A stretch of 38,202 nucleotides of DNA. It comes from a virus. The translations under genes and the position numbers were made by a program. The stretch lies in the IMG/VR virus record IMGVR_UViG_3300025889_000339, positions 1 to 38,202 of that record; one strand, given 5' to 3'. How positions within the stretch are numbered: position 1 is the stretch's first letter; every line of letters begins with the position of its first letter. The notes beneath the pieces were generated by a model, which was not told the DNA's origin, searched no databases, and was given only the letters and a program-made list of their open reading frames with translations. Positions 1 to 38,202 of the stretch are shown here, in pieces.

Positions 1-1
1 C

Positions 2-190
2 ATCGATGTGCTACCGCTCGTTGTAGCTACGCAGGGTAGTTACGACGAGGAGGGCAACGAGCTGGTCGCACCCACGTATGTGGACGGTTATCACGTCAAT
101 GTCCGTGCGCTTGAGGGTGAGGACGGTGACACTCTCGCTGCTTATGCTGTAACGCCAGCGCCTAACACTCCAGCTAGGGTATGGGCCTAA
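2..190 (+). CDS. Small phage protein of unknown function, 5' end outside window
   Basis: The reading frame is open from the first base and ends at TAA 188-190, so only the last 62 residues are visible. The C-terminal pattern (DGYHVNV, then AYAVTPAPNTPARVWA) resembles short proteins common in tailed phages close to tail-fibre or lysis genes, which often end in a TP-x-TP-x-R-V-(W/F)-A motif. No catalytic motif or membrane segment is seen. An internal GTG at 8 could give a 60-residue product, but no ribosome binding site is visible before it. The next gene follows in the same direction, suggesting a late lysis or accessory operon. Function is unknown. Confidence 0.6.
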   Translation: MDVLPLVVATQGSYDEEGNELVAPTYVDGYHVNVRALEGEDGDTLAAYAVTPAPNTPARVWA

Positions 191-213
191 CCTCAAACAG
201 CGGGGAGGTAGGG

Positions 214-369
214 ATGATTACGATGGATGACTTTAAAGTTGGATTTGCAGCTGTAGCTGGATTGTTCAACTGGGCAGCTAACATTGACGTTGTGTTGCAG
301 CTACTGATCAGCATCGCATCTCTCGCCTACATCTGTTTGAAGATCCGAGAAATCCTGAGACGATACTAA
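214..369 (+). CDS. Small single-span membrane protein, possible holin or lysis accessory
   Basis: This 51-residue protein has a hydrophobic stretch in its second half (VVLQLLISIASLAYICL) followed by a short basic tail (KIREILRRY). That layout fits one transmembrane helix with a cytoplasmic basic end. The start at ATG 214 is chosen because GGGGAGG at 202-208 sits five bases before it. An ATG at 181 that overlaps the previous stop has no such site. Another ATG at 223 is also possible. It lies at the head of a run of tiny genes including another holin-like protein and a lipoprotein, so a role in lysis is plausible but inferred from context. Confidence 0.6.
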   Translation: MITMDDFKVGFAAVAGLFNWAANIDVVLQLLISIASLAYICLKIREILRRY

Positions 370-370
370 T

Positions 371-664
371 ATGGCTAAAAAGTCGCCTAAAGCTACGATG
401 AAGTGCGGGGAGGTCAGGCCGTCCACCAGACCCGGTAAGAAGATTATGAAGCTGTATTGCGTGGATGGCGGTAAGAAGCTGGTTCACGCTGGAGCTACAG
501 GCTACGGCAACAACTACAGTGACGCAGCTAGGAAGAGCTTTAAAGCTAGGCATAAGTGCGACTCAGCTAAGCCGGGGACAGCTAGGCACTTAGCCTGCAC
601 AGAACTGTGGACTAAGGGTGGCAGAGCTACCTCCAGTCCTAAATCACGTAAGGGTAAATACTAA
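371..664 (+). CDS. Small basic cysteine-containing phage protein of unknown function
   Basis: A 97-residue, strongly basic protein with three cysteines in its first two thirds and a fourth near residue 76. The middle contains GYGNNYSDAARKSF and the end is Lys/Ser/Gly rich (SPKSRKGKY). Similar small basic proteins with YSDxARKSFxARHKC-type cores occur near lysis or packaging genes of marine podoviruses, and none has an assigned role that I know. It starts two bases after the previous stop and is followed two bases later by another tiny basic gene. Binding of DNA or a polyanion is possible from charge alone. That is inference. Confidence 0.65.
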   Translation: MAKKSPKATMKCGEVRPSTRPGKKIMKLYCVDGGKKLVHAGATGYGNNYSDAARKSFKARHKCDSAKPGTARHLACTELWTKGGRATSSPKSRKGKY

Positions 665-665
665 T

Positions 666-767
666 ATGCACAACGGTAAGAAATGCGGCTGCGGCGGCAC
701 TAAGAAGATGTCTGCGAAGAAGAGCGGGAAGAAATCGGGCGGGAAAAAGTCCGGTAAAAAATACTGA
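666..767 (+). CDS. 33-residue Lys/Gly/Cys-rich peptide
   Basis: ATG 666 to TGA 765-767 encodes a peptide that begins MHNGKKCGCGG and continues with repeated KKSGKKSGGKKSGKK units. It is too short for routine gene calling. It fits exactly between its neighbours, one base after the preceding stop and one base before the next ATG at 769, which supports it being translated. The two cysteines (CGC) and the lysine repeats suggest a nucleic-acid or metal-binding micro-protein, but no function can be claimed. Confidence 0.5.
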   Translation: MHNGKKCGCGGTKKMSAKKSGKKSGGKKSGKKY

Positions 768-768
768 T

Positions 769-996
769 ATGGTTAAAACAAAAACATTCTGGGCCTCACT
801 CACCGCCATACTGGGCGCTGTTGGAGGTTTTTTCACTGGAGATCTGGCGCTAGCTGAGATGCTCCAGCTAATCGTTACCAGCACACTGGCACTGTTCATA
901 CGCCACGGCGTTCAGAAGGCTGAGGTAGCCGCCGAGAAGAAACCAGCTGGCAACTACGCTAGTGGTAGTGGCAGCTACAGCTACCGCCAGCAGTGA
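769..996 (+). CDS. Holin-like small membrane protein
   Basis: A 75-residue protein starting MVKTKTFWASLTAILGAVGGFF with two hydrophobic segments (about residues 7-24 and 28-44) and a hydrophilic C-terminus rich in Gly, Ser and Tyr. The opening K-(S/T)-KTFW-(T/A) followed by a glycine-rich helix is typical of a family of small phage membrane proteins often listed as holins. Holins make the inner-membrane lesion that releases lytic enzymes at the end of infection. The gene directly precedes the spanin-like pair, which fits a lysis cassette. The assignment rests on membrane topology and context. Confidence 0.6.
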   Translation: MVKTKTFWASLTAILGAVGGFFTGDLALAEMLQLIVTSTLALFIRHGVQKAEVAAEKKPAGNYASGSGSYSYRQQ

Positions 997-1208
997 TTAG
1001 CTGGTTTAAACTAATCAAGCAGCTGCTTGGGGCGATACCTGTCCTCAAGCAGCTTTTTGCATTTCTATGGCAGGAGTCCAAAAATGTTCACGCTGATAAA
1101 CGAAGACAGTCTAAGGATGACGAAGTGGATCGGCTTATTGCTGATGCTCTGGCTGATCCAGACGGGTTGCGTAACCACGAAGCTGGCCAACAGCGCAGCA
1201 CTGATTGA
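993..1208 (+). CDS. Small amphipathic protein, possible inner spanin partner
   Basis: The GTG at 993 overlaps the preceding stop (GTGA), and the frame runs to TGA 1206-1208, giving 71 residues. The N-terminus (WFKLIKQLLGAIPVLKQLFAFLW) is hydrophobic to amphipathic and could anchor or insert in the membrane. The rest is charged (KDDEVDRLIADAL, then ADPDGLR). The lipoprotein gene at 1084 starts inside this gene in another frame, as in the Rz/Rz1 arrangement, where an inner-membrane spanin gene overlaps the gene for the outer-membrane lipoprotein. It is shorter than typical Rz and a long periplasmic coiled coil is not obvious, so the assignment is tentative. Confidence 0.5.
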   Translation: MISWFKLIKQLLGAIPVLKQLFAFLWQESKNVHADKRRQSKDDEVDRLIADALADPDGLRNHEAGQQRSTD

Positions 1209-1323
1209 GCGCCACCCTCTGGGGTTTCGGCACGCTGTGAATGCCAGCCCAGAGGCTACGGAGTTTGTCCGTGACGCACTGAAGACCATCAATCAACTCG
1301 AATCAACGATAGAAGCGCACTAG
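1084..1323 (+). CDS. Small lipoprotein, Rz1-like outer spanin candidate
   Basis: This 79-residue protein carries a signal sequence of the lipoprotein kind: after 12 leading residues comes MTKWIGLLLMLWLIQTGC, a hydrophobic core ending in a lipobox-like IQTGC. Cleavage would leave a lipidated Cys near residue 29. The start at ATG 1084 is supported by AGGAG at 1072-1076, seven bases upstream. An alternative start is ATG 1117, nearer the hydrophobic core. The gene begins inside the previous gene in a different reading frame, the hallmark of Rz/Rz1 spanin pairs that fuse inner and outer membranes in the last step of lysis. Mature length of about 50 residues also fits outer spanins. Confidence 0.6.
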   Translation: MFTLINEDSLRMTKWIGLLLMLWLIQTGCVTTKLANSAALIERHPLGFRHAVNASPEATEFVRDALKTINQLESTIEAH

Positions 1324-1325
1324 CT

Positions 1326-1475
1326 ATGGCGTCTAAGAAACCAAAACCCACCAACCCCAGCCTGTATGCCAGCTGTAAAGCTCAGGCTAAGAAAAAATAC
1401 AAAGTCTATCCAAGCGCATACGCCAACGGCTGGCTGGTTCAATGCTATAAGAAGAAGGGCGGCAAGTATGCCTAA
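1326..1475 (+). CDS. Small basic phage protein with VYPSAYANGWLV core
   Basis: ATG 1326 to TAA 1473-1475 encodes 49 residues with NPSLYASCKAQAKKKYKVYPSAYANGWLVQCYKKKGG-type content. I recognise the core (SLYxxxKAxAKxKFKVYPSAYANxWLVxxYKKxGG) as widespread and strongly conserved in marine tailed phages, usually near packaging genes. Its function is not known to me. It is too short for routine gene calling. It starts two bases after the lipoprotein stop and overlaps the next gene (ATG 1468), so it sits inside a translationally linked row. Confidence 0.7.
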   Translation: MASKKPKPTNPSLYASCKAQAKKKYKVYPSAYANGWLVQCYKKKGGKYA

Positions 1476-1728
1476 GCCAATGCAGGGTCTAGCTAGGTGG
1501 TTTGCTGAAGAGTGGATTGATGTTCGCACCGGCAAGCCGTGCGGGAGGCAGAAGGGGGAGAGCAGGGGAACGCCCTACTGTCGCCCGAAGAAGCGGGTCA
1601 ACAGTAAGACCCCTAAGACAGCTGGCGAGATGAGCGCAGCTGAGAAGAGAAAGAAGATCTCCGAGAAGAAGCGTCTGGGCCAACCGGCTGGCAAGCCCAG
1701 ACGTGTCAGCCCTGCTAAGCGGAAGTAG
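1468..1728 (+). CDS. Small basic phage protein with WFAEEWIDVRTGKPCGR motif (DUF5872-like)
   Basis: An 86-residue protein starting at ATG 1468, which overlaps the end of the previous gene. A longer upstream extension in this frame would overlap most of that gene and is unlikely. The N-terminus has the pattern WFxEEWxDVxxGKPCGR followed by a second Cys in TPYCRPKKRV. The C-terminal half is Lys/Arg rich. This matches a family of small phage proteins that I associate with DUF5872, although the number is from memory. Two cysteines and two basic blocks would suit nucleic-acid or metal binding. The gene ends in a 14-base overlap with the convergent integrase gene. Confidence 0.65.
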   Translation: MPKPMQGLARWFAEEWIDVRTGKPCGRQKGESRGTPYCRPKKRVNSKTPKTAGEMSAAEKRKKISEKKRLGQPAGKPRRVSPAKRK

Positions 1729-2521
1729 TAGCTTTGTAGCTAGACAGTGATGGAGCCACTACCTTCGCTCCCTTCGCGTAGACGCGATGTATTGCCGAGC
1801 TGTTGTGGCCCAGTGCCACCATCGCCAGACGTTCTGGCATCCCTAGCTCGAACGCTCTCTCAGCCCACGCGTAGCGGTAGCTGTGGAGTGTCACACCCTC
1901 TATCCCCAGACGCTTGCACGCTCTGCGGAAGATCGACGCTCTGTCTTTACTGTGTAGTCGCTGGATATTGGGAAGAATGAATCCGCTTTTCCTGCCAGCG
2001 ATGGCTGAGTCGAGCAGTCTCCTTAGTTCTGGGCTGATGGCTTGAGCTGCACGCTGACCTGTTTTCATTCGGTTGTAGATGATCTCGTTCTGTCCTAGCA
2101 GTTCGATCTGGAAGGATGCGGCATCTGACTGGGCAGCGCCCGTTTCCCACAGGATCTCTAGGTAGATCCTCCACCTAATACTGTGAATGTTAGATTGCAA
2201 CCTGCGATGTTCCTCCTCCGTGATTCCACGCTTGGGTTTACGGACTATCTTAGGCCAGTATTTCTTAGGCAGCACAACGTGGGATCGGATGCCCAGTTCG
2301 ATGGCTAGTGACTGGAGGCTGGCGAGGTATTGCTGGGTCATTTGACCCCCGGCTTCCATCAGCTCCAGAAAGTCTGTGCCTGTGGTATTGTCGATGCGGG
2401 TTTGCTTCAGCTTGTTCCAGCGTTTCTTACTGAACTCGTGAAGTTTGCGCTGCTTTGTCGGGGCTTTGCCCGTGCTAGCGTAGATGGAGATCAAGCGATC
2501 CCAAGTTTGTTCGGTGTTCAT
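1715..2521 (-). CDS. int: Tyrosine recombinase (phage integrase) with a non-canonical box I
   Basis: A 268-residue protein. The C-terminal half has the tyrosine recombinase catalytic signature HSYR (His213, Arg216), LGH (His239) and a candidate nucleophile Tyr248 in HRVYAK, plus a Lys (153) in MKTG. The N-terminal half is a helical core-binding region. The box I motif, normally TG-x-R-x-S-E, reads TGAAQSD here (residues 127-133), so the first catalytic arginine is replaced by alanine. Length is slightly short of typical phage integrases (300-400). It would catalyse site-specific integration or excision between attP and attB. The gene is adjacent to a tRNA-Val-like segment, the likely attachment site. 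A perfect palindrome lies 21 bases upstream of its start. Confidence 0.85.
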   Translation of the reverse strand: MNTEQTWDRLISIYASTGKAPTKQRKLHEFSKKRWNKLKQTRIDNTTGTDFLELMEAGGQMTQQYLASLQSLAIELGIRSHVVLPKKYWPKIVRKPKRGITEEEHRRLQSNIHSIRWRIYLEILWETGAAQSDAASFQIELLGQNEIIYNRMKTGQRAAQAISPELRRLLDSAIAGRKSGFILPNIQRLHSKDRASIFRRACKRLGIEGVTLHSYRYAWAERAFELGMPERLAMVALGHNSSAIHRVYAKGAKVVAPSLSSYKATTSA

Positions 2522-2541
2522 AGCGGTTCATAGGTTGTTTT

Positions 2542-2553
2542 TTGTTGCAACAA
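2542..2553. promoter_or_regulatory. Perfect 12-bp palindrome upstream of integrase, operator candidate
   Basis: TTGTTGCAACAA is a perfect inverted repeat 21 bases before the integrase start codon. The half-site TGTTGCAA recurs at 3147-3154 in the control region of the leftward RHH gene. A shared regulator, such as one of the nearby RHH proteins, could bind both. That is inference. Confidence 0.45.
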
Positions 2554-2620
2554 CAGAACCAACCGGAGTAATTTCTCACCGCCTAATACGTGAGGTTCCT
2601 GTAACTTCGACCTTCCTCAA

Positions 2621-2692
2621 GCACGCTTAGCTCAGTGGTAGAGCACTGCCTTCACACGGCAGGAGTCGCTGGTTCGAACCCCACAATTAGGC
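2621..2692 (+). tRNA. tRNA-Val(CAC)-like segment with intact 5' half and broken 3' end; probable attachment site
   Basis: From 2621 the sequence reads as a bacterial tRNA-Val. It has a 7-base acceptor strand GCACGCT, TA, a D-arm (GCTC, AGTGGTA, GAGC), an anticodon stem CTGCC/GGCAG, and the anticodon loop TTCACAC with CAC at 2653-2655. A 5-base variable region and GCTGG-TTCGAAC of the T-arm follow. After about 2680 it stops matching: the T-stem should close with CCAGC but reads CCCAC, and the acceptor 3' strand should be AGCGTGC but reads AATTAGG. It is therefore unlikely to make a working tRNA. Its position beside the integrase suggests an att identity block. The phage would carry the 5' part of the host gene, which is unusual. 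Confidence 0.6.
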
Positions 2693-2756
2693 TCAGAGAG
2701 CCACCTCAGTTGTTCCGTTGGAAATTCTCTGGTTGTTAAAAACTTGATGGGGGCTT

Positions 2757-2771
2757 GGACAGGTATTGTCC
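2757..2771. promoter_or_regulatory. Inverted repeat upstream of rightward RHH gene
   Basis: GGACA-ggtat-TGTCC is a 5-bp inverted repeat with a 5-bp spacer, 27 bases before the ATG at 2799. It could be an operator for this small RHH gene. No clear sigma-70 promoter can be assigned around it. Confidence 0.3.
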
Positions 2772-2798
2772 CACCATCACAACTAGGATAAAATCATA

Positions 2799-2987
2799 AT
2801 GACAGACATTGAGTTCAGCGAGTATACGCCAATCACTTTGCCTTACGAGACTTCCCAGAAGCTCCGCCTGCTTTCGCAGGCTGCGGGAATGGGTCCGTCT
2901 GAATACTTAAATTCCCAGCTTCCTTCTGGATTGCGTGTTCCTGCTCAATCCAGTGATTTATCAAGTCAGTCTTTGTGTAACGACTGA
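2799..2987 (+). CDS. Ribbon-helix-helix (RHH) regulator candidate, rightward
   Basis: The 62-residue product contains TPITLPYETSQKL, then RLLSQAAGMGPSEYLNSQL. This follows the CopG/Arc pattern of a short beta strand (PITLP), helix A (YETSQKLRLLSQAAG) and helix B after a turn (GPSEYLNSQL). AGGA at 2785-2788 lies ten bases before the ATG. RHH proteins are dimeric repressors that insert paired beta strands in the major groove. The last 155 bases overlap the leftward RHH gene at 2833-3090, so the two are convergent with antisense 3' ends. Because it lies opposite a good gene it could be a shadow, but the RHH pattern lies in its own N-terminal half and argues otherwise. Confidence 0.45.
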   Translation: MTDIEFSEYTPITLPYETSQKLRLLSQAAGMGPSEYLNSQLPSGLRVPAQSSDLSSQSLCND

Positions 2988-3090
2988 CACGGCTGAGTTC
3001 TTCAAGTTTAGCGATTACGTCCTTATGCAAATAGAATGTCTGCGACTTCTTATTTGGGTTACGTCTTTTGTTGCTGTCTTTTTCTGGCAT
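2833..3090 (-). CDS. RHH regulator candidate, leftward
   Basis: The 85-residue protein has a basic N-terminus, then KSQTFYLHKDVIAKLEELSR and YTKTDLINHWIEQ. This is the RHH pattern: beta strand QTFYLH (about residues 17-22), helix A (23-37), turn, helix B (39-50). The C-terminal tail is low-complexity and basic (KAGGASGKSRKAK). It is probably a small DNA-binding repressor of the Arc/CopG type. No strong ribosome binding site is seen before its ATG. Its 122-bp upstream region, shared with the divergent RHH gene at 3213, holds two palindromes. This divergent pair beside an integrase recalls the Mnt/Arc immunity region of phage P22, but that parallel is inferred. Confidence 0.65.
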   Translation of the reverse strand: MPEKDSNKRRNPNKKSQTFYLHKDVIAKLEELSRVSRYTKTDLINHWIEQEHAIQKEAGNLSIQTDPFPQPAKAGGASGKSRKAK

Positions 3091-3146
3091 AACAAATTCG
3101 GTTCAGCCCAAGCCAAACCAACTACTTCAAAAAGTTTTTAATCCCG

Positions 3147-3166
3147 TGTTGCAAATTTTTACAACA
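3147..3166. promoter_or_regulatory. Near-perfect palindrome between divergent RHH genes
   Basis: This 20-bp element has arms TGTTG and CAACA with eight of ten base pairs symmetric. It shares TGTTGCAA with the palindrome upstream of the integrase (2543-2550). It lies 57 bases upstream of the leftward RHH start and is a good operator candidate. Confidence 0.45.
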
Positions 3167-3180
3167 TTTTTCTTTACCAC

Positions 3181-3194
3181 TGTGTAACTACACA
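3181..3194. promoter_or_regulatory. Perfect inverted repeat TGTGTA-AC-TACACA
   Basis: Six-bp arms with a 2-bp centre, located between the divergent RHH genes and 18 bases before the GTG at 3213. This is the size and symmetry expected of an RHH or other dimeric repressor site. Confidence 0.45.
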
Positions 3195-3212
3195 ATACAA
3201 CATAGCCAGAAC

Positions 3213-3377
3213 GTGACCACGCAACACAACGCTCCCAACCGACGATACAAAACAATAGCCGTAAACCACTCAGCGCACACACAGCTCACACGTTACTGCC
3301 TTAAGAACGGACTGAAGATTGGGCCAGTGGTAAGCAGGTGGATACAGGAGAAAATTAAGGAATCCAATGAGGGATGA
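3213..3377 (+). CDS. Short RHH regulator candidate, rightward (54 aa)
   Basis: A GTG start at 3213 gives 54 residues ending at TGA 3375-3377. The sequence shows YKTIAVNHSAHTQLTRYCL then GLKIGPVVSRWIQEKIKE, matching beta strand (YKTIAVN, about residues 12-18), helix A (19-33) and helix B (36-52) of the RHH fold. It is too short for routine gene calling. No ATG is available upstream in frame and no strong ribosome binding site is seen, so the exact start is uncertain. The end overlaps the next gene (ATG 3367) by 11 bases, suggesting translational coupling to the early operon. It is divergent from the RHH gene at 2833-3090 and may be the opposing regulator. Confidence 0.6.
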   Translation: MTTQHNAPNRRYKTIAVNHSAHTQLTRYCLKNGLKIGPVVSRWIQEKIKESNEG

Positions 3378-3615
3378 GGAAATTAGGGATCTGATCCGGT
3401 CTGAGTTTGACCGTGAGTTTACCAAAAAATTTAACGCTGGAATCCGTGAGCACAACCCAGATGGCACGAGGGGACTTTGGAGGATGGAGGTTCCAGCACT
3501 CATAGCGGCAGTGAAGGAGGAGGTTCACGATTTGTTGGCCTACATCACTGTGATTGAGAAGAGGCTCTTAGCCGCTGAAGCGGCTCAGGAAATGATAACG
3601 AAAAAAACAAAGTAA
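3367..3615 (+). CDS. Early phage protein of unknown function
   Basis: An 82-residue, highly charged and probably all-helical protein (RDEEIRDLIRSEFDREF at the start, then EVHDLLAYITVIEKRLL). The second half could form a short coiled coil. I do not recognise a family. It overlaps the end of the RHH gene and precedes the ssDNA-binding candidate by 15 bases, so it is likely co-transcribed as the second gene of the rightward early operon. Confidence 0.65.
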   Translation: MRDEEIRDLIRSEFDREFTKKFNAGIREHNPDGTRGLWRMEVPALIAAVKEEVHDLLAYITVIEKRLLAAEAAQEMITKKTK

Positions 3616-3630
3616 ATGAAGGAGAACGAT

Positions 3631-4140
3631 ATGTTCCTAACCGCAGAAGACACTGCAACAGCACCTAAGAAAGACTTCACCCCACATCCTAAAGGCCCGT
3701 GTAAGGGCGTATGTGTGGAGGTGGTCACAATCAATAAGAAGACTGGGCTACCGTTCAGTAAGACGACCAAAGAGGGTGAGACCAAGCAGCAGATCATTCT
3801 GGTTTTTCAGACTGATAAGATGGTCGAGGTAGAGGAGGGGAAGAAGGAGCACTGCGTTCATTGGGAGTGGTTCAACATTCCTCAGACGATAGCTAACGAG
3901 AACGGGAAGCTGCATAAGTTCTTCCGAGACTGGGAAGTGCCTATCAAAAACTACCCTACTCAGGATTCATTCGAGGAAGAGGTTGTTGGTAAACCTGCCT
4001 ATTTAGTGTTCACCCACAACAAGTCCACCGATGGAACCAAGATTTACAGCAATCTCACCAGCTGCACCGCGGTGGAAGATCCCGCCGAGGCGTTCGTGGC
4101 TACGGACTATCGCCCATACAACGATAAGGTCGCGTTCTAA
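3631..4140 (+). CDS. Putative single-stranded DNA-binding / replication accessory protein
   Basis: The start at ATG 3631 is chosen because AAGGAG at 3619-3624 lies six bases upstream; an earlier ATG at 3616 lies within that site. The 169-residue protein begins with a proline-rich approach (DFTPHPKGPCKGV) and then alternating beta-type segments (VCVEVVTI, KQQIILVFQTD, HCVHWEWFNI). An acidic or aromatic turn (FRDW) and PAYLVFTHNKS follow. This order resembles the small phage replication proteins with an RPA/OB-like fold that are thought to coat ssDNA. The position immediately before two nucleases and a replication initiator supports that role. No catalytic motif is seen. Confidence in the exact function is moderate. 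Confidence 0.55.
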   Translation: MFLTAEDTATAPKKDFTPHPKGPCKGVCVEVVTINKKTGLPFSKTTKEGETKQQIILVFQTDKMVEVEEGKKEHCVHWEWFNIPQTIANENGKLHKFFRDWEVPIKNYPTQDSFEEEVVGKPAYLVFTHNKSTDGTKIYSNLTSCTAVEDPAEAFVATDYRPYNDKVAF

Positions 4141-4144
4141 GGCT

Positions 4145-5017
4145 ATGTTTCTCTCAGCTCAACCAGACACCAGAACCAGAGAGCTGAACAGTGATGGGGG
4201 CGGTCATTGGTATCACACTGATGGCCGTCCTCAGCACACTGTCCTCTCTAAAGACGGTAAGCCTCGCAACACCACCAAACGCGATGCTCGTAAGCTAGGG
4301 TTATTCCCCAGCGTTACGACCATAACTAAGGTGATAGCCAACCCGTCTCTGGATCGGTGGAAGCAGCAGCAGATCTTCAATGCTTGCATAGCCAACCCGC
4401 TAAAGTCTGGCGATGAGCTTGGTGAGTATGAGAGTCGTGTGCGTGCATTCGCCCAGAAGAAGATGGTGGATGCTAGGGCATTCGGGAGCCTGTTCCACGC
4501 AGCTATTGATGAGCTGAATAAGACAGGTTTTCTGACCGAGGAATACAACGAGGTTAAACCGTTTGTTCAGCACTACATCCAGTGGACCCGTGATGAGCAG
4601 GTTCAGTTTCTGGACACAGAGTTTACTGCCGTTAACGAGAGGTTGGGATACGCCGGTCAGGTAGACGCACTAGCGGTAGTGGGTGGAAAGCTGACCCTAC
4701 TGGACTACAAAACGCAGGACGTTAAGGAGGACAGTAAGGGTCAGCTGAAACCTAACTGGTATGAGAGTTGGATCTGGCAGCTGGCTGCATACAAAAACGC
4801 TAGCTGGCCCAACAAGCCTAGGAAGATCCAGCAGGTGATGTCAGTGGTGCTCTGCTCGCAGGCTCCGTGCTATCCGATCACGAAGATCTGGACGACTGAA
4901 GAAGTCGCTGATGCGTGGAAGGTATTCCAAGCAGCCAACCAGATCTGGCAGCTCACCAACTCATTCGATCCAGCAGCCAACTCTAGGGAGGTAGCAGATG
5001 GGCAAGTCGCAGCGTGA
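4145..5017 (+). CDS. PD-(D/E)XK exonuclease, Cas4/RecB-like
   Basis: A 290-residue protein starting at ATG 4145. The frame is open further upstream, but that part overlaps the previous gene in another frame and is not expected to be coding. Motifs of the RecB/Cas4-type nuclease fold are visible: FGSLFHAAIDE with His118, a GQVDAL loop with Asp174, LLDYKT with Asp187 and Lys189, and a downstream WQLAAYK helix equivalent to the QxxxY motif. Such enzymes degrade or process DNA ends in phage recombination or host DNA breakdown. It follows the ssDNA-binding candidate and its end overlaps the next nuclease gene by 20 bases. Confidence 0.75.
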   Translation: MFLSAQPDTRTRELNSDGGGHWYHTDGRPQHTVLSKDGKPRNTTKRDARKLGLFPSVTTITKVIANPSLDRWKQQQIFNACIANPLKSGDELGEYESRVRAFAQKKMVDARAFGSLFHAAIDELNKTGFLTEEYNEVKPFVQHYIQWTRDEQVQFLDTEFTAVNERLGYAGQVDALAVVGGKLTLLDYKTQDVKEDSKGQLKPNWYESWIWQLAAYKNASWPNKPRKIQQVMSVVLCSQAPCYPITKIWTTEEVADAWKVFQAANQIWQLTNSFDPAANSREVADGQVAA

Positions 5018-5378
5018 GAAGGGCAAACGCGGTGAGCGTATGTGGCGGGATATGCTGAGGCAGATGGGCTTCAATCCTGCCACTACCTACCGCTCCAGCC
5101 AATTCAGCGGGAAGGCTCCTGACGGCTCTTCTGCGGACGTTGTTTGCGCTGAGCTACCCAGTATCCACTGGGAGGTGAAAAACGTCGAGAGACTCAATAT
5201 TTGGGGCGCTTATATGCAAGCGAAGATGGACTGCGCTGGGAAGATGCCAGTCGTCGCACACACGAAGAACCAATTCGGTTGGCTTGTCACGCTTAGTGGC
5301 GAGGATTTCCTAAGTATCATCAGTCGTTCAGATCTAGTGGAGAGGGTTGGAGAAGATGCTGATCGAGATCCCAGATGA
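4998..5378 (+). CDS. Holliday-junction-resolvase-like PD-(D/E)XK nuclease
   Basis: A 126-residue protein with a good start: AGGGAGG at 4985-4991 lies six bases before ATG 4998. It has the signature of small resolvase-like nucleases. It opens with KGKRGER (Glu13), has an ADV segment (Asp47), then WEVKNVERLN, where Glu59 and Lys61 form the E-x-K pair, and a late PVVAHTKNQFGWLVTL strand. Similar phage proteins act on branched recombination or packaging intermediates, or are listed simply as PDDEXK endonucleases. It sits between another nuclease and the replication initiator, consistent with the replication/recombination module. Confidence 0.75.
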   Translation: MGKSQREKGKRGERMWRDMLRQMGFNPATTYRSSQFSGKAPDGSSADVVCAELPSIHWEVKNVERLNIWGAYMQAKMDCAGKMPVVAHTKNQFGWLVTLSGEDFLSIISRSDLVERVGEDADRDPR

Positions 5379-5880
5379 GATACTCAAAACTGACCTGTCA
5401 TTGGGTAAGAAGGTGATGATCGGACTGGTCTACACCTACCCTAATGCCAGCCAATCTGAGGTGGCCAGACTGCTAGGTGTAACCACCCGTGCGGTGCGTC
5501 AAGCAGTGAGGGAGGCAAAAATTGCCGAGGAACAGCTGTTCCTAAAACCGGAACGAGCGTTCCTAAAACCGGAACAACCGTTCCTACGTAGTAGTAGTAA
5601 TAAAGAAGAGAAGGCTAAACCCGCTATGCCTTCTTTCTCTGCTTCTGCTCCGACGAAGGAGGAGGTTGCGGCGTATGCCGCTAAGGCTTCGCGCCCCGAT
5701 TTGGCTGAGGAGTTTTACGACCACTACGAAGAGCGCAACTGGCTGCATCGTGGTGAGCCACTCGCTGACTGGAAAGCTATGTTTAAGGGCTGGGTTCGTA
5801 AGACTGCCAAGCAATCCTCCTCTCCACGCAAAACCACAACACTTGAAGAGGCTCGTTACCTACAGGATGCGAGCTACTGA
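5356..5880 (+). CDS. Replication initiator candidate (HTH; contains iterons)
   Basis: A 174-residue protein from ATG 5356 (a TTG at 5347 is less likely). The N-terminal part has a winged-helix or HTH segment (SQSEVARLLGVTTRAVRQAVRE, residues about 33-53). A repetitive linker (FLKPE repeated, residues 62-77) follows. A C-terminal helical domain includes EFYDHYEERNWL and PLADWKAMFKGWVRK. That C-terminal pattern recurs in phage replication proteins that recruit helicase, such as lambda O-like and DnaT/DnaD-like proteins. The gene lies just before the DnaB-like helicase gene, matching an initiator-helicase pair. The linker DNA holds three 14-bp palindromes every 21 bp, as lambda O carries its origin iterons. 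The initiator role is well supported by context but is still inference. Confidence 0.65.
   Translation: MLIEIPDEILKTDLSLGKKVMIGLVYTYPNASQSEVARLLGVTTRAVRQAVREAKIAEEQLFLKPERAFLKPEQPFLRSSSNKEEKAKPAMPSFSASAPTKEEVAAYAAKASRPDLAEEFYDHYEERNWLHRGEPLADWKAMFKGWVRKTAKQSSSPRKTTTLEEARYLQDASY
5529..5584. repeat. Iteron array 1: three GGAAC-N4-GTTCC units at 21-bp period inside the initiator gene
   Basis: Units lie at 5529-5542 (a perfect 14-bp palindrome), 5550-5563 and 5571-5584, separated by identical 7-bp spacers TAAAACC. The exact 21-bp period puts all units on one face of the helix. They are followed by TACGTAGTAGTAGT. The same architecture occurs in inverse orientation at 20106-20161. The array is a candidate replication origin or initiator autoregulatory site. 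GAAC-N4-GTTC is also the core of the LexA (Cheo) box of Gram-positive bacteria, so SOS control is an alternative. Confidence 0.8.
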
Positions 5881-5884
5881 TTCT

Positions 5885-7255
5885 ATGAAAACCTATTCAA
5901 TCCCAAACGACCGACCCGCCGAGCTAGGCGTGATCGGCGCTGCCCTGCAGGGCAAATACAACGATCTCTGCTCAGTAGGGATAAACGAAGACCACTTTCA
6001 CGACCTCAAAGCCCGTCTGATGTGGCGAGAAATCACGAGGATGGACTCTGAAGGCATTTTGATAGGCGGTGAGACACTCTGCCACAGGTTTAAGGGAAAC
6101 GACACCACAAAGCTTCCGGGGCTGATTGACGTTAATGACGCTCTCGATGCCTGTCCCAGCGCTTACAACTGGAGTTACTGGGCTGAGGTAGTCGAGGAAA
6201 AGCGGAAGGCCAGACTGGTGCAGGAGGTCGGACTGAAGCTGGCTGAGGAGTGCGGCAACTCTGACAACCTCGATGATCTCGTGGCCAGTGCTGAGTCAGT
6301 CGTATTCGAGCTGAACCGCAAAGTAATCTCTGACAACACATCAGACAACAGGAAGGAGTCTTTCAGACGTTTGATCGAAATGCTGGAAGACGCGCATAAG
6401 GGGAAGGAGACGGGGATTCCGATGGGGTTCCCGTCTCTGGACCGCATCTTAGGTGGTATGCGTCCCGGCCAGCTGATTGTCCTAGCTGCTCGTCCAGCTG
6501 TTGGTAAGTCAGCTATCGCCGGTAACATTGCAATGCACCTAGCCACCAACGATGTCCCGGTAGCTTTCTTCAGCTACGAGATGACTCAGGACGAGCTGAA
6601 CCTGCGTATGTGGGCCAGTAAATCAGACTGTGATCTGATGGGCGACATCCTCAACCACGGCAAAGACCACGAGGGACGACTGCAAACCATAGGCAAAGCT
6701 AGCGCAGCAGCTCCCAGCTTATCCAAAGCACCACTCCACATCATAGACAACTCATCGCTCACGGTGGCTCAGATCCGCAGCCACGCTCGACGCTTGGTTA
6801 AGGAGCACGGCGTGAAGCTGATCATCATTGATTACCTCCAGCTTATCAAAGCTGGGACTGAGGATCGTAAGAAGGATCGTCATCTACAGGTGGCCGCTAT
6901 CTCAGGTGGATTGAAGCAGATGGCTATGGAACTCCAGATCCCAGTGCTGGCACTGGCGCAGCTAAGCCGTGAAGCGGAGAGGACTGCTGATAAGCGACCC
7001 ACTATGTCGATGCTCAGAGAGTCTGGATCTATTGAGCAGGACGCTGATGTGATCCTCTTCCTGTATTGCGAAGACCCATCAATGTTCGACGGTCCGAACA
7101 GCTTGTTGAAGGTAGCTGTAGGGAAGAACAGGGCAGGGCGACAGGGCTCAGCTGACCTAGTGCTGGTCAGGAATAAGACCCGATTTGAGGAGGCATCGCT
7201 ACCGCAGCACGAGATGTGGCTCAACGAGAAGCGCAAACAGCAGGTTGCGTGCTAA
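5885..7255 (+). CDS. dnaB: Replicative DNA helicase, DnaB-like
   Basis: A 456-residue protein starting at ATG 5885. ATG 5867 is an alternative, and longer upstream extensions overlap the initiator gene. The N-terminal domain opens with the DnaB-type IPNDRPAELGVIGAAL. After a linker, the RecA-like motor has Walker A ARPAVGKSA (about residues 202-210), IIIDYLQLI as Walker B (313-321), and ALAQLSREAE with RESGSIEQDADVI as the downstream DnaB motifs. It would unwind the template ahead of the host replisome on the lagging strand as a hexamer. Length equals bacterial DnaB. It follows the initiator gene, which probably loads it. No phage DNA polymerase is seen in the window, so replication probably uses the host polymerase. 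Confidence 0.93.
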   Translation: MKTYSIPNDRPAELGVIGAALQGKYNDLCSVGINEDHFHDLKARLMWREITRMDSEGILIGGETLCHRFKGNDTTKLPGLIDVNDALDACPSAYNWSYWAEVVEEKRKARLVQEVGLKLAEECGNSDNLDDLVASAESVVFELNRKVISDNTSDNRKESFRRLIEMLEDAHKGKETGIPMGFPSLDRILGGMRPGQLIVLAARPAVGKSAIAGNIAMHLATNDVPVAFFSYEMTQDELNLRMWASKSDCDLMGDILNHGKDHEGRLQTIGKASAAAPSLSKAPLHIIDNSSLTVAQIRSHARRLVKEHGVKLIIIDYLQLIKAGTEDRKKDRHLQVAAISGGLKQMAMELQIPVLALAQLSREAERTADKRPTMSMLRESGSIEQDADVILFLYCEDPSMFDGPNSLLKVAVGKNRAGRQGSADLVLVRNKTRFEEASLPQHEMWLNEKRKQQVAC

Positions 7256-7635
7256 ATGAAAGCGGCAAATTGGCTGTCGATTTGACCGCCGTCCATTTTT
7301 TGCAACCAAAACCGGACGAGATGACTGACGAGGAAATCGTAGAATATCTGGAGCAGAACTTTGGAGCCAAATATGTCCCATACTGGAAGCTTAAAAACCC
7401 ACCGAACTGGGATGAGTTTAAGGCAGGTTTTGACACGCTTGGGGGCGAGCCATCTGACGATATGGCCTCACGACAGAGAGAGGGCGAGAAGAAAACCTAC
7501 TGGGAAAACCGAGCCAGACAACTGGCTGCAACACCTAATCTTAAAAAGAACGATGTCCTAACAGCATTGGAGGGCGTGACTATGAATCCTGAGCTAACTG
7601 CATTGCTGAAAGAACATCTCAAACGAGCCAAATAA
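7249..7635 (+). CDS. Early phage protein of unknown function
   Basis: A 128-residue acidic protein. The GTG start at 7249 overlaps the helicase stop and is preceded by AGG. ATG 7321, which gives 104 residues beginning MTDEEIVEYLEQNF, is a credible alternative. Sequence features are a charged N-terminus, an aromatic patch (YVPYWKLKNPPNWDEF) and a C-terminal helical part (ELTALLKEHLKRAK). No family is recognised. As the gene after the helicase it may be a replication accessory, but only position supports that. Confidence 0.6.
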   Translation: MLNESGKLAVDLTAVHFLQPKPDEMTDEEIVEYLEQNFGAKYVPYWKLKNPPNWDEFKAGFDTLGGEPSDDMASRQREGEKKTYWENRARQLAATPNLKKNDVLTALEGVTMNPELTALLKEHLKRAK

Positions 7636-7660
7636 ATTACACACAGGCGTGGGCGTAGAG

Positions 7661-7677
7661 TCGGGGGATGTCCCCGA
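7661..7677 (+). other. Stable hairpin in a 106-bp gap between genes
   Basis: TCGGGG-gatgt-CCCCGA forms a 6-bp GC-rich stem with a 5-base loop. No T-tract follows, so it is not a typical intrinsic terminator. It lies between the end of the replication block and the next gene and may affect RNA stability or attenuation. The rest of the gap shows nothing recognisable. Confidence 0.4.
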
Positions 7678-7741
7678 ACAGGTGCAGGCTGTTGGATACA
7701 GCTAGCGGGAACCCATAGTGATCACCACGGCTGTTTAAATT

Positions 7742-8092
7742 GTGTTAGAAGACCTGTCACCCCACGAAAACCTGCTCGCAGCCATCATCATTCAAGCTGC
7801 TGGCGACTTTGTTGACGCTTATCAGGTTGGCCTGATCAACGAAGACAACACAGTAAACATCGACGCTATGCGGCGACTAATCCTAGACAACCGAGCTAAA
7901 CGCTGCCGGTTCCCTAAGTGGATGGATGCCACTGATGTTCAGTCAGCGATTGTGTTCCTGTTTAAGAGCGACCTTCTGGAGCAAACGATCCCGGCTAGGT
8001 GGCGAGTGGATGCGGATGCGATACGTGCAGCTGTGGTTCAAGCGGCTCACGATGGCAGGAGAATCTCAAGCTACTTTGTATATGCTTACTAA
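7742..8092 (+). CDS. Hypothetical protein before glycosyltransferase cluster
   Basis: A GTG start gives 116 residues. The protein looks globular and helical (LLAAIIIQAAGDFVDAY, then FPKWMDATDVQSAIVFLF). No motif is recognised. Its 3' end overlaps the first glycosyltransferase start (ATG 8082) by 11 bases, implying coupled translation with that block. The ribosome binding site is poor. Confidence 0.55.
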   Translation: MLEDLSPHENLLAAIIIQAAGDFVDAYQVGLINEDNTVNIDAMRRLILDNRAKRCRFPKWMDATDVQSAIVFLFKSDLLEQTIPARWRVDADAIRAAVVQAAHDGRRISSYFVYAY

Positions 8093-8798
8093 AAACATAT
8101 TCCAAACACACGAGAGCTATCAAAAGCTAGGGACATTCGAGCGCGTATGCCTAGAGCGATGGAAACTGATGAACCCAGAGTGGAACTATCGGTTCACCAC
8201 CAATGACGAGGCAGATGTAGCTGTCAGAGAGCTATTCCCAGATGAATACAGCGCCTATGAGGGCTTCCATCTGGGAGCTAAGAACAACATCCGAAGGTGT
8301 GCTCTTCTACATAAACACGGTGGGTTCTACGCTGACCTAGATATGTATCCAGTAAAGCCACTGCGGGACTACCTACCGACAGACAGGCAGCGAGTGCTGT
8401 TTAAGTATGATGATAGGGATATGTGGCTTGGGGGCATACTCGCATCAGCGGCGGGAGATCCTGTCACCTTAGAGGTGGCTAGGGAAATGATAAACCGGCT
8501 GATGAGCGGTCAGCCTGCTCCTGACCCCAGCAATAGAGAGGCTTGGATGGGGTGGCACTTTGACCACTGCGGTGTCCACGTTTACAACTATGTTTACCGC
8601 AAGCACGAGAAGCTAGAAGACGCTCTCATTGGGGCTGATTCACACCCAGCATACATCAACATCCCGGTTGAGGATGTTAAGTGTCTGCACTTAGCTACGG
8701 GTTGCTGGACACCAAGCCAAACCAAGCCTTCATTCGAGGAGCAGACTACCTATGAGCTGCGTATGATTGAGGTAGCTAAGGAGGTGTTCGGCATATGA
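8082..8798 (+). CDS. DXD glycosyltransferase (Gly_transf_sug/OCH1-like), paralogue 1
   Basis: A 238-residue protein starting at ATG 8082, chosen because its first residues (NIFQTHESYQKLG) align with the starts of the two following paralogues. ATG 8052 is the alternative. It shows (F/S)Q-(T/I/L)-H-x-SY at the N-terminus, ERWKLMNPEWNYRF, and GGFYADLDMYPVKP with a DLD motif at 85-87 that would bind the metal and nucleotide sugar. This is the pattern of the DXD sugar-binding family related to OCH1 and capsule mannosyltransferases. The enzyme would transfer a sugar to a glycan or other acceptor in the cytoplasm, with donor and acceptor unknown. It is the first of three tandem copies. Confidence 0.85.
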   Translation: MLTKNIFQTHESYQKLGTFERVCLERWKLMNPEWNYRFTTNDEADVAVRELFPDEYSAYEGFHLGAKNNIRRCALLHKHGGFYADLDMYPVKPLRDYLPTDRQRVLFKYDDRDMWLGGILASAAGDPVTLEVAREMINRLMSGQPAPDPSNREAWMGWHFDHCGVHVYNYVYRKHEKLEDALIGADSHPAYINIPVEDVKCLHLATGCWTPSQTKPSFEEQTTYELRMIEVAKEVFGI

Positions 8799-9520
8799 TA
8801 GCGAAGCAAGTCTCCCAGATACACAACAGTTATGAGCGACTTGGCTTGTTTGAGAGAGCATCAATAGAGCGTTGGCGTGGGCTTAACCCCGGCTGGGAAT
8901 ACCGCTTCATCACTGAGCACGAGCTAGATGAATACATCCTAGATGTATGGCCTCAATACGCAGATCTCTACAAAGAGATGTCAGCTATGCAGCGCACTCA
9001 AATAATGAGAGCTGCCTGTGTCTATCAAAGCGGAGGAGTTTACGCTGACTGCGATGTGTATTTGATACGACCTCTGGAGAACTTCCTGCCGATGACCGAG
9101 GACTGCGCTTGGTTCCAGCTGAAGCCAAGACCAGATCATAAGATCTACATCAGCGACTACTTCTTCGCGGCAGCTAAGGGCTATGAGGGCTTGGACCAGA
9201 TCATACACGAGTGCTTTGAGCGCACGACCAACCGCAGGTATCTGATCGACGACCCTGAGTGGGGTTGGACTGGCTACATCTACGAGTCAGTCAGCATTCA
9301 CGCTTGGTCTGAGATCGTCGTGAACCAGCGCAAAGAACGGCTCCTAGCTGGGGGCGACAACTGGGTGTGGGATATGCAAACCAAACCGGATGACTGTCAC
9401 ATCTACCACTACAGCACAGAGAGCTGGATACCTGATAACCGGTTCAAACGTGATGGCAAAGACCCGATGGCCGAGGAGATCAACCACCTAAATATTCTGA
9501 AGAAACAATACGGTATCTAA
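8795..9520 (+). CDS. DXD glycosyltransferase, paralogue 2
   Basis: A 241-residue paralogue whose ATG overlaps the previous stop (ATGA). It has the same order of motifs: QIHNSYERLG, ERWRGLNPGWEYRF, and GGVYADCDVYL with DCD at residues 85-87, exactly the position in its neighbours. The C-terminal end (LNILKKQYGI) also matches paralogue 3. Differences are spread through the middle, suggesting old duplication and divergent acceptor or donor use. No signal peptide or membrane segment is visible. Confidence 0.85.
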   Translation: MIAKQVSQIHNSYERLGLFERASIERWRGLNPGWEYRFITEHELDEYILDVWPQYADLYKEMSAMQRTQIMRAACVYQSGGVYADCDVYLIRPLENFLPMTEDCAWFQLKPRPDHKIYISDYFFAAAKGYEGLDQIIHECFERTTNRRYLIDDPEWGWTGYIYESVSIHAWSEIVVNQRKERLLAGGDNWVWDMQTKPDDCHIYHYSTESWIPDNRFKRDGKDPMAEEINHLNILKKQYGI

Positions 9521-9524
9521 CCAT

Positions 9525-10241
9525 ATGGACCACAGAAACATCTTCCAATTACACGGCAGCTACGAACGGCTTAATGCTTTTGAGAGATGCTGCGTTGAGC
9601 GGTGGAAGCTGCTCAACCCAGACTGGAACTACCAGTTCCTTACTGATGAAGACATAGATCCGTATGTGGAACATATGTGGCCATCGAACATCGCTACATA
9701 CAGGACTATGGAAACGGTGCAGCGAGCTGGAGTCCAACGCTTAGCTGCTGTTTATCGTAGCGGTGGCCTATACGCAGACTGCGATCTCTACCCAACCAAG
9801 CCAGCTAGCGAGTTCATCGACACCAACAGGCAGGTTCAGATGTTTAAGAAGGAGGGGAGGGAAGAGGAGCGGATCATACACGACTACCTGTTCTTCGCTG
9901 AGCCGCAGCACCCTCTGATTGCAAAGATGATAGAGACGGCGTTCTACAGGACCGAAACAACAACCCCAGAATCTCACTCAGCTGGGTGCTGGAAGGGCTG
10001 GATGTTCTACAGTGCTGGTCTGCATATGGTCAGTGACGTAGCTACAGAAGCTGGCATCAGTGGTGACCCCGGCTGCGCTGACTCAATCGACCAGCTGAGA
10101 TTTAACCCGACTGCATACCACACGCTGCACTTCTCCTCAGAACACTGGGTGAAAGAAAGGCGATGGGCTAACGAGCCGGAGCGCGAAACCAGTGATGGCC
10201 TCAACTGCCTTAACAAGCTCAAACGCATCTACGGAATCTAA
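9525..10241 (+). CDS. DXD glycosyltransferase, paralogue 3
   Basis: A 238-residue paralogue with QLHGSYERLNAFERC, ERWKLLNPDWNYQFL and GGLYADCDLYPTKP (DCD at 85-87). It ends LNKLKRIYGI, like paralogue 2. It starts four bases after the previous gene and its stop overlaps the next ATG, so the block is one operon. Three enzymes of one family in a row suggest stepwise building or modification of one glycan, for example host surface polysaccharide (receptor change) or phage glycosylation. Which target is involved cannot be read from the sequence. Confidence 0.85.
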   Translation: MDHRNIFQLHGSYERLNAFERCCVERWKLLNPDWNYQFLTDEDIDPYVEHMWPSNIATYRTMETVQRAGVQRLAAVYRSGGLYADCDLYPTKPASEFIDTNRQVQMFKKEGREEERIIHDYLFFAEPQHPLIAKMIETAFYRTETTTPESHSAGCWKGWMFYSAGLHMVSDVATEAGISGDPGCADSIDQLRFNPTAYHTLHFSSEHWVKERRWANEPERETSDGLNCLNKLKRIYGI

Positions 10242-10747
10242 TGCTAACAGAAGAACAGAAGAAGCGCAGAGAAGCAGCTGACGCAGCTGAGTCTTACGTG
10301 GTTGATTCAATCAACACTCACTGGCGTGAAGTGAACACGCTGTCCATAGGCAATATGTATTCACGGGTTGACGGGCTCTTGCTTGAGCGCAGAACCAACA
10401 AAGTAATCGGTGTCTACGAGATTAAGTGTCGAAACATATCCTTCTCTGATGTCGTAGCTAAATACGACTGCGAGCTAGTCATCGACAAACACAAGCTGGA
10501 AGCACTGCAATCGGTGGCAGCAGCACTCAGATGCCCTAGCTACCTGTTCACTTATATGATGGGAGACGGTGTGATCTATCGTTCGCCAATCACCGATGAG
10601 TATGGAAACTGGATGTGCGTTAAGCGGAAGGAAACAACAGTTGCACCGCTGACGCTAGGTGGTTCAGCGGGGGCGAAGGAAGTGTTTCAGCTGATGCTGG
10701 ACGGAGGAACAGTGCTGGGGACGCACAAGCAGACAGGAAAGATATGA
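10241..10747 (+). CDS. Restriction-like PD-(D/E)XK nuclease candidate
   Basis: A 168-residue protein whose ATG overlaps the stop of the glycosyltransferase gene (TAATG). It has a plausible nuclease core: SRVDGLLLE (Asp44), then VIGVYEIKCRN with Glu60 and Lys62 as the E-x-K pair, followed by a helix-strand region with a conserved-looking LEALQSVAAAL. Substrate and role are unknown. Phage proteins with this minimal fold include recombination nucleases and nucleases directed at competing DNA. It overlaps the next gene by four bases. Confidence 0.6.
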   Translation: MLTEEQKKRREAADAAESYVVDSINTHWREVNTLSIGNMYSRVDGLLLERRTNKVIGVYEIKCRNISFSDVVAKYDCELVIDKHKLEALQSVAAALRCPSYLFTYMMGDGVIYRSPITDEYGNWMCVKRKETTVAPLTLGGSAGAKEVFQLMLDGGTVLGTHKQTGKI

Positions 10748-10926
10748 AGACAGAAGAGCAGCTACTGATCCTCCAGAAAACAGTGAATAGCTTGGAGGCA
10801 ATGGTAGCAGCTCTGATGAGGGAGATAGCTCAGGTTAAGGGCAGACAGGAAGCGCAATCACAACAGCTTAGGGGAATACGGAAGATATGGAACCCGAATC
10901 AATCGCAGCAGGACAGTCAGAATTAG
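10744..10926 (+). CDS. Small coiled-coil protein
   Basis: A 60-residue protein with heptad-like spacing of hydrophobic residues (LLILQKTVNSLEAMVAALMREIAQVK), followed by a Gln-rich tail. It starts with an ATGA overlap on the preceding nuclease gene. A short coiled coil of this kind often mediates dimerisation or docking to a partner. A partner is not evident, although the preceding nuclease is the obvious candidate. Confidence 0.6.
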   Translation: MKTEEQLLILQKTVNSLEAMVAALMREIAQVKGRQEAQSQQLRGIRKIWNPNQSQQDSQN

Positions 10927-11087
10927 AGGCATTCGAGAACACCTACCACTACAACCTCGTCAGAGATATACAGCGTGGCTGTGACTATTTCTGGTCAACC
11001 AGAGGTGGCGACCCAGCTGATCGTCATAAGTGGAATAGGCGTGGCACTTTCGCAAAGAAGCGAACCGCATCAGGGTTACCAACGTAA
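10887..11087 (+). CDS. Small hypothetical protein overlapping the coiled-coil gene
   Basis: A 66-residue protein starting at ATG 10887, with GGAAGA just upstream, and overlapping the previous gene by 40 bases in another frame. It is polar and aromatic-rich (FENTYHYNLVRDIQ, then CDYFWSTRGGDPADRHKW) with a basic end. No family is recognised. The overlap lowers confidence, but the composition is protein-like and no alternative gene occupies 10927-11087. Confidence 0.45.
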   Translation: MEPESIAAGQSELEAFENTYHYNLVRDIQRGCDYFWSTRGGDPADRHKWNRRGTFAKKRTASGLPT

Positions 11088-11114
11088 CAATTTAGGCTTA
11101 ATAACTGGTGCGGC

Positions 11115-11138
11115 AGGGGCGCACGAGTGTGCGTCCCT
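11115..11138 (+). terminator. Intrinsic terminator-like hairpin
   Basis: A 10-bp stem (AGGGGCGCAC / GTGCGTCCCT, one G-U pair) with loop GAGT is followed by ATTTTATTT. It should end transcription from the upstream operon. It lies only 14 bases before the next start (11153), so it could also act as attenuator or translational control for that gene. Confidence 0.65.
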
Positions 11139-11152
11139 ATTTTATTTCAGAT

Positions 11153-11995
11153 ATGAAACTACTCACACTAGGAATGTGTCAGTTGCACTCGATAATGTTG
11201 GTATCTCCATCTCTTAGAAGCTGCGACTGGGAATACCTACACATAAGAGATACTCCATCCAGTGAGATTCAGAGTAAGGTTTCTAGTGCTGACATCATTA
11301 TAACTCACCCAACCTCATACTGGTTTAGGCACGACCACGCTCTCGCAACTGAGAATATACTAAGGCTACTCAAGCCCAGCGCATTGATGGTTCTAATGCC
11401 TACACTGGACTGCCCGTTTTACTACTTTGATGTTGGCCATATTTATGTTGAGGGACGCACGATCAATCAGCCGTCCCACCTCCACTACAAAGGCTTGTAT
11501 GAGACTCACTTGACAGGCGGTGGAGAGGAAGAATTCATCCGTGACTGCGTTCAGAATGTTAGCTACTGCCGTGACATAGAGAAAGTTTGCTCTGATTATT
11601 TCGACCTGCAATCTAAGCACGAAGATCGGGCTCGCAGCTTTAGCGGGCCTAACTGTGTGCCACTGATTGTGTCGGACCTGATCCGATCAAACTACAAAGA
11701 CACACTTCTATCATACACAGCTAACCACCCAACTAAGGAACTCATACAGCTGGTAGCTGAGAGGTTGCATAAATTGATTGGGGCTGACTGGTTGACCATT
11801 GATAAAAACGCTGATCCGTTTGCCGGGGACGGGGTGCAAGACATTCTTTACGCGTCGATTGCTGAACATGTCAGCTTTGATACAGCCAAGCACCCGTTCA
11901 GAACGCAGACACCTTACGATGACCCGACATTTTCCGGTGTGATTAACTGGTATCTGCGTAGCTACGATTCAGTGGCCAACTATTACGTAACTTGA
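11153..11995 (+). CDS. WcbI-like polysaccharide biosynthesis protein (putative acetyltransferase)
   Basis: A 280-residue protein from ATG 11153; an earlier in-frame start would cross the terminator hairpin. It opens with KLLTLGMCQLHSI, matching the nucleotide- or CoA-binding GNCQ motif at the start of WcbI-type proteins. It then has ADIIITHPTS, LLKPSALMVLMP and a YFDVGHIY-type segment, the strand/loop order of that family. WcbI of Burkholderia acts in capsular polysaccharide assembly and is proposed to be an acetyltransferase. With the three glycosyltransferases just upstream it suggests a glycan-modifying block. The assignment is from the N-terminal motif and context, with the C-terminal half unrecognised. 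Confidence 0.5.
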   Translation: MKLLTLGMCQLHSIMLVSPSLRSCDWEYLHIRDTPSSEIQSKVSSADIIITHPTSYWFRHDHALATENILRLLKPSALMVLMPTLDCPFYYFDVGHIYVEGRTINQPSHLHYKGLYETHLTGGGEEEFIRDCVQNVSYCRDIEKVCSDYFDLQSKHEDRARSFSGPNCVPLIVSDLIRSNYKDTLLSYTANHPTKELIQLVAERLHKLIGADWLTIDKNADPFAGDGVQDILYASIAEHVSFDTAKHPFRTQTPYDDPTFSGVINWYLRSYDSVANYYVT

Positions 11996-11996
11996 C

Positions 11997-12416
11997 ATGC
12001 CATCTGGAGCACGCAGCAATGCTAAGATAGGCCCGGTCGGGGAGATTGGTGTAGCTTACCAGCTGGTTAGGCGTGGTTGGTGTGTGTTTGCTCCGCTGGT
12101 CTCGCACAACCTGATGCACTTCGATCTGCTAGCTCATAGAGGTGGGCAGATACATCGCATACAGGTTAAATGCACCAGCAAGCTGGAGCGGGGGACGCAG
12201 AGGTATGGGATAATGTCCTCGATGGGGAATTACAGTAAGAAGAAATACACGAAGAAGGAATGCGACTTCATCATCGCCTCAATCAATCCAGTGGAGTGGT
12301 ATTTCGTGTTTCCGGTAGAAGAGGTGAGGGTAACTACGCTTAGGATACCAGCTAACCTGCCTCCAGATCATAGGCTGAATCAGTATAAGGATGCGTGGCA
12401 TCTGTTAGGAGAATGA
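11997..12416 (+). CDS. PD-(D/E)XK endonuclease-like protein
   Basis: A 139-residue protein starting two bases after the preceding gene. The nuclease signature is clear: IGPVGEIGVAYQLVRRGW (Glu16), a second strand HFDLLAH (Asp43) and HRIQVKCTS with Gln56 and Lys58. This E-D-(Q)xK layout resembles the small PD-(D/E)XK endonuclease family found in phages and mobile elements. It could act in recombination or as a homing-type nuclease. It is the last gene of the rightward block, ending just before a terminator hairpin. Confidence 0.65.
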   Translation: MPSGARSNAKIGPVGEIGVAYQLVRRGWCVFAPLVSHNLMHFDLLAHRGGQIHRIQVKCTSKLERGTQRYGIMSSMGNYSKKKYTKKECDFIIASINPVEWYFVFPVEEVRVTTLRIPANLPPDHRLNQYKDAWHLLGE

Positions 12417-12417
12417 A

Positions 12418-12449
12418 AGACCCCCGCCAGTCGTCACCGGCGAGGGTCT
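12418..12449. terminator. Hairpin between convergent gene blocks, probable bidirectional terminator
   Basis: AGACCC-c-CGCC pairs with GGCG-a-GGGTCT around a 10-base loop. It starts at the stop codon of the rightward gene and ends 62 bases beyond the last leftward gene. The T-rich side (TCTTTC) is on the minus strand, and the plus strand lacks a T-tract. Confidence 0.55.
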
Positions 12450-12455
12450 ACCAAA

Positions 12456-12481
12456 CGTCCAACATAAGGAATTAGTGGACG
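12456..12481 (+). other. Hairpin with an AACATAAGGA loop
   Basis: CGTCCA pairs with TGGACG around a loop containing ACATAAGGAATTAG. The loop resembles the leader box found before several leftward genes, but here it reads on the plus strand and no gene follows, so it may be a relic. Nothing else is seen in 12482-12511. Confidence 0.3.
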
Positions 12482-12511
12482 CCAGTTGTATAGGATCGGA
12501 ACGCAGAGGAG

Positions 12512-12850
12512 TCAAGTTGGTTTAGTTTCCTTCCTCTTCCCTATGGTTCCTAGCTTTGGCCTGTCTTCCCACCTGCACTTATCGTCCTCGTCGTATGTGG
12601 TATAAAGGACATCGTTCGCTTTCACTACCACAGAGAACGCCTTCTCTCCCAGCCTGACATCCTCCACGCTGGCGTGACGCATTGTGTAGCCTATGCGCGA
12701 TTCGGTATCCCGAACACACACATCTGCATCGTTCATCAGCAGTATCTGAAGCATAGCTATCTTCTGGAAGTGGTTCAGCTCCTTATACAGCTCCTCGCTG
12801 TGCTCCCAGTGTTCTGTGTCAAACTCCTCTCCTTCGTATCGGTCTTTCAT
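12512..12850 (-). CDS. Hypothetical acidic protein, last gene of leftward operon
   Basis: A 112-residue acidic protein (EGEEFDTEHWEHSEELYKEL at its start) with a beta-rich middle and a basic end. No family is recognised. The start codon overlaps the previous stop (ATGA), and its ribosome binding site GGGAGG is encoded by the last codons of the RlpA-like gene. It is the promoter-distal gene of the leftward block. Confidence 0.65.
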   Translation of the reverse strand: MKDRYEGEEFDTEHWEHSEELYKELNHFQKIAMLQILLMNDADVCVRDTESRIGYTMRHASVEDVRLGEKAFSVVVKANDVLYTTYDEDDKCRWEDRPKLGTIGKRKETKPT

Positions 12851-13209
12851 TTAATTACCTCCCAATTTATGTTGATCAGGCCAGCATCAGTGTGCGCTAG
12901 CTTAGCGAACGCTGCCCTGCTTAGATCCAGCTCACGCCCATCAACAAACGGACCACGATCAGTGATCACTACGTCAACGGAACGAGAGCCGAGAGTGCAG
13001 CGCACCACAGTCCCGAACGGGAGGCTGCGATGCGCTGCTGTTAGTTCATCAGGATTGAACGCGCTACCAGAAGCAGTGGTTCTTCCACGATACGTCTCGC
13101 CATACCAGCTAGCTACACCGGTATGAACTTCGCGCTGCTGCTTAGGCCAAGCAACGTATGCTGTTAGCAGAGCGCAATACGCTACTGACAGGATGGTAAG
13201 ACGGCTCAT
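12847..13209 (-). CDS. RlpA-like double-psi beta-barrel protein
   Basis: A 120-residue protein starting at 13209, supported by GGGGAGG upstream. Longer forms overlap the HNH gene. Residues 5-20 form a hydrophobic signal or anchor segment. Residues 31-118 follow the RlpA barrel: GVASWYGETYRGRTTASG, LTAAHRSLPFGTVV, VVITDRGPF and GRELDLSRAAF, with His60 and Asp84. RlpA proteins cleave peptidoglycan strands that lack stem peptides and act in the periplasm. The usual Glu in the GE(R/x)F segment is Ser here (residue 49), so activity is uncertain. A phage copy could help lysis or wall remodelling. No other endolysin is recognised in the window. Confidence 0.8.
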   Translation of the reverse strand: MSRLTILSVAYCALLTAYVAWPKQQREVHTGVASWYGETYRGRTTASGSAFNPDELTAAHRSLPFGTVVRCTLGSRSVDVVITDRGPFVDGRELDLSRAAFAKLAHTDAGLININWEVIK

Positions 13210-13661
13210 ACCAAAACCTCCCCGCGTCTTAGCTTCTGTCGCCAGTATTCCGCAACATTCTCGTGAGTAGATGGCTTGCCAGTCTTCTCCTCGATGGCCT
13301 CCAGAACTCGCATCGGCCAACACGTGTATTTGTTCGTATTCACATAGCGCATCCAGTCCCAGTAAGCTTCACCAGATAGGAACTCGCTTTCAGCGTGGCA
13401 ATTCCTGCACAGAAGGTGAATGTTCTTCAGACTGTTATCTCCACCATCACACAGTGGTAGGATGTGGCATCGCTGAACGTCTTTGTAGAACCCGCAAGCC
13501 ATACACGCTGCGGTTTTGTCGGACATGAAGAGATAATGCTCCACTCCGTTCTCGCCCATCCAAGCTTCGCCGCCATCGTGGAACTCGCCTTCGTAAAACA
13601 CGCGATCACCACTGTAGTAGCTGATCAACATAGTCTTAGATGGCATACTAGATCTACTCAT
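13206..13661 (-). CDS. HNH endonuclease
   Basis: A 151-residue protein with a zinc-supported HNH motif. Cys53 and Cys56 form a CxxC pair, His66 lies in RCHILPL, Asn80 and His82 in KNIHLLC, and Cys85/Cys88 form a second CxxC pair followed by His89. HNH enzymes make nicks or breaks in DNA. In phages they are homing enzymes or aid packaging. The position, inside an early leftward operon far from the terminase, favours a free-standing nuclease. The start at 13661 has AGGAGG upstream, encoded in the end of the previous gene. Confidence 0.8.
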   Translation of the reverse strand: MSRSSMPSKTMLISYYSGDRVFYEGEFHDGGEAWMGENGVEHYLFMSDKTAACMACGFYKDVQRCHILPLCDGGDNSLKNIHLLCRNCHAESEFLSGEAYWDWMRYVNTNKYTCWPMRVLEAIEEKTGKPSTHENVAEYWRQKLRRGEVLV

Positions 13662-13933
13662 ACAGCTACCTCCTCTTCTGTGAAGAACGTCTCAAGCTCA
13701 TCCCGTTGTATGCGACGAACGTCTTCGTCCTTCGCGCTCACAGCTTCAGCGAACGCAGATGGGCAGTAGCTAGGCGCTCGCCAATCGTCTACCCAGCGAT
13801 CACGCTGATCAGCTGTGTCAAAGATAAACACGTTTACTACATTCTGCGTCTTTGGATCGCTGCCGTGCCTGTGATGCACCTCTGTGACAGCTAAACCACA
13901 CGGCCACTCCTTAGCGTAGTAATGTCGGCTCAT
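13658..13933 (-). CDS. Hypothetical early protein
   Basis: A 91-residue protein with an aromatic, histidine-rich start (SRHYYAKEWPCG, then TEVHHRHGSD), a beta-type middle and a charged tail ending EEEVAV. The tail codons contain the AGGAGGTA ribosome binding site for the next gene, and start and stop overlap neighbours by ATGA. No family is recognised. Confidence 0.65.
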   Translation of the reverse strand: MSRHYYAKEWPCGLAVTEVHHRHGSDPKTQNVVNVFIFDTADQRDRWVDDWRAPSYCPSAFAEAVSAKDEDVRRIQRDELETFFTEEEVAV

Positions 13934-14259
13934 ACGGCTACCTCCTCTTCTATTAGCTCAAGCTCGACCCAGTTGAGGTCGGTCTGCTCTTCGTCTTTGT
14001 AGTTAAAGAACCGCAGCTTGCCGTCTGTGAATTGGATCTTCACCCACTGAGGCCACGGTGCTGACCACTTAGACTTGCCGTCACCACCACCGAAGTAGTT
14101 GCCTCGCGCATCAATCTCATCACCCTCAGAGATCTCCATCGCAAACATTCGGTGGTTCTTAGTCTTCCAAACCTCATCAGCAAACTTACCGTTAACCCGA
14201 AGGTATCCACGCTTAGTCTCTTTTGGTTTGTAGCTGTAAGTGCGTAGCTTAGCTTTCAT
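13930..14259 (-). CDS. Hypothetical early protein
   Basis: A 109-residue protein; ATG at 14259 is chosen because AGGAGG lies just upstream and the start overlaps the preceding stop. It is basic at the start (KAKLRTYSYKPKETKRGYL) and acidic at the end (EEEVAV), with beta-rich character. The middle reads GNYFGGGDGKSKW. No family is recognised. It belongs to the coupled leftward row. Confidence 0.65.
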   Translation of the reverse strand: MKAKLRTYSYKPKETKRGYLRVNGKFADEVWKTKNHRMFAMEISEGDEIDARGNYFGGGDGKSKWSAPWPQWVKIQFTDGKLRFFNYKDEEQTDLNWVELELIEEEVAV

Positions 14260-14672
14260 ACTTCCACCTCCTCGCCAGTTTTGGTCCACTCGTCACGAGC
14301 CTTAACCTCGAACGCGCTGTCTTCATTCTTACTAATTGCAAACCTCCAGTAGACCGCATCATACAACTCTTCCACCGTTGACTCGGTTGAGACGGAGCTG
14401 CCCCCGGTTCCAGTGCCAATAACTAGCCCTCGACCAGCTAGGGGGTAACCTCCGTTCACGTAAGGTATGCGGAAGAAGTGAGTGGGCGTGTTGAGTAATC
14501 CCTCGTCATCCACGTAGATGCAATCGCCGTTAGCTAGATATCCGCCTACACAGAAGCATCTGCAACCTATCGCATCCTGTATTGCGTGGATGTCGTCCTC
14601 GATAATGTCAATCGGGCTGATGGTCTGTGTGTATGGATCAATCAGCAGACACTTATTGATGCGGTTCTTCAT
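14256..14672 (-). CDS. DUF3846-like protein
   Basis: A 138-residue protein beginning with CLLIDPYTQTISPIDI and continuing with an AIQDAIGC segment, CIYVDDEGLL, FFRIPYVNGGYPLAG and RGLVIGTG. This order matches phage and actinobacterial proteins of the DUF3846 family, whose function is unknown. The start overlaps the preceding stop and the end overlaps the next start. Early expression is inferred from the operon position. Confidence 0.6.
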   Translation of the reverse strand: MKNRINKCLLIDPYTQTISPIDIIEDDIHAIQDAIGCRCFCVGGYLANGDCIYVDDEGLLNTPTHFFRIPYVNGGYPLAGRGLVIGTGTGGSSVSTESTVEELYDAVYWRFAISKNEDSAFEVKARDEWTKTGEEVEV

Positions 14673-15070
14673 TGGTCACCCCCTGTGTGTGCAATGCTGC
14701 GCTTCAACGCACCCTCAAGCGTGCCGTTGCGTGTCTTCATCTTCAGCAGATCAGACTTAGAGATGCCTAAGTTTCTTAGCGTAGCATCAGTGTTTAGAAC
14801 CTGCTTACCACCGGACCACTGCAACACAGCGCGAGGGTCAGTGTGCTTGGTTGAGGTGTTCCTCTTAACCTTAGCCTTAGCCTTAGCTTTGGACTTAGCT
14901 TTAGCTGCTGGCTTCTCAGGAATATGCCCGTTGCCGTTGCTCTCCACAACGACAGGCGAGGATGCTTCCACGCTGTCGATCCTGACTCCATCTACTAACG
15001 ATAGCGCAGCGTATGTGTCGCTGACTTTGCTGATGTCTACACTGAGTGTGATAATGAACTTATGTTTCAT
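14669..15070 (-). CDS. Hypothetical protein with Lys/Ala-rich linker
   Basis: A 133-residue protein from ATG 15070, preceded by the AACATAAGGA leader. The N-terminal part forms a beta-type domain (HKFIITLSVDISKVSDTY). A low-complexity KAK/SKAKAKAK linker follows, then a small C-terminal domain (GISKSDLLKMKTRNGTLEGAL) that looks helical. The linker resembles nucleic-acid-binding tails. It is the first gene after an intergenic hairpin, so it may begin a sub-operon. Confidence 0.6.
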   Translation of the reverse strand: MKHKFIITLSVDISKVSDTYAALSLVDGVRIDSVEASSPVVVESNGNGHIPEKPAAKAKSKAKAKAKVKRNTSTKHTDPRAVLQWSGGKQVLNTDATLRNLGISKSDLLKMKTRNGTLEGALKRSIAHTGGDQ

Positions 15071-15091
15071 TTTATTCCTTATGTTTGGTTT
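15071..15091 (-). promoter_or_regulatory. Leader box before gene 14669-15070
   Basis: On the minus strand this reads AAACCAAACATAAGGAATAAA before ATG. It contains the AAGGA ribosome binding site. The AACC(A)AAC-ACATAAGGA pattern recurs before leftward genes at 17924, 18549 and 18974. Confidence 0.5.
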
Positions 15092-15107
15092 GTTTTTGTT
15101 TGTGAAA

Positions 15108-15136
15108 CCACTCACGGCTATACGCCTACTGAGTGG
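15108..15136 (-). terminator. Intergenic hairpin, possible weak terminator or processing site
   Basis: CCACTCA and TGAGTGG form a 7-bp stem around a 15-base loop in the gap between two leftward genes. On the minus strand it is followed by TTTCACAAAC, a poor T-tract. Together with the leader downstream it may separate two parts of the operon. Confidence 0.4.
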
Positions 15137-15142
15137 AAAAGT

Positions 15143-15286
15143 TTAGAGGCTACCTGACAGAATCATCTGGTTGAGTCTGCGCTCAATCCGTTTGGTTTCT
15201 GATCGGGTAGGGTAAGCTTTGGTCGGCTTATAGGAGACAGACTTGGGACGCTTACTTGTTCGATGCTTACGTGGATGGTTATTCAT
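15143..15286 (-). CDS. 47-residue basic protein
   Basis: ATG 15286 overlaps the preceding stop (ATGA), and the frame closes at 15143. The peptide is rich in Lys and Arg (NNHPRKHRTSKRPKS, then SETKRIERRLNQMI) and ends SGSL. It is too short for routine gene calling, but the ATGA coupling and the purine-rich site upstream support translation. Function is unknown; nucleic-acid binding is possible by charge. Confidence 0.55.
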   Translation of the reverse strand: MNNHPRKHRTSKRPKSVSYKPTKAYPTRSETKRIERRLNQMILSGSL

Positions 15287-16155
15287 ACGTCAACCTCCAA
15301 CTGCTTAGCTTTAGCCTGAGCCTCGTATAGCTTACGCACCTCAGTCATAGCTCCCTCAGGCGTTTTGTATGGCGTGGGACTAGAGTTGATCCCAGCTAGG
15401 TAGATGCAGTCGCTCGGCCACTCGTAGTCTTCCAACTCAACTGAGCGACCGTAGCCGCCATCATAGCCGTGATCTTTGGCGAACTTATGACGCTCCATCA
15501 TTGAGAAAAACACACGCCTGAGCATTGACGTATGCCCTAAGCAGAAAGCTATCTCATCAATAGGTAGAACCTCGCCAGCTCTCTTAACTCCTACGGCATA
15601 GACTGACTTAGCTACGCCACAGGTATTAGTCCATACAGCGTGAATCTCGCAGCTATTACCTGCGCTTTCTATCTCATCAACTAGAGCGCACACGGCTGCT
15701 CCGCGGTTCATTATAGCTTTGGACGACACGCTGGCCGTAGCACCTAGGCTAACCAGTAGTCGGACGATTGGCTTAGTGCCAACATCATCCCCCAGATTAA
15801 TCATATGCTCCATCTCGCCAGCTAAAGCCATAGGCACATCTGGGTAAGCTCCAGCAACATCGTAATCGACGCTCGCCCCAGTAGCCACTCTAGCTGAACC
15901 GCTGGTAAATATATGCTTCAACCCTGATGCAACAGATGATCTGCCCTCAACCCAGCCACGCTTAACAGTGTCCACCATATCATCCCAGCTATCAGACCCG
16001 CTCCACTCTGGGTCGTGTGTCTTAGTGGAAGAGCTTGAGCTGAAATACTTACGGCTTTTAGCTGCCTCGATTGCCTCATACACAGTGTCGTGGCTCATTG
16101 TGTCAGACACAGGATAGGCGCGTCTCAGGGTGGCGATGTCTATAACGTCACTCAT
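15283..16155 (-). CDS. Partner protein of the AAA+ ATPase (DUF7192-like)
   Basis: A 290-residue protein with a serine-rich region near residue 40. It then has WDDMVDTVKRGWVEG, a GAYPDVPMALAGEMEHM segment, MNRGAAVCALVDEIE and LPIDEIAFCLGHTSMLRRVFFSMMER. The order (a cap region, then a Rossmann-like domain with RGAAV and late LRR-x-FFSxxE) is one I associate with phage DUF7192 proteins encoded beside CobS/MoxR-type ATPases. By analogy with CobT or VWA partners it may be the substrate adaptor of the ATPase. It overlaps that gene by four bases. The family number is from memory. Confidence 0.55.
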   Translation of the reverse strand: MSDVIDIATLRRAYPVSDTMSHDTVYEAIEAAKSRKYFSSSSSTKTHDPEWSGSDSWDDMVDTVKRGWVEGRSSVASGLKHIFTSGSARVATGASVDYDVAGAYPDVPMALAGEMEHMINLGDDVGTKPIVRLLVSLGATASVSSKAIMNRGAAVCALVDEIESAGNSCEIHAVWTNTCGVAKSVYAVGVKRAGEVLPIDEIAFCLGHTSMLRRVFFSMMERHKFAKDHGYDGGYGRSVELEDYEWPSDCIYLAGINSSPTPYKTPEGAMTEVRKLYEAQAKAKQLEVDV

Positions 16156-17324
16156 TCTGCACCCCCGATCTCAGCTTCGATCTTAGCTATCTGCTCCTTA
16201 GATAAGTCCTTCCAGAGCGCAACCTTCTCTGCCTGTTTCTGTGTAAGTCCTGCTGAGATAAGCTTAGCAATGGAGCTGGTGGCTCGCATTGATACGATGT
16301 GCCGTAGCTTCAGCTTAGCTATTGCTTTACGAACATCCTGCACCCGATTAGCAACCTCTTCTCCGTTGGGGTATTGGGACGCAATGGCTTTCTCAACCTT
16401 CCTGTCATAGCCGACCTCAACAAACACGAACCTGTCCTTCGTAGCTGCGTCCATCTGGTTGCGCCCTACATACTCACGGGTAGCTCCACTCCAGAAAGTA
16501 TTGCTAGCCGCTATCACTCGGAAGTTGGGGTGAGCTTTGTAGTTGCCAGTTGGGAAATCGCAGAGGCGATTAGCTATGGCACTATTGAACCTAGTCGCTG
16601 CCCGTGGTGAGCTAGCATCGAACTCATCCCACAGGAACAGGCCACCCTTAGTGAACGCTTTGAAGAAAGCAGTCTCGAAGTATTGACCGTGTGCATCACG
16701 GTATCCAATGAGCTGGTGCTCGGTGTCGACCTTACCGGTGAAGTAGAAGTCTAGGCCCAGCGCCTTAGCCACCATCTCGCACATATGAGTCTTCCCAGTG
16801 CCAGCTTCGCCAACTAGAGCTACATTCTCGCTAGCTCCTATCAGCTTTACAACCAGAGGGAATTTCTCGTGAGTGACCTCACCCTCTAAGTCAATCCTAC
16901 TGACTGGGGTGACAACAACTGTCTTCACTGGTAAGCCGTCACCTATGCGCTCGTCGATCTGCTGATTAACGATACGGCGAACCTCCTCCTCATCCAGCTC
17001 GTCACCGCTGCTACCAGTGAGGATCTCAATCAAGTCCTCACGACTGATAGCTGGCTTATCCTTCTTCCGAACCAGAGGTTTGCGCTCAGGTTCTGGCTGA
17101 GGATCGCCAGCAGATGGCAGCACATAGCCGCCCGGTGGAAACATCCAAGTCTGAGCTACAATCCTCAGCGCATCGACACCAAACCCAGCTAGCTGGCCGT
17201 TCACGAACGGTGTCCAGTGCTGTTCGCTGTCTGGATTGGTGAAGTTGATCTCGTCGTTGCTCTTACGTTCACGCAGGTAGCTACGCAGCTCTGCCTGTGT
17301 CATTGTTTTCGGGTTTTGTTCCAT
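16152..17324 (-). CDS. AAA+ ATPase, CobS/MoxR-like (AAA_5)
   Basis: A 390-residue protein. After a 160-residue N-terminal region with an acidic stretch come Walker A VGEAGTGKT (residues 171-179), Walker B GLFLWDEFD (228-236), sensor 1 VIAASNTFW (Asn275) and a DAATKDRF segment holding a probable arginine finger. This is the dynein-related or CobS/MoxR group, which remodels protein or metal-enzyme complexes as hexamers. The next gene encodes its likely partner. Phages often carry such pairs; the target is unknown. The ATG lacks a ribosome binding site: a run of ATT repeats occupies its place. Confidence 0.85.
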   Translation of the reverse strand: MEQNPKTMTQAELRSYLRERKSNDEINFTNPDSEQHWTPFVNGQLAGFGVDALRIVAQTWMFPPGGYVLPSAGDPQPEPERKPLVRKKDKPAISREDLIEILTGSSGDELDEEEVRRIVNQQIDERIGDGLPVKTVVVTPVSRIDLEGEVTHEKFPLVVKLIGASENVALVGEAGTGKTHMCEMVAKALGLDFYFTGKVDTEHQLIGYRDAHGQYFETAFFKAFTKGGLFLWDEFDASSPRAATRFNSAIANRLCDFPTGNYKAHPNFRVIAASNTFWSGATREYVGRNQMDAATKDRFVFVEVGYDRKVEKAIASQYPNGEEVANRVQDVRKAIAKLKLRHIVSMRATSSIAKLISAGLTQKQAEKVALWKDLSKEQIAKIEAEIGGAE

Positions 17325-17327
17325 AGT

Positions 17328-17342
17328 ATTATTATTATTATT
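17328..17342 (-). repeat. Trinucleotide repeat (ATT)5 in the leader of the AAA+ gene
   Basis: Five ATT units (AAT on the coding strand) lie three bases before the AAA+ start codon. The flanks AACATAA and AATACTATG are the same as in the leader at 18974, where GGA occupies the middle. The repeat thus seems to have displaced the ribosome binding site and could vary in length. Confidence 0.65.
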
Positions 17343-17361
17343 ATGTTGTGGTTTGGTTTAC

Positions 17362-17592
17362 TTACTCGCCTCTCTCTAGAAGACTGTCCTGATCATTGCG
17401 AAGCACTCTAGCTGCCCATAAAAACGCTTTGCCCCAATGTTCAAAGCTCTCAACAACCTCTTCGGCATCGCTGACTACGTTGAAAACGCGATCCACATCT
17501 TCGACTAGAAGATCCTTATAGCCCCAATAATACTGGTCCCTATGCTTGTGGAGGTGATTGATGACTTTGTTCCTGTCGTAGCATTCGCTCAT
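17362..17592 (-). CDS. Small hypothetical protein
   Basis: A 76-residue acidic, helical protein (KVINHLHKHRDQYYWGYKDLL, with a later EVVESFEHWGKAFLWAARVL segment). Start overlaps the preceding stop by ATGA; GGAGG is encoded at the end of that gene. No family is recognised. Confidence 0.6.
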   Translation of the reverse strand: MSECYDRNKVINHLHKHRDQYYWGYKDLLVEDVDRVFNVVSDAEEVVESFEHWGKAFLWAARVLRNDQDSLLERGE

Positions 17593-17924
17593 AGCATTGC
17601 CTCCTCGTTCAGTCGGTTGTGAAAACGCTCCTCCAACTTCAGCCGGAGGATCACCCTAGCTAGATCCGAATAGATTTGGCGCAAATCAATCCCCAACTCT
17701 TCCTCTGCTGCATCCAGCTCCGCCGTGTTCCACTCCCACTGCATATCCACCAAAGCTTTCGCTTTGTAGTAGTAGACAACGTGCTCGCTGCTGTCAGAGT
17801 CCTCGTTGATCCGCTCTGATATGTCATCCTCGCTGGCCCCGTCCTTCATCTGGTCGAAGTAGTCATCGACCAGATCGTTCACGTATTTGCTTAGCTGTAG
17901 CTCGTTAGCTAACGGTTCACTCAT
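17589..17924 (-). CDS. Hypothetical early phage protein
   Basis: A 111-residue acidic protein. It contains LVDDYFDQMKDG, then EDSDSSEHVVYYYKAKAL, a pattern I have seen in small early phage proteins of unknown role. It is preceded by the AACATAAGGA leader and an upstream 8-bp hairpin, so it begins a transcription or processing unit. Its last codons supply the ribosome binding site of the next gene. Confidence 0.65.
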   Translation of the reverse strand: MSEPLANELQLSKYVNDLVDDYFDQMKDGASEDDISERINEDSDSSEHVVYYYKAKALVDMQWEWNTAELDAAEEELGIDLRQIYSDLARVILRLKLEERFHNRLNEEAML

Positions 17925-17950
17925 AGTTTTGTTCCTTATGTTGGTTGGTT
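17925..17950 (-). promoter_or_regulatory. Leader box before gene 17589-17924
   Basis: The minus strand reads CAACCAACATAAGGAACAAA before CTATG. It shares ACATAAGGA and the AACC repeats with the other leaders, and carries AAGGA as ribosome binding site. Confidence 0.5.
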
Positions 17951-17958
17951 GTTGTTGC

Positions 17959-17985
17959 TGCCACCTATCCGCTGAACAGGTGGCA
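17959..17985 (-). other. 8-bp hairpin upstream of leader
   Basis: TGCCACCT and AGGTGGCA form a perfect stem around an 11-base loop. There is no T-tract on the transcribed side. It sits between a strong terminator (18004-18028) and the leader, so it may stabilise the 5' end of the following message. Confidence 0.45.
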
Positions 17986-17990
17986 AAAGT

Positions 17991-18068
17991 TTAGCTGCAC
18001 AATAAAAAAAGGATCGCCGTAGCGATCCCTAGTAGTGCCGTGATGATGCACCCGATTATGTCTGTCAT
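17991..18068 (-). CDS. 25-residue hydrophobic peptide
   Basis: ATG 18068 overlaps the preceding stop (ATGA), with GGAGGAGGAG just upstream. The peptide MTDIIGCIITALLGIATAIL continues for five more residues (FLLCS). It would be a single membrane-spanning micro-protein. Its reading frame runs through the terminator hairpin at 18004-18028. It may be a real small membrane protein (a superinfection or lysis modulator, for example) or a by-product of that hairpin. Confidence 0.4.
   Translation of the reverse strand: MTDIIGCIITALLGIATAILFLLCS
18004..18028 (-). terminator. Intrinsic terminator of the first leftward sub-operon
   Basis: On the minus strand GGATCGC-TACG-GCGATCC is a perfect 7-bp stem with a 4-base loop followed by seven T. 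It is the best intrinsic terminator in the window. It would end transcripts from 18974 leftward, so genes from 17924 need read-through or their own promoter. Confidence 0.8.
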
Positions 18069-18256
18069 AGCTCCTCCTCCCAATATGGCTCATCGAGATC
18101 GCTAGGACTTCCCTGATACCCACCTAAACCACACGCATCTGCATACGTGTAGCAGCACTTTTCGCAAAACTTCCCAGCATACACGCCATAGCTAAAGCGT
18201 GTTTCTATCTGACTTTCTGGGACCATATCGTAACATTTAGGGCATTCAGCTGTCAT
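18065..18256 (-). CDS. Small zinc-finger-like protein
   Basis: A 63-residue protein with CPKCYDMV near its start, KFCEKCCYTY in the middle and a late Cys in ADACGLGG. Two CxxC pairs suggest one zinc knuckle. Similar short Cys-rich proteins (YAGKxCxxC, then DxCGL) occur in early regions of tailed phages. It may bind host proteins or nucleic acid. It is coupled to its neighbours by ATGA overlaps. Confidence 0.65.
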   Translation of the reverse strand: MTAECPKCYDMVPESQIETRFSYGVYAGKFCEKCCYTYADACGLGGYQGSPSDLDEPYWEEEL

Positions 18257-18549
18257 AGCCTCACCTCGTCTTCCTGCATTGCATACAGCTCTAGGTCAGC
18301 TATCTGGTCTTTATCGAGCTTGATAGCCCTATTCAGAGCCATATGAGCCAGCTCATAGTAGGGGATAACCTCTTCAAATAACCTGCCTCTCCAATACACA
18401 CTGATGGCGTGACCGCCGTATGGGTATTGTCCGAAACGATGGTCCTGATACATTGGCACAGCTGTATCGTGCGCCACATAGCTAGTCTGCTTAGTGATGC
18501 CACTAAGCTCGATTAGCTCTGATACTGTCATTCCACTAGATGCTTTCAT
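18253..18549 (-). CDS. Hypothetical early protein
   Basis: A 98-residue protein starting MKASSGMTVSELIELSG, with a YPYGGHAISVYW segment in the middle and a helical, acidic end. No family is recognised. The ATG is preceded by a CAAACCAAACATAAGGAAACAA leader-type sequence. It is the second gene of the leftward operon. Confidence 0.6.
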   Translation of the reverse strand: MKASSGMTVSELIELSGITKQTSYVAHDTAVPMYQDHRFGQYPYGGHAISVYWRGRLFEEVIPYYELAHMALNRAIKLDKDQIADLELYAMQEDEVRL

Positions 18550-18578
18550 TTGTTTCCTTATGTTTGGTTTGGTTTGGT
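18550..18578 (-). promoter_or_regulatory. Leader box before gene 18253-18549
   Basis: The minus strand carries three tandem AAACC units, then AAACATAAGGAAACAA before ATG. It is the clearest copy of the repeated leader and fills the whole gap to the upstream gene. Confidence 0.5.
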
Positions 18579-18974
18579 TTATGCGGTCAGCTGAGCTAGC
18601 AGAGCCGCTTTGTCAGCTGGTGAAAGATTGCCCAAAGCTTCGGTGATTTGCGCTGCTGTGAGTGTGCGCTTGCCACGACCAAGCTTAACCTCAACCGTCT
18701 CAGGTCGGACATAGGTGGCGCAGAATCCGGTTTTGGTCTCGCGGAGCTTGGTAAGAAGCAAGCCCTTCTGCTGGACCATACTAGCCACATTGATTGCGCC
18801 AGCTTTGCCAGCTTTGCGCTGATACTCAGCGAAAGCACGCTTCGCAGCTTGGCCAGTCAGACCGGTGGATAGCTTGAACTGCTTCGCACCCATCAGTGAC
18901 TCTGTTGTTCTGTCGTATCTGTCTGTTTTGGTGATTGATTGATCGTTGAACCGTGCGGATTGAATGATTTGCAT
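18579..18974 (-). CDS. First gene of leftward operon, hypothetical
   Basis: A 131-residue protein from ATG 18974, the start just after an AACATAAGGA leader; longer forms begin in non-coding DNA. It contains LMGAKQFKLSTGLTGQAAKRAFAEYQ in the middle and a C-terminal helical part (LTAAQITEALGNLSPADKAALLAQL) that resembles a short helical bundle. It is moderately basic. No family is recognised. As the promoter-proximal gene it may be strongly expressed early. Confidence 0.65.
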   Translation of the reverse strand: MQIIQSARFNDQSITKTDRYDRTTESLMGAKQFKLSTGLTGQAAKRAFAEYQRKAGKAGAINVASMVQQKGLLLTKLRETKTGFCATYVRPETVEVKLGRGKRTLTAAQITEALGNLSPADKAALLAQLTA

Positions 18975-19000
18975 AGTATTATCCTTATGTTTTTTGTTTT
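18975..19000 (-). promoter_or_regulatory. Leader box before gene 18579-18974
   Basis: The minus strand reads AAAAACATAAGGATAATACT before ATG. The AACATAA and AATACTATG parts are identical to the leader of the AAA+ gene, which lacks the GGA. No clear sigma-70 promoter is recognised further upstream. Confidence 0.5.
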
Positions 19001-19055
19001 GGTTGTATTCAACGCACCCTCGTGATGCGCTGAAGTCAACCTCCAACCGTAAATG

Positions 19056-19373
19056 TCCATCAGGGAATCTGTCACATTATGATGGATTGCTGGCGTTGGA
19101 ATTGCCCGTGCGGATTGGTGTGGTTGCGCTGGACGTGCGCTCTCGTCTCCGTGCCTGAGAATGCCCCATATTCACCGACCGCCTATGCGCTGCAAAGCGC
19201 ACGCCTACTCGCTGACTTCCAAGCTACTGCTTGGCTTTGATGGACGCGTCACGATAGGTCACACTACCTCGCCCAGAATGCCTCAGAGATTACTGAGAAT
19301 CGTAATGTAGGAGCGGGAACCCCGCTCGTGCCGAGAACCCCGGCGGAGGCAGTGGAAGCTAGCCACTGGCCTC
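19056..19373. ncRNA. Hairpin-rich non-coding region, candidate structured RNA or DNA element
   Basis: The 458-bp gap 18975-19432 has no convincing gene. It holds inverted repeats: TCCATC/GATGGA (19056-61 and 19081-86); TGCGCT-GCAA-AGCGCA (19186-19201, a GNRA-type loop); CCAAGC-tact-GCTTGG (19219-19234); CTCAG/CTGAG (19282-19297); GAGCGGG-AAC-CCCGCTC (19311-19327); GCCG/CGGC (19330-19344); and a 10-bp stem with one bulge (19346-19373). The last three are stacked with 1-2 bases between them. Such density suggests a folded RNA, or a packaging or replication element. Strand and function are unknown. The divergent promoters for the leftward operon and the gene at 19433 should also lie here. Confidence 0.45.
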
Positions 19374-19432
19374 GTGTAGCTATTCGCCAATGAGCGCTGG
19401 AAGTTAACCCTAGCTAGGCTTATTTCTTAGCT

Positions 19433-19888
19433 ATGGTTAAGATCAGCGAAGATCAGTTGAGGCTAGCTAAGAAAATGAGAGCGGAGGGAAGCAGCTGGAA
19501 AGAGATTGCAGACGCAACCGGAGCCAGTGTCAGAGGGCTGACATACAACGCAAAGAAGAACGGTTGGAATCTGAAAAGCATTGCCAAGCCATTGCCAAAG
19601 CAGGCAAAGCAGATTGCCAAGCTAGAACAGAAGAGTATTGAACAGATAGCAGAACTGGTAAGAGATCAGTTAGCTAATGATATTGAAGCCAGCGCAAACA
19701 CTTTGCGACACTGGCAATCTGATAGCTTGGATCTAAGAGACTGGCAAAAACGCGAACAGATTGCCGAATCCATACAAAAACGTGCTAGTTCATTGCTAAA
19801 CATTGGCAATCAGGCTGAAAATGTGGTGAATATAGCAGTTTTGAGCCAGCTGCCAGAAGCTGCAAGTAGTTCTGTAATAGATGGTTAG
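19433..19888 (+). CDS. Small terminase subunit candidate (HTH DNA-binding)
   Basis: A 151-residue protein. The N-terminus has an HTH of the kind found in small terminases and related phage DNA-binding proteins (LAKKMRAEGSSWKEIADATG, then ASVRGLTYNAKKNGW; about residues 9-44). A basic linker rich in KQ/AK follows, then a long helical middle with possible coiled coil (residues about 60-135). Small terminases recognise the packaging site and recruit the large subunit. The gene itself contains many TTGCCA/TGGCAA hexamers, as packaging sites often lie in or near the small-subunit gene. It is distant from the large terminase (33489). A transcription regulator is the alternative. Confidence 0.5.
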   Translation: MVKISEDQLRLAKKMRAEGSSWKEIADATGASVRGLTYNAKKNGWNLKSIAKPLPKQAKQIAKLEQKSIEQIAELVRDQLANDIEASANTLRHWQSDSLDLRDWQKREQIAESIQKRASSLLNIGNQAENVVNIAVLSQLPEAASSSVIDG

Positions 19889-19932
19889 CAAGCTATTGCC
19901 ATAGGTTGGCAATGAACAATCGACACTGGCAA
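19581..19932. repeat. Nine TTGCCA/TGGCAA hexamers in 352 bp
   Basis: Exact copies start at 19581, 19592, 19614, 19712, 19742, 19804, 19896, 19907 and 19927. The first six lie in the coding sequence and the last three in the non-coding DNA after it. 19895-19913 forms ATTGCCA-taggt-TGGCAAT, a 7-bp inverted repeat. About 0.2 copies would be expected by chance in this length. They may be binding sites for the protein encoded here (packaging site) or for a replication protein. Confidence 0.6.
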
Positions 19933-20009
19933 AACAGACACCACCCCCCCCCCTTCGGCCCCCCGTCATTTATATATACGACCCCACACATTTTTTGGGT
20001 AAAATCCAA

Positions 20010-20041
20010 ATCAGGCAATAAGCCCCTATGCGCTGCCTGAT
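20010..20041. repeat. 8-bp inverted repeat ATCAGGCA/TGCCTGAT
   Basis: Perfect arms at 20010-20017 and 20034-20041 with a 16-base loop. It lies between the C-rich and AT-rich parts of the origin-like region. It could form a hairpin in single-stranded DNA or RNA. Confidence 0.5.
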
Positions 20042-20105
20042 CCCCCCTCATACTCCCCCCATATACCAGTTTTATACTATTATATATACACACTACTACT
20101 ACATA

Positions 20106-20161
20106 GGAACGAGCGTTCCGCTTTTAGGAACGGTTGTTCCGCTTTTAGGAACGAGTGTTCC
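20106..20161. repeat. Iteron array 2: inverted copy of the initiator-gene array
   Basis: Units GGAAC-N4-GTTCC at 20106-20119, 20127-20140 and 20148-20161, with 7-bp spacers GCTTTTA and 21-bp period. On the minus strand the spacers read TAAAAGC, the central unit is identical to the third unit of array 1, and the array is followed by TATGTAGTAGTAGT, matching TACGTAGTAGTAGT after array 1. It is adjacent to AT-rich DNA. It is probably the second binding site for the initiator, and may be the functional origin. Confidence 0.8.
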
Positions 20162-20221
20162 TATTGGCCTTTGCTGGCTCTGTAATAGGGCTAGAAACGC
20201 GCTGTCGTGTTGTGTAGTGTA

Positions 20222-20557
20222 ATGTCATTAATGAAGGATGAAACGCAGTCTGAGGGGCATTCTGAAGCGATTACGGGGTATTGTATGAAGTGCAGAGCGC
20301 ATCAACCAATACTCGATGCTGTGGAGTATGAGAATAAGGAGAAGTTGGGCGTGAAGGGCAGGTGTGGTGAGTGTGGCAGTGGTATGTTCAAGTTCATTGG
20401 CTCTAAGACTCGTAATAGACCGGAGGGATATGCTGCGGCGAGGGCTCGTGAGCGTAGGCTGGAACGCCGTAAGGCGAAGCTGCTTGACGGTGTGCCACCT
20501 ATCAGGGCAGCGTATATCAGTGATCAGGAAGACCCCAACCCCAGAGATTGTCAATGA
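20222..20557 (+). CDS. Zinc-ribbon protein, DUF5679-like
   Basis: A 111-residue protein. ATG 20222 or 20231 may be the start, since neither has a clear ribosome binding site. Residues 19-60 form a zinc ribbon: GYCMKCR (Cys21, Cys24), a loop ending VKGRCGECGSGMFKF (Cys48, Cys51). This fits DUF5679-type proteins with YCxKC and GxCxxCGxxMF(K/R). The C-terminal part is highly basic (ARARERRLERRKAK). It may bind nucleic acid or dock on another protein. The end overlaps the next gene. Confidence 0.7.
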   Translation: MSLMKDETQSEGHSEAITGYCMKCRAHQPILDAVEYENKEKLGVKGRCGECGSGMFKFIGSKTRNRPEGYAAARARERRLERRKAKLLDGVPPIRAAYISDQEDPNPRDCQ

Positions 20558-20786
20558 GGTGCTCAGTGAGAAGCCTCTTCATTTGAAGACATACAGGCTG
20601 GACTCTTCTGAGATAGCAGCGATACAGCAGGGTCTGAGTGCCGTGGAGTTTCTTATAGAACTGTTTAAGGCTAGGGGAGACACTGAACGTGCTGATACAC
20701 TAGCCTGTCACGCATACAACCTCACGGGTATGCTTAGGGATCTGGATTCGCTACCCGCTGTGACTAACGATATGGGCTACAATTAG
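20520..20786 (+). CDS. Small hypothetical phage protein
   Basis: An 88-residue protein from a probable GTG start at 20520. Upstream in-frame sequence is antisense-like and overlaps the zinc-ribbon gene. It is helical (SSEIAAIQQGLSAVEFLIELFKARGDTERADTL...), with a regular pattern that could form a helical hairpin. No family is recognised. The stop overlaps the convergent gene's stop by three bases. Start position is uncertain. Confidence 0.55.
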   Translation: MIRKTPTPEIVNEVLSEKPLHLKTYRLDSSEIAAIQQGLSAVEFLIELFKARGDTERADTLACHAYNLTGMLRDLDSLPAVTNDMGYN

Positions 20787-20971
20787 TCCTCTTCGTCGCT
20801 GGCTCCGTCCTGAGCTTCTAATGCTAGCCTGTGCTGGTGCATTGCTAGGATGCCTACCATCTCGTGGTAGTAGAGTGTGCCACTAAACTCGTTGATAATC
20901 ATTGCCAGAGCGTTATCAAACTGCTCAACGAGTGGCAGGTTGCTGTGGTGGTAGCTACTCATCCTGTTCAT
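20783..20971 (-). CDS. Small phage protein of unknown function
   Basis: A 62-residue protein from ATG 20971, inside the end of the giant gene (17-base overlap). A second ATG at 20962 is possible. Sequence: YHHSNLPLVEQFDNALAMIINEFSG, then a short helical region and an acidic tail (DGASDEED). No family is recognised. It is the promoter-distal gene of the virion operon, so it is presumably late. Confidence 0.55.
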   Translation of the reverse strand: MNRMSSYHHSNLPLVEQFDNALAMIINEFSGTLYYHEMVGILAMHQHRLALEAQDGASDEED

Positions 20972-23900
20972 TGATTGGTTTTCTGTTGTATTCCCTCTTA
21001 ACCACATTGATAGCCCCAATAGGAACTGGGTGCTTGGCCGCAATAGCTGATTTTAGGATGCTCTTAGAGATTTGCATTGGTCGATACAAGCCAGCGAGTA
21101 TGTGCCTAGCGTCTGTTTCGGTCATACCGTTGGTTGCCAGTGCATTCAGAATCTGGGCATCACTCAGACCACCCAGACGCGCTGCTTGGACCTGACGTTG
21201 AACGTCTTTGAAGATCTCATACCTGCTGTCATTGGCAGATCGGTAAGCAGAGATCATACTCTCAGAGCTAACTGTGCCACGATTGCCAGCAACTTTATTG
21301 AAGATCTTATTGGCATCATTGATCCTCCTCTTATTGGCAAATGACATACGTTGCAGCTTGTCTGTGTAGTCGATGGTTCTAAGCCTGAGGCCTGTAATCT
21401 CAGATAGGGTTTCCTTAGTCAGCGTAGGCTCTTCACCGGACTCTAGTGTTTTTCCGCTATAAGCCGGGAACCACCTGTTGATAGCTCTCTCAGCTGTCCC
21501 CGGCAGGAACAGCTTCCCTATGTGCGTAACGAAGTCCAGAGCTTGATCTGTGCCGCTGGCTTCTGGGTTCCAGATGTAGTTGCCATAGCTGTCGTTGTTT
21601 CTGAGCACATCAATAATTCCGCCTGCAATGATTGTTTCAGACACAAACGGATCAAAAGCAGCTGCCGCAGAGTTAATGATGTGGCTGGAGGCTGAGCCAT
21701 CGCCCTGCACGCCTCTAGCTCCAAACAGAGACATTATGGCATCTGTCGTAGCAGAGTAGGGGTTATTGAAGCTGACGTTGATGTAATTGATTTTACCGTC
21801 CTCGTCGCGGCTGAAGTAGAACGTGGAGTTCTTCTCGTAGTCTGCTAGCAGTGATCTGACTTCATCCTGCTCCTCACCGCTGACCCCTCCTAGCATTGAG
21901 CTTAGCAGCTGGAATCCGTAGGCGTAAACACCGGTAACAGCTAGATGCCCGCCTAGTCGCTGCATACCATAGCTAGTGTTGCCGTTTTTAATCTCTTCAA
22001 CAGCAATCTTAATGTTGTTTACCTGAGTTCTGATTGACTCGTAGGCGAACGACATAAACGGACCAAGTGCTGGCTGCATAGCTAGGAACTGAGCCCCAGG
22101 AGGGATCTCGGAGTATGTGGGCATTGTCTGCCTCACGCGAGTAGCGGCTTTCTGGTCCAGCTCTTTAGGGGTTAGCCCTGCATTGTTTGGCAGCTTAGCG
22201 AGCTTGGATCTCTCCATCTCGAAAGCCATTATCTTACCTAGCTCATCCGATGCCCGGTAGATACGCGTTGCTGTGCCTGCTGTTTTGTTCCAAACCTTAC
22301 CAATCGCTTCAGCGAATGTTTTGTTTAAGGACTGGTTCGGGTCGAGTGATGACGACAGGTTCTGGTTTAGGTCTCCCAGAGCTCGCTTCAGCTCAGCTGT
22401 TGTGATCTCTTCACCAACCAAGCCAAGCTCAGTCATTCTATTAAAGTAAGCTTGTGCAGCTTTGTTGCTGCCAGCAGCGTCAGCCCATATAGCTTTTACG
22501 GATGGGACAAATGACTTCCACTCCCTCAGATTCCAGTAACCGCTCATAGCTAAGAAGAACGGCTGACCTATCAAGTTTCTAACGTGAGTCATCAGACTGC
22601 CGACAGTCTTTACTGACTTTGTAGCTACATTGAGCTGGGCGAGCATATCAAACATCCCGTTCCCAAGCCCGTTGTAGGTTTCGTTGTAGGTGTCGAGCAG
22701 TTCCTTAACTTCGGGCGTTGTGTAAAGCCCAGCCAGAGGCGAGTAGCTTTCGTTGGCTGGTGTGATCTTACTGTTAGCGATTCCAGCTCTGGAAGCCATA
22801 GCCTGCTTCTCAAAGAAGATCTTATTCATACCGGCTTCCCTCACATCGTTCAGAAACTTCTGGTTCCCGATGAGATGAGCCATACGGCTAACGGTTCTGG
22901 CGTAATTGACATCTGGATCGGTGTATTCACCCATCAATGCCCGGATCTCTGGGGCGATAGTCTTACGTTTCTTAAACAGGTCCAGATTCTTTGCGCCCAG
23001 CTTACCACTCGTGAACTTATCTACTGCGCCCTCAGTGGAGAGCTGGTCTAGCAAGTCTTGAACAATAACCTGAGCTTCCATCCTAGCTCTGGATTCAGTG
23101 TATGGCATTTGCCCCTTACGAGGCTTCCGGTTCATCAGCTCAGCTGTGATGTAGTTCTCGGCGGATGTCAGGACTTCTGGCGCTATGTTGCTCTTATAGT
23201 CTGCGTCATCGAAGATGCGGTAGCTGCGAGCCAGATACATACCAATGTTACCCTCAACCTTCGCTTTGAGTTCCCCGTCGATATAGCCTTCCTGCATCAT
23301 ATACCTAGACAGAGCGTCTATCTGATTACGCATAGAGGCTACAGCTTGAGCTGTGCGTTCGGGCAAAGGCTTGAGCACCATATTGAGGCCGTTTAGGTGC
23401 ATATTGATGAGAGTCCTGTCAGCCTGACTGATGTCAGATCCGTATTCTGCTCTTACAGCAGACTCCAAATCTCGTCGCTGCTGCTTAACGACATTCATCA
23501 CTTTGTTGATGTAGCCGTCTTTCTGCACCCTAAGCTGGAACAGGTTGATGTCTGCTTTACCGGTCAGCGGGTTGGTGATGTTTTTGAGCGGATCTTTGAG
23601 GATTGTTTTCCCAAACTTCTTCAGTTCTAGCAGCTTTTTCTTAGGGTCAGCGATTGCGCCGAGTATGCGCTCAATCAAGCTAGCTCTGGGGCTGGAGGCG
23701 TATGCGTATGGATTCTCTGCGTTAGCGGAGTTCTCACGATGTATCTCGCTCAGAATGTCGCCAAACTCCGGGTTCACATTGTCGATGTAGTCGATCAGCT
23801 TCATCTGAGCATCTTTCAGAACTTGGCTAATCCTAGACTTAGTGACACCACGGTCTATCGCAATCTCGGTGACCGTTTTGTTTCCGGTGAACACATCAAT

Positions 23901-26720
23901 GAGCACGCTTTGCTGCATTGGCGTCCACCCAATCTTAGGCGACTCTGCTTCCAAAGTCTGGACCATACCCTCACCGCCCGGAGTCAGCCCAGCTGCTGAT
24001 GACTTGCTAGCCACCTGCATTCCGTCAGAACTGTCTTCGGCGACTGGGGCGTCTATCGAAAGCTTCTCGACATTGCCGCCACGTTTCTTCGCATTTGATC
24101 GCTTTATGGCGTCTTTGCCACGATTGCTGACAACTGTCTTAAACCAAGACAACGGAGGGACACCTTCATCCGACTCAACGAACTCTCCAGCTTTGTATGC
24201 TTCATCAAATTCTAGAATAGCTTTGTAGCGAGTGTAGTCGTATTGCTCAGACCCAACAGCAGGCCAGCCCTGTATCCTTAGAGCACTGTCAATTCGTTCC
24301 TGAGCTACCCTATAATGATCCTCCCTAGCATCCTCTTCGGTAGCTACTGGCTTCCTAGATTGCTGTGCTTGCTCAACAGCTGTGCGCTCTTCGACAGTAG
24401 ATGTATCGGCAACTTCCGCTGAATACATATCAAGCAGGAAGTTATCAACTTGATCAAAGTGCTGCTTTGCTGCTCCAGAGAGCTGGGCTCTCCCCAGAAT
24501 TCTCTGGATTGCTTCGAGGATGTTTCGGATCAGTGTGTTGCGCTTGGCGTCTTCAGTGACTGACTCAGTGTGCTTTCTCTGTATGAGCTGGCGTATGAAC
24601 TCCTGAGCCATATGCACATCGTCTCGGAAGTTCATTCCGTAGACACGACGAGCAGATGCTTTCTCATCAGCTGTCATACCGTCAGCTACCTTAGTGTATG
24701 CGTCTTCGACATACTGAGTGACAGACATTGACCCGTCTATGTCACCAGCAGACAGCTGCCTGTTGTATTCAGATTTGAGAGCTTGAACATCGAGGTTGTG
24801 GATAGCTTCTTCCTCGATGGCTTTACTTAGACTGAAACGCTTATTGTTTCTGCTCTCAGCCAAACGCTTAGGATCAATAAAGATTGTATCCGTGTTCCCG
24901 GCTCTAGCTGCGCTAGCTACCCCAGCTCCAGCTGGTAGCTCAACAACTGAAATCTTCCTGACACCAAGCATTGACCCGAATTGCCTACGCAGGTCATTGA
25001 AGGCTTTTCTAAACTCGCCTCTGAGCTGGTTGTCCAGTTCGGCATCAAGCTCAACAGATTCTCCACCAACTTTAAGAGGTTTTATCTCAACGACTGGCTC
25101 CGGTTCTACCTGATCAACTTCCTGCTCTGGCTGTGCATCCACCTGTGCGGGTGTGTCTATGTATGCTTGTTGGAGCTGTTGAAGTTGTTCAATGGTGATT
25201 GGGGTAGATTGATCAGGTATACCCGGAATCAGTCTAGCTATGTTCTGGTCGATCCGGTTGATGTCTTCTAGCACCTGAGGCAGAGCTTCGGGACTGCTGT
25301 CCAAAGAGTCCGCTACTGCTTCTGATTTCCTGTCTAGAAGTCTGTTTACAGCCGCTCTATTAGTTGGGGTCAGGTTGCCCCTCTCTAGCTCCTGCTCTGC
25401 AATCTCGGAGAGCTGTATAGCGTCCGGTGGAGTGGACATTCTCTGTAGATCTGCCTGACCCTCTAGCACGCGCTCATCTTCTGCGGCTTGTATTTGCTCA
25501 GCGTCTGCTTCTGAAAGTGGATCAAGCGGTAGCTCACTAACCGGACGTTTTCCTCCCATCGGAACGTCTTTGTTAGCTTCGGCAAACTGTGCCGCCGGGT
25601 CATCGAGCTTAGCGCCCTCAGGCAGAACCTGACCAATAGCAGCTTGCTGTTCGCGTGCTGCGTCCTGTTGATCTAGTTTCGCAGCAGTGCGTGGCGCGGA
25701 GTCTCGTAATGTCTGTCTTCTAGCTTCTTCTTCTGGAGATTTCCTTCTCCTACTTACAGCTGACGGAACCGAACCGAGTCCACCCAAAGTTGATCCAACT
25801 AAGAAAGCATCCCACGCTTCTCTGAATGACTGGTCAAGCGTTACGCTTGGGTCGTATGACTTCCTAGCAATGACATATGAGCCAATGAACGCGGATGGCG
25901 CTTCCTCAACAGCACCCTCAATAAGAGCACCCTTAGCTATCTGAGCCAGCCCAGAACCTCTAGCAACACTGTCGATGCCTTCCTGAACTGGTTTAGATCT
26001 TAGGGCGAGTGCTAGATTCTCTAAGTCAACAGCCCCTAGCTTGTTTGCTGCAACTCCACCACCTGCTGTAAGAAGCACATCCAGCGAGCCCTGAGCTGCT
26101 GCTGGCTTTACAGCTGCCTTAGCAGCCTCTTCCTCGCTCATCCCCTGATCTTCATAGCCCTTACGAGCTTGCTGATACGTGGAGCCGAAAGACTGAAGAC
26201 CGGAAAGCACAGCAGTGCCAGCCGTGATTGCGCCAGCGCCCAGTCCTCCAAGCGTTCCAGCTGCACCAGCTCCCACTACAGGAACCAAGCTAGCAGCACC
26301 GCTACCTAGTTTTGATGGGAACGAATCCTGATCAACACCTCTGTCAAAGCTTGCGCTAGTTAGATCTGAGGCTATGTCTCCGCTTTCCCTAAGCCGCTGA
26401 GACATCTTAGCCGCTTGGTCTGCATTTTCCCTAGCCCACTTCGCAGCTTCAGCGCTAAACGGTTTGTAGAGGTTTTCAACAATGCTCCATCCAGCAGCTC
26501 CGGTGTCGTAAACAGCAGATGCCAGAAACGATTTGCCAAAGTCTTCAACGGCTCCGGCTATCGGGTTGCGAGTGAATAGCGAGTAGTCTTTAGCGAAGTC
26601 GGGATCTTCCTCTGCTAACTTCGGAAAGCGACTACCAAGTGCTACAGTTATTTCTTCATCTGAGTTCTCACGAAGCTTCGGGAACCTAGACCTTAAAGTG
26701 TCGAGCGTTCTGGATGGCAT
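20955..26720 (-). CDS. Giant internal virion / ejection protein (1921 aa) with sigma-70-like and zincin-like segments
   Basis: A polyvalent virion protein of the T7 gp16 size class. The N-terminus repeats SRFPKL and DEE/DPDF units (residues 1-45), then a Gly/Ala-rich hydrophobic stretch (138-180) that could cross a membrane. Residues 560-700 look like a degenerate zincin: EEEAIHNLD (636-644) matches HExxH with the first His as Glu637. Residues 800-985 resemble sigma-70: WFKTVVSNRGKDAIKR (region 2-like, 859-874) and WTPMQQSVLIDVF with TEIAIDRGVTKSRISQVL (region 4-like, 932-968). The remaining 900 residues are long helical or beta segments typical of ejection proteins (possible LPD38-like C-terminus). 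It is the end of the virion operon and probably enters the cell with the DNA. Confidence 0.75.
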   Translation of the reverse strand: MPSRTLDTLRSRFPKLRENSDEEITVALGSRFPKLAEEDPDFAKDYSLFTRNPIAGAVEDFGKSFLASAVYDTGAAGWSIVENLYKPFSAEAAKWARENADQAAKMSQRLRESGDIASDLTSASFDRGVDQDSFPSKLGSGAASLVPVVGAGAAGTLGGLGAGAITAGTAVLSGLQSFGSTYQQARKGYEDQGMSEEEAAKAAVKPAAAQGSLDVLLTAGGGVAANKLGAVDLENLALALRSKPVQEGIDSVARGSGLAQIAKGALIEGAVEEAPSAFIGSYVIARKSYDPSVTLDQSFREAWDAFLVGSTLGGLGSVPSAVSRRRKSPEEEARRQTLRDSAPRTAAKLDQQDAAREQQAAIGQVLPEGAKLDDPAAQFAEANKDVPMGGKRPVSELPLDPLSEADAEQIQAAEDERVLEGQADLQRMSTPPDAIQLSEIAEQELERGNLTPTNRAAVNRLLDRKSEAVADSLDSSPEALPQVLEDINRIDQNIARLIPGIPDQSTPITIEQLQQLQQAYIDTPAQVDAQPEQEVDQVEPEPVVEIKPLKVGGESVELDAELDNQLRGEFRKAFNDLRRQFGSMLGVRKISVVELPAGAGVASAARAGNTDTIFIDPKRLAESRNNKRFSLSKAIEEEAIHNLDVQALKSEYNRQLSAGDIDGSMSVTQYVEDAYTKVADGMTADEKASARRVYGMNFRDDVHMAQEFIRQLIQRKHTESVTEDAKRNTLIRNILEAIQRILGRAQLSGAAKQHFDQVDNFLLDMYSAEVADTSTVEERTAVEQAQQSRKPVATEEDAREDHYRVAQERIDSALRIQGWPAVGSEQYDYTRYKAILEFDEAYKAGEFVESDEGVPPLSWFKTVVSNRGKDAIKRSNAKKRGGNVEKLSIDAPVAEDSSDGMQVASKSSAAGLTPGGEGMVQTLEAESPKIGWTPMQQSVLIDVFTGNKTVTEIAIDRGVTKSRISQVLKDAQMKLIDYIDNVNPEFGDILSEIHRENSANAENPYAYASSPRASLIERILGAIADPKKKLLELKKFGKTILKDPLKNITNPLTGKADINLFQLRVQKDGYINKVMNVVKQQRRDLESAVRAEYGSDISQADRTLINMHLNGLNMVLKPLPERTAQAVASMRNQIDALSRYMMQEGYIDGELKAKVEGNIGMYLARSYRIFDDADYKSNIAPEVLTSAENYITAELMNRKPRKGQMPYTESRARMEAQVIVQDLLDQLSTEGAVDKFTSGKLGAKNLDLFKKRKTIAPEIRALMGEYTDPDVNYARTVSRMAHLIGNQKFLNDVREAGMNKIFFEKQAMASRAGIANSKITPANESYSPLAGLYTTPEVKELLDTYNETYNGLGNGMFDMLAQLNVATKSVKTVGSLMTHVRNLIGQPFFLAMSGYWNLREWKSFVPSVKAIWADAAGSNKAAQAYFNRMTELGLVGEEITTAELKRALGDLNQNLSSSLDPNQSLNKTFAEAIGKVWNKTAGTATRIYRASDELGKIMAFEMERSKLAKLPNNAGLTPKELDQKAATRVRQTMPTYSEIPPGAQFLAMQPALGPFMSFAYESIRTQVNNIKIAVEEIKNGNTSYGMQRLGGHLAVTGVYAYGFQLLSSMLGGVSGEEQDEVRSLLADYEKNSTFYFSRDEDGKINYINVSFNNPYSATTDAIMSLFGARGVQGDGSASSHIINSAAAAFDPFVSETIIAGGIIDVLRNNDSYGNYIWNPEASGTDQALDFVTHIGKLFLPGTAERAINRWFPAYSGKTLESGEEPTLTKETLSEITGLRLRTIDYTDKLQRMSFANKRRINDANKIFNKVAGNRGTVSSESMISAYRSANDSRYEIFKDVQRQVQAARLGGLSDAQILNALATNGMTETDARHILAGLYRPMQISKSILKSAIAAKHPVPIGAINVVKREYNRKPINEQDE

Positions 26721-26732
26721 GATTGAGTTGCC

Positions 26733-27683
26733 TTAGAAAATTGCACCACCTGCGTTGAGGAAGTTTAAAATATCCTCAAAGCTTGACTCCTCTGTCAGCG
26801 GGGGTGGGCCGTTATCCTCTGGTCTGTTCATCGCAGCGTTCATAGCTTTCTTAAATCCCTCTGTATCGAACACGCCGAGTTCACCCATCTCTCCCGGCGT
26901 GTAGAACTTCACTGCACTTTCTTCAGCCCACTTTTGCTGACGCTCAGTAGCATCAGGTGGTAATAGCTTTTTCACTTCAGCCATCAGCTTAAGCTCTGAC
27001 AGCCGCTTGGCTTGCCTAGCATCAGAAGCACGAAGTTCGGTGTATTCGTTCCAGTCGTATGAAAACGTATTGGTGTCTTGATTGAAGGTAACGGACTCTG
27101 GTTTAAATTTTGTCATATACTCCAATCCGTCGTTCCACCGTTTCTGACTAGCTGCTTGAGCTTCGTATTGAAGCTTTAGGCTGCGATCATTGCTTGCAAC
27201 ACTGATTGCATTAAACCGCATTGCAGTCGCTTCTTCTCGCAGCTCTTTTGGAAGATTGGCTGGCTCAGCTGGGGGGCTGCCCTCGCCGTTCCAGTTGGAA
27301 AGCTGGGTGCTATATGAAGACATAATTGGAGCGAACTGCTTTGCCTCATTAGCTTTTCGCATCATTTCCTGACTTTCAAATTGAGACTTATACAACTGTG
27401 CGAGCTGTAGCGATTGATTAACTATGGCGTTTTCCTGCCTAAGCGTGTATTCCTTATTCCTCAGTTCCAGCTCATCGAGTGCAATCTTTCTGTTCAGCTC
27501 GAACTGCCTAGACCGCTCCGCGAAATTTGTTCTGAACTGTTCGTTCTGGTCACCTCTACTCAGGTCAAATTGCCTGCGCTGCTCAGCCATACGGTCGTCA
27601 GCCTGTCTCGTCTGAGTTCCAAACTGAGCCGCCCTCATTCCGAGGTTTGCTCCCTGTAAAAAGTAATCTACTGGTTCTGCCAT
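26733..27683 (-). CDS. Internal virion protein candidate, coiled-coil
   Basis: A 316-residue protein; ATG 27683 is chosen over a GTG at 27713 inside the preceding gene. Residues 20-120 are rich in Gln, Arg, Glu and Asp (RQADDRMAEQRRQFDLSRGD and similar), giving a long charged coiled coil. The rest has aromatic and acidic segments and a Gly-rich end. Position between another internal virion candidate and the giant ejection protein suggests it belongs to the ejected core, as the three internal proteins of T7 do. No sequence signature proves it. Confidence 0.6.
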   Translation of the reverse strand: MAEPVDYFLQGANLGMRAAQFGTQTRQADDRMAEQRRQFDLSRGDQNEQFRTNFAERSRQFELNRKIALDELELRNKEYTLRQENAIVNQSLQLAQLYKSQFESQEMMRKANEAKQFAPIMSSYSTQLSNWNGEGSPPAEPANLPKELREEATAMRFNAISVASNDRSLKLQYEAQAASQKRWNDGLEYMTKFKPESVTFNQDTNTFSYDWNEYTELRASDARQAKRLSELKLMAEVKKLLPPDATERQQKWAEESAVKFYTPGEMGELGVFDTEGFKKAMNAAMNRPEDNGPPPLTEESSFEDILNFLNAGGAIF

Positions 27684-27687
27684 AGTG

Positions 27688-28524
27688 TTATCGGAATTTA
27701 GGAATAAACCCACCAGCTGCTGGGTTGACTGTTGAGTTAGTGAGCGGGTCGTATTGACCGCCTATAGGATTGACACCTCCTGTGTATCTGGTTGTCGGGT
27801 ATCCACCCGTCCCGCCAAACGTAGGTGCGGCCGCAGCAGCTGGAGCCATTGCGCTCTGGAATCCAGCCCCCATCATCATACCTCCAGCAGAACTCATAAA
27901 GTTGCCGACTCTACTCTGCCAGCTGTTTGCAGCATCAGACTGCCGCTTACCAACCAGCGCGTTGTATGCAAACTGATTCTCCTGTATTGAGTTTGCGATT
28001 CGCTGTGATGGTGACACATACATCGACGATGTAGACATTGGGTTCACCATATAGTTCTGGCGAAGGTTGGATGACAGCTGGTTGAACGCACCCAAACCGG
28101 CCTGAGTCATCTGCAAGCTAGATAAACCCAGATCACGAGCGGTCAGGTTCCTGCCAGCTGCGCTACCACCGAGCCCCATACTGGTCCCGCGCTCAGCAGC
28201 TCTACGCATAATCATCTGCTGATCTGCCATCGGTAGCTGACCTGCAATCATATTCTGAACAGCACTGCCAGCACCGCTAAGCAGGTCGCGGTAGTTAGGC
28301 ATTGTGCGTGCCAGCATCGAGTCAAGCCTGTCCTGATCGGCGGCTGTCGTCTGGTCAGCTAGTTGGCGTGCCTGATCAAAGCTGGCTAGGTTTGCAGCGA
28401 TTGCTGCTTCCTGTTCCTTAGTCTGGTCGACGGGTTTGTAGGTGGGGATCTTCGGCTTCTTCTTAAATAAGGAGCCACCTAATCCTAACGCAGCTCCTGC
28501 TGCCATCATTGTAAACGGTTCCAT
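27688..28524 (-). CDS. Internal virion protein candidate, Ala/Gly/Met-rich (gp14-like)
   Basis: A 278-residue protein starting MEPFTMMAAGAALGLGGSLF, a hydrophobic N-terminus that could insert in a membrane. A helical part rich in Ala, Gln and Asp (residues 30-75) follows, then Gly/Met-rich loops (TSMGLGGSAAGRN, AGGMMMGAGFQSAM). This composition is common in small ejection proteins of podoviruses. It is the first of three candidate internal proteins, in size order small-medium-giant like T7 gp14, gp15 and gp16. Assignment is by composition and order. Confidence 0.6.
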   Translation of the reverse strand: MEPFTMMAAGAALGLGGSLFKKKPKIPTYKPVDQTKEQEAAIAANLASFDQARQLADQTTAADQDRLDSMLARTMPNYRDLLSGAGSAVQNMIAGQLPMADQQMIMRRAAERGTSMGLGGSAAGRNLTARDLGLSSLQMTQAGLGAFNQLSSNLRQNYMVNPMSTSSMYVSPSQRIANSIQENQFAYNALVGKRQSDAANSWQSRVGNFMSSAGGMMMGAGFQSAMAPAAAAAPTFGGTGGYPTTRYTGGVNPIGGQYDPLTNSTVNPAAGGFIPKFR

Positions 28525-28525
28525 C

Positions 28526-29536
28526 TTAGATCACGCTTTCTATGCCGCCACCACCGGTGGTATTTAGGTTTGTCATTTGTAAAACTGGAACCACGCCATC
28601 ACCCATATGATTAGCGATCTGGTTCTGAAGTGAGTCGTATGCGAGGTTGCGATACTCTGCTGCTGCCCCGAAGTCTCTGTTCTCCTCAAGCTTGATGGCG
28701 ATTGCCATATTCTTCACAGCGTAGAGGTCGCTTACCATCAGGACATCCGTGTCGTTCACGGCATTGATGAACCTCAGCTTAGCTATAACCGTGACTGGAA
28801 CTCGCTTCTCATCGCCGTCCTGACACCCAGCAGCACCACCCAAGCTAGGTATCATTGACCGACGATAGCTGGGTAGCGTCTCGTCAGGTTGGTATGTAGC
28901 TATGTCAACCAGAGTAGGGGTAACAGCATCCGTAATCTCATAGACCTGCACGTTGCCCTGAGTGGTGTCTTTTAGAACATTCGTAACGCTCTTAAAGCTA
29001 GTGGTTGTGTCTACGTAACCGTTGACCAGCGTAACAACCTCACCATCCTGATACACGGCAGTAGCTCCGCTACCGCTTTTTAGTGTTCTTACCCAGTTGT
29101 TGTTGCTGTCGTAGCCCTGTATGGTGATGGTCTTACCGGCGTCAGCTTCTAGGAACGCATACACACGCAGCTGTTTGCCTGCACCTGACAGGTCACTGTG
29201 AGTAGGGGATTCACCACGGTCCAGTAGCTGGTAACCGATGTTGTCCTTATTGGACATCAAGCCGTAGCCGCTTTCCACGAACTCAAACCAACCGTTACGA
29301 ACTGTGCCGGGGTTGCTGCACACAGCTACAGTTTCGATTGTCTCGATCTGTCTGGGCCAAGCAATACAGCCGTTGGTAGCGCATAGCGTGAACTTACCAT
29401 ACGTTCCCTTCCACTTACCGCTCTCGATCAGTCTGCGCTGAGCTTCGTTGATGTAGTCAGTCGTGCGCGAATCTGTAGCACACAGGTTGAGGTGCTTAGC
29501 GATCCGCTCCTTAGCTGTTCCGAGGGTGACCTTCAT
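28526..29536 (-). CDS. Tail/neck structural protein candidate (gp11-like adaptor)
   Basis: A 336-residue protein. The start TLGTAKERIAKHLNLCATDSR with TTDYINEAQRRLIESGKW resembles the N-terminal helices of podovirus tail tubular/adaptor proteins. The middle has many beta strands (FLEADAGKTITIQGYD, GNVQVYEITDAV), and the C-terminus returns to helices (ENRDFGAAAEYRNLAYDSLQ). Such adaptors join the portal to the nozzle. It lies between fibre/nozzle candidates and the ejection proteins. Function is inferred from pattern and order. Confidence 0.6.
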   Translation of the reverse strand: MKVTLGTAKERIAKHLNLCATDSRTTDYINEAQRRLIESGKWKGTYGKFTLCATNGCIAWPRQIETIETVAVCSNPGTVRNGWFEFVESGYGLMSNKDNIGYQLLDRGESPTHSDLSGAGKQLRVYAFLEADAGKTITIQGYDSNNNWVRTLKSGSGATAVYQDGEVVTLVNGYVDTTTSFKSVTNVLKDTTQGNVQVYEITDAVTPTLVDIATYQPDETLPSYRRSMIPSLGGAAGCQDGDEKRVPVTVIAKLRFINAVNDTDVLMVSDLYAVKNMAIAIKLEENRDFGAAAEYRNLAYDSLQNQIANHMGDGVVPVLQMTNLNTTGGGGIESVI

Positions 29537-30291
29537 TATGGTGTGTAGTAGATGCGAGCGGTTCGTTTAATGAAGTAAACGCCGTAGTATGGAGGCAGGT
29601 TTGTGATTGGATCATTGTCACCACCAACCGTCTCAGTAGTAAGCACGCCCGCTGCTGCAATCGAGTTGGTGTAGCCTGTGCTAGTTGTGTGACCGCTGTT
29701 CTCGTGAGCTAAGTTGTCAGTCAGCCCGCTGGCATCTGATCCAGCTGTGCCGCCAGATGCTTTGTAGTAAGCTTTACCCTTATGTTGGTGATCGGGGAGT
29801 TGTCCGCTAGTCAGCGTGATCTCGTCGCTACCTCCAGTTCCGTTCACGTTTACCACTGTGCCATTAGCAAACGTGCCAGCGCCAACTAGGAACTTAGCCG
29901 ATAAAGCTGTGTCAACTTCCCAGAACGGACCCGTGTAAGCCGTAGCTGTAGATGATGAGTTGCCCGGAGCTTCGTATGAAAGCAGGTCAGCAGTTGTGCC
30001 TGCCCAGATTCTGCGCTCACTACCACTGGCTGGCACTGGGTGTTTAGCAATCCAGTAGCCATCGTAGTAGACATACAGCCTGTCAGGGTAGCCACCGTCA
30101 GTTCTGATCCACGGCTTATCTCTGTCAGCGGCAGAAGGCTCAGTGTCACCGTAGTTAAACAGCGAGTAAGCTCCGTTGACGTAAGCTGTGGTTAGATCGA
30201 CAAACGTGTTATAAAGCTCCGACACGGAGCCAAAGCATGTTCCATCTGGAACCGTTCCCTTAACGAGAGTGACTGATTGATTAGTAGGCAT
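29536..30291 (-). CDS. Tail fibre or collar-type protein
   Basis: A 251-residue protein, beta-rich, with a typical late phage end (NLPPYYGVYFIKRTARIYYTP) and internal Gly/Thr-rich segments (LTSGQLPDHQHKGKAYY). The DHxHxG pattern, with two His on a strand, is a hallmark of trimeric phage fibres and collar proteins. It probably binds the host surface or completes the tail tip. The start overlaps no gene, and the ribosome binding site is poor. Its stop overlaps the next start. Confidence 0.7.
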   Translation of the reverse strand: MPTNQSVTLVKGTVPDGTCFGSVSELYNTFVDLTTAYVNGAYSLFNYGDTEPSAADRDKPWIRTDGGYPDRLYVYYDGYWIAKHPVPASGSERRIWAGTTADLLSYEAPGNSSSTATAYTGPFWEVDTALSAKFLVGAGTFANGTVVNVNGTGGSDEITLTSGQLPDHQHKGKAYYKASGGTAGSDASGLTDNLAHENSGHTTSTGYTNSIAAAGVLTTETVGGDNDPITNLPPYYGVYFIKRTARIYYTP

Positions 30292-30296
30292 TGTAT

Positions 30297-30572
30297 TTAG
30301 CTGGGTATGATAAATTCAGATAGATGAGTGATGAACAGGAAGCCGTCATCAGAGATCAGTGCTGTCGAGGTTGATGATGTCGAGCTTGTGCAATCTCCAC
30401 TCAGCACTGGCTGGTATGCGGATTGAGCCGACAGGTCGTTACAGCTGATTGCTGTAGACGGCGAAGCACTGACTGTCCACGTATCAGCAACTGGCGTGCA
30501 TCCAAGCGAATAGCTGAACGGGCTTTGGTCCGTTGAATCTGAGCAACTAACTGTTAGGGATGGACTACTCAT
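30297..30572 (-). CDS. Small Ser/Thr-rich virion-associated protein candidate
   Basis: A 91-residue protein rich in Ser, Thr and Cys (six cysteines; SLTVSCSDSTDQSPFSY, then DCTSSTSSTSTALI). It could form a small beta domain. It begins with an ATGA overlap on the nozzle-like gene and is followed by a fibre gene, so it is probably a minor structural protein. No family is recognised. Confidence 0.55.
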   Translation of the reverse strand: MSSPSLTVSCSDSTDQSPFSYSLGCTPVADTWTVSASPSTAISCNDLSAQSAYQPVLSGDCTSSTSSTSTALISDDGFLFITHLSEFIIPS

Positions 30573-32320
30573 ACACAGCTGCTAGTGCTGCCGCATCCTC
30601 CGTATGGTTCTTCAATCACTGGGTATGCGTGCAATCGGAAGCCCTTAATCCTGACCTGACCAGTCCAGCCAATCCTAACGGACATCTCGTAGCCGTTACG
30701 CATAGGAGCACCGTTGGTTGACTCGCAATCATCCTCTGGCTGGGGTAGGCGCAGTCGAGTCCTGTATTGAGGTTTGTAGTTATTGAACGTCAGACAGGAA
30801 CCAACGTCTGGGTTGCAGTTGGATGTTTTGGCGCATTCAATGAACGTGTTCCAGTTGACCCACGCTGGATACTGGTTGGGCTTGTATTTGACATCGAATG
30901 AAACCTGACCCTCTAGCTGGTCTATCCACATCTCTCCATACTCAAGCCGCTTTAGTTCAAACGGATTCTCAAACGTGTAGCTAGGGCTTTCGATGTAGCA
31001 GCTGATACTGGTTGAGTTGTTGTCCTTCTTACCATTGCGTGTCAGCTCCCAAAGCTGAATAGGGCAGGAGGAGCTGAGGTTGAAAACAAAGCAGCGCGAC
31101 TCACCCTCAACATCAGCCGTTAATAGCTGTAGGAAATTGAGTCCCGTCCAAAGTCCCTCCCACGCTGCGGGCGCTTTCGCCCCAGTCCCTCCTACCAAAT
31201 CGAAGTCCAGAACAGCTAATCCCTTAAAGTAAGTGCCACGACTGCTTGGCTGCGGTGTGACAGTGGACAGGTAACGGTTATCAAACAGGACACCGCTAGT
31301 GGTTTCGGCTATGCCTGTCTGTGTCTCGTTAGTTAGAAGCGGGTTGATCTCACGGCTGATCGGTATCTGACCGTATTCCTGCCACTCTCGCCTGCTGCTG
31401 ACGTAAGACCTAATACCATCAGGAGCACGATAGAACATATCGCCGTTAACCAGCACGCAGCTACGATCACTAACCGCACCGTAATTGATAGCCACAATCC
31501 GAACAGTCGGATACGTGACATTCTTCCAATCGTCTCTGCTTGTTGGGACATTGACTGCAAATACTGCATCAGTAGTGTGAACCAGCAGTTCGCCCTGACC
31601 CAAACTGCTGTCAGGCTGGTTCATAAACTTCATAGCTGTGATGTTGCCTGTATCAAGCGGCACAGCGAACGCGCCGCCCTCAGCTATGTAGGTGTTCTCC
31701 GTGAACTGAATAACCTCAGTGCCGCCACCAGAAATATCCCCAGCAACAAACTCATTGCGTCTGGCAACCCAGAGCCTGCCATTACCAAACGCCATAGCGG
31801 TTCCAGTGGGAACCTCGTCTGCATCAGGAGATGATCTGCGGCATCCCGCACCGTTGTAAATGATCGCTCTGCTCTGACCGTCCTGTATGACTAGGTATTG
31901 CTCAGCCTGTTGGAAATAGAAAACAGGTATGTCCGGTGGATTGATGTCAGCAGTGCCATCAGACTTCTTTGGGGTAATGTCGCTGACCACACCGGACGGC
32001 ATGTCAATGCGGAAGATGTATCCACCAATAGCGCAAACCAGATAGCTATACCTGCCGTATCTGTAGTTGTAAGCGCCCTGATAACGGCCAGTCTCCCAGA
32101 TCGCCTGCATTGCCTCAGCTTCCTCCGGCAGTGTAGCTGAGAAGGTGAGAGGTATGTTATTGAACGCTGGTCTGGTTTTGGCGAAACCACCGCGCATCGT
32201 TACGTTCACAGCAAAGCTAGCCTGATTACGTGGCAACATGCTGGGAGCTTTCCCAGCGTCTATCCCGCGTTCTAGGGTTATAAACCCGTCAGAGATGCGC
32301 TGTTGATCAATGACTGGCAT
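30569..32320 (-). CDS. Tail nozzle-like structural protein
   Basis: A 583-residue beta-rich protein. The N-terminal pattern GIDAGKAPSMLPRNQASFAVNVTMRGG recurs in large tail proteins of marine podoviruses (G-x-xxG-xAPxxLPxNQ-x-xAxNxTxRGGF). The rest alternates strands and loops with several cysteines near the C-terminus, consistent with a multi-domain propeller or nozzle. It would form the distal tail through which DNA leaves. Start overlaps the fibre gene's stop, so they are coupled. Confidence 0.65.
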   Translation of the reverse strand: MPVIDQQRISDGFITLERGIDAGKAPSMLPRNQASFAVNVTMRGGFAKTRPAFNNIPLTFSATLPEEAEAMQAIWETGRYQGAYNYRYGRYSYLVCAIGGYIFRIDMPSGVVSDITPKKSDGTADINPPDIPVFYFQQAEQYLVIQDGQSRAIIYNGAGCRRSSPDADEVPTGTAMAFGNGRLWVARRNEFVAGDISGGGTEVIQFTENTYIAEGGAFAVPLDTGNITAMKFMNQPDSSLGQGELLVHTTDAVFAVNVPTSRDDWKNVTYPTVRIVAINYGAVSDRSCVLVNGDMFYRAPDGIRSYVSSRREWQEYGQIPISREINPLLTNETQTGIAETTSGVLFDNRYLSTVTPQPSSRGTYFKGLAVLDFDLVGGTGAKAPAAWEGLWTGLNFLQLLTADVEGESRCFVFNLSSSCPIQLWELTRNGKKDNNSTSISCYIESPSYTFENPFELKRLEYGEMWIDQLEGQVSFDVKYKPNQYPAWVNWNTFIECAKTSNCNPDVGSCLTFNNYKPQYRTRLRLPQPEDDCESTNGAPMRNGYEMSVRIGWTGQVRIKGFRLHAYPVIEEPYGGCGSTSSCV

Positions 32321-33405
32321 CAGTTAAATGCAACTACGGATATTGAGTGGTCTGCGCCTGTGGCGGCGGTAGTTGAAGTAAACGTGACCGAAGTTGTGCT
32401 GCGGGTGGTTATTTCGTAAGCGGTATCGTCGCTGGACGAAAACAACAAAGGCAGCGTGGTATCTATTGGGTCGGTGAAAGTAATCGTGAATGTTATAGGG
32501 TTACTCACAGACCAAGTGCTTGACACCGAGGCAACATTCACCGACGAGGAGTCAGCAGTTGCGGTTGCGGCGGAGTAATCTCTAGTAACGTGAGTTCTTA
32601 CAGCATAGCTTGGGCCTGTTGTGTCAACCCACTGAGGAGTCGAGCCGCTCAGCGACAGAACCTGACCAGCAGAACCAATAGCCAACCTTACCCAGCTGCT
32701 GCCGTTCCAGTATGCTAAGTCGCCAGCTGCACCGCCGCTGTTAGCTAGGTCAGTGAGCGGCAGTGAACCAGTAACGCTGCTACCGCTGATGTCTATCTGC
32801 CCAGAAACCTGAGACCCACCCAGATCAACAGTGCCACTCAGGTCACTGAAAGCTGGTTGCTTCCACTTAATGCCTAAGTTGAGCGTTGAGTCTGCAAATA
32901 GCGCAGTGCCGTTAGCCCCCAGTGAAAGCTTGTCCGCTGAAGCGCTAAGACCGTTATAGGTAGCTAGCTGGCCCTTAGCTGTAAGCCCGGTAATTTCTCC
33001 GTCAGCTCCAGCTGGACCCTGCATACCAGCAGGCACAACCAGTGTGCCAGATGGGATAGTCCCTCCCGTCACTCCGGGGTCGCCAGTGTAATCCAACCGC
33101 TGCACGTTTAAGTAGTCAGACCCTACTCCTAATACTTTGAAGTGACCTACGTTGGCGAAGTAAACAATCTGCCCAGCAGTAAAAGTAACGTCTGTGTCAT
33201 CAGTGACGTAAGCGTTAATGATGCCGAGCGCAGCGGGAATTGTGTAAGCTGCGGTTGTATTAGTGTAGGCGCTAATGCCGTCAGCCCCGTTTGTCCCGTT
33301 GGTTCCAGCTGGGCCAGCTGGTCCCTGAGGACCGGGCGTGTTGACTGTCGTTGATGTGCAGGTTGTTTCGCAGCAGTCGGTGTTCTGGTTGAGAGTAATA
33401 CCCAT
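32320..33405 (-). CDS. Collagen-like tail fibre / spike protein
   Basis: A 361-residue protein from ATG 33405; an upstream TTG is less likely. After a short Cys-containing head it has a collagen-like stretch of Gly-x-y triplets (GPQGPAGPAGTNGTNGADG), a second short one (MQGPAGADGE), and a long beta-helical or beta-sandwich C-terminal part (SGQVLSLSG-type turns). Collagen-like segments trimerise phage fibres. It is the first leftward virion gene and faces the terminase gene across an 83-bp control region. Confidence 0.75.
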   Translation of the reverse strand: MGITLNQNTDCCETTCTSTTVNTPGPQGPAGPAGTNGTNGADGISAYTNTTAAYTIPAALGIINAYVTDDTDVTFTAGQIVYFANVGHFKVLGVGSDYLNVQRLDYTGDPGVTGGTIPSGTLVVPAGMQGPAGADGEITGLTAKGQLATYNGLSASADKLSLGANGTALFADSTLNLGIKWKQPAFSDLSGTVDLGGSQVSGQIDISGSSVTGSLPLTDLANSGGAAGDLAYWNGSSWVRLAIGSAGQVLSLSGSTPQWVDTTGPSYAVRTHVTRDYSAATATADSSSVNVASVSSTWSVSNPITFTITFTDPIDTTLPLLFSSSDDTAYEITTRSTTSVTFTSTTAATGADHSISVVAFN

Positions 33406-33488
33406 CGTTTGACAATCTTTTGAAAGTTTGAGGGAGTGTTCCCTATAAGGGTAAATCAGTATTTCTGAAGCCCCTACTGTCAAACGGA
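33406..33488. promoter_or_regulatory. Divergent late control region with 9-bp inverted repeat
   Basis: CGTTTGACA (33406-33414) and TGTCAAACG (33478-33486) are perfect inverted copies at the two edges of the region that separates the leftward virion genes from the large terminase. Each contains TTGACA, but a matching -10 at normal spacing is not found on either strand. Inside lies AGGGA-gtgt-TCCCT (33431-33444). The repeats may be binding sites for a late activator or for phage-specific transcription. Confidence 0.45.
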
Positions 33489-35159
33489 TTGATCAAGCAC
33501 AAATACAACCTCGCGTTTGACCTGCAACTAAACGAGATCGAGCTGGAGTTATACGCTTTTAGGATTAATCACAAACCTGAGCGTGGTGGACTAGGAGCCT
33601 ACAAACACTTTAGGAACGCAGCTTCTATGCTGTGGCCTAAGCTGATTTGGAATCCGTGGCTTGAGAAGCAGATCGAATCGCTTTGTGAAAACCAGTGGGT
33701 ATGCTGGGCAGGATGCGGAGCTAGCGGCAAAACGTATGCTGCCAGCTTGTATTCTATGGTCTACTTCCTAGCAGCCCCTCTGCTAACCTCGATCATACTC
33801 ACATCAACCACAGCTAAGATGATCCGCAAGCGTGGTTGGCCTGTGATACAGGATCTATATCGCACCTGTAAGGGTGGTTATCCAGCTCACATCGTTGATA
33901 GCAAAACCACCATCCAAGCGATAAGAGGTGATGACAAACACGCCATCTTTGCTATCCCGGTTCTAGATGGGGCAACATCAAAGGCAGTCGCCAACATACA
34001 GGGTATCCGCTCTCCGCGCACGATGGTTATCGTTGATGAGGCGACAGACACCCCCGAAGCTGCGTTTGAAGCATGTTCCAACTTACAGAAGGGGACACGG
34101 GAGTTTAAGTTCCTAGCTATCGGTAACCCTCATAGCAAGTTCGACCAGCACGGCAGGTTTGCCACGCCTAAGAACGGGTGGGGTTCGGTGAGCATCGAGG
34201 ATGATGAGTGGGAGACAGAGCGGGGGATATGCGTCCGCTTTGACGGGATGAAGTCTCCCAACATCCTAGCTGGAAAATCTAAGTATGACTTTTTGATTAA
34301 CGAGGATCAGGTCCGTCAGGCGCAGAAGTATGACGGCGAAGACTCCCCTAAGTTCTGGAAATACACACGAGGGATGTGGGCTCCAGAAGGTGTCTGCAAA
34401 ACCGTCCTCAGCGAGAGCTTGGTTGAGAAATACCGAGTAATGCACTCAGCTGTCTTCCTGACGAAAAGTGAAATGATTGCTGGGCTTGACCCTGCTTTCA
34501 ACGGTGGCGACAGATGTGTCCTTCAAGTGGCTAGGTATGGCGACTTCGACAACGGGAAGATGGGCATCCAGCTTGAGAAGAACGAGATTATTGAGATTGA
34601 TGCCAAGTCATCTGAGCCCGTCCACTTCCAGATTGCAAATCGGACTCGACAGATATGTGAGGAATACCGCATCCATCCTAGTAACCTAGCTGTTGACGCT
34701 ACGGGTGAGGGTGGAGGGCTTTGCGACATTCTAGCTAAGACTTGGAGCCCCCAGATCCAGAGAGTCGAGTTTGGAGGTAAGGCTAGCGACAGGCCCGTAT
34801 CTCCAGAGGACCACCGTAAGAGCAGCGATGTCTACGCCAATAAAGTTACTGAGCTATGGTTCAGTGTCAGGCAGTGGGCAATCAACGAGCAGCTGCGAGG
34901 TATGCAGCACGATGCTGTTATTGAGTTCTGTGGTCGCATGTTTGACGACGAGAAACGCCTGACAATCATCGAGCGCAAAGCAGATATGAAAAGCAGAACA
35001 GGTAAGTCTCCTGACTTGGCTGACGCTGTAGCTCTGGTTGTGGAGATGGCTAGAAGGCTTGGTGGATACGCCACTGCTTCTGGCAGGAAAGCGGGTAAGA
35101 CTGGCTGGGATCAGATGGTGCAGGAATACGACAGTATCTACTACGACACATTTGCCTAA
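33489..35159 (+). CDS. terL: Terminase large subunit
   Basis: A 556-residue packaging motor. The start is probably TTG 33489, since no ATG or GTG lies upstream in the open part of the frame. The ATPase domain has Walker A GCGASGKT (residues 75-82) and Walker B MVIVDEAT (179-186). The nuclease domain has LDPAFNGGD (Asp334), LAVDATGEGG (Asp403) and PDLADAVAL (Asp509, Asp512), the acidic triad of RNase H-like terminase nucleases. It cuts concatemeric DNA and pumps it into the capsid through the portal. Next come a zinc-ribbon gene and the portal. The small subunit is not adjacent. Confidence 0.93.
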   Translation: MIKHKYNLAFDLQLNEIELELYAFRINHKPERGGLGAYKHFRNAASMLWPKLIWNPWLEKQIESLCENQWVCWAGCGASGKTYAASLYSMVYFLAAPLLTSIILTSTTAKMIRKRGWPVIQDLYRTCKGGYPAHIVDSKTTIQAIRGDDKHAIFAIPVLDGATSKAVANIQGIRSPRTMVIVDEATDTPEAAFEACSNLQKGTREFKFLAIGNPHSKFDQHGRFATPKNGWGSVSIEDDEWETERGICVRFDGMKSPNILAGKSKYDFLINEDQVRQAQKYDGEDSPKFWKYTRGMWAPEGVCKTVLSESLVEKYRVMHSAVFLTKSEMIAGLDPAFNGGDRCVLQVARYGDFDNGKMGIQLEKNEIIEIDAKSSEPVHFQIANRTRQICEEYRIHPSNLAVDATGEGGGLCDILAKTWSPQIQRVEFGGKASDRPVSPEDHRKSSDVYANKVTELWFSVRQWAINEQLRGMQHDAVIEFCGRMFDDEKRLTIIERKADMKSRTGKSPDLADAVALVVEMARRLGGYATASGRKAGKTGWDQMVQEYDSIYYDTFA

Positions 35160-35743
35160 TGAAGCGACTCATACCTACGTCTCTAACCCCTCACGGTGGT
35201 TACAGCTACACACAACAGGAAACCAATCACACTCTTACTGCCTACGACTTCCGGTCATTGGTTGAGAGGGTGATTCAACACCGCAAAGCTAACAACCTGC
35301 CAGTTCCGTTTAACATTGATGATGCTGTTGAAATGTATATCTGCCACGAGCGACCAGAGTTGTGTGAGGACCAATCCCAAAAGCCATCTCAGGCGCAGCC
35401 GCTGACATTAGCGTTGGCCGTCAGGCTTACGAAGACCCTCATAGCTGCCGGTAACAAGCGGGCCGACGAAGACGAAGCTAATCGCAGAGCCGAGATATGC
35501 GCTGCTTGCACGGACAACGTGGAGCCAACTGGGTGCAGTGGATGCAACAAGCCGCTAATTAAGAAAGCCATCGAGTTCATAGTAGGTGGCCGTAAAACTG
35601 CGTATGACAGCTCTCTAAAATCCTGCAAGCATTGCGGCTGCTTTAATGCGGCACAGGTTTGGATACCACTCGATGCACTACAGTCAGTGATCTCTGAGGG
35701 GGAGAACGATAACCTGCCCGATCACTGTTGGAAGAAGATATGA
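35159..35743 (+). CDS. Zinc-binding phage protein between terminase and portal
   Basis: A 194-residue protein whose ATG overlaps the terminase stop (TAATG). The first 110 residues are helical. The C-terminal part is Cys-rich: EICAACTDN, GCSGCNK, SLKSCKHCGCFNAAQVW, a pattern of CxxC pairs typical of zinc ribbons. Proteins of this layout (RAEICAAC..., then KxCxxCGCxxxxKVW) are often encoded beside terminase or portal genes of podoviruses. They are thought to help packaging, but the role is unproven. The stop overlaps the portal start (ATGA). Confidence 0.65.
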   Translation: MKRLIPTSLTPHGGYSYTQQETNHTLTAYDFRSLVERVIQHRKANNLPVPFNIDDAVEMYICHERPELCEDQSQKPSQAQPLTLALAVRLTKTLIAAGNKRADEDEANRRAEICAACTDNVEPTGCSGCNKPLIKKAIEFIVGGRKTAYDSSLKSCKHCGCFNAAQVWIPLDALQSVISEGENDNLPDHCWKKI

Positions 35744-37938
35744 ACACGAGCAACACGCTGCCACTGGAGGAAATCAACGAGGACGGTCAGCCGCCAAAGT
35801 CTAGGCTGAACTCACCAGAGGCGGTAGTCGATCTGGTTCAGATGATGATTCGCTCTGACGAGGAGCGTAATCGCATCAGGGCTAAGGTTAAGGGCATCAT
35901 TGATGGCAACCCGCCATACAGCCCAGCTCAGCTCAGGAAGACTGGACAAGCCTACCGCACCAACGTCAACTTCCGTGAAGCTGAAGCGTTCTTCTCTGTG
36001 TCTCTGACCGCTTTCTACGACATCTTCAGCGAGACACCTACTTACGCCACGGTCAGAACCAACCACGGTAACGCATCCGAGAAGGTTCAGTATTCCAGAA
36101 TCATCACCGAAGAGTTCGACAGGCTTCAGAAGAAGGATCGTGAGTTTGACTACACGATGCAGATCAGCCAGCACGAGATGGTATTGTTCGGGACTGGACC
36201 TCTGGTGTTCGAGAGCCCCACTAGCTGGCGTGCGAGAGCCGTTAAAGCTGGCGACCTACTTATCCCAGAGAACACACGCAGCAACCCGACAGACTGGGAG
36301 GTTGCCGTAGTCCGTAGGCGCTACCAAGCTCACGAGCTATACCACTACATCCGCGACCCGCAAGCAGCTAGCAGTGTGGGCTGGGATGTGGACGCAGTGC
36401 GTCAGGCAATCATTAACGCTGGTCCAGAGGAGTATCGAAGACAACGAAACTGGGAGTGGCATCAGCAGCGCATTCGCAACAACGACATTCACTACTCAGC
36501 CCAGTGCAGCTTGGTAAACGCAGCTCACGTATATGTGCGCGAGTATCCGACTGGTGATGATCCAGAGGGTAAGATCAGCTGCTACATTGTTCTAGAGGAT
36601 GACGGTCGCAGCTTCCTCTACAAATACGTAGGGAAGTATGACACGTGGGATCAGGTGCTGCACCCAATGTATTACGATAAGGGTGACGGTCACCACCACA
36701 GCGTGAAGGGGCTTGGAGTTAAGATGTATCCAGTCATCGAGCTAAAGAACCGGCAGAAGTGTCATATGATTGACGTTGCTGCCACAGCCAGCTCCCTCCA
36801 GCTACAGGCTGAAACCCCAGAAGCTACGCAGAAAGCCAGCGTAGTTCAGATGGGACCATATTCAATTTTACCTGCTGGATACCGTGTAGTGCAGAGACAG
36901 TTCTCTGGAATTGCTGATGCACCTATCGCTGTGGACCGTGAGCTAGAGAACGTGATGCAGTCCAACCTCTCGCAATATCGCCAGAGACTGGACAAGCCAC
37001 AGGGCAACCCCAAAACAGCCACTGAAGTCCAAGCGATTGTCCAGCAGGCTAGCGTGCTTGGTAAGACGCAGATCGCTCGTTACTACCAGCAGCTAGATAG
37101 ATTCTTCGAGGAACGCTACCGAAGGGCAGCTGACCCCAACGTGACTGATTATGATGCGATTCAGTTTCAGAAACGTGTTCGTGAGCGTGGTGTGCCATCC
37201 GAGGCATTGAAGGACATCGACTATATCCAAGCCAGTCGCAACTACGGACAGGGGTCAGCTTTTCTACGGCTTCAAACACTGGCTGGTCTTATGCAGATCA
37301 GCGGTCAGCTGCCTGAGTCTGGGCGCAATGCTTTGACCCGTGACTACATTGCCGCACTCGCAGGTCAGCAGCAGGTTGGTCGGTATATGGTGGAGCCGGA
37401 GGTAGATGTCTACGCCAAAGACCAGATTGCAGAAGCTAACATTGAGAACGCAGTGATGCAGACTGGTAACCCGGTCGTAATTACTGACAGTCAAAACCAC
37501 CTGATCCACGCTCAGACCCACTTAGCTAAGGGCGGTGAGCTGGCACAAGCTGTGCAGCAGGGCGCTAACGGCGCTCAGATCGCGCAATTTTTCGGCATAC
37601 TGATCCCGCATATCGGGGAACACCTGATGCAGCTTTCAGTGGACCCGAACCGAAAGACCGAAACCAAGCAGCTTGAGGAGCAGCTCAACGAGCTAACTGG
37701 TTTTGCAAACGAGCTGGCCAATCAGGTGACGCAGCAGATGGAGCAACAGGCACAGGCTCAAGCCGAGATGCAGCCCCAGCCAGCTGGTCCAAGCCCGGAA
37801 GAGCAGATGAAGATGGCCGCTATGGAGAGGGACGAAGCGCGTAAGGACGCTGCGCTACGTGCCGAGATAGAACGCAACAATCTCAAACTCAGGCAGGAGA
37901 TGGCTCTGGCAGACGCTAGAGCCGCTGCCAACCTCTAA
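35740..37938 (+). CDS. Portal protein
   Basis: A 732-residue protein from ATG 35740, with GGAAGAAG just upstream. The N-terminal part has long helices (residues 20-60), then the segment FYDIFSETPTYATVRTN and FGTGPLVFESP, a pattern of podovirus portals of the head-tail connector class. A central beta-rich domain and the PATEVQAIVQQASVLG-like region (KTATEVQAIVQ) follow, then a long C-terminal coiled coil rich in Gln and Glu (residues 640-730). It forms the dodecameric ring through which DNA enters and leaves. Order terminase-zinc protein-portal is normal. Confidence 0.85.
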   Translation: MNTSNTLPLEEINEDGQPPKSRLNSPEAVVDLVQMMIRSDEERNRIRAKVKGIIDGNPPYSPAQLRKTGQAYRTNVNFREAEAFFSVSLTAFYDIFSETPTYATVRTNHGNASEKVQYSRIITEEFDRLQKKDREFDYTMQISQHEMVLFGTGPLVFESPTSWRARAVKAGDLLIPENTRSNPTDWEVAVVRRRYQAHELYHYIRDPQAASSVGWDVDAVRQAIINAGPEEYRRQRNWEWHQQRIRNNDIHYSAQCSLVNAAHVYVREYPTGDDPEGKISCYIVLEDDGRSFLYKYVGKYDTWDQVLHPMYYDKGDGHHHSVKGLGVKMYPVIELKNRQKCHMIDVAATASSLQLQAETPEATQKASVVQMGPYSILPAGYRVVQRQFSGIADAPIAVDRELENVMQSNLSQYRQRLDKPQGNPKTATEVQAIVQQASVLGKTQIARYYQQLDRFFEERYRRAADPNVTDYDAIQFQKRVRERGVPSEALKDIDYIQASRNYGQGSAFLRLQTLAGLMQISGQLPESGRNALTRDYIAALAGQQQVGRYMVEPEVDVYAKDQIAEANIENAVMQTGNPVVITDSQNHLIHAQTHLAKGGELAQAVQQGANGAQIAQFFGILIPHIGEHLMQLSVDPNRKTETKQLEEQLNELTGFANELANQVTQQMEQQAQAQAEMQPQPAGPSPEEQMKMAAMERDEARKDAALRAEIERNNLKLRQEMALADARAAANL

Positions 37939-37965
37939 TGCAACACAACAAAGTCGAGACAACTA

Positions 37966-38202
37966 ATGATACTGGTTATTCCGTTCTGTATTAAGGACTG
38001 TAAGAGCGCGTTAAAGAACATTGAGTGGTCATATGAGTTGGATGGGAAGTCAGACTTCGATGTCCTACTGTCGTATGACACTGACGTTCCTGAGCAATAT
38101 ATCAGGCAAATAGACGAGGCTGCAGGTAGGGCGTTTAGGAGCGTCATACACTTCTGCTACAACGAGTGGAAGGGCAGACCCAACTGGCCAAATCCCCAGA
38201 AC
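37966..38202 (+). CDS. Glycosyltransferase-like protein, 3' end outside window
   Basis: ATG 37966 opens a frame that runs off the window (79 codons seen). The sequence starts MILVIPFCIKDCKSALKN, the beta strand and first helix of a GT-A fold (GT2-like), then VLLSYDTDVPEQY, then WKGRPNWPNPQN, a segment seen in phage nucleotide-sugar transferases. It follows the portal gene after 27 bases, so the late operon continues to the right. It may glycosylate virion or cell surface components. The partial length limits certainty. Confidence 0.55.
   Translation, partial: MILVIPFCIKDCKSALKNIEWSYELDGKSDFDVLLSYDTDVPEQYIRQIDEAAGRAFRSVIHFCYNEWKGRPNWPNPQN

Follow-up and report, generated by a model that had tools for sequence, protein, structure and literature searches.

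Can a protein of the phage particle contain a piece of an RNA polymerase sigma factor and, if it does, what would that piece do in the infected cell? The question is raised by the window analysed here (the whole stretch of 38,202 nucleotides of IMG/VR record IMGVR_UViG_3300025889_000339), in which a preliminary description, made from the sequence alone, placed a sigma-70-like segment inside a giant leftward virion protein. The frame that holds the segment, ORF 20955–26720 on the minus strand, is a single open frame of 1921 amino acids. Positions 23766–24323 (minus) encode its residues 800–985 in frame, and the translation of those residues contains WFKTVVSNRGKDAIKR, SIDAPV, WTPMQQSVLIDVF and EIAIDRGVTKSRISQVL, which confirms the coordinates and motifs first quoted. 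The sigma-homologous part is slightly longer than first described, covering residues about 794–992. The features discussed below are collected in Table 1.

Table 1. Features of the giant-protein locus, in positions of the window
Feature	Position	Strand	Basis
Giant virion/ejection-type protein, 1921 aa	20955..26720	-	open frame; PHROG 22602 match; dN/dS 0.061
Sigma2-like half, residues about 794-885	24066..24341	-	model helices; VIA rows; profile-profile region 2
Sigma4-like half with helix-turn-helix, residues about 913-992	23745..23984	-	Pfam, PDB profile, VIA, profile-profile region 4
Zincin-like domain (tentative fold), residues about 551-785, directly upstream of the sigma segment	24366..25070	-	EExxH for HExxH
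Gly/Ala-rich hydrophobic stretch, residues about 135-180	26181..26318	-	by eye from translation
C-terminal core, residues 1069-1893, common to giant proteins of cultured and uncultured phages	21042..23516	-	tblastn, IMG/VR
326-aa ORF immediately upstream, positioned like a second ejection protein	26733..27713	-	position and size only; best family match E 0.094
278-aa ORF, positioned like a third ejection protein	27688..28524	-	position and glycine-rich start only; best family match E 0.26
Divergent late control region, two inverted CGTTTGACA copies around a central CCC/GGG palindrome	33406..33486	.	arms conserved in G002

The giant protein, its relatives and its cargo

We searched IMG/VR with an alignment of the C-terminal core (A1, four rows: the window and three phage relatives), which matched 250 stretches, 199 of them confirmed; the best 80 of the 199 make up 78 loci. 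The segment is present in three divergent lineages, the window itself (L004 in our numbering), L011 (also G002) and L013 (also G003), whose cores are about 46–50% identical to that of the window (48% for L011 and 46% for L013 over the best segment), while L009 and L010 (the latter also G001) have cores 99% identical to it and the other relatives listed reach at most 31%. The giant frame is 2307 aa long in L011 and 2968 aa long in L013, the ORFs of all three lineages are open, and in each the segment keeps its position between the zincin-like domain and the core.

Among 50 dereplicated giant-protein relatives, some of which are cut by contig ends, three have the segment. In a set of 50 records searched with Pfam Sigma70_r4, the model matched 14 at E <= 0.1 and did so in the giant protein only for G001, G002 and G003, the remaining matches lying in frames of 66–320 aa. 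A profile of the segment, run against 2763 ORFs of 86 loci, recovered L004, L001, L002, L009, L010, L011 and L013, plus L003, which is cut off; the rest had E >= 0.064. In 50,697 phage records the window segment had no match at E <= 0.01 and the L013 segment none at E <= 10, and the L011 segment gave 11 records at E 0.8 to 9, four of which are Bacillus phage sigma factors. No further lineages came from segment scans of IMG/VR and one genome scan; these scans are not exhaustive, one of them having missed L013 despite its presence in the query.

The protein is separated from its near-identical relative in G001 by 150 synonymous and 29 nonsynonymous changes (dN/dS 0.061). In the same comparison the 186 codons of the sigma segment differ by 6 synonymous changes and 2 nonsynonymous ones, a ratio of 0.10 that rests on few counts. 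The ratios of 0.48–0.55 between the window and L011 were set aside because sites are near saturation.

The C-terminal core links the protein to phage particles. PHROG 22602, 'virion structural protein', matches residues 1152–1886 with E 2.5e-46, and by tblastn the core is homologous to giant proteins in 11 phage records (E 2e-82 to 2e-8). These include gp123 of Cellulophaga phage phi18:3, annotated as a virion protein in a record that notes MS/MS evidence, a protein of vB_PunP_Y3 annotated as an ADP-ribosyltransferase, and a 'putative virion-associated RNA polymerase' of StenR_269 (22.8% identity over 25% of the query). Because the core is homologous to the MS/MS-annotated gp123, the 1921-aa protein is itself likely to be present in virions. 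The giant proteins of vB_PunP_Y3 and phi18:3 are 24–32% identical to it over the core and contain no relative of the sigma segment.

The protein was first likened to T7 gp16. The likeness is one of place and size class; a sequence relation was not found, a profile of the core having no ejection protein among the PDB sequence matches listed. The protein differs from the N4 virion RNA polymerase and T7 gp16 in this respect and also in that scans with Pfam, PHROGs and NCBIfam found no polymerase family in it. The T7-type RNA polymerase family PF00940 had no match in four records, a result of little weight because control genomes were equally without a match.

What precedes the core varies from relative to relative. 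In the N-terminal parts of 22 relatives, hand-chosen from the 50 clusters, we found ART-PolyVal in nine, LPD1 in four and LPD5 in three, with InPase, ddrB-ParB, MuF_C, LPD3 and others in one or two each. Since relatives carry other cargo before the same core, we regard the 1921-aa protein as a polyvalent-type protein with a sigma-derived cargo domain. Its core is indeed common to giant multidomain proteins with ART and LPD domains, and the window protein itself has no curated LPD or ART domain, Pfam giving only Sigma70_r4 at E <= 1. Its residues 1–782 have no Pfam match at E <= 0.5, and an insert in the L013 protein matches ART-PolyVal below the cut-off. The Gly/Ala-rich stretch near the N terminus is, judged from its composition, a possible membrane-inserting part.

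Directly upstream of the segment, a domain modelled at low confidence (pLDDT 61.5) tentatively has a zincin-like fold. Its best nine VIA rows, at Z 7.4–5.5, are TTHA0227 of Thermus, selecases, abylysin, jannalysin and a predicted zincin-like metalloprotease, and a plain Foldseek search with the model gave 27 rows of E 0.41 and up with no zincins among them. In all three lineages the catalytic motif HExxH is replaced by EExxH, which makes metallopeptidase activity doubtful.

In T7 and N4, two smaller genes before a giant one form the ejection-protein arrangement. Two smaller ORFs likewise precede the 1921-aa gene, a likeness of position only. The phage is probably short-tailed, and its gene set includes a tyrosine integrase, a DnaB helicase, a PD-(D/E)XK nuclease and a terminase. 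The window shares its gene order with G001 (48,854 bases), with 82–98% identity over the matched pieces. About 9.6 kb of G001 is absent from the window and presumably holds the capsid genes; two proteins scanned from this extra part had no significant family match. With Sigma70_r4 and TIGR02937 we recognised no stand-alone sigma factor in G001–G003, of which G002 and G003 are fragments; outside the giant-protein segment the two models gave one weak match in G001, in a short frame.

Homology of the embedded segment to sigma-70 factors

Searches with single sequences are suggestive of a sigma factor, most clearly in its region 4. In both the window and L011, no Pfam family matches the segment better than Sigma70_r4. 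In the window it matches residues 934–975 at E 7.2e-4 and 19.5 bits when the whole 1921-aa protein is searched and at E 5.4e-5 and 23.1 bits when the segment is searched alone, just under the cut-off of 24.1. The 99%-identical copy in G001 scores 28.2 bits and L011 31.2 and 33.9 bits, all above that cut-off, and L013 lies below it (14.4 bits, E 0.027). The best NCBIfam match of L011 is a sigma-28 model (E 7.3e-7). The sigma70-ECF model TIGR02937 aligns to the window over model positions 54–163 of 165, that is, regions 2.3–4 (E 3.2e-4, 20.4 bits), and to L013 over positions 28–164 (E 8.3e-5), and its curated cut-off of 42.9 bits is not reached by the segment in any lineage (14–24 bits). For Pfam Sigma70_r2 there was no match at E <= 1 in four records, the best elsewhere being that of L013, at E 0.028 and below the cut-off. 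Seven PHROG families match the segment: the best is phrog_11138, of unknown function (E 3.1e-5), a transcriptional activator family follows, and two sigma factor families are among the weak matches. Weaker matches to other helix-turn-helix models of Pfam, HTH_10 and KORA, also occur.

Matches of this strength could in principle reflect convergence, or a chance helix-turn-helix in a helical structural protein. An ordinary helix-turn-helix ORF of the same phage, 5347–5880, reaches Sigma70_r4 with E 4.4e-4, its sole Pfam family at E <= 0.01, so that single-sequence matches alone are not decisive for sigma homology; Sigma70_r4_2 also weakly matches ORF 19433–19888. In PHROGs, ORF 5347–5880 finds 15 families, diverse in kind, at E <= 1, and the contrast with the segment is only partial because the segment's best family is of unknown function and just two are named sigma factor.

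The decisive evidence comes from the other lineages and from profiles. A profile built from the four-row alignment of the segment (A2, in which two rows are near-identical) matched 21 PDB sequences at E <= 1, all 21 of them sigma factors (best E 0.013), in every case via region 4, with the best stretches within profile positions 125–189. In hhalign, A2 columns 50–186 are collinear with columns 49–187, or regions 2.2–4, of an alignment of ten ECF sigma factors (E. coli RpoE and nine plasmid genes), with a score of 36.3, a probability of 65% and E 6.2e-5, and 100 column shuffles of this comparison gave a maximum score of 18.2. Region 2 alone scores 23.2 (probability 10%; maximum of 100 shuffles 15.5) and region 4 alone 27.5 (probability 27%; maximum of 100 shuffles 17.5). 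Since both region scores exceed all shuffles, both halves are sigma-like and stand in the right order and spacing.

The predicted structure is in keeping with this. AlphaFold2, given A2, builds helices at 13–35, 43–61 and 75–99 and, past a linker of low confidence, five more between 132 and 218 (pLDDT 67, pTM 0.41). VIA places model residues 12–103 on ECF sigma2 domains (6jcx, Z 7.5, rmsd 4.0, 85 aligned; 5uxx, Z 7.4, rmsd 3.3, 84 aligned) and residues 131–210 on sigma4 (7rdq, Z 6.1, rmsd 3.4, 76 aligned; 4g7h, Z 6.0, rmsd 2.6, 73 aligned). Each of rows 1–12 is either a sigma chain or the F chain of an initiation complex, the last of them being T4 gp55; unrelated helical proteins begin at rank 13 and span Z 6.5–5.8. 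Middling Z values are common for helical models, and a Z below 8 is no proof by itself. The first six rows of a Foldseek search of the PDB are entries with a sigma factor (best E 0.014, TM-scores 0.2–0.4), including 9a4r 'RPSH', which we take to be sigma-H; ferritins come next and were taken as helical-bundle noise. A family's absence from the VIA or Foldseek rows does not speak against it. At modest confidence, then, the segment is predicted to fold with ECF sigma2 and sigma4 as its best matches, and the fold comparison that the preliminary description had proposed comes out in favour of regions 2 and 4 with the reservation that Z stays below 8 and pLDDT at 67.

Taken together, the PDB profile with its 21 of 21 sigma factors, the L011 score above the Pfam cut-off and the profile–profile score against shuffles led us to set a chance helix-turn-helix aside, and with the independent lineages they make convergence or chance highly improbable. 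We conclude with high confidence that residues about 794–992 are homologous to sigma-70 factors. The sigma-70-like segment first noticed from the sequence alone is thereby upheld by the Pfam scores of the lineages, the PDB profile, the profile–profile match and VIA. Its resemblance in both region 2 and region 4 is supported by the profile–profile scores and the VIA matches of the model, and the profile search that had been suggested as a check does return sigma-70 and ECF matches (the PDB profile and the ten-ECF comparison).

What the segment might do

The reading that we favour, and to which we give about an even chance, is that the segment is ejected and, once in the cell, recruits host RNA polymerase to the genome as it enters. 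A sigma-70-derived cargo domain, made up of a sigma2-like half, a linker and a sigma4-like half, would be packaged as part of a polyvalent-type virion protein and then leave the particle together with the DNA. Inside the cell, this domain would contact the RNA polymerase core of the host and bring it to the incoming genome, and the polymerase so recruited would either start the first phage transcripts, at promoters that the domain may help to choose, before any phage protein is made, or be loaded so that transcription pulls the genome in. The upstream zincin-like domain may help to free the cargo, perhaps by proteolytic release.

The segment has diverged from a canonical sigma factor, and unevenly. 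Region 4 is the better conserved half: in the SRxSQ turn of its subregion 4.2, R, S and Q do not vary in the four-row alignment, and the turn reads SRVSQ in E. coli FliA. In known sigma factors, a glutamine and an aspartate of region 2.2 contact the beta-prime clamp of the core. The glutamine (the Q51 column, invariant in the ten aligned ECFs) is I, Y and Y in the window, L011 and L013, respectively. Three residues earlier, the aspartate is replaced by Y in the window and kept in L011 and L013. The window also keeps the tryptophan of region 2.3, where L013 has Y and L011 a gap. Measured against the sigma family, the segment has the region 4 helix-turn-helix and, on profile–profile and VIA evidence only, the fold of regions 2.3–2.4; it lacks the invariant glutamine of region 2.2 and falls short of the TIGR02937 cut-off. 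As the glutamine is missing in all three lineages, we term the segment sigma-derived and do not file it as a sigma factor.

This bears on the strongest form of the original proposal, in which a sigma factor of the phage's own arrives in the particle as part of an ejection protein and would reprogram the host core polymerase before any phage gene is expressed. The sigma homology and the homology of the core to a virion protein speak for a particle-borne promoter-selectivity factor, the divergence of region 2.2, core-binding in known sigmas, speaks against it, and we hold this form to be somewhat doubtful. The same divergence, beside a better conserved region 4, would suit a sigma-derived decoy or blocker that holds host RNA polymerase, at the beta flap via the sigma4 part, without initiating, and so helps host shut-off. 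Relatives carry ADP-ribosyltransferase cargo, and host polymerase is a target of Alt, an ADP-ribosyltransferase that T4 injects (PMC5512222). A pure blocker, however, would need no region 2, and region 2 scores above all 100 shuffles with both halves ordered in three lineages; we regard a blocker as unlikely.

It could also be that only the helix-turn-helix half matters, as a DNA-binding domain that keeps the ejected protein attached to the phage genome, the sigma2-like half being a relic. The strongest single-domain matches are those of region 4, with HTH_10 and KORA behind them, and the sigma2 similarity is weaker. A simple tether is distinctly unlikely when Sigma70_r4 is the best Pfam family in the window and L011, the PDB rows are all sigma factors and both halves are ordered.

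The preliminary description offered the divergent boxes at 33406–33486, as speculation, as possible targets. They sit between the leftward operon with the giant-protein gene and the terminase operon. G002 has the same CGTTTGACA arms and the same 81-bp outer span, in a surrounding 307-base alignment that is 73% identical, and no exact copies other than those of the pair are present in the window or in the G001 and G002 pieces. When at most one mismatch is allowed, CGTTTGACA occurs 10 times against a shuffle mean of 8.0 and is thus no commoner than expected; only the conserved exact pair is notable. The boxes are therefore real and strikingly conserved, and as nothing ties them to the segment they are a candidate target only.

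No repeated promoter-like motif stood out, counts in 15 hand-chosen intergenic gaps being no higher than in random window pieces (20 draws). What we took to be the FliA-type consensus had one match with three mismatches, at 33422–33448 (0.12 expected; 12 of 100 shuffles had one), which was dropped as a cognate promoter because it is not conserved in G002. Sigma-70-type promoter-like sites were rarer than in shuffles over 19000–38202 (9 against a mean of 15.4). The conserved boxes, lying between two late operons, one of which encodes the 1921-aa protein, would accord with action late in infection, the freshly synthesised protein acting as a late sigma or as an autoregulator of the virion operons. 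A 1921-residue structural protein would be an odd carrier for a late factor, though, a link between box and segment was not found, and the FliA-like match is not kept in G002, and we consider late action very unlikely. Recruitment of host polymerase at entry remains our preferred reading.

Relation to known systems

Polyvalent proteins, which occur in phages and conjugative elements (Iyer et al. 2017, PMC5512222), are likewise giant and have a zincin-like domain and cargo before a common core, and relatives of the present protein carry their ART-PolyVal and LPD domains. The cargo described there includes an N4-like polymerase or a modifying enzyme, whereas here it is of sigma type; the word 'sigma' is absent from the main text of that paper. 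In the tape-measure protein of P23-45, which has a fused RNA polymerase and also a metallopeptidase domain (PMC10770324), a transcription device is joined to a giant virion protein with a metallopeptidase domain, as here. According to the same source P23-45 has a whole polymerase, whereas the present protein has only a promoter-selectivity-type domain, which would depend on the host core. The N4 virion RNA polymerase and T7 gp16 are large ejection proteins beside two smaller ones, as is the case here by position, and a preprint (PMC12633501) says of T7 gp16 that it recruits host RNA polymerase. Together with the P23-45 fusion, this is a precedent for the reading that we favour.

The nearest particle-borne sigma that we saw in open-licence PMC papers is that of SU10 (gp32; gp36 in phiEco32), a stand-alone phage ECF sigma of 25.8 kDa, encoded by a middle-class gene of its own and unfused (PMC4281155). 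It was seen in mass spectrometry of amplified, concentrated phage with 8.41% coverage from one peptide (PMC4281155), beside DNA polymerase and other non-structural proteins, so that carry-over is possible. In searches of open-licence PMC papers for virion, injected, packaged or ejected sigma factors we came across no sigma domain fused to a virion protein, and within that scope the statement that no ejection protein with a fused sigma domain had been described holds. With ECF and sigma-28 (FliA/WhiG) factors the segment shares collinear regions 2.2–4 and the SRxSQ turn of region 4.2; unlike them, it is embedded in a 1921-aa virion-type protein and lacks the region 2.2 glutamine.

In a phage without its own polymerase, the recruitment of host RNA polymerase within the first seconds is usually credited to strong promoters of the host type. 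With a sigma-type domain in the virion, a selectivity factor would be delivered as well, polymerase recruitment would become part of the ejection machine, and the known cargo range of polyvalent proteins would widen. If true, this would be a third way to start phage transcription, beside injected polymerases (N4, P23-45) and injected modifying enzymes (T4 Alt).

Domains of the giant protein

Between the sigma segment and the C-terminal core, the giant protein of L013, one of the divergent lineages that also carry the sigma segment, holds an insert with an ADP-ribosyltransferase-like domain, matched to the ART-PolyVal family with an E of 1.2e-5, which is below the cut-off. One protein in this lineage would appear to combine sigma-type and ART-type cargo. 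In the zincin-like domain, glutamate replaces the first histidine of HExxH in all three lineages (the window, L011 and L013).

Coordinates of the features
Feature	Window	Related locus	Detail
Tyrosine integrase gene	1715-2521
Degenerate tRNA match	2627-2685		Rfam; adjoins integrase gene
Three consecutive related ORFs	7926-10241		290, 241 and 238 aa
Zincin-like domain	24366-25070
Inverted CGTTTGACA pair	33406-33486	L094 12045-12125	compared between two phages
Insert between sigma segment and core		L013 7616-9868	~750 residues

Late boxes and glycosyltransferase-like ORFs

The two inverted copies of CGTTTGACA flank a central CCC-ATA-GGG palindrome, and their span is the same 81 bp in both phages, where local identity is 73%. 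Provided that the leftward gene starts at ATG 33405, the boxes sit at the starts of two divergent late genes. The pair resembles a conserved set of divergent late promoters or operators. The three consecutive ORFs share a YAD-D motif and, read by eye, look like glycosyltransferases.

Genome ends, host and lifestyle

Because window positions 19691-19862 match both ends of G001, a syntenic 48,854-base contig, a terminal repeat of ~170 bp or a circular assembly is suggested. The sole core relative from one scan of bacterial genomes was L090 (Marivita MAG, 3,000 bases). Its best segment aligns with query residues 48-217 at 37% identity, and this find hints faintly at a Rhodobacteraceae host. The tRNA-like match scores 34.6 bits over model positions 7-64 of 71, and ARAGORN finds no tRNA gene there. 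Since the match, beside the integrase gene, may be a tRNA-derived sequence that holds an attP, the phage may be temperate.
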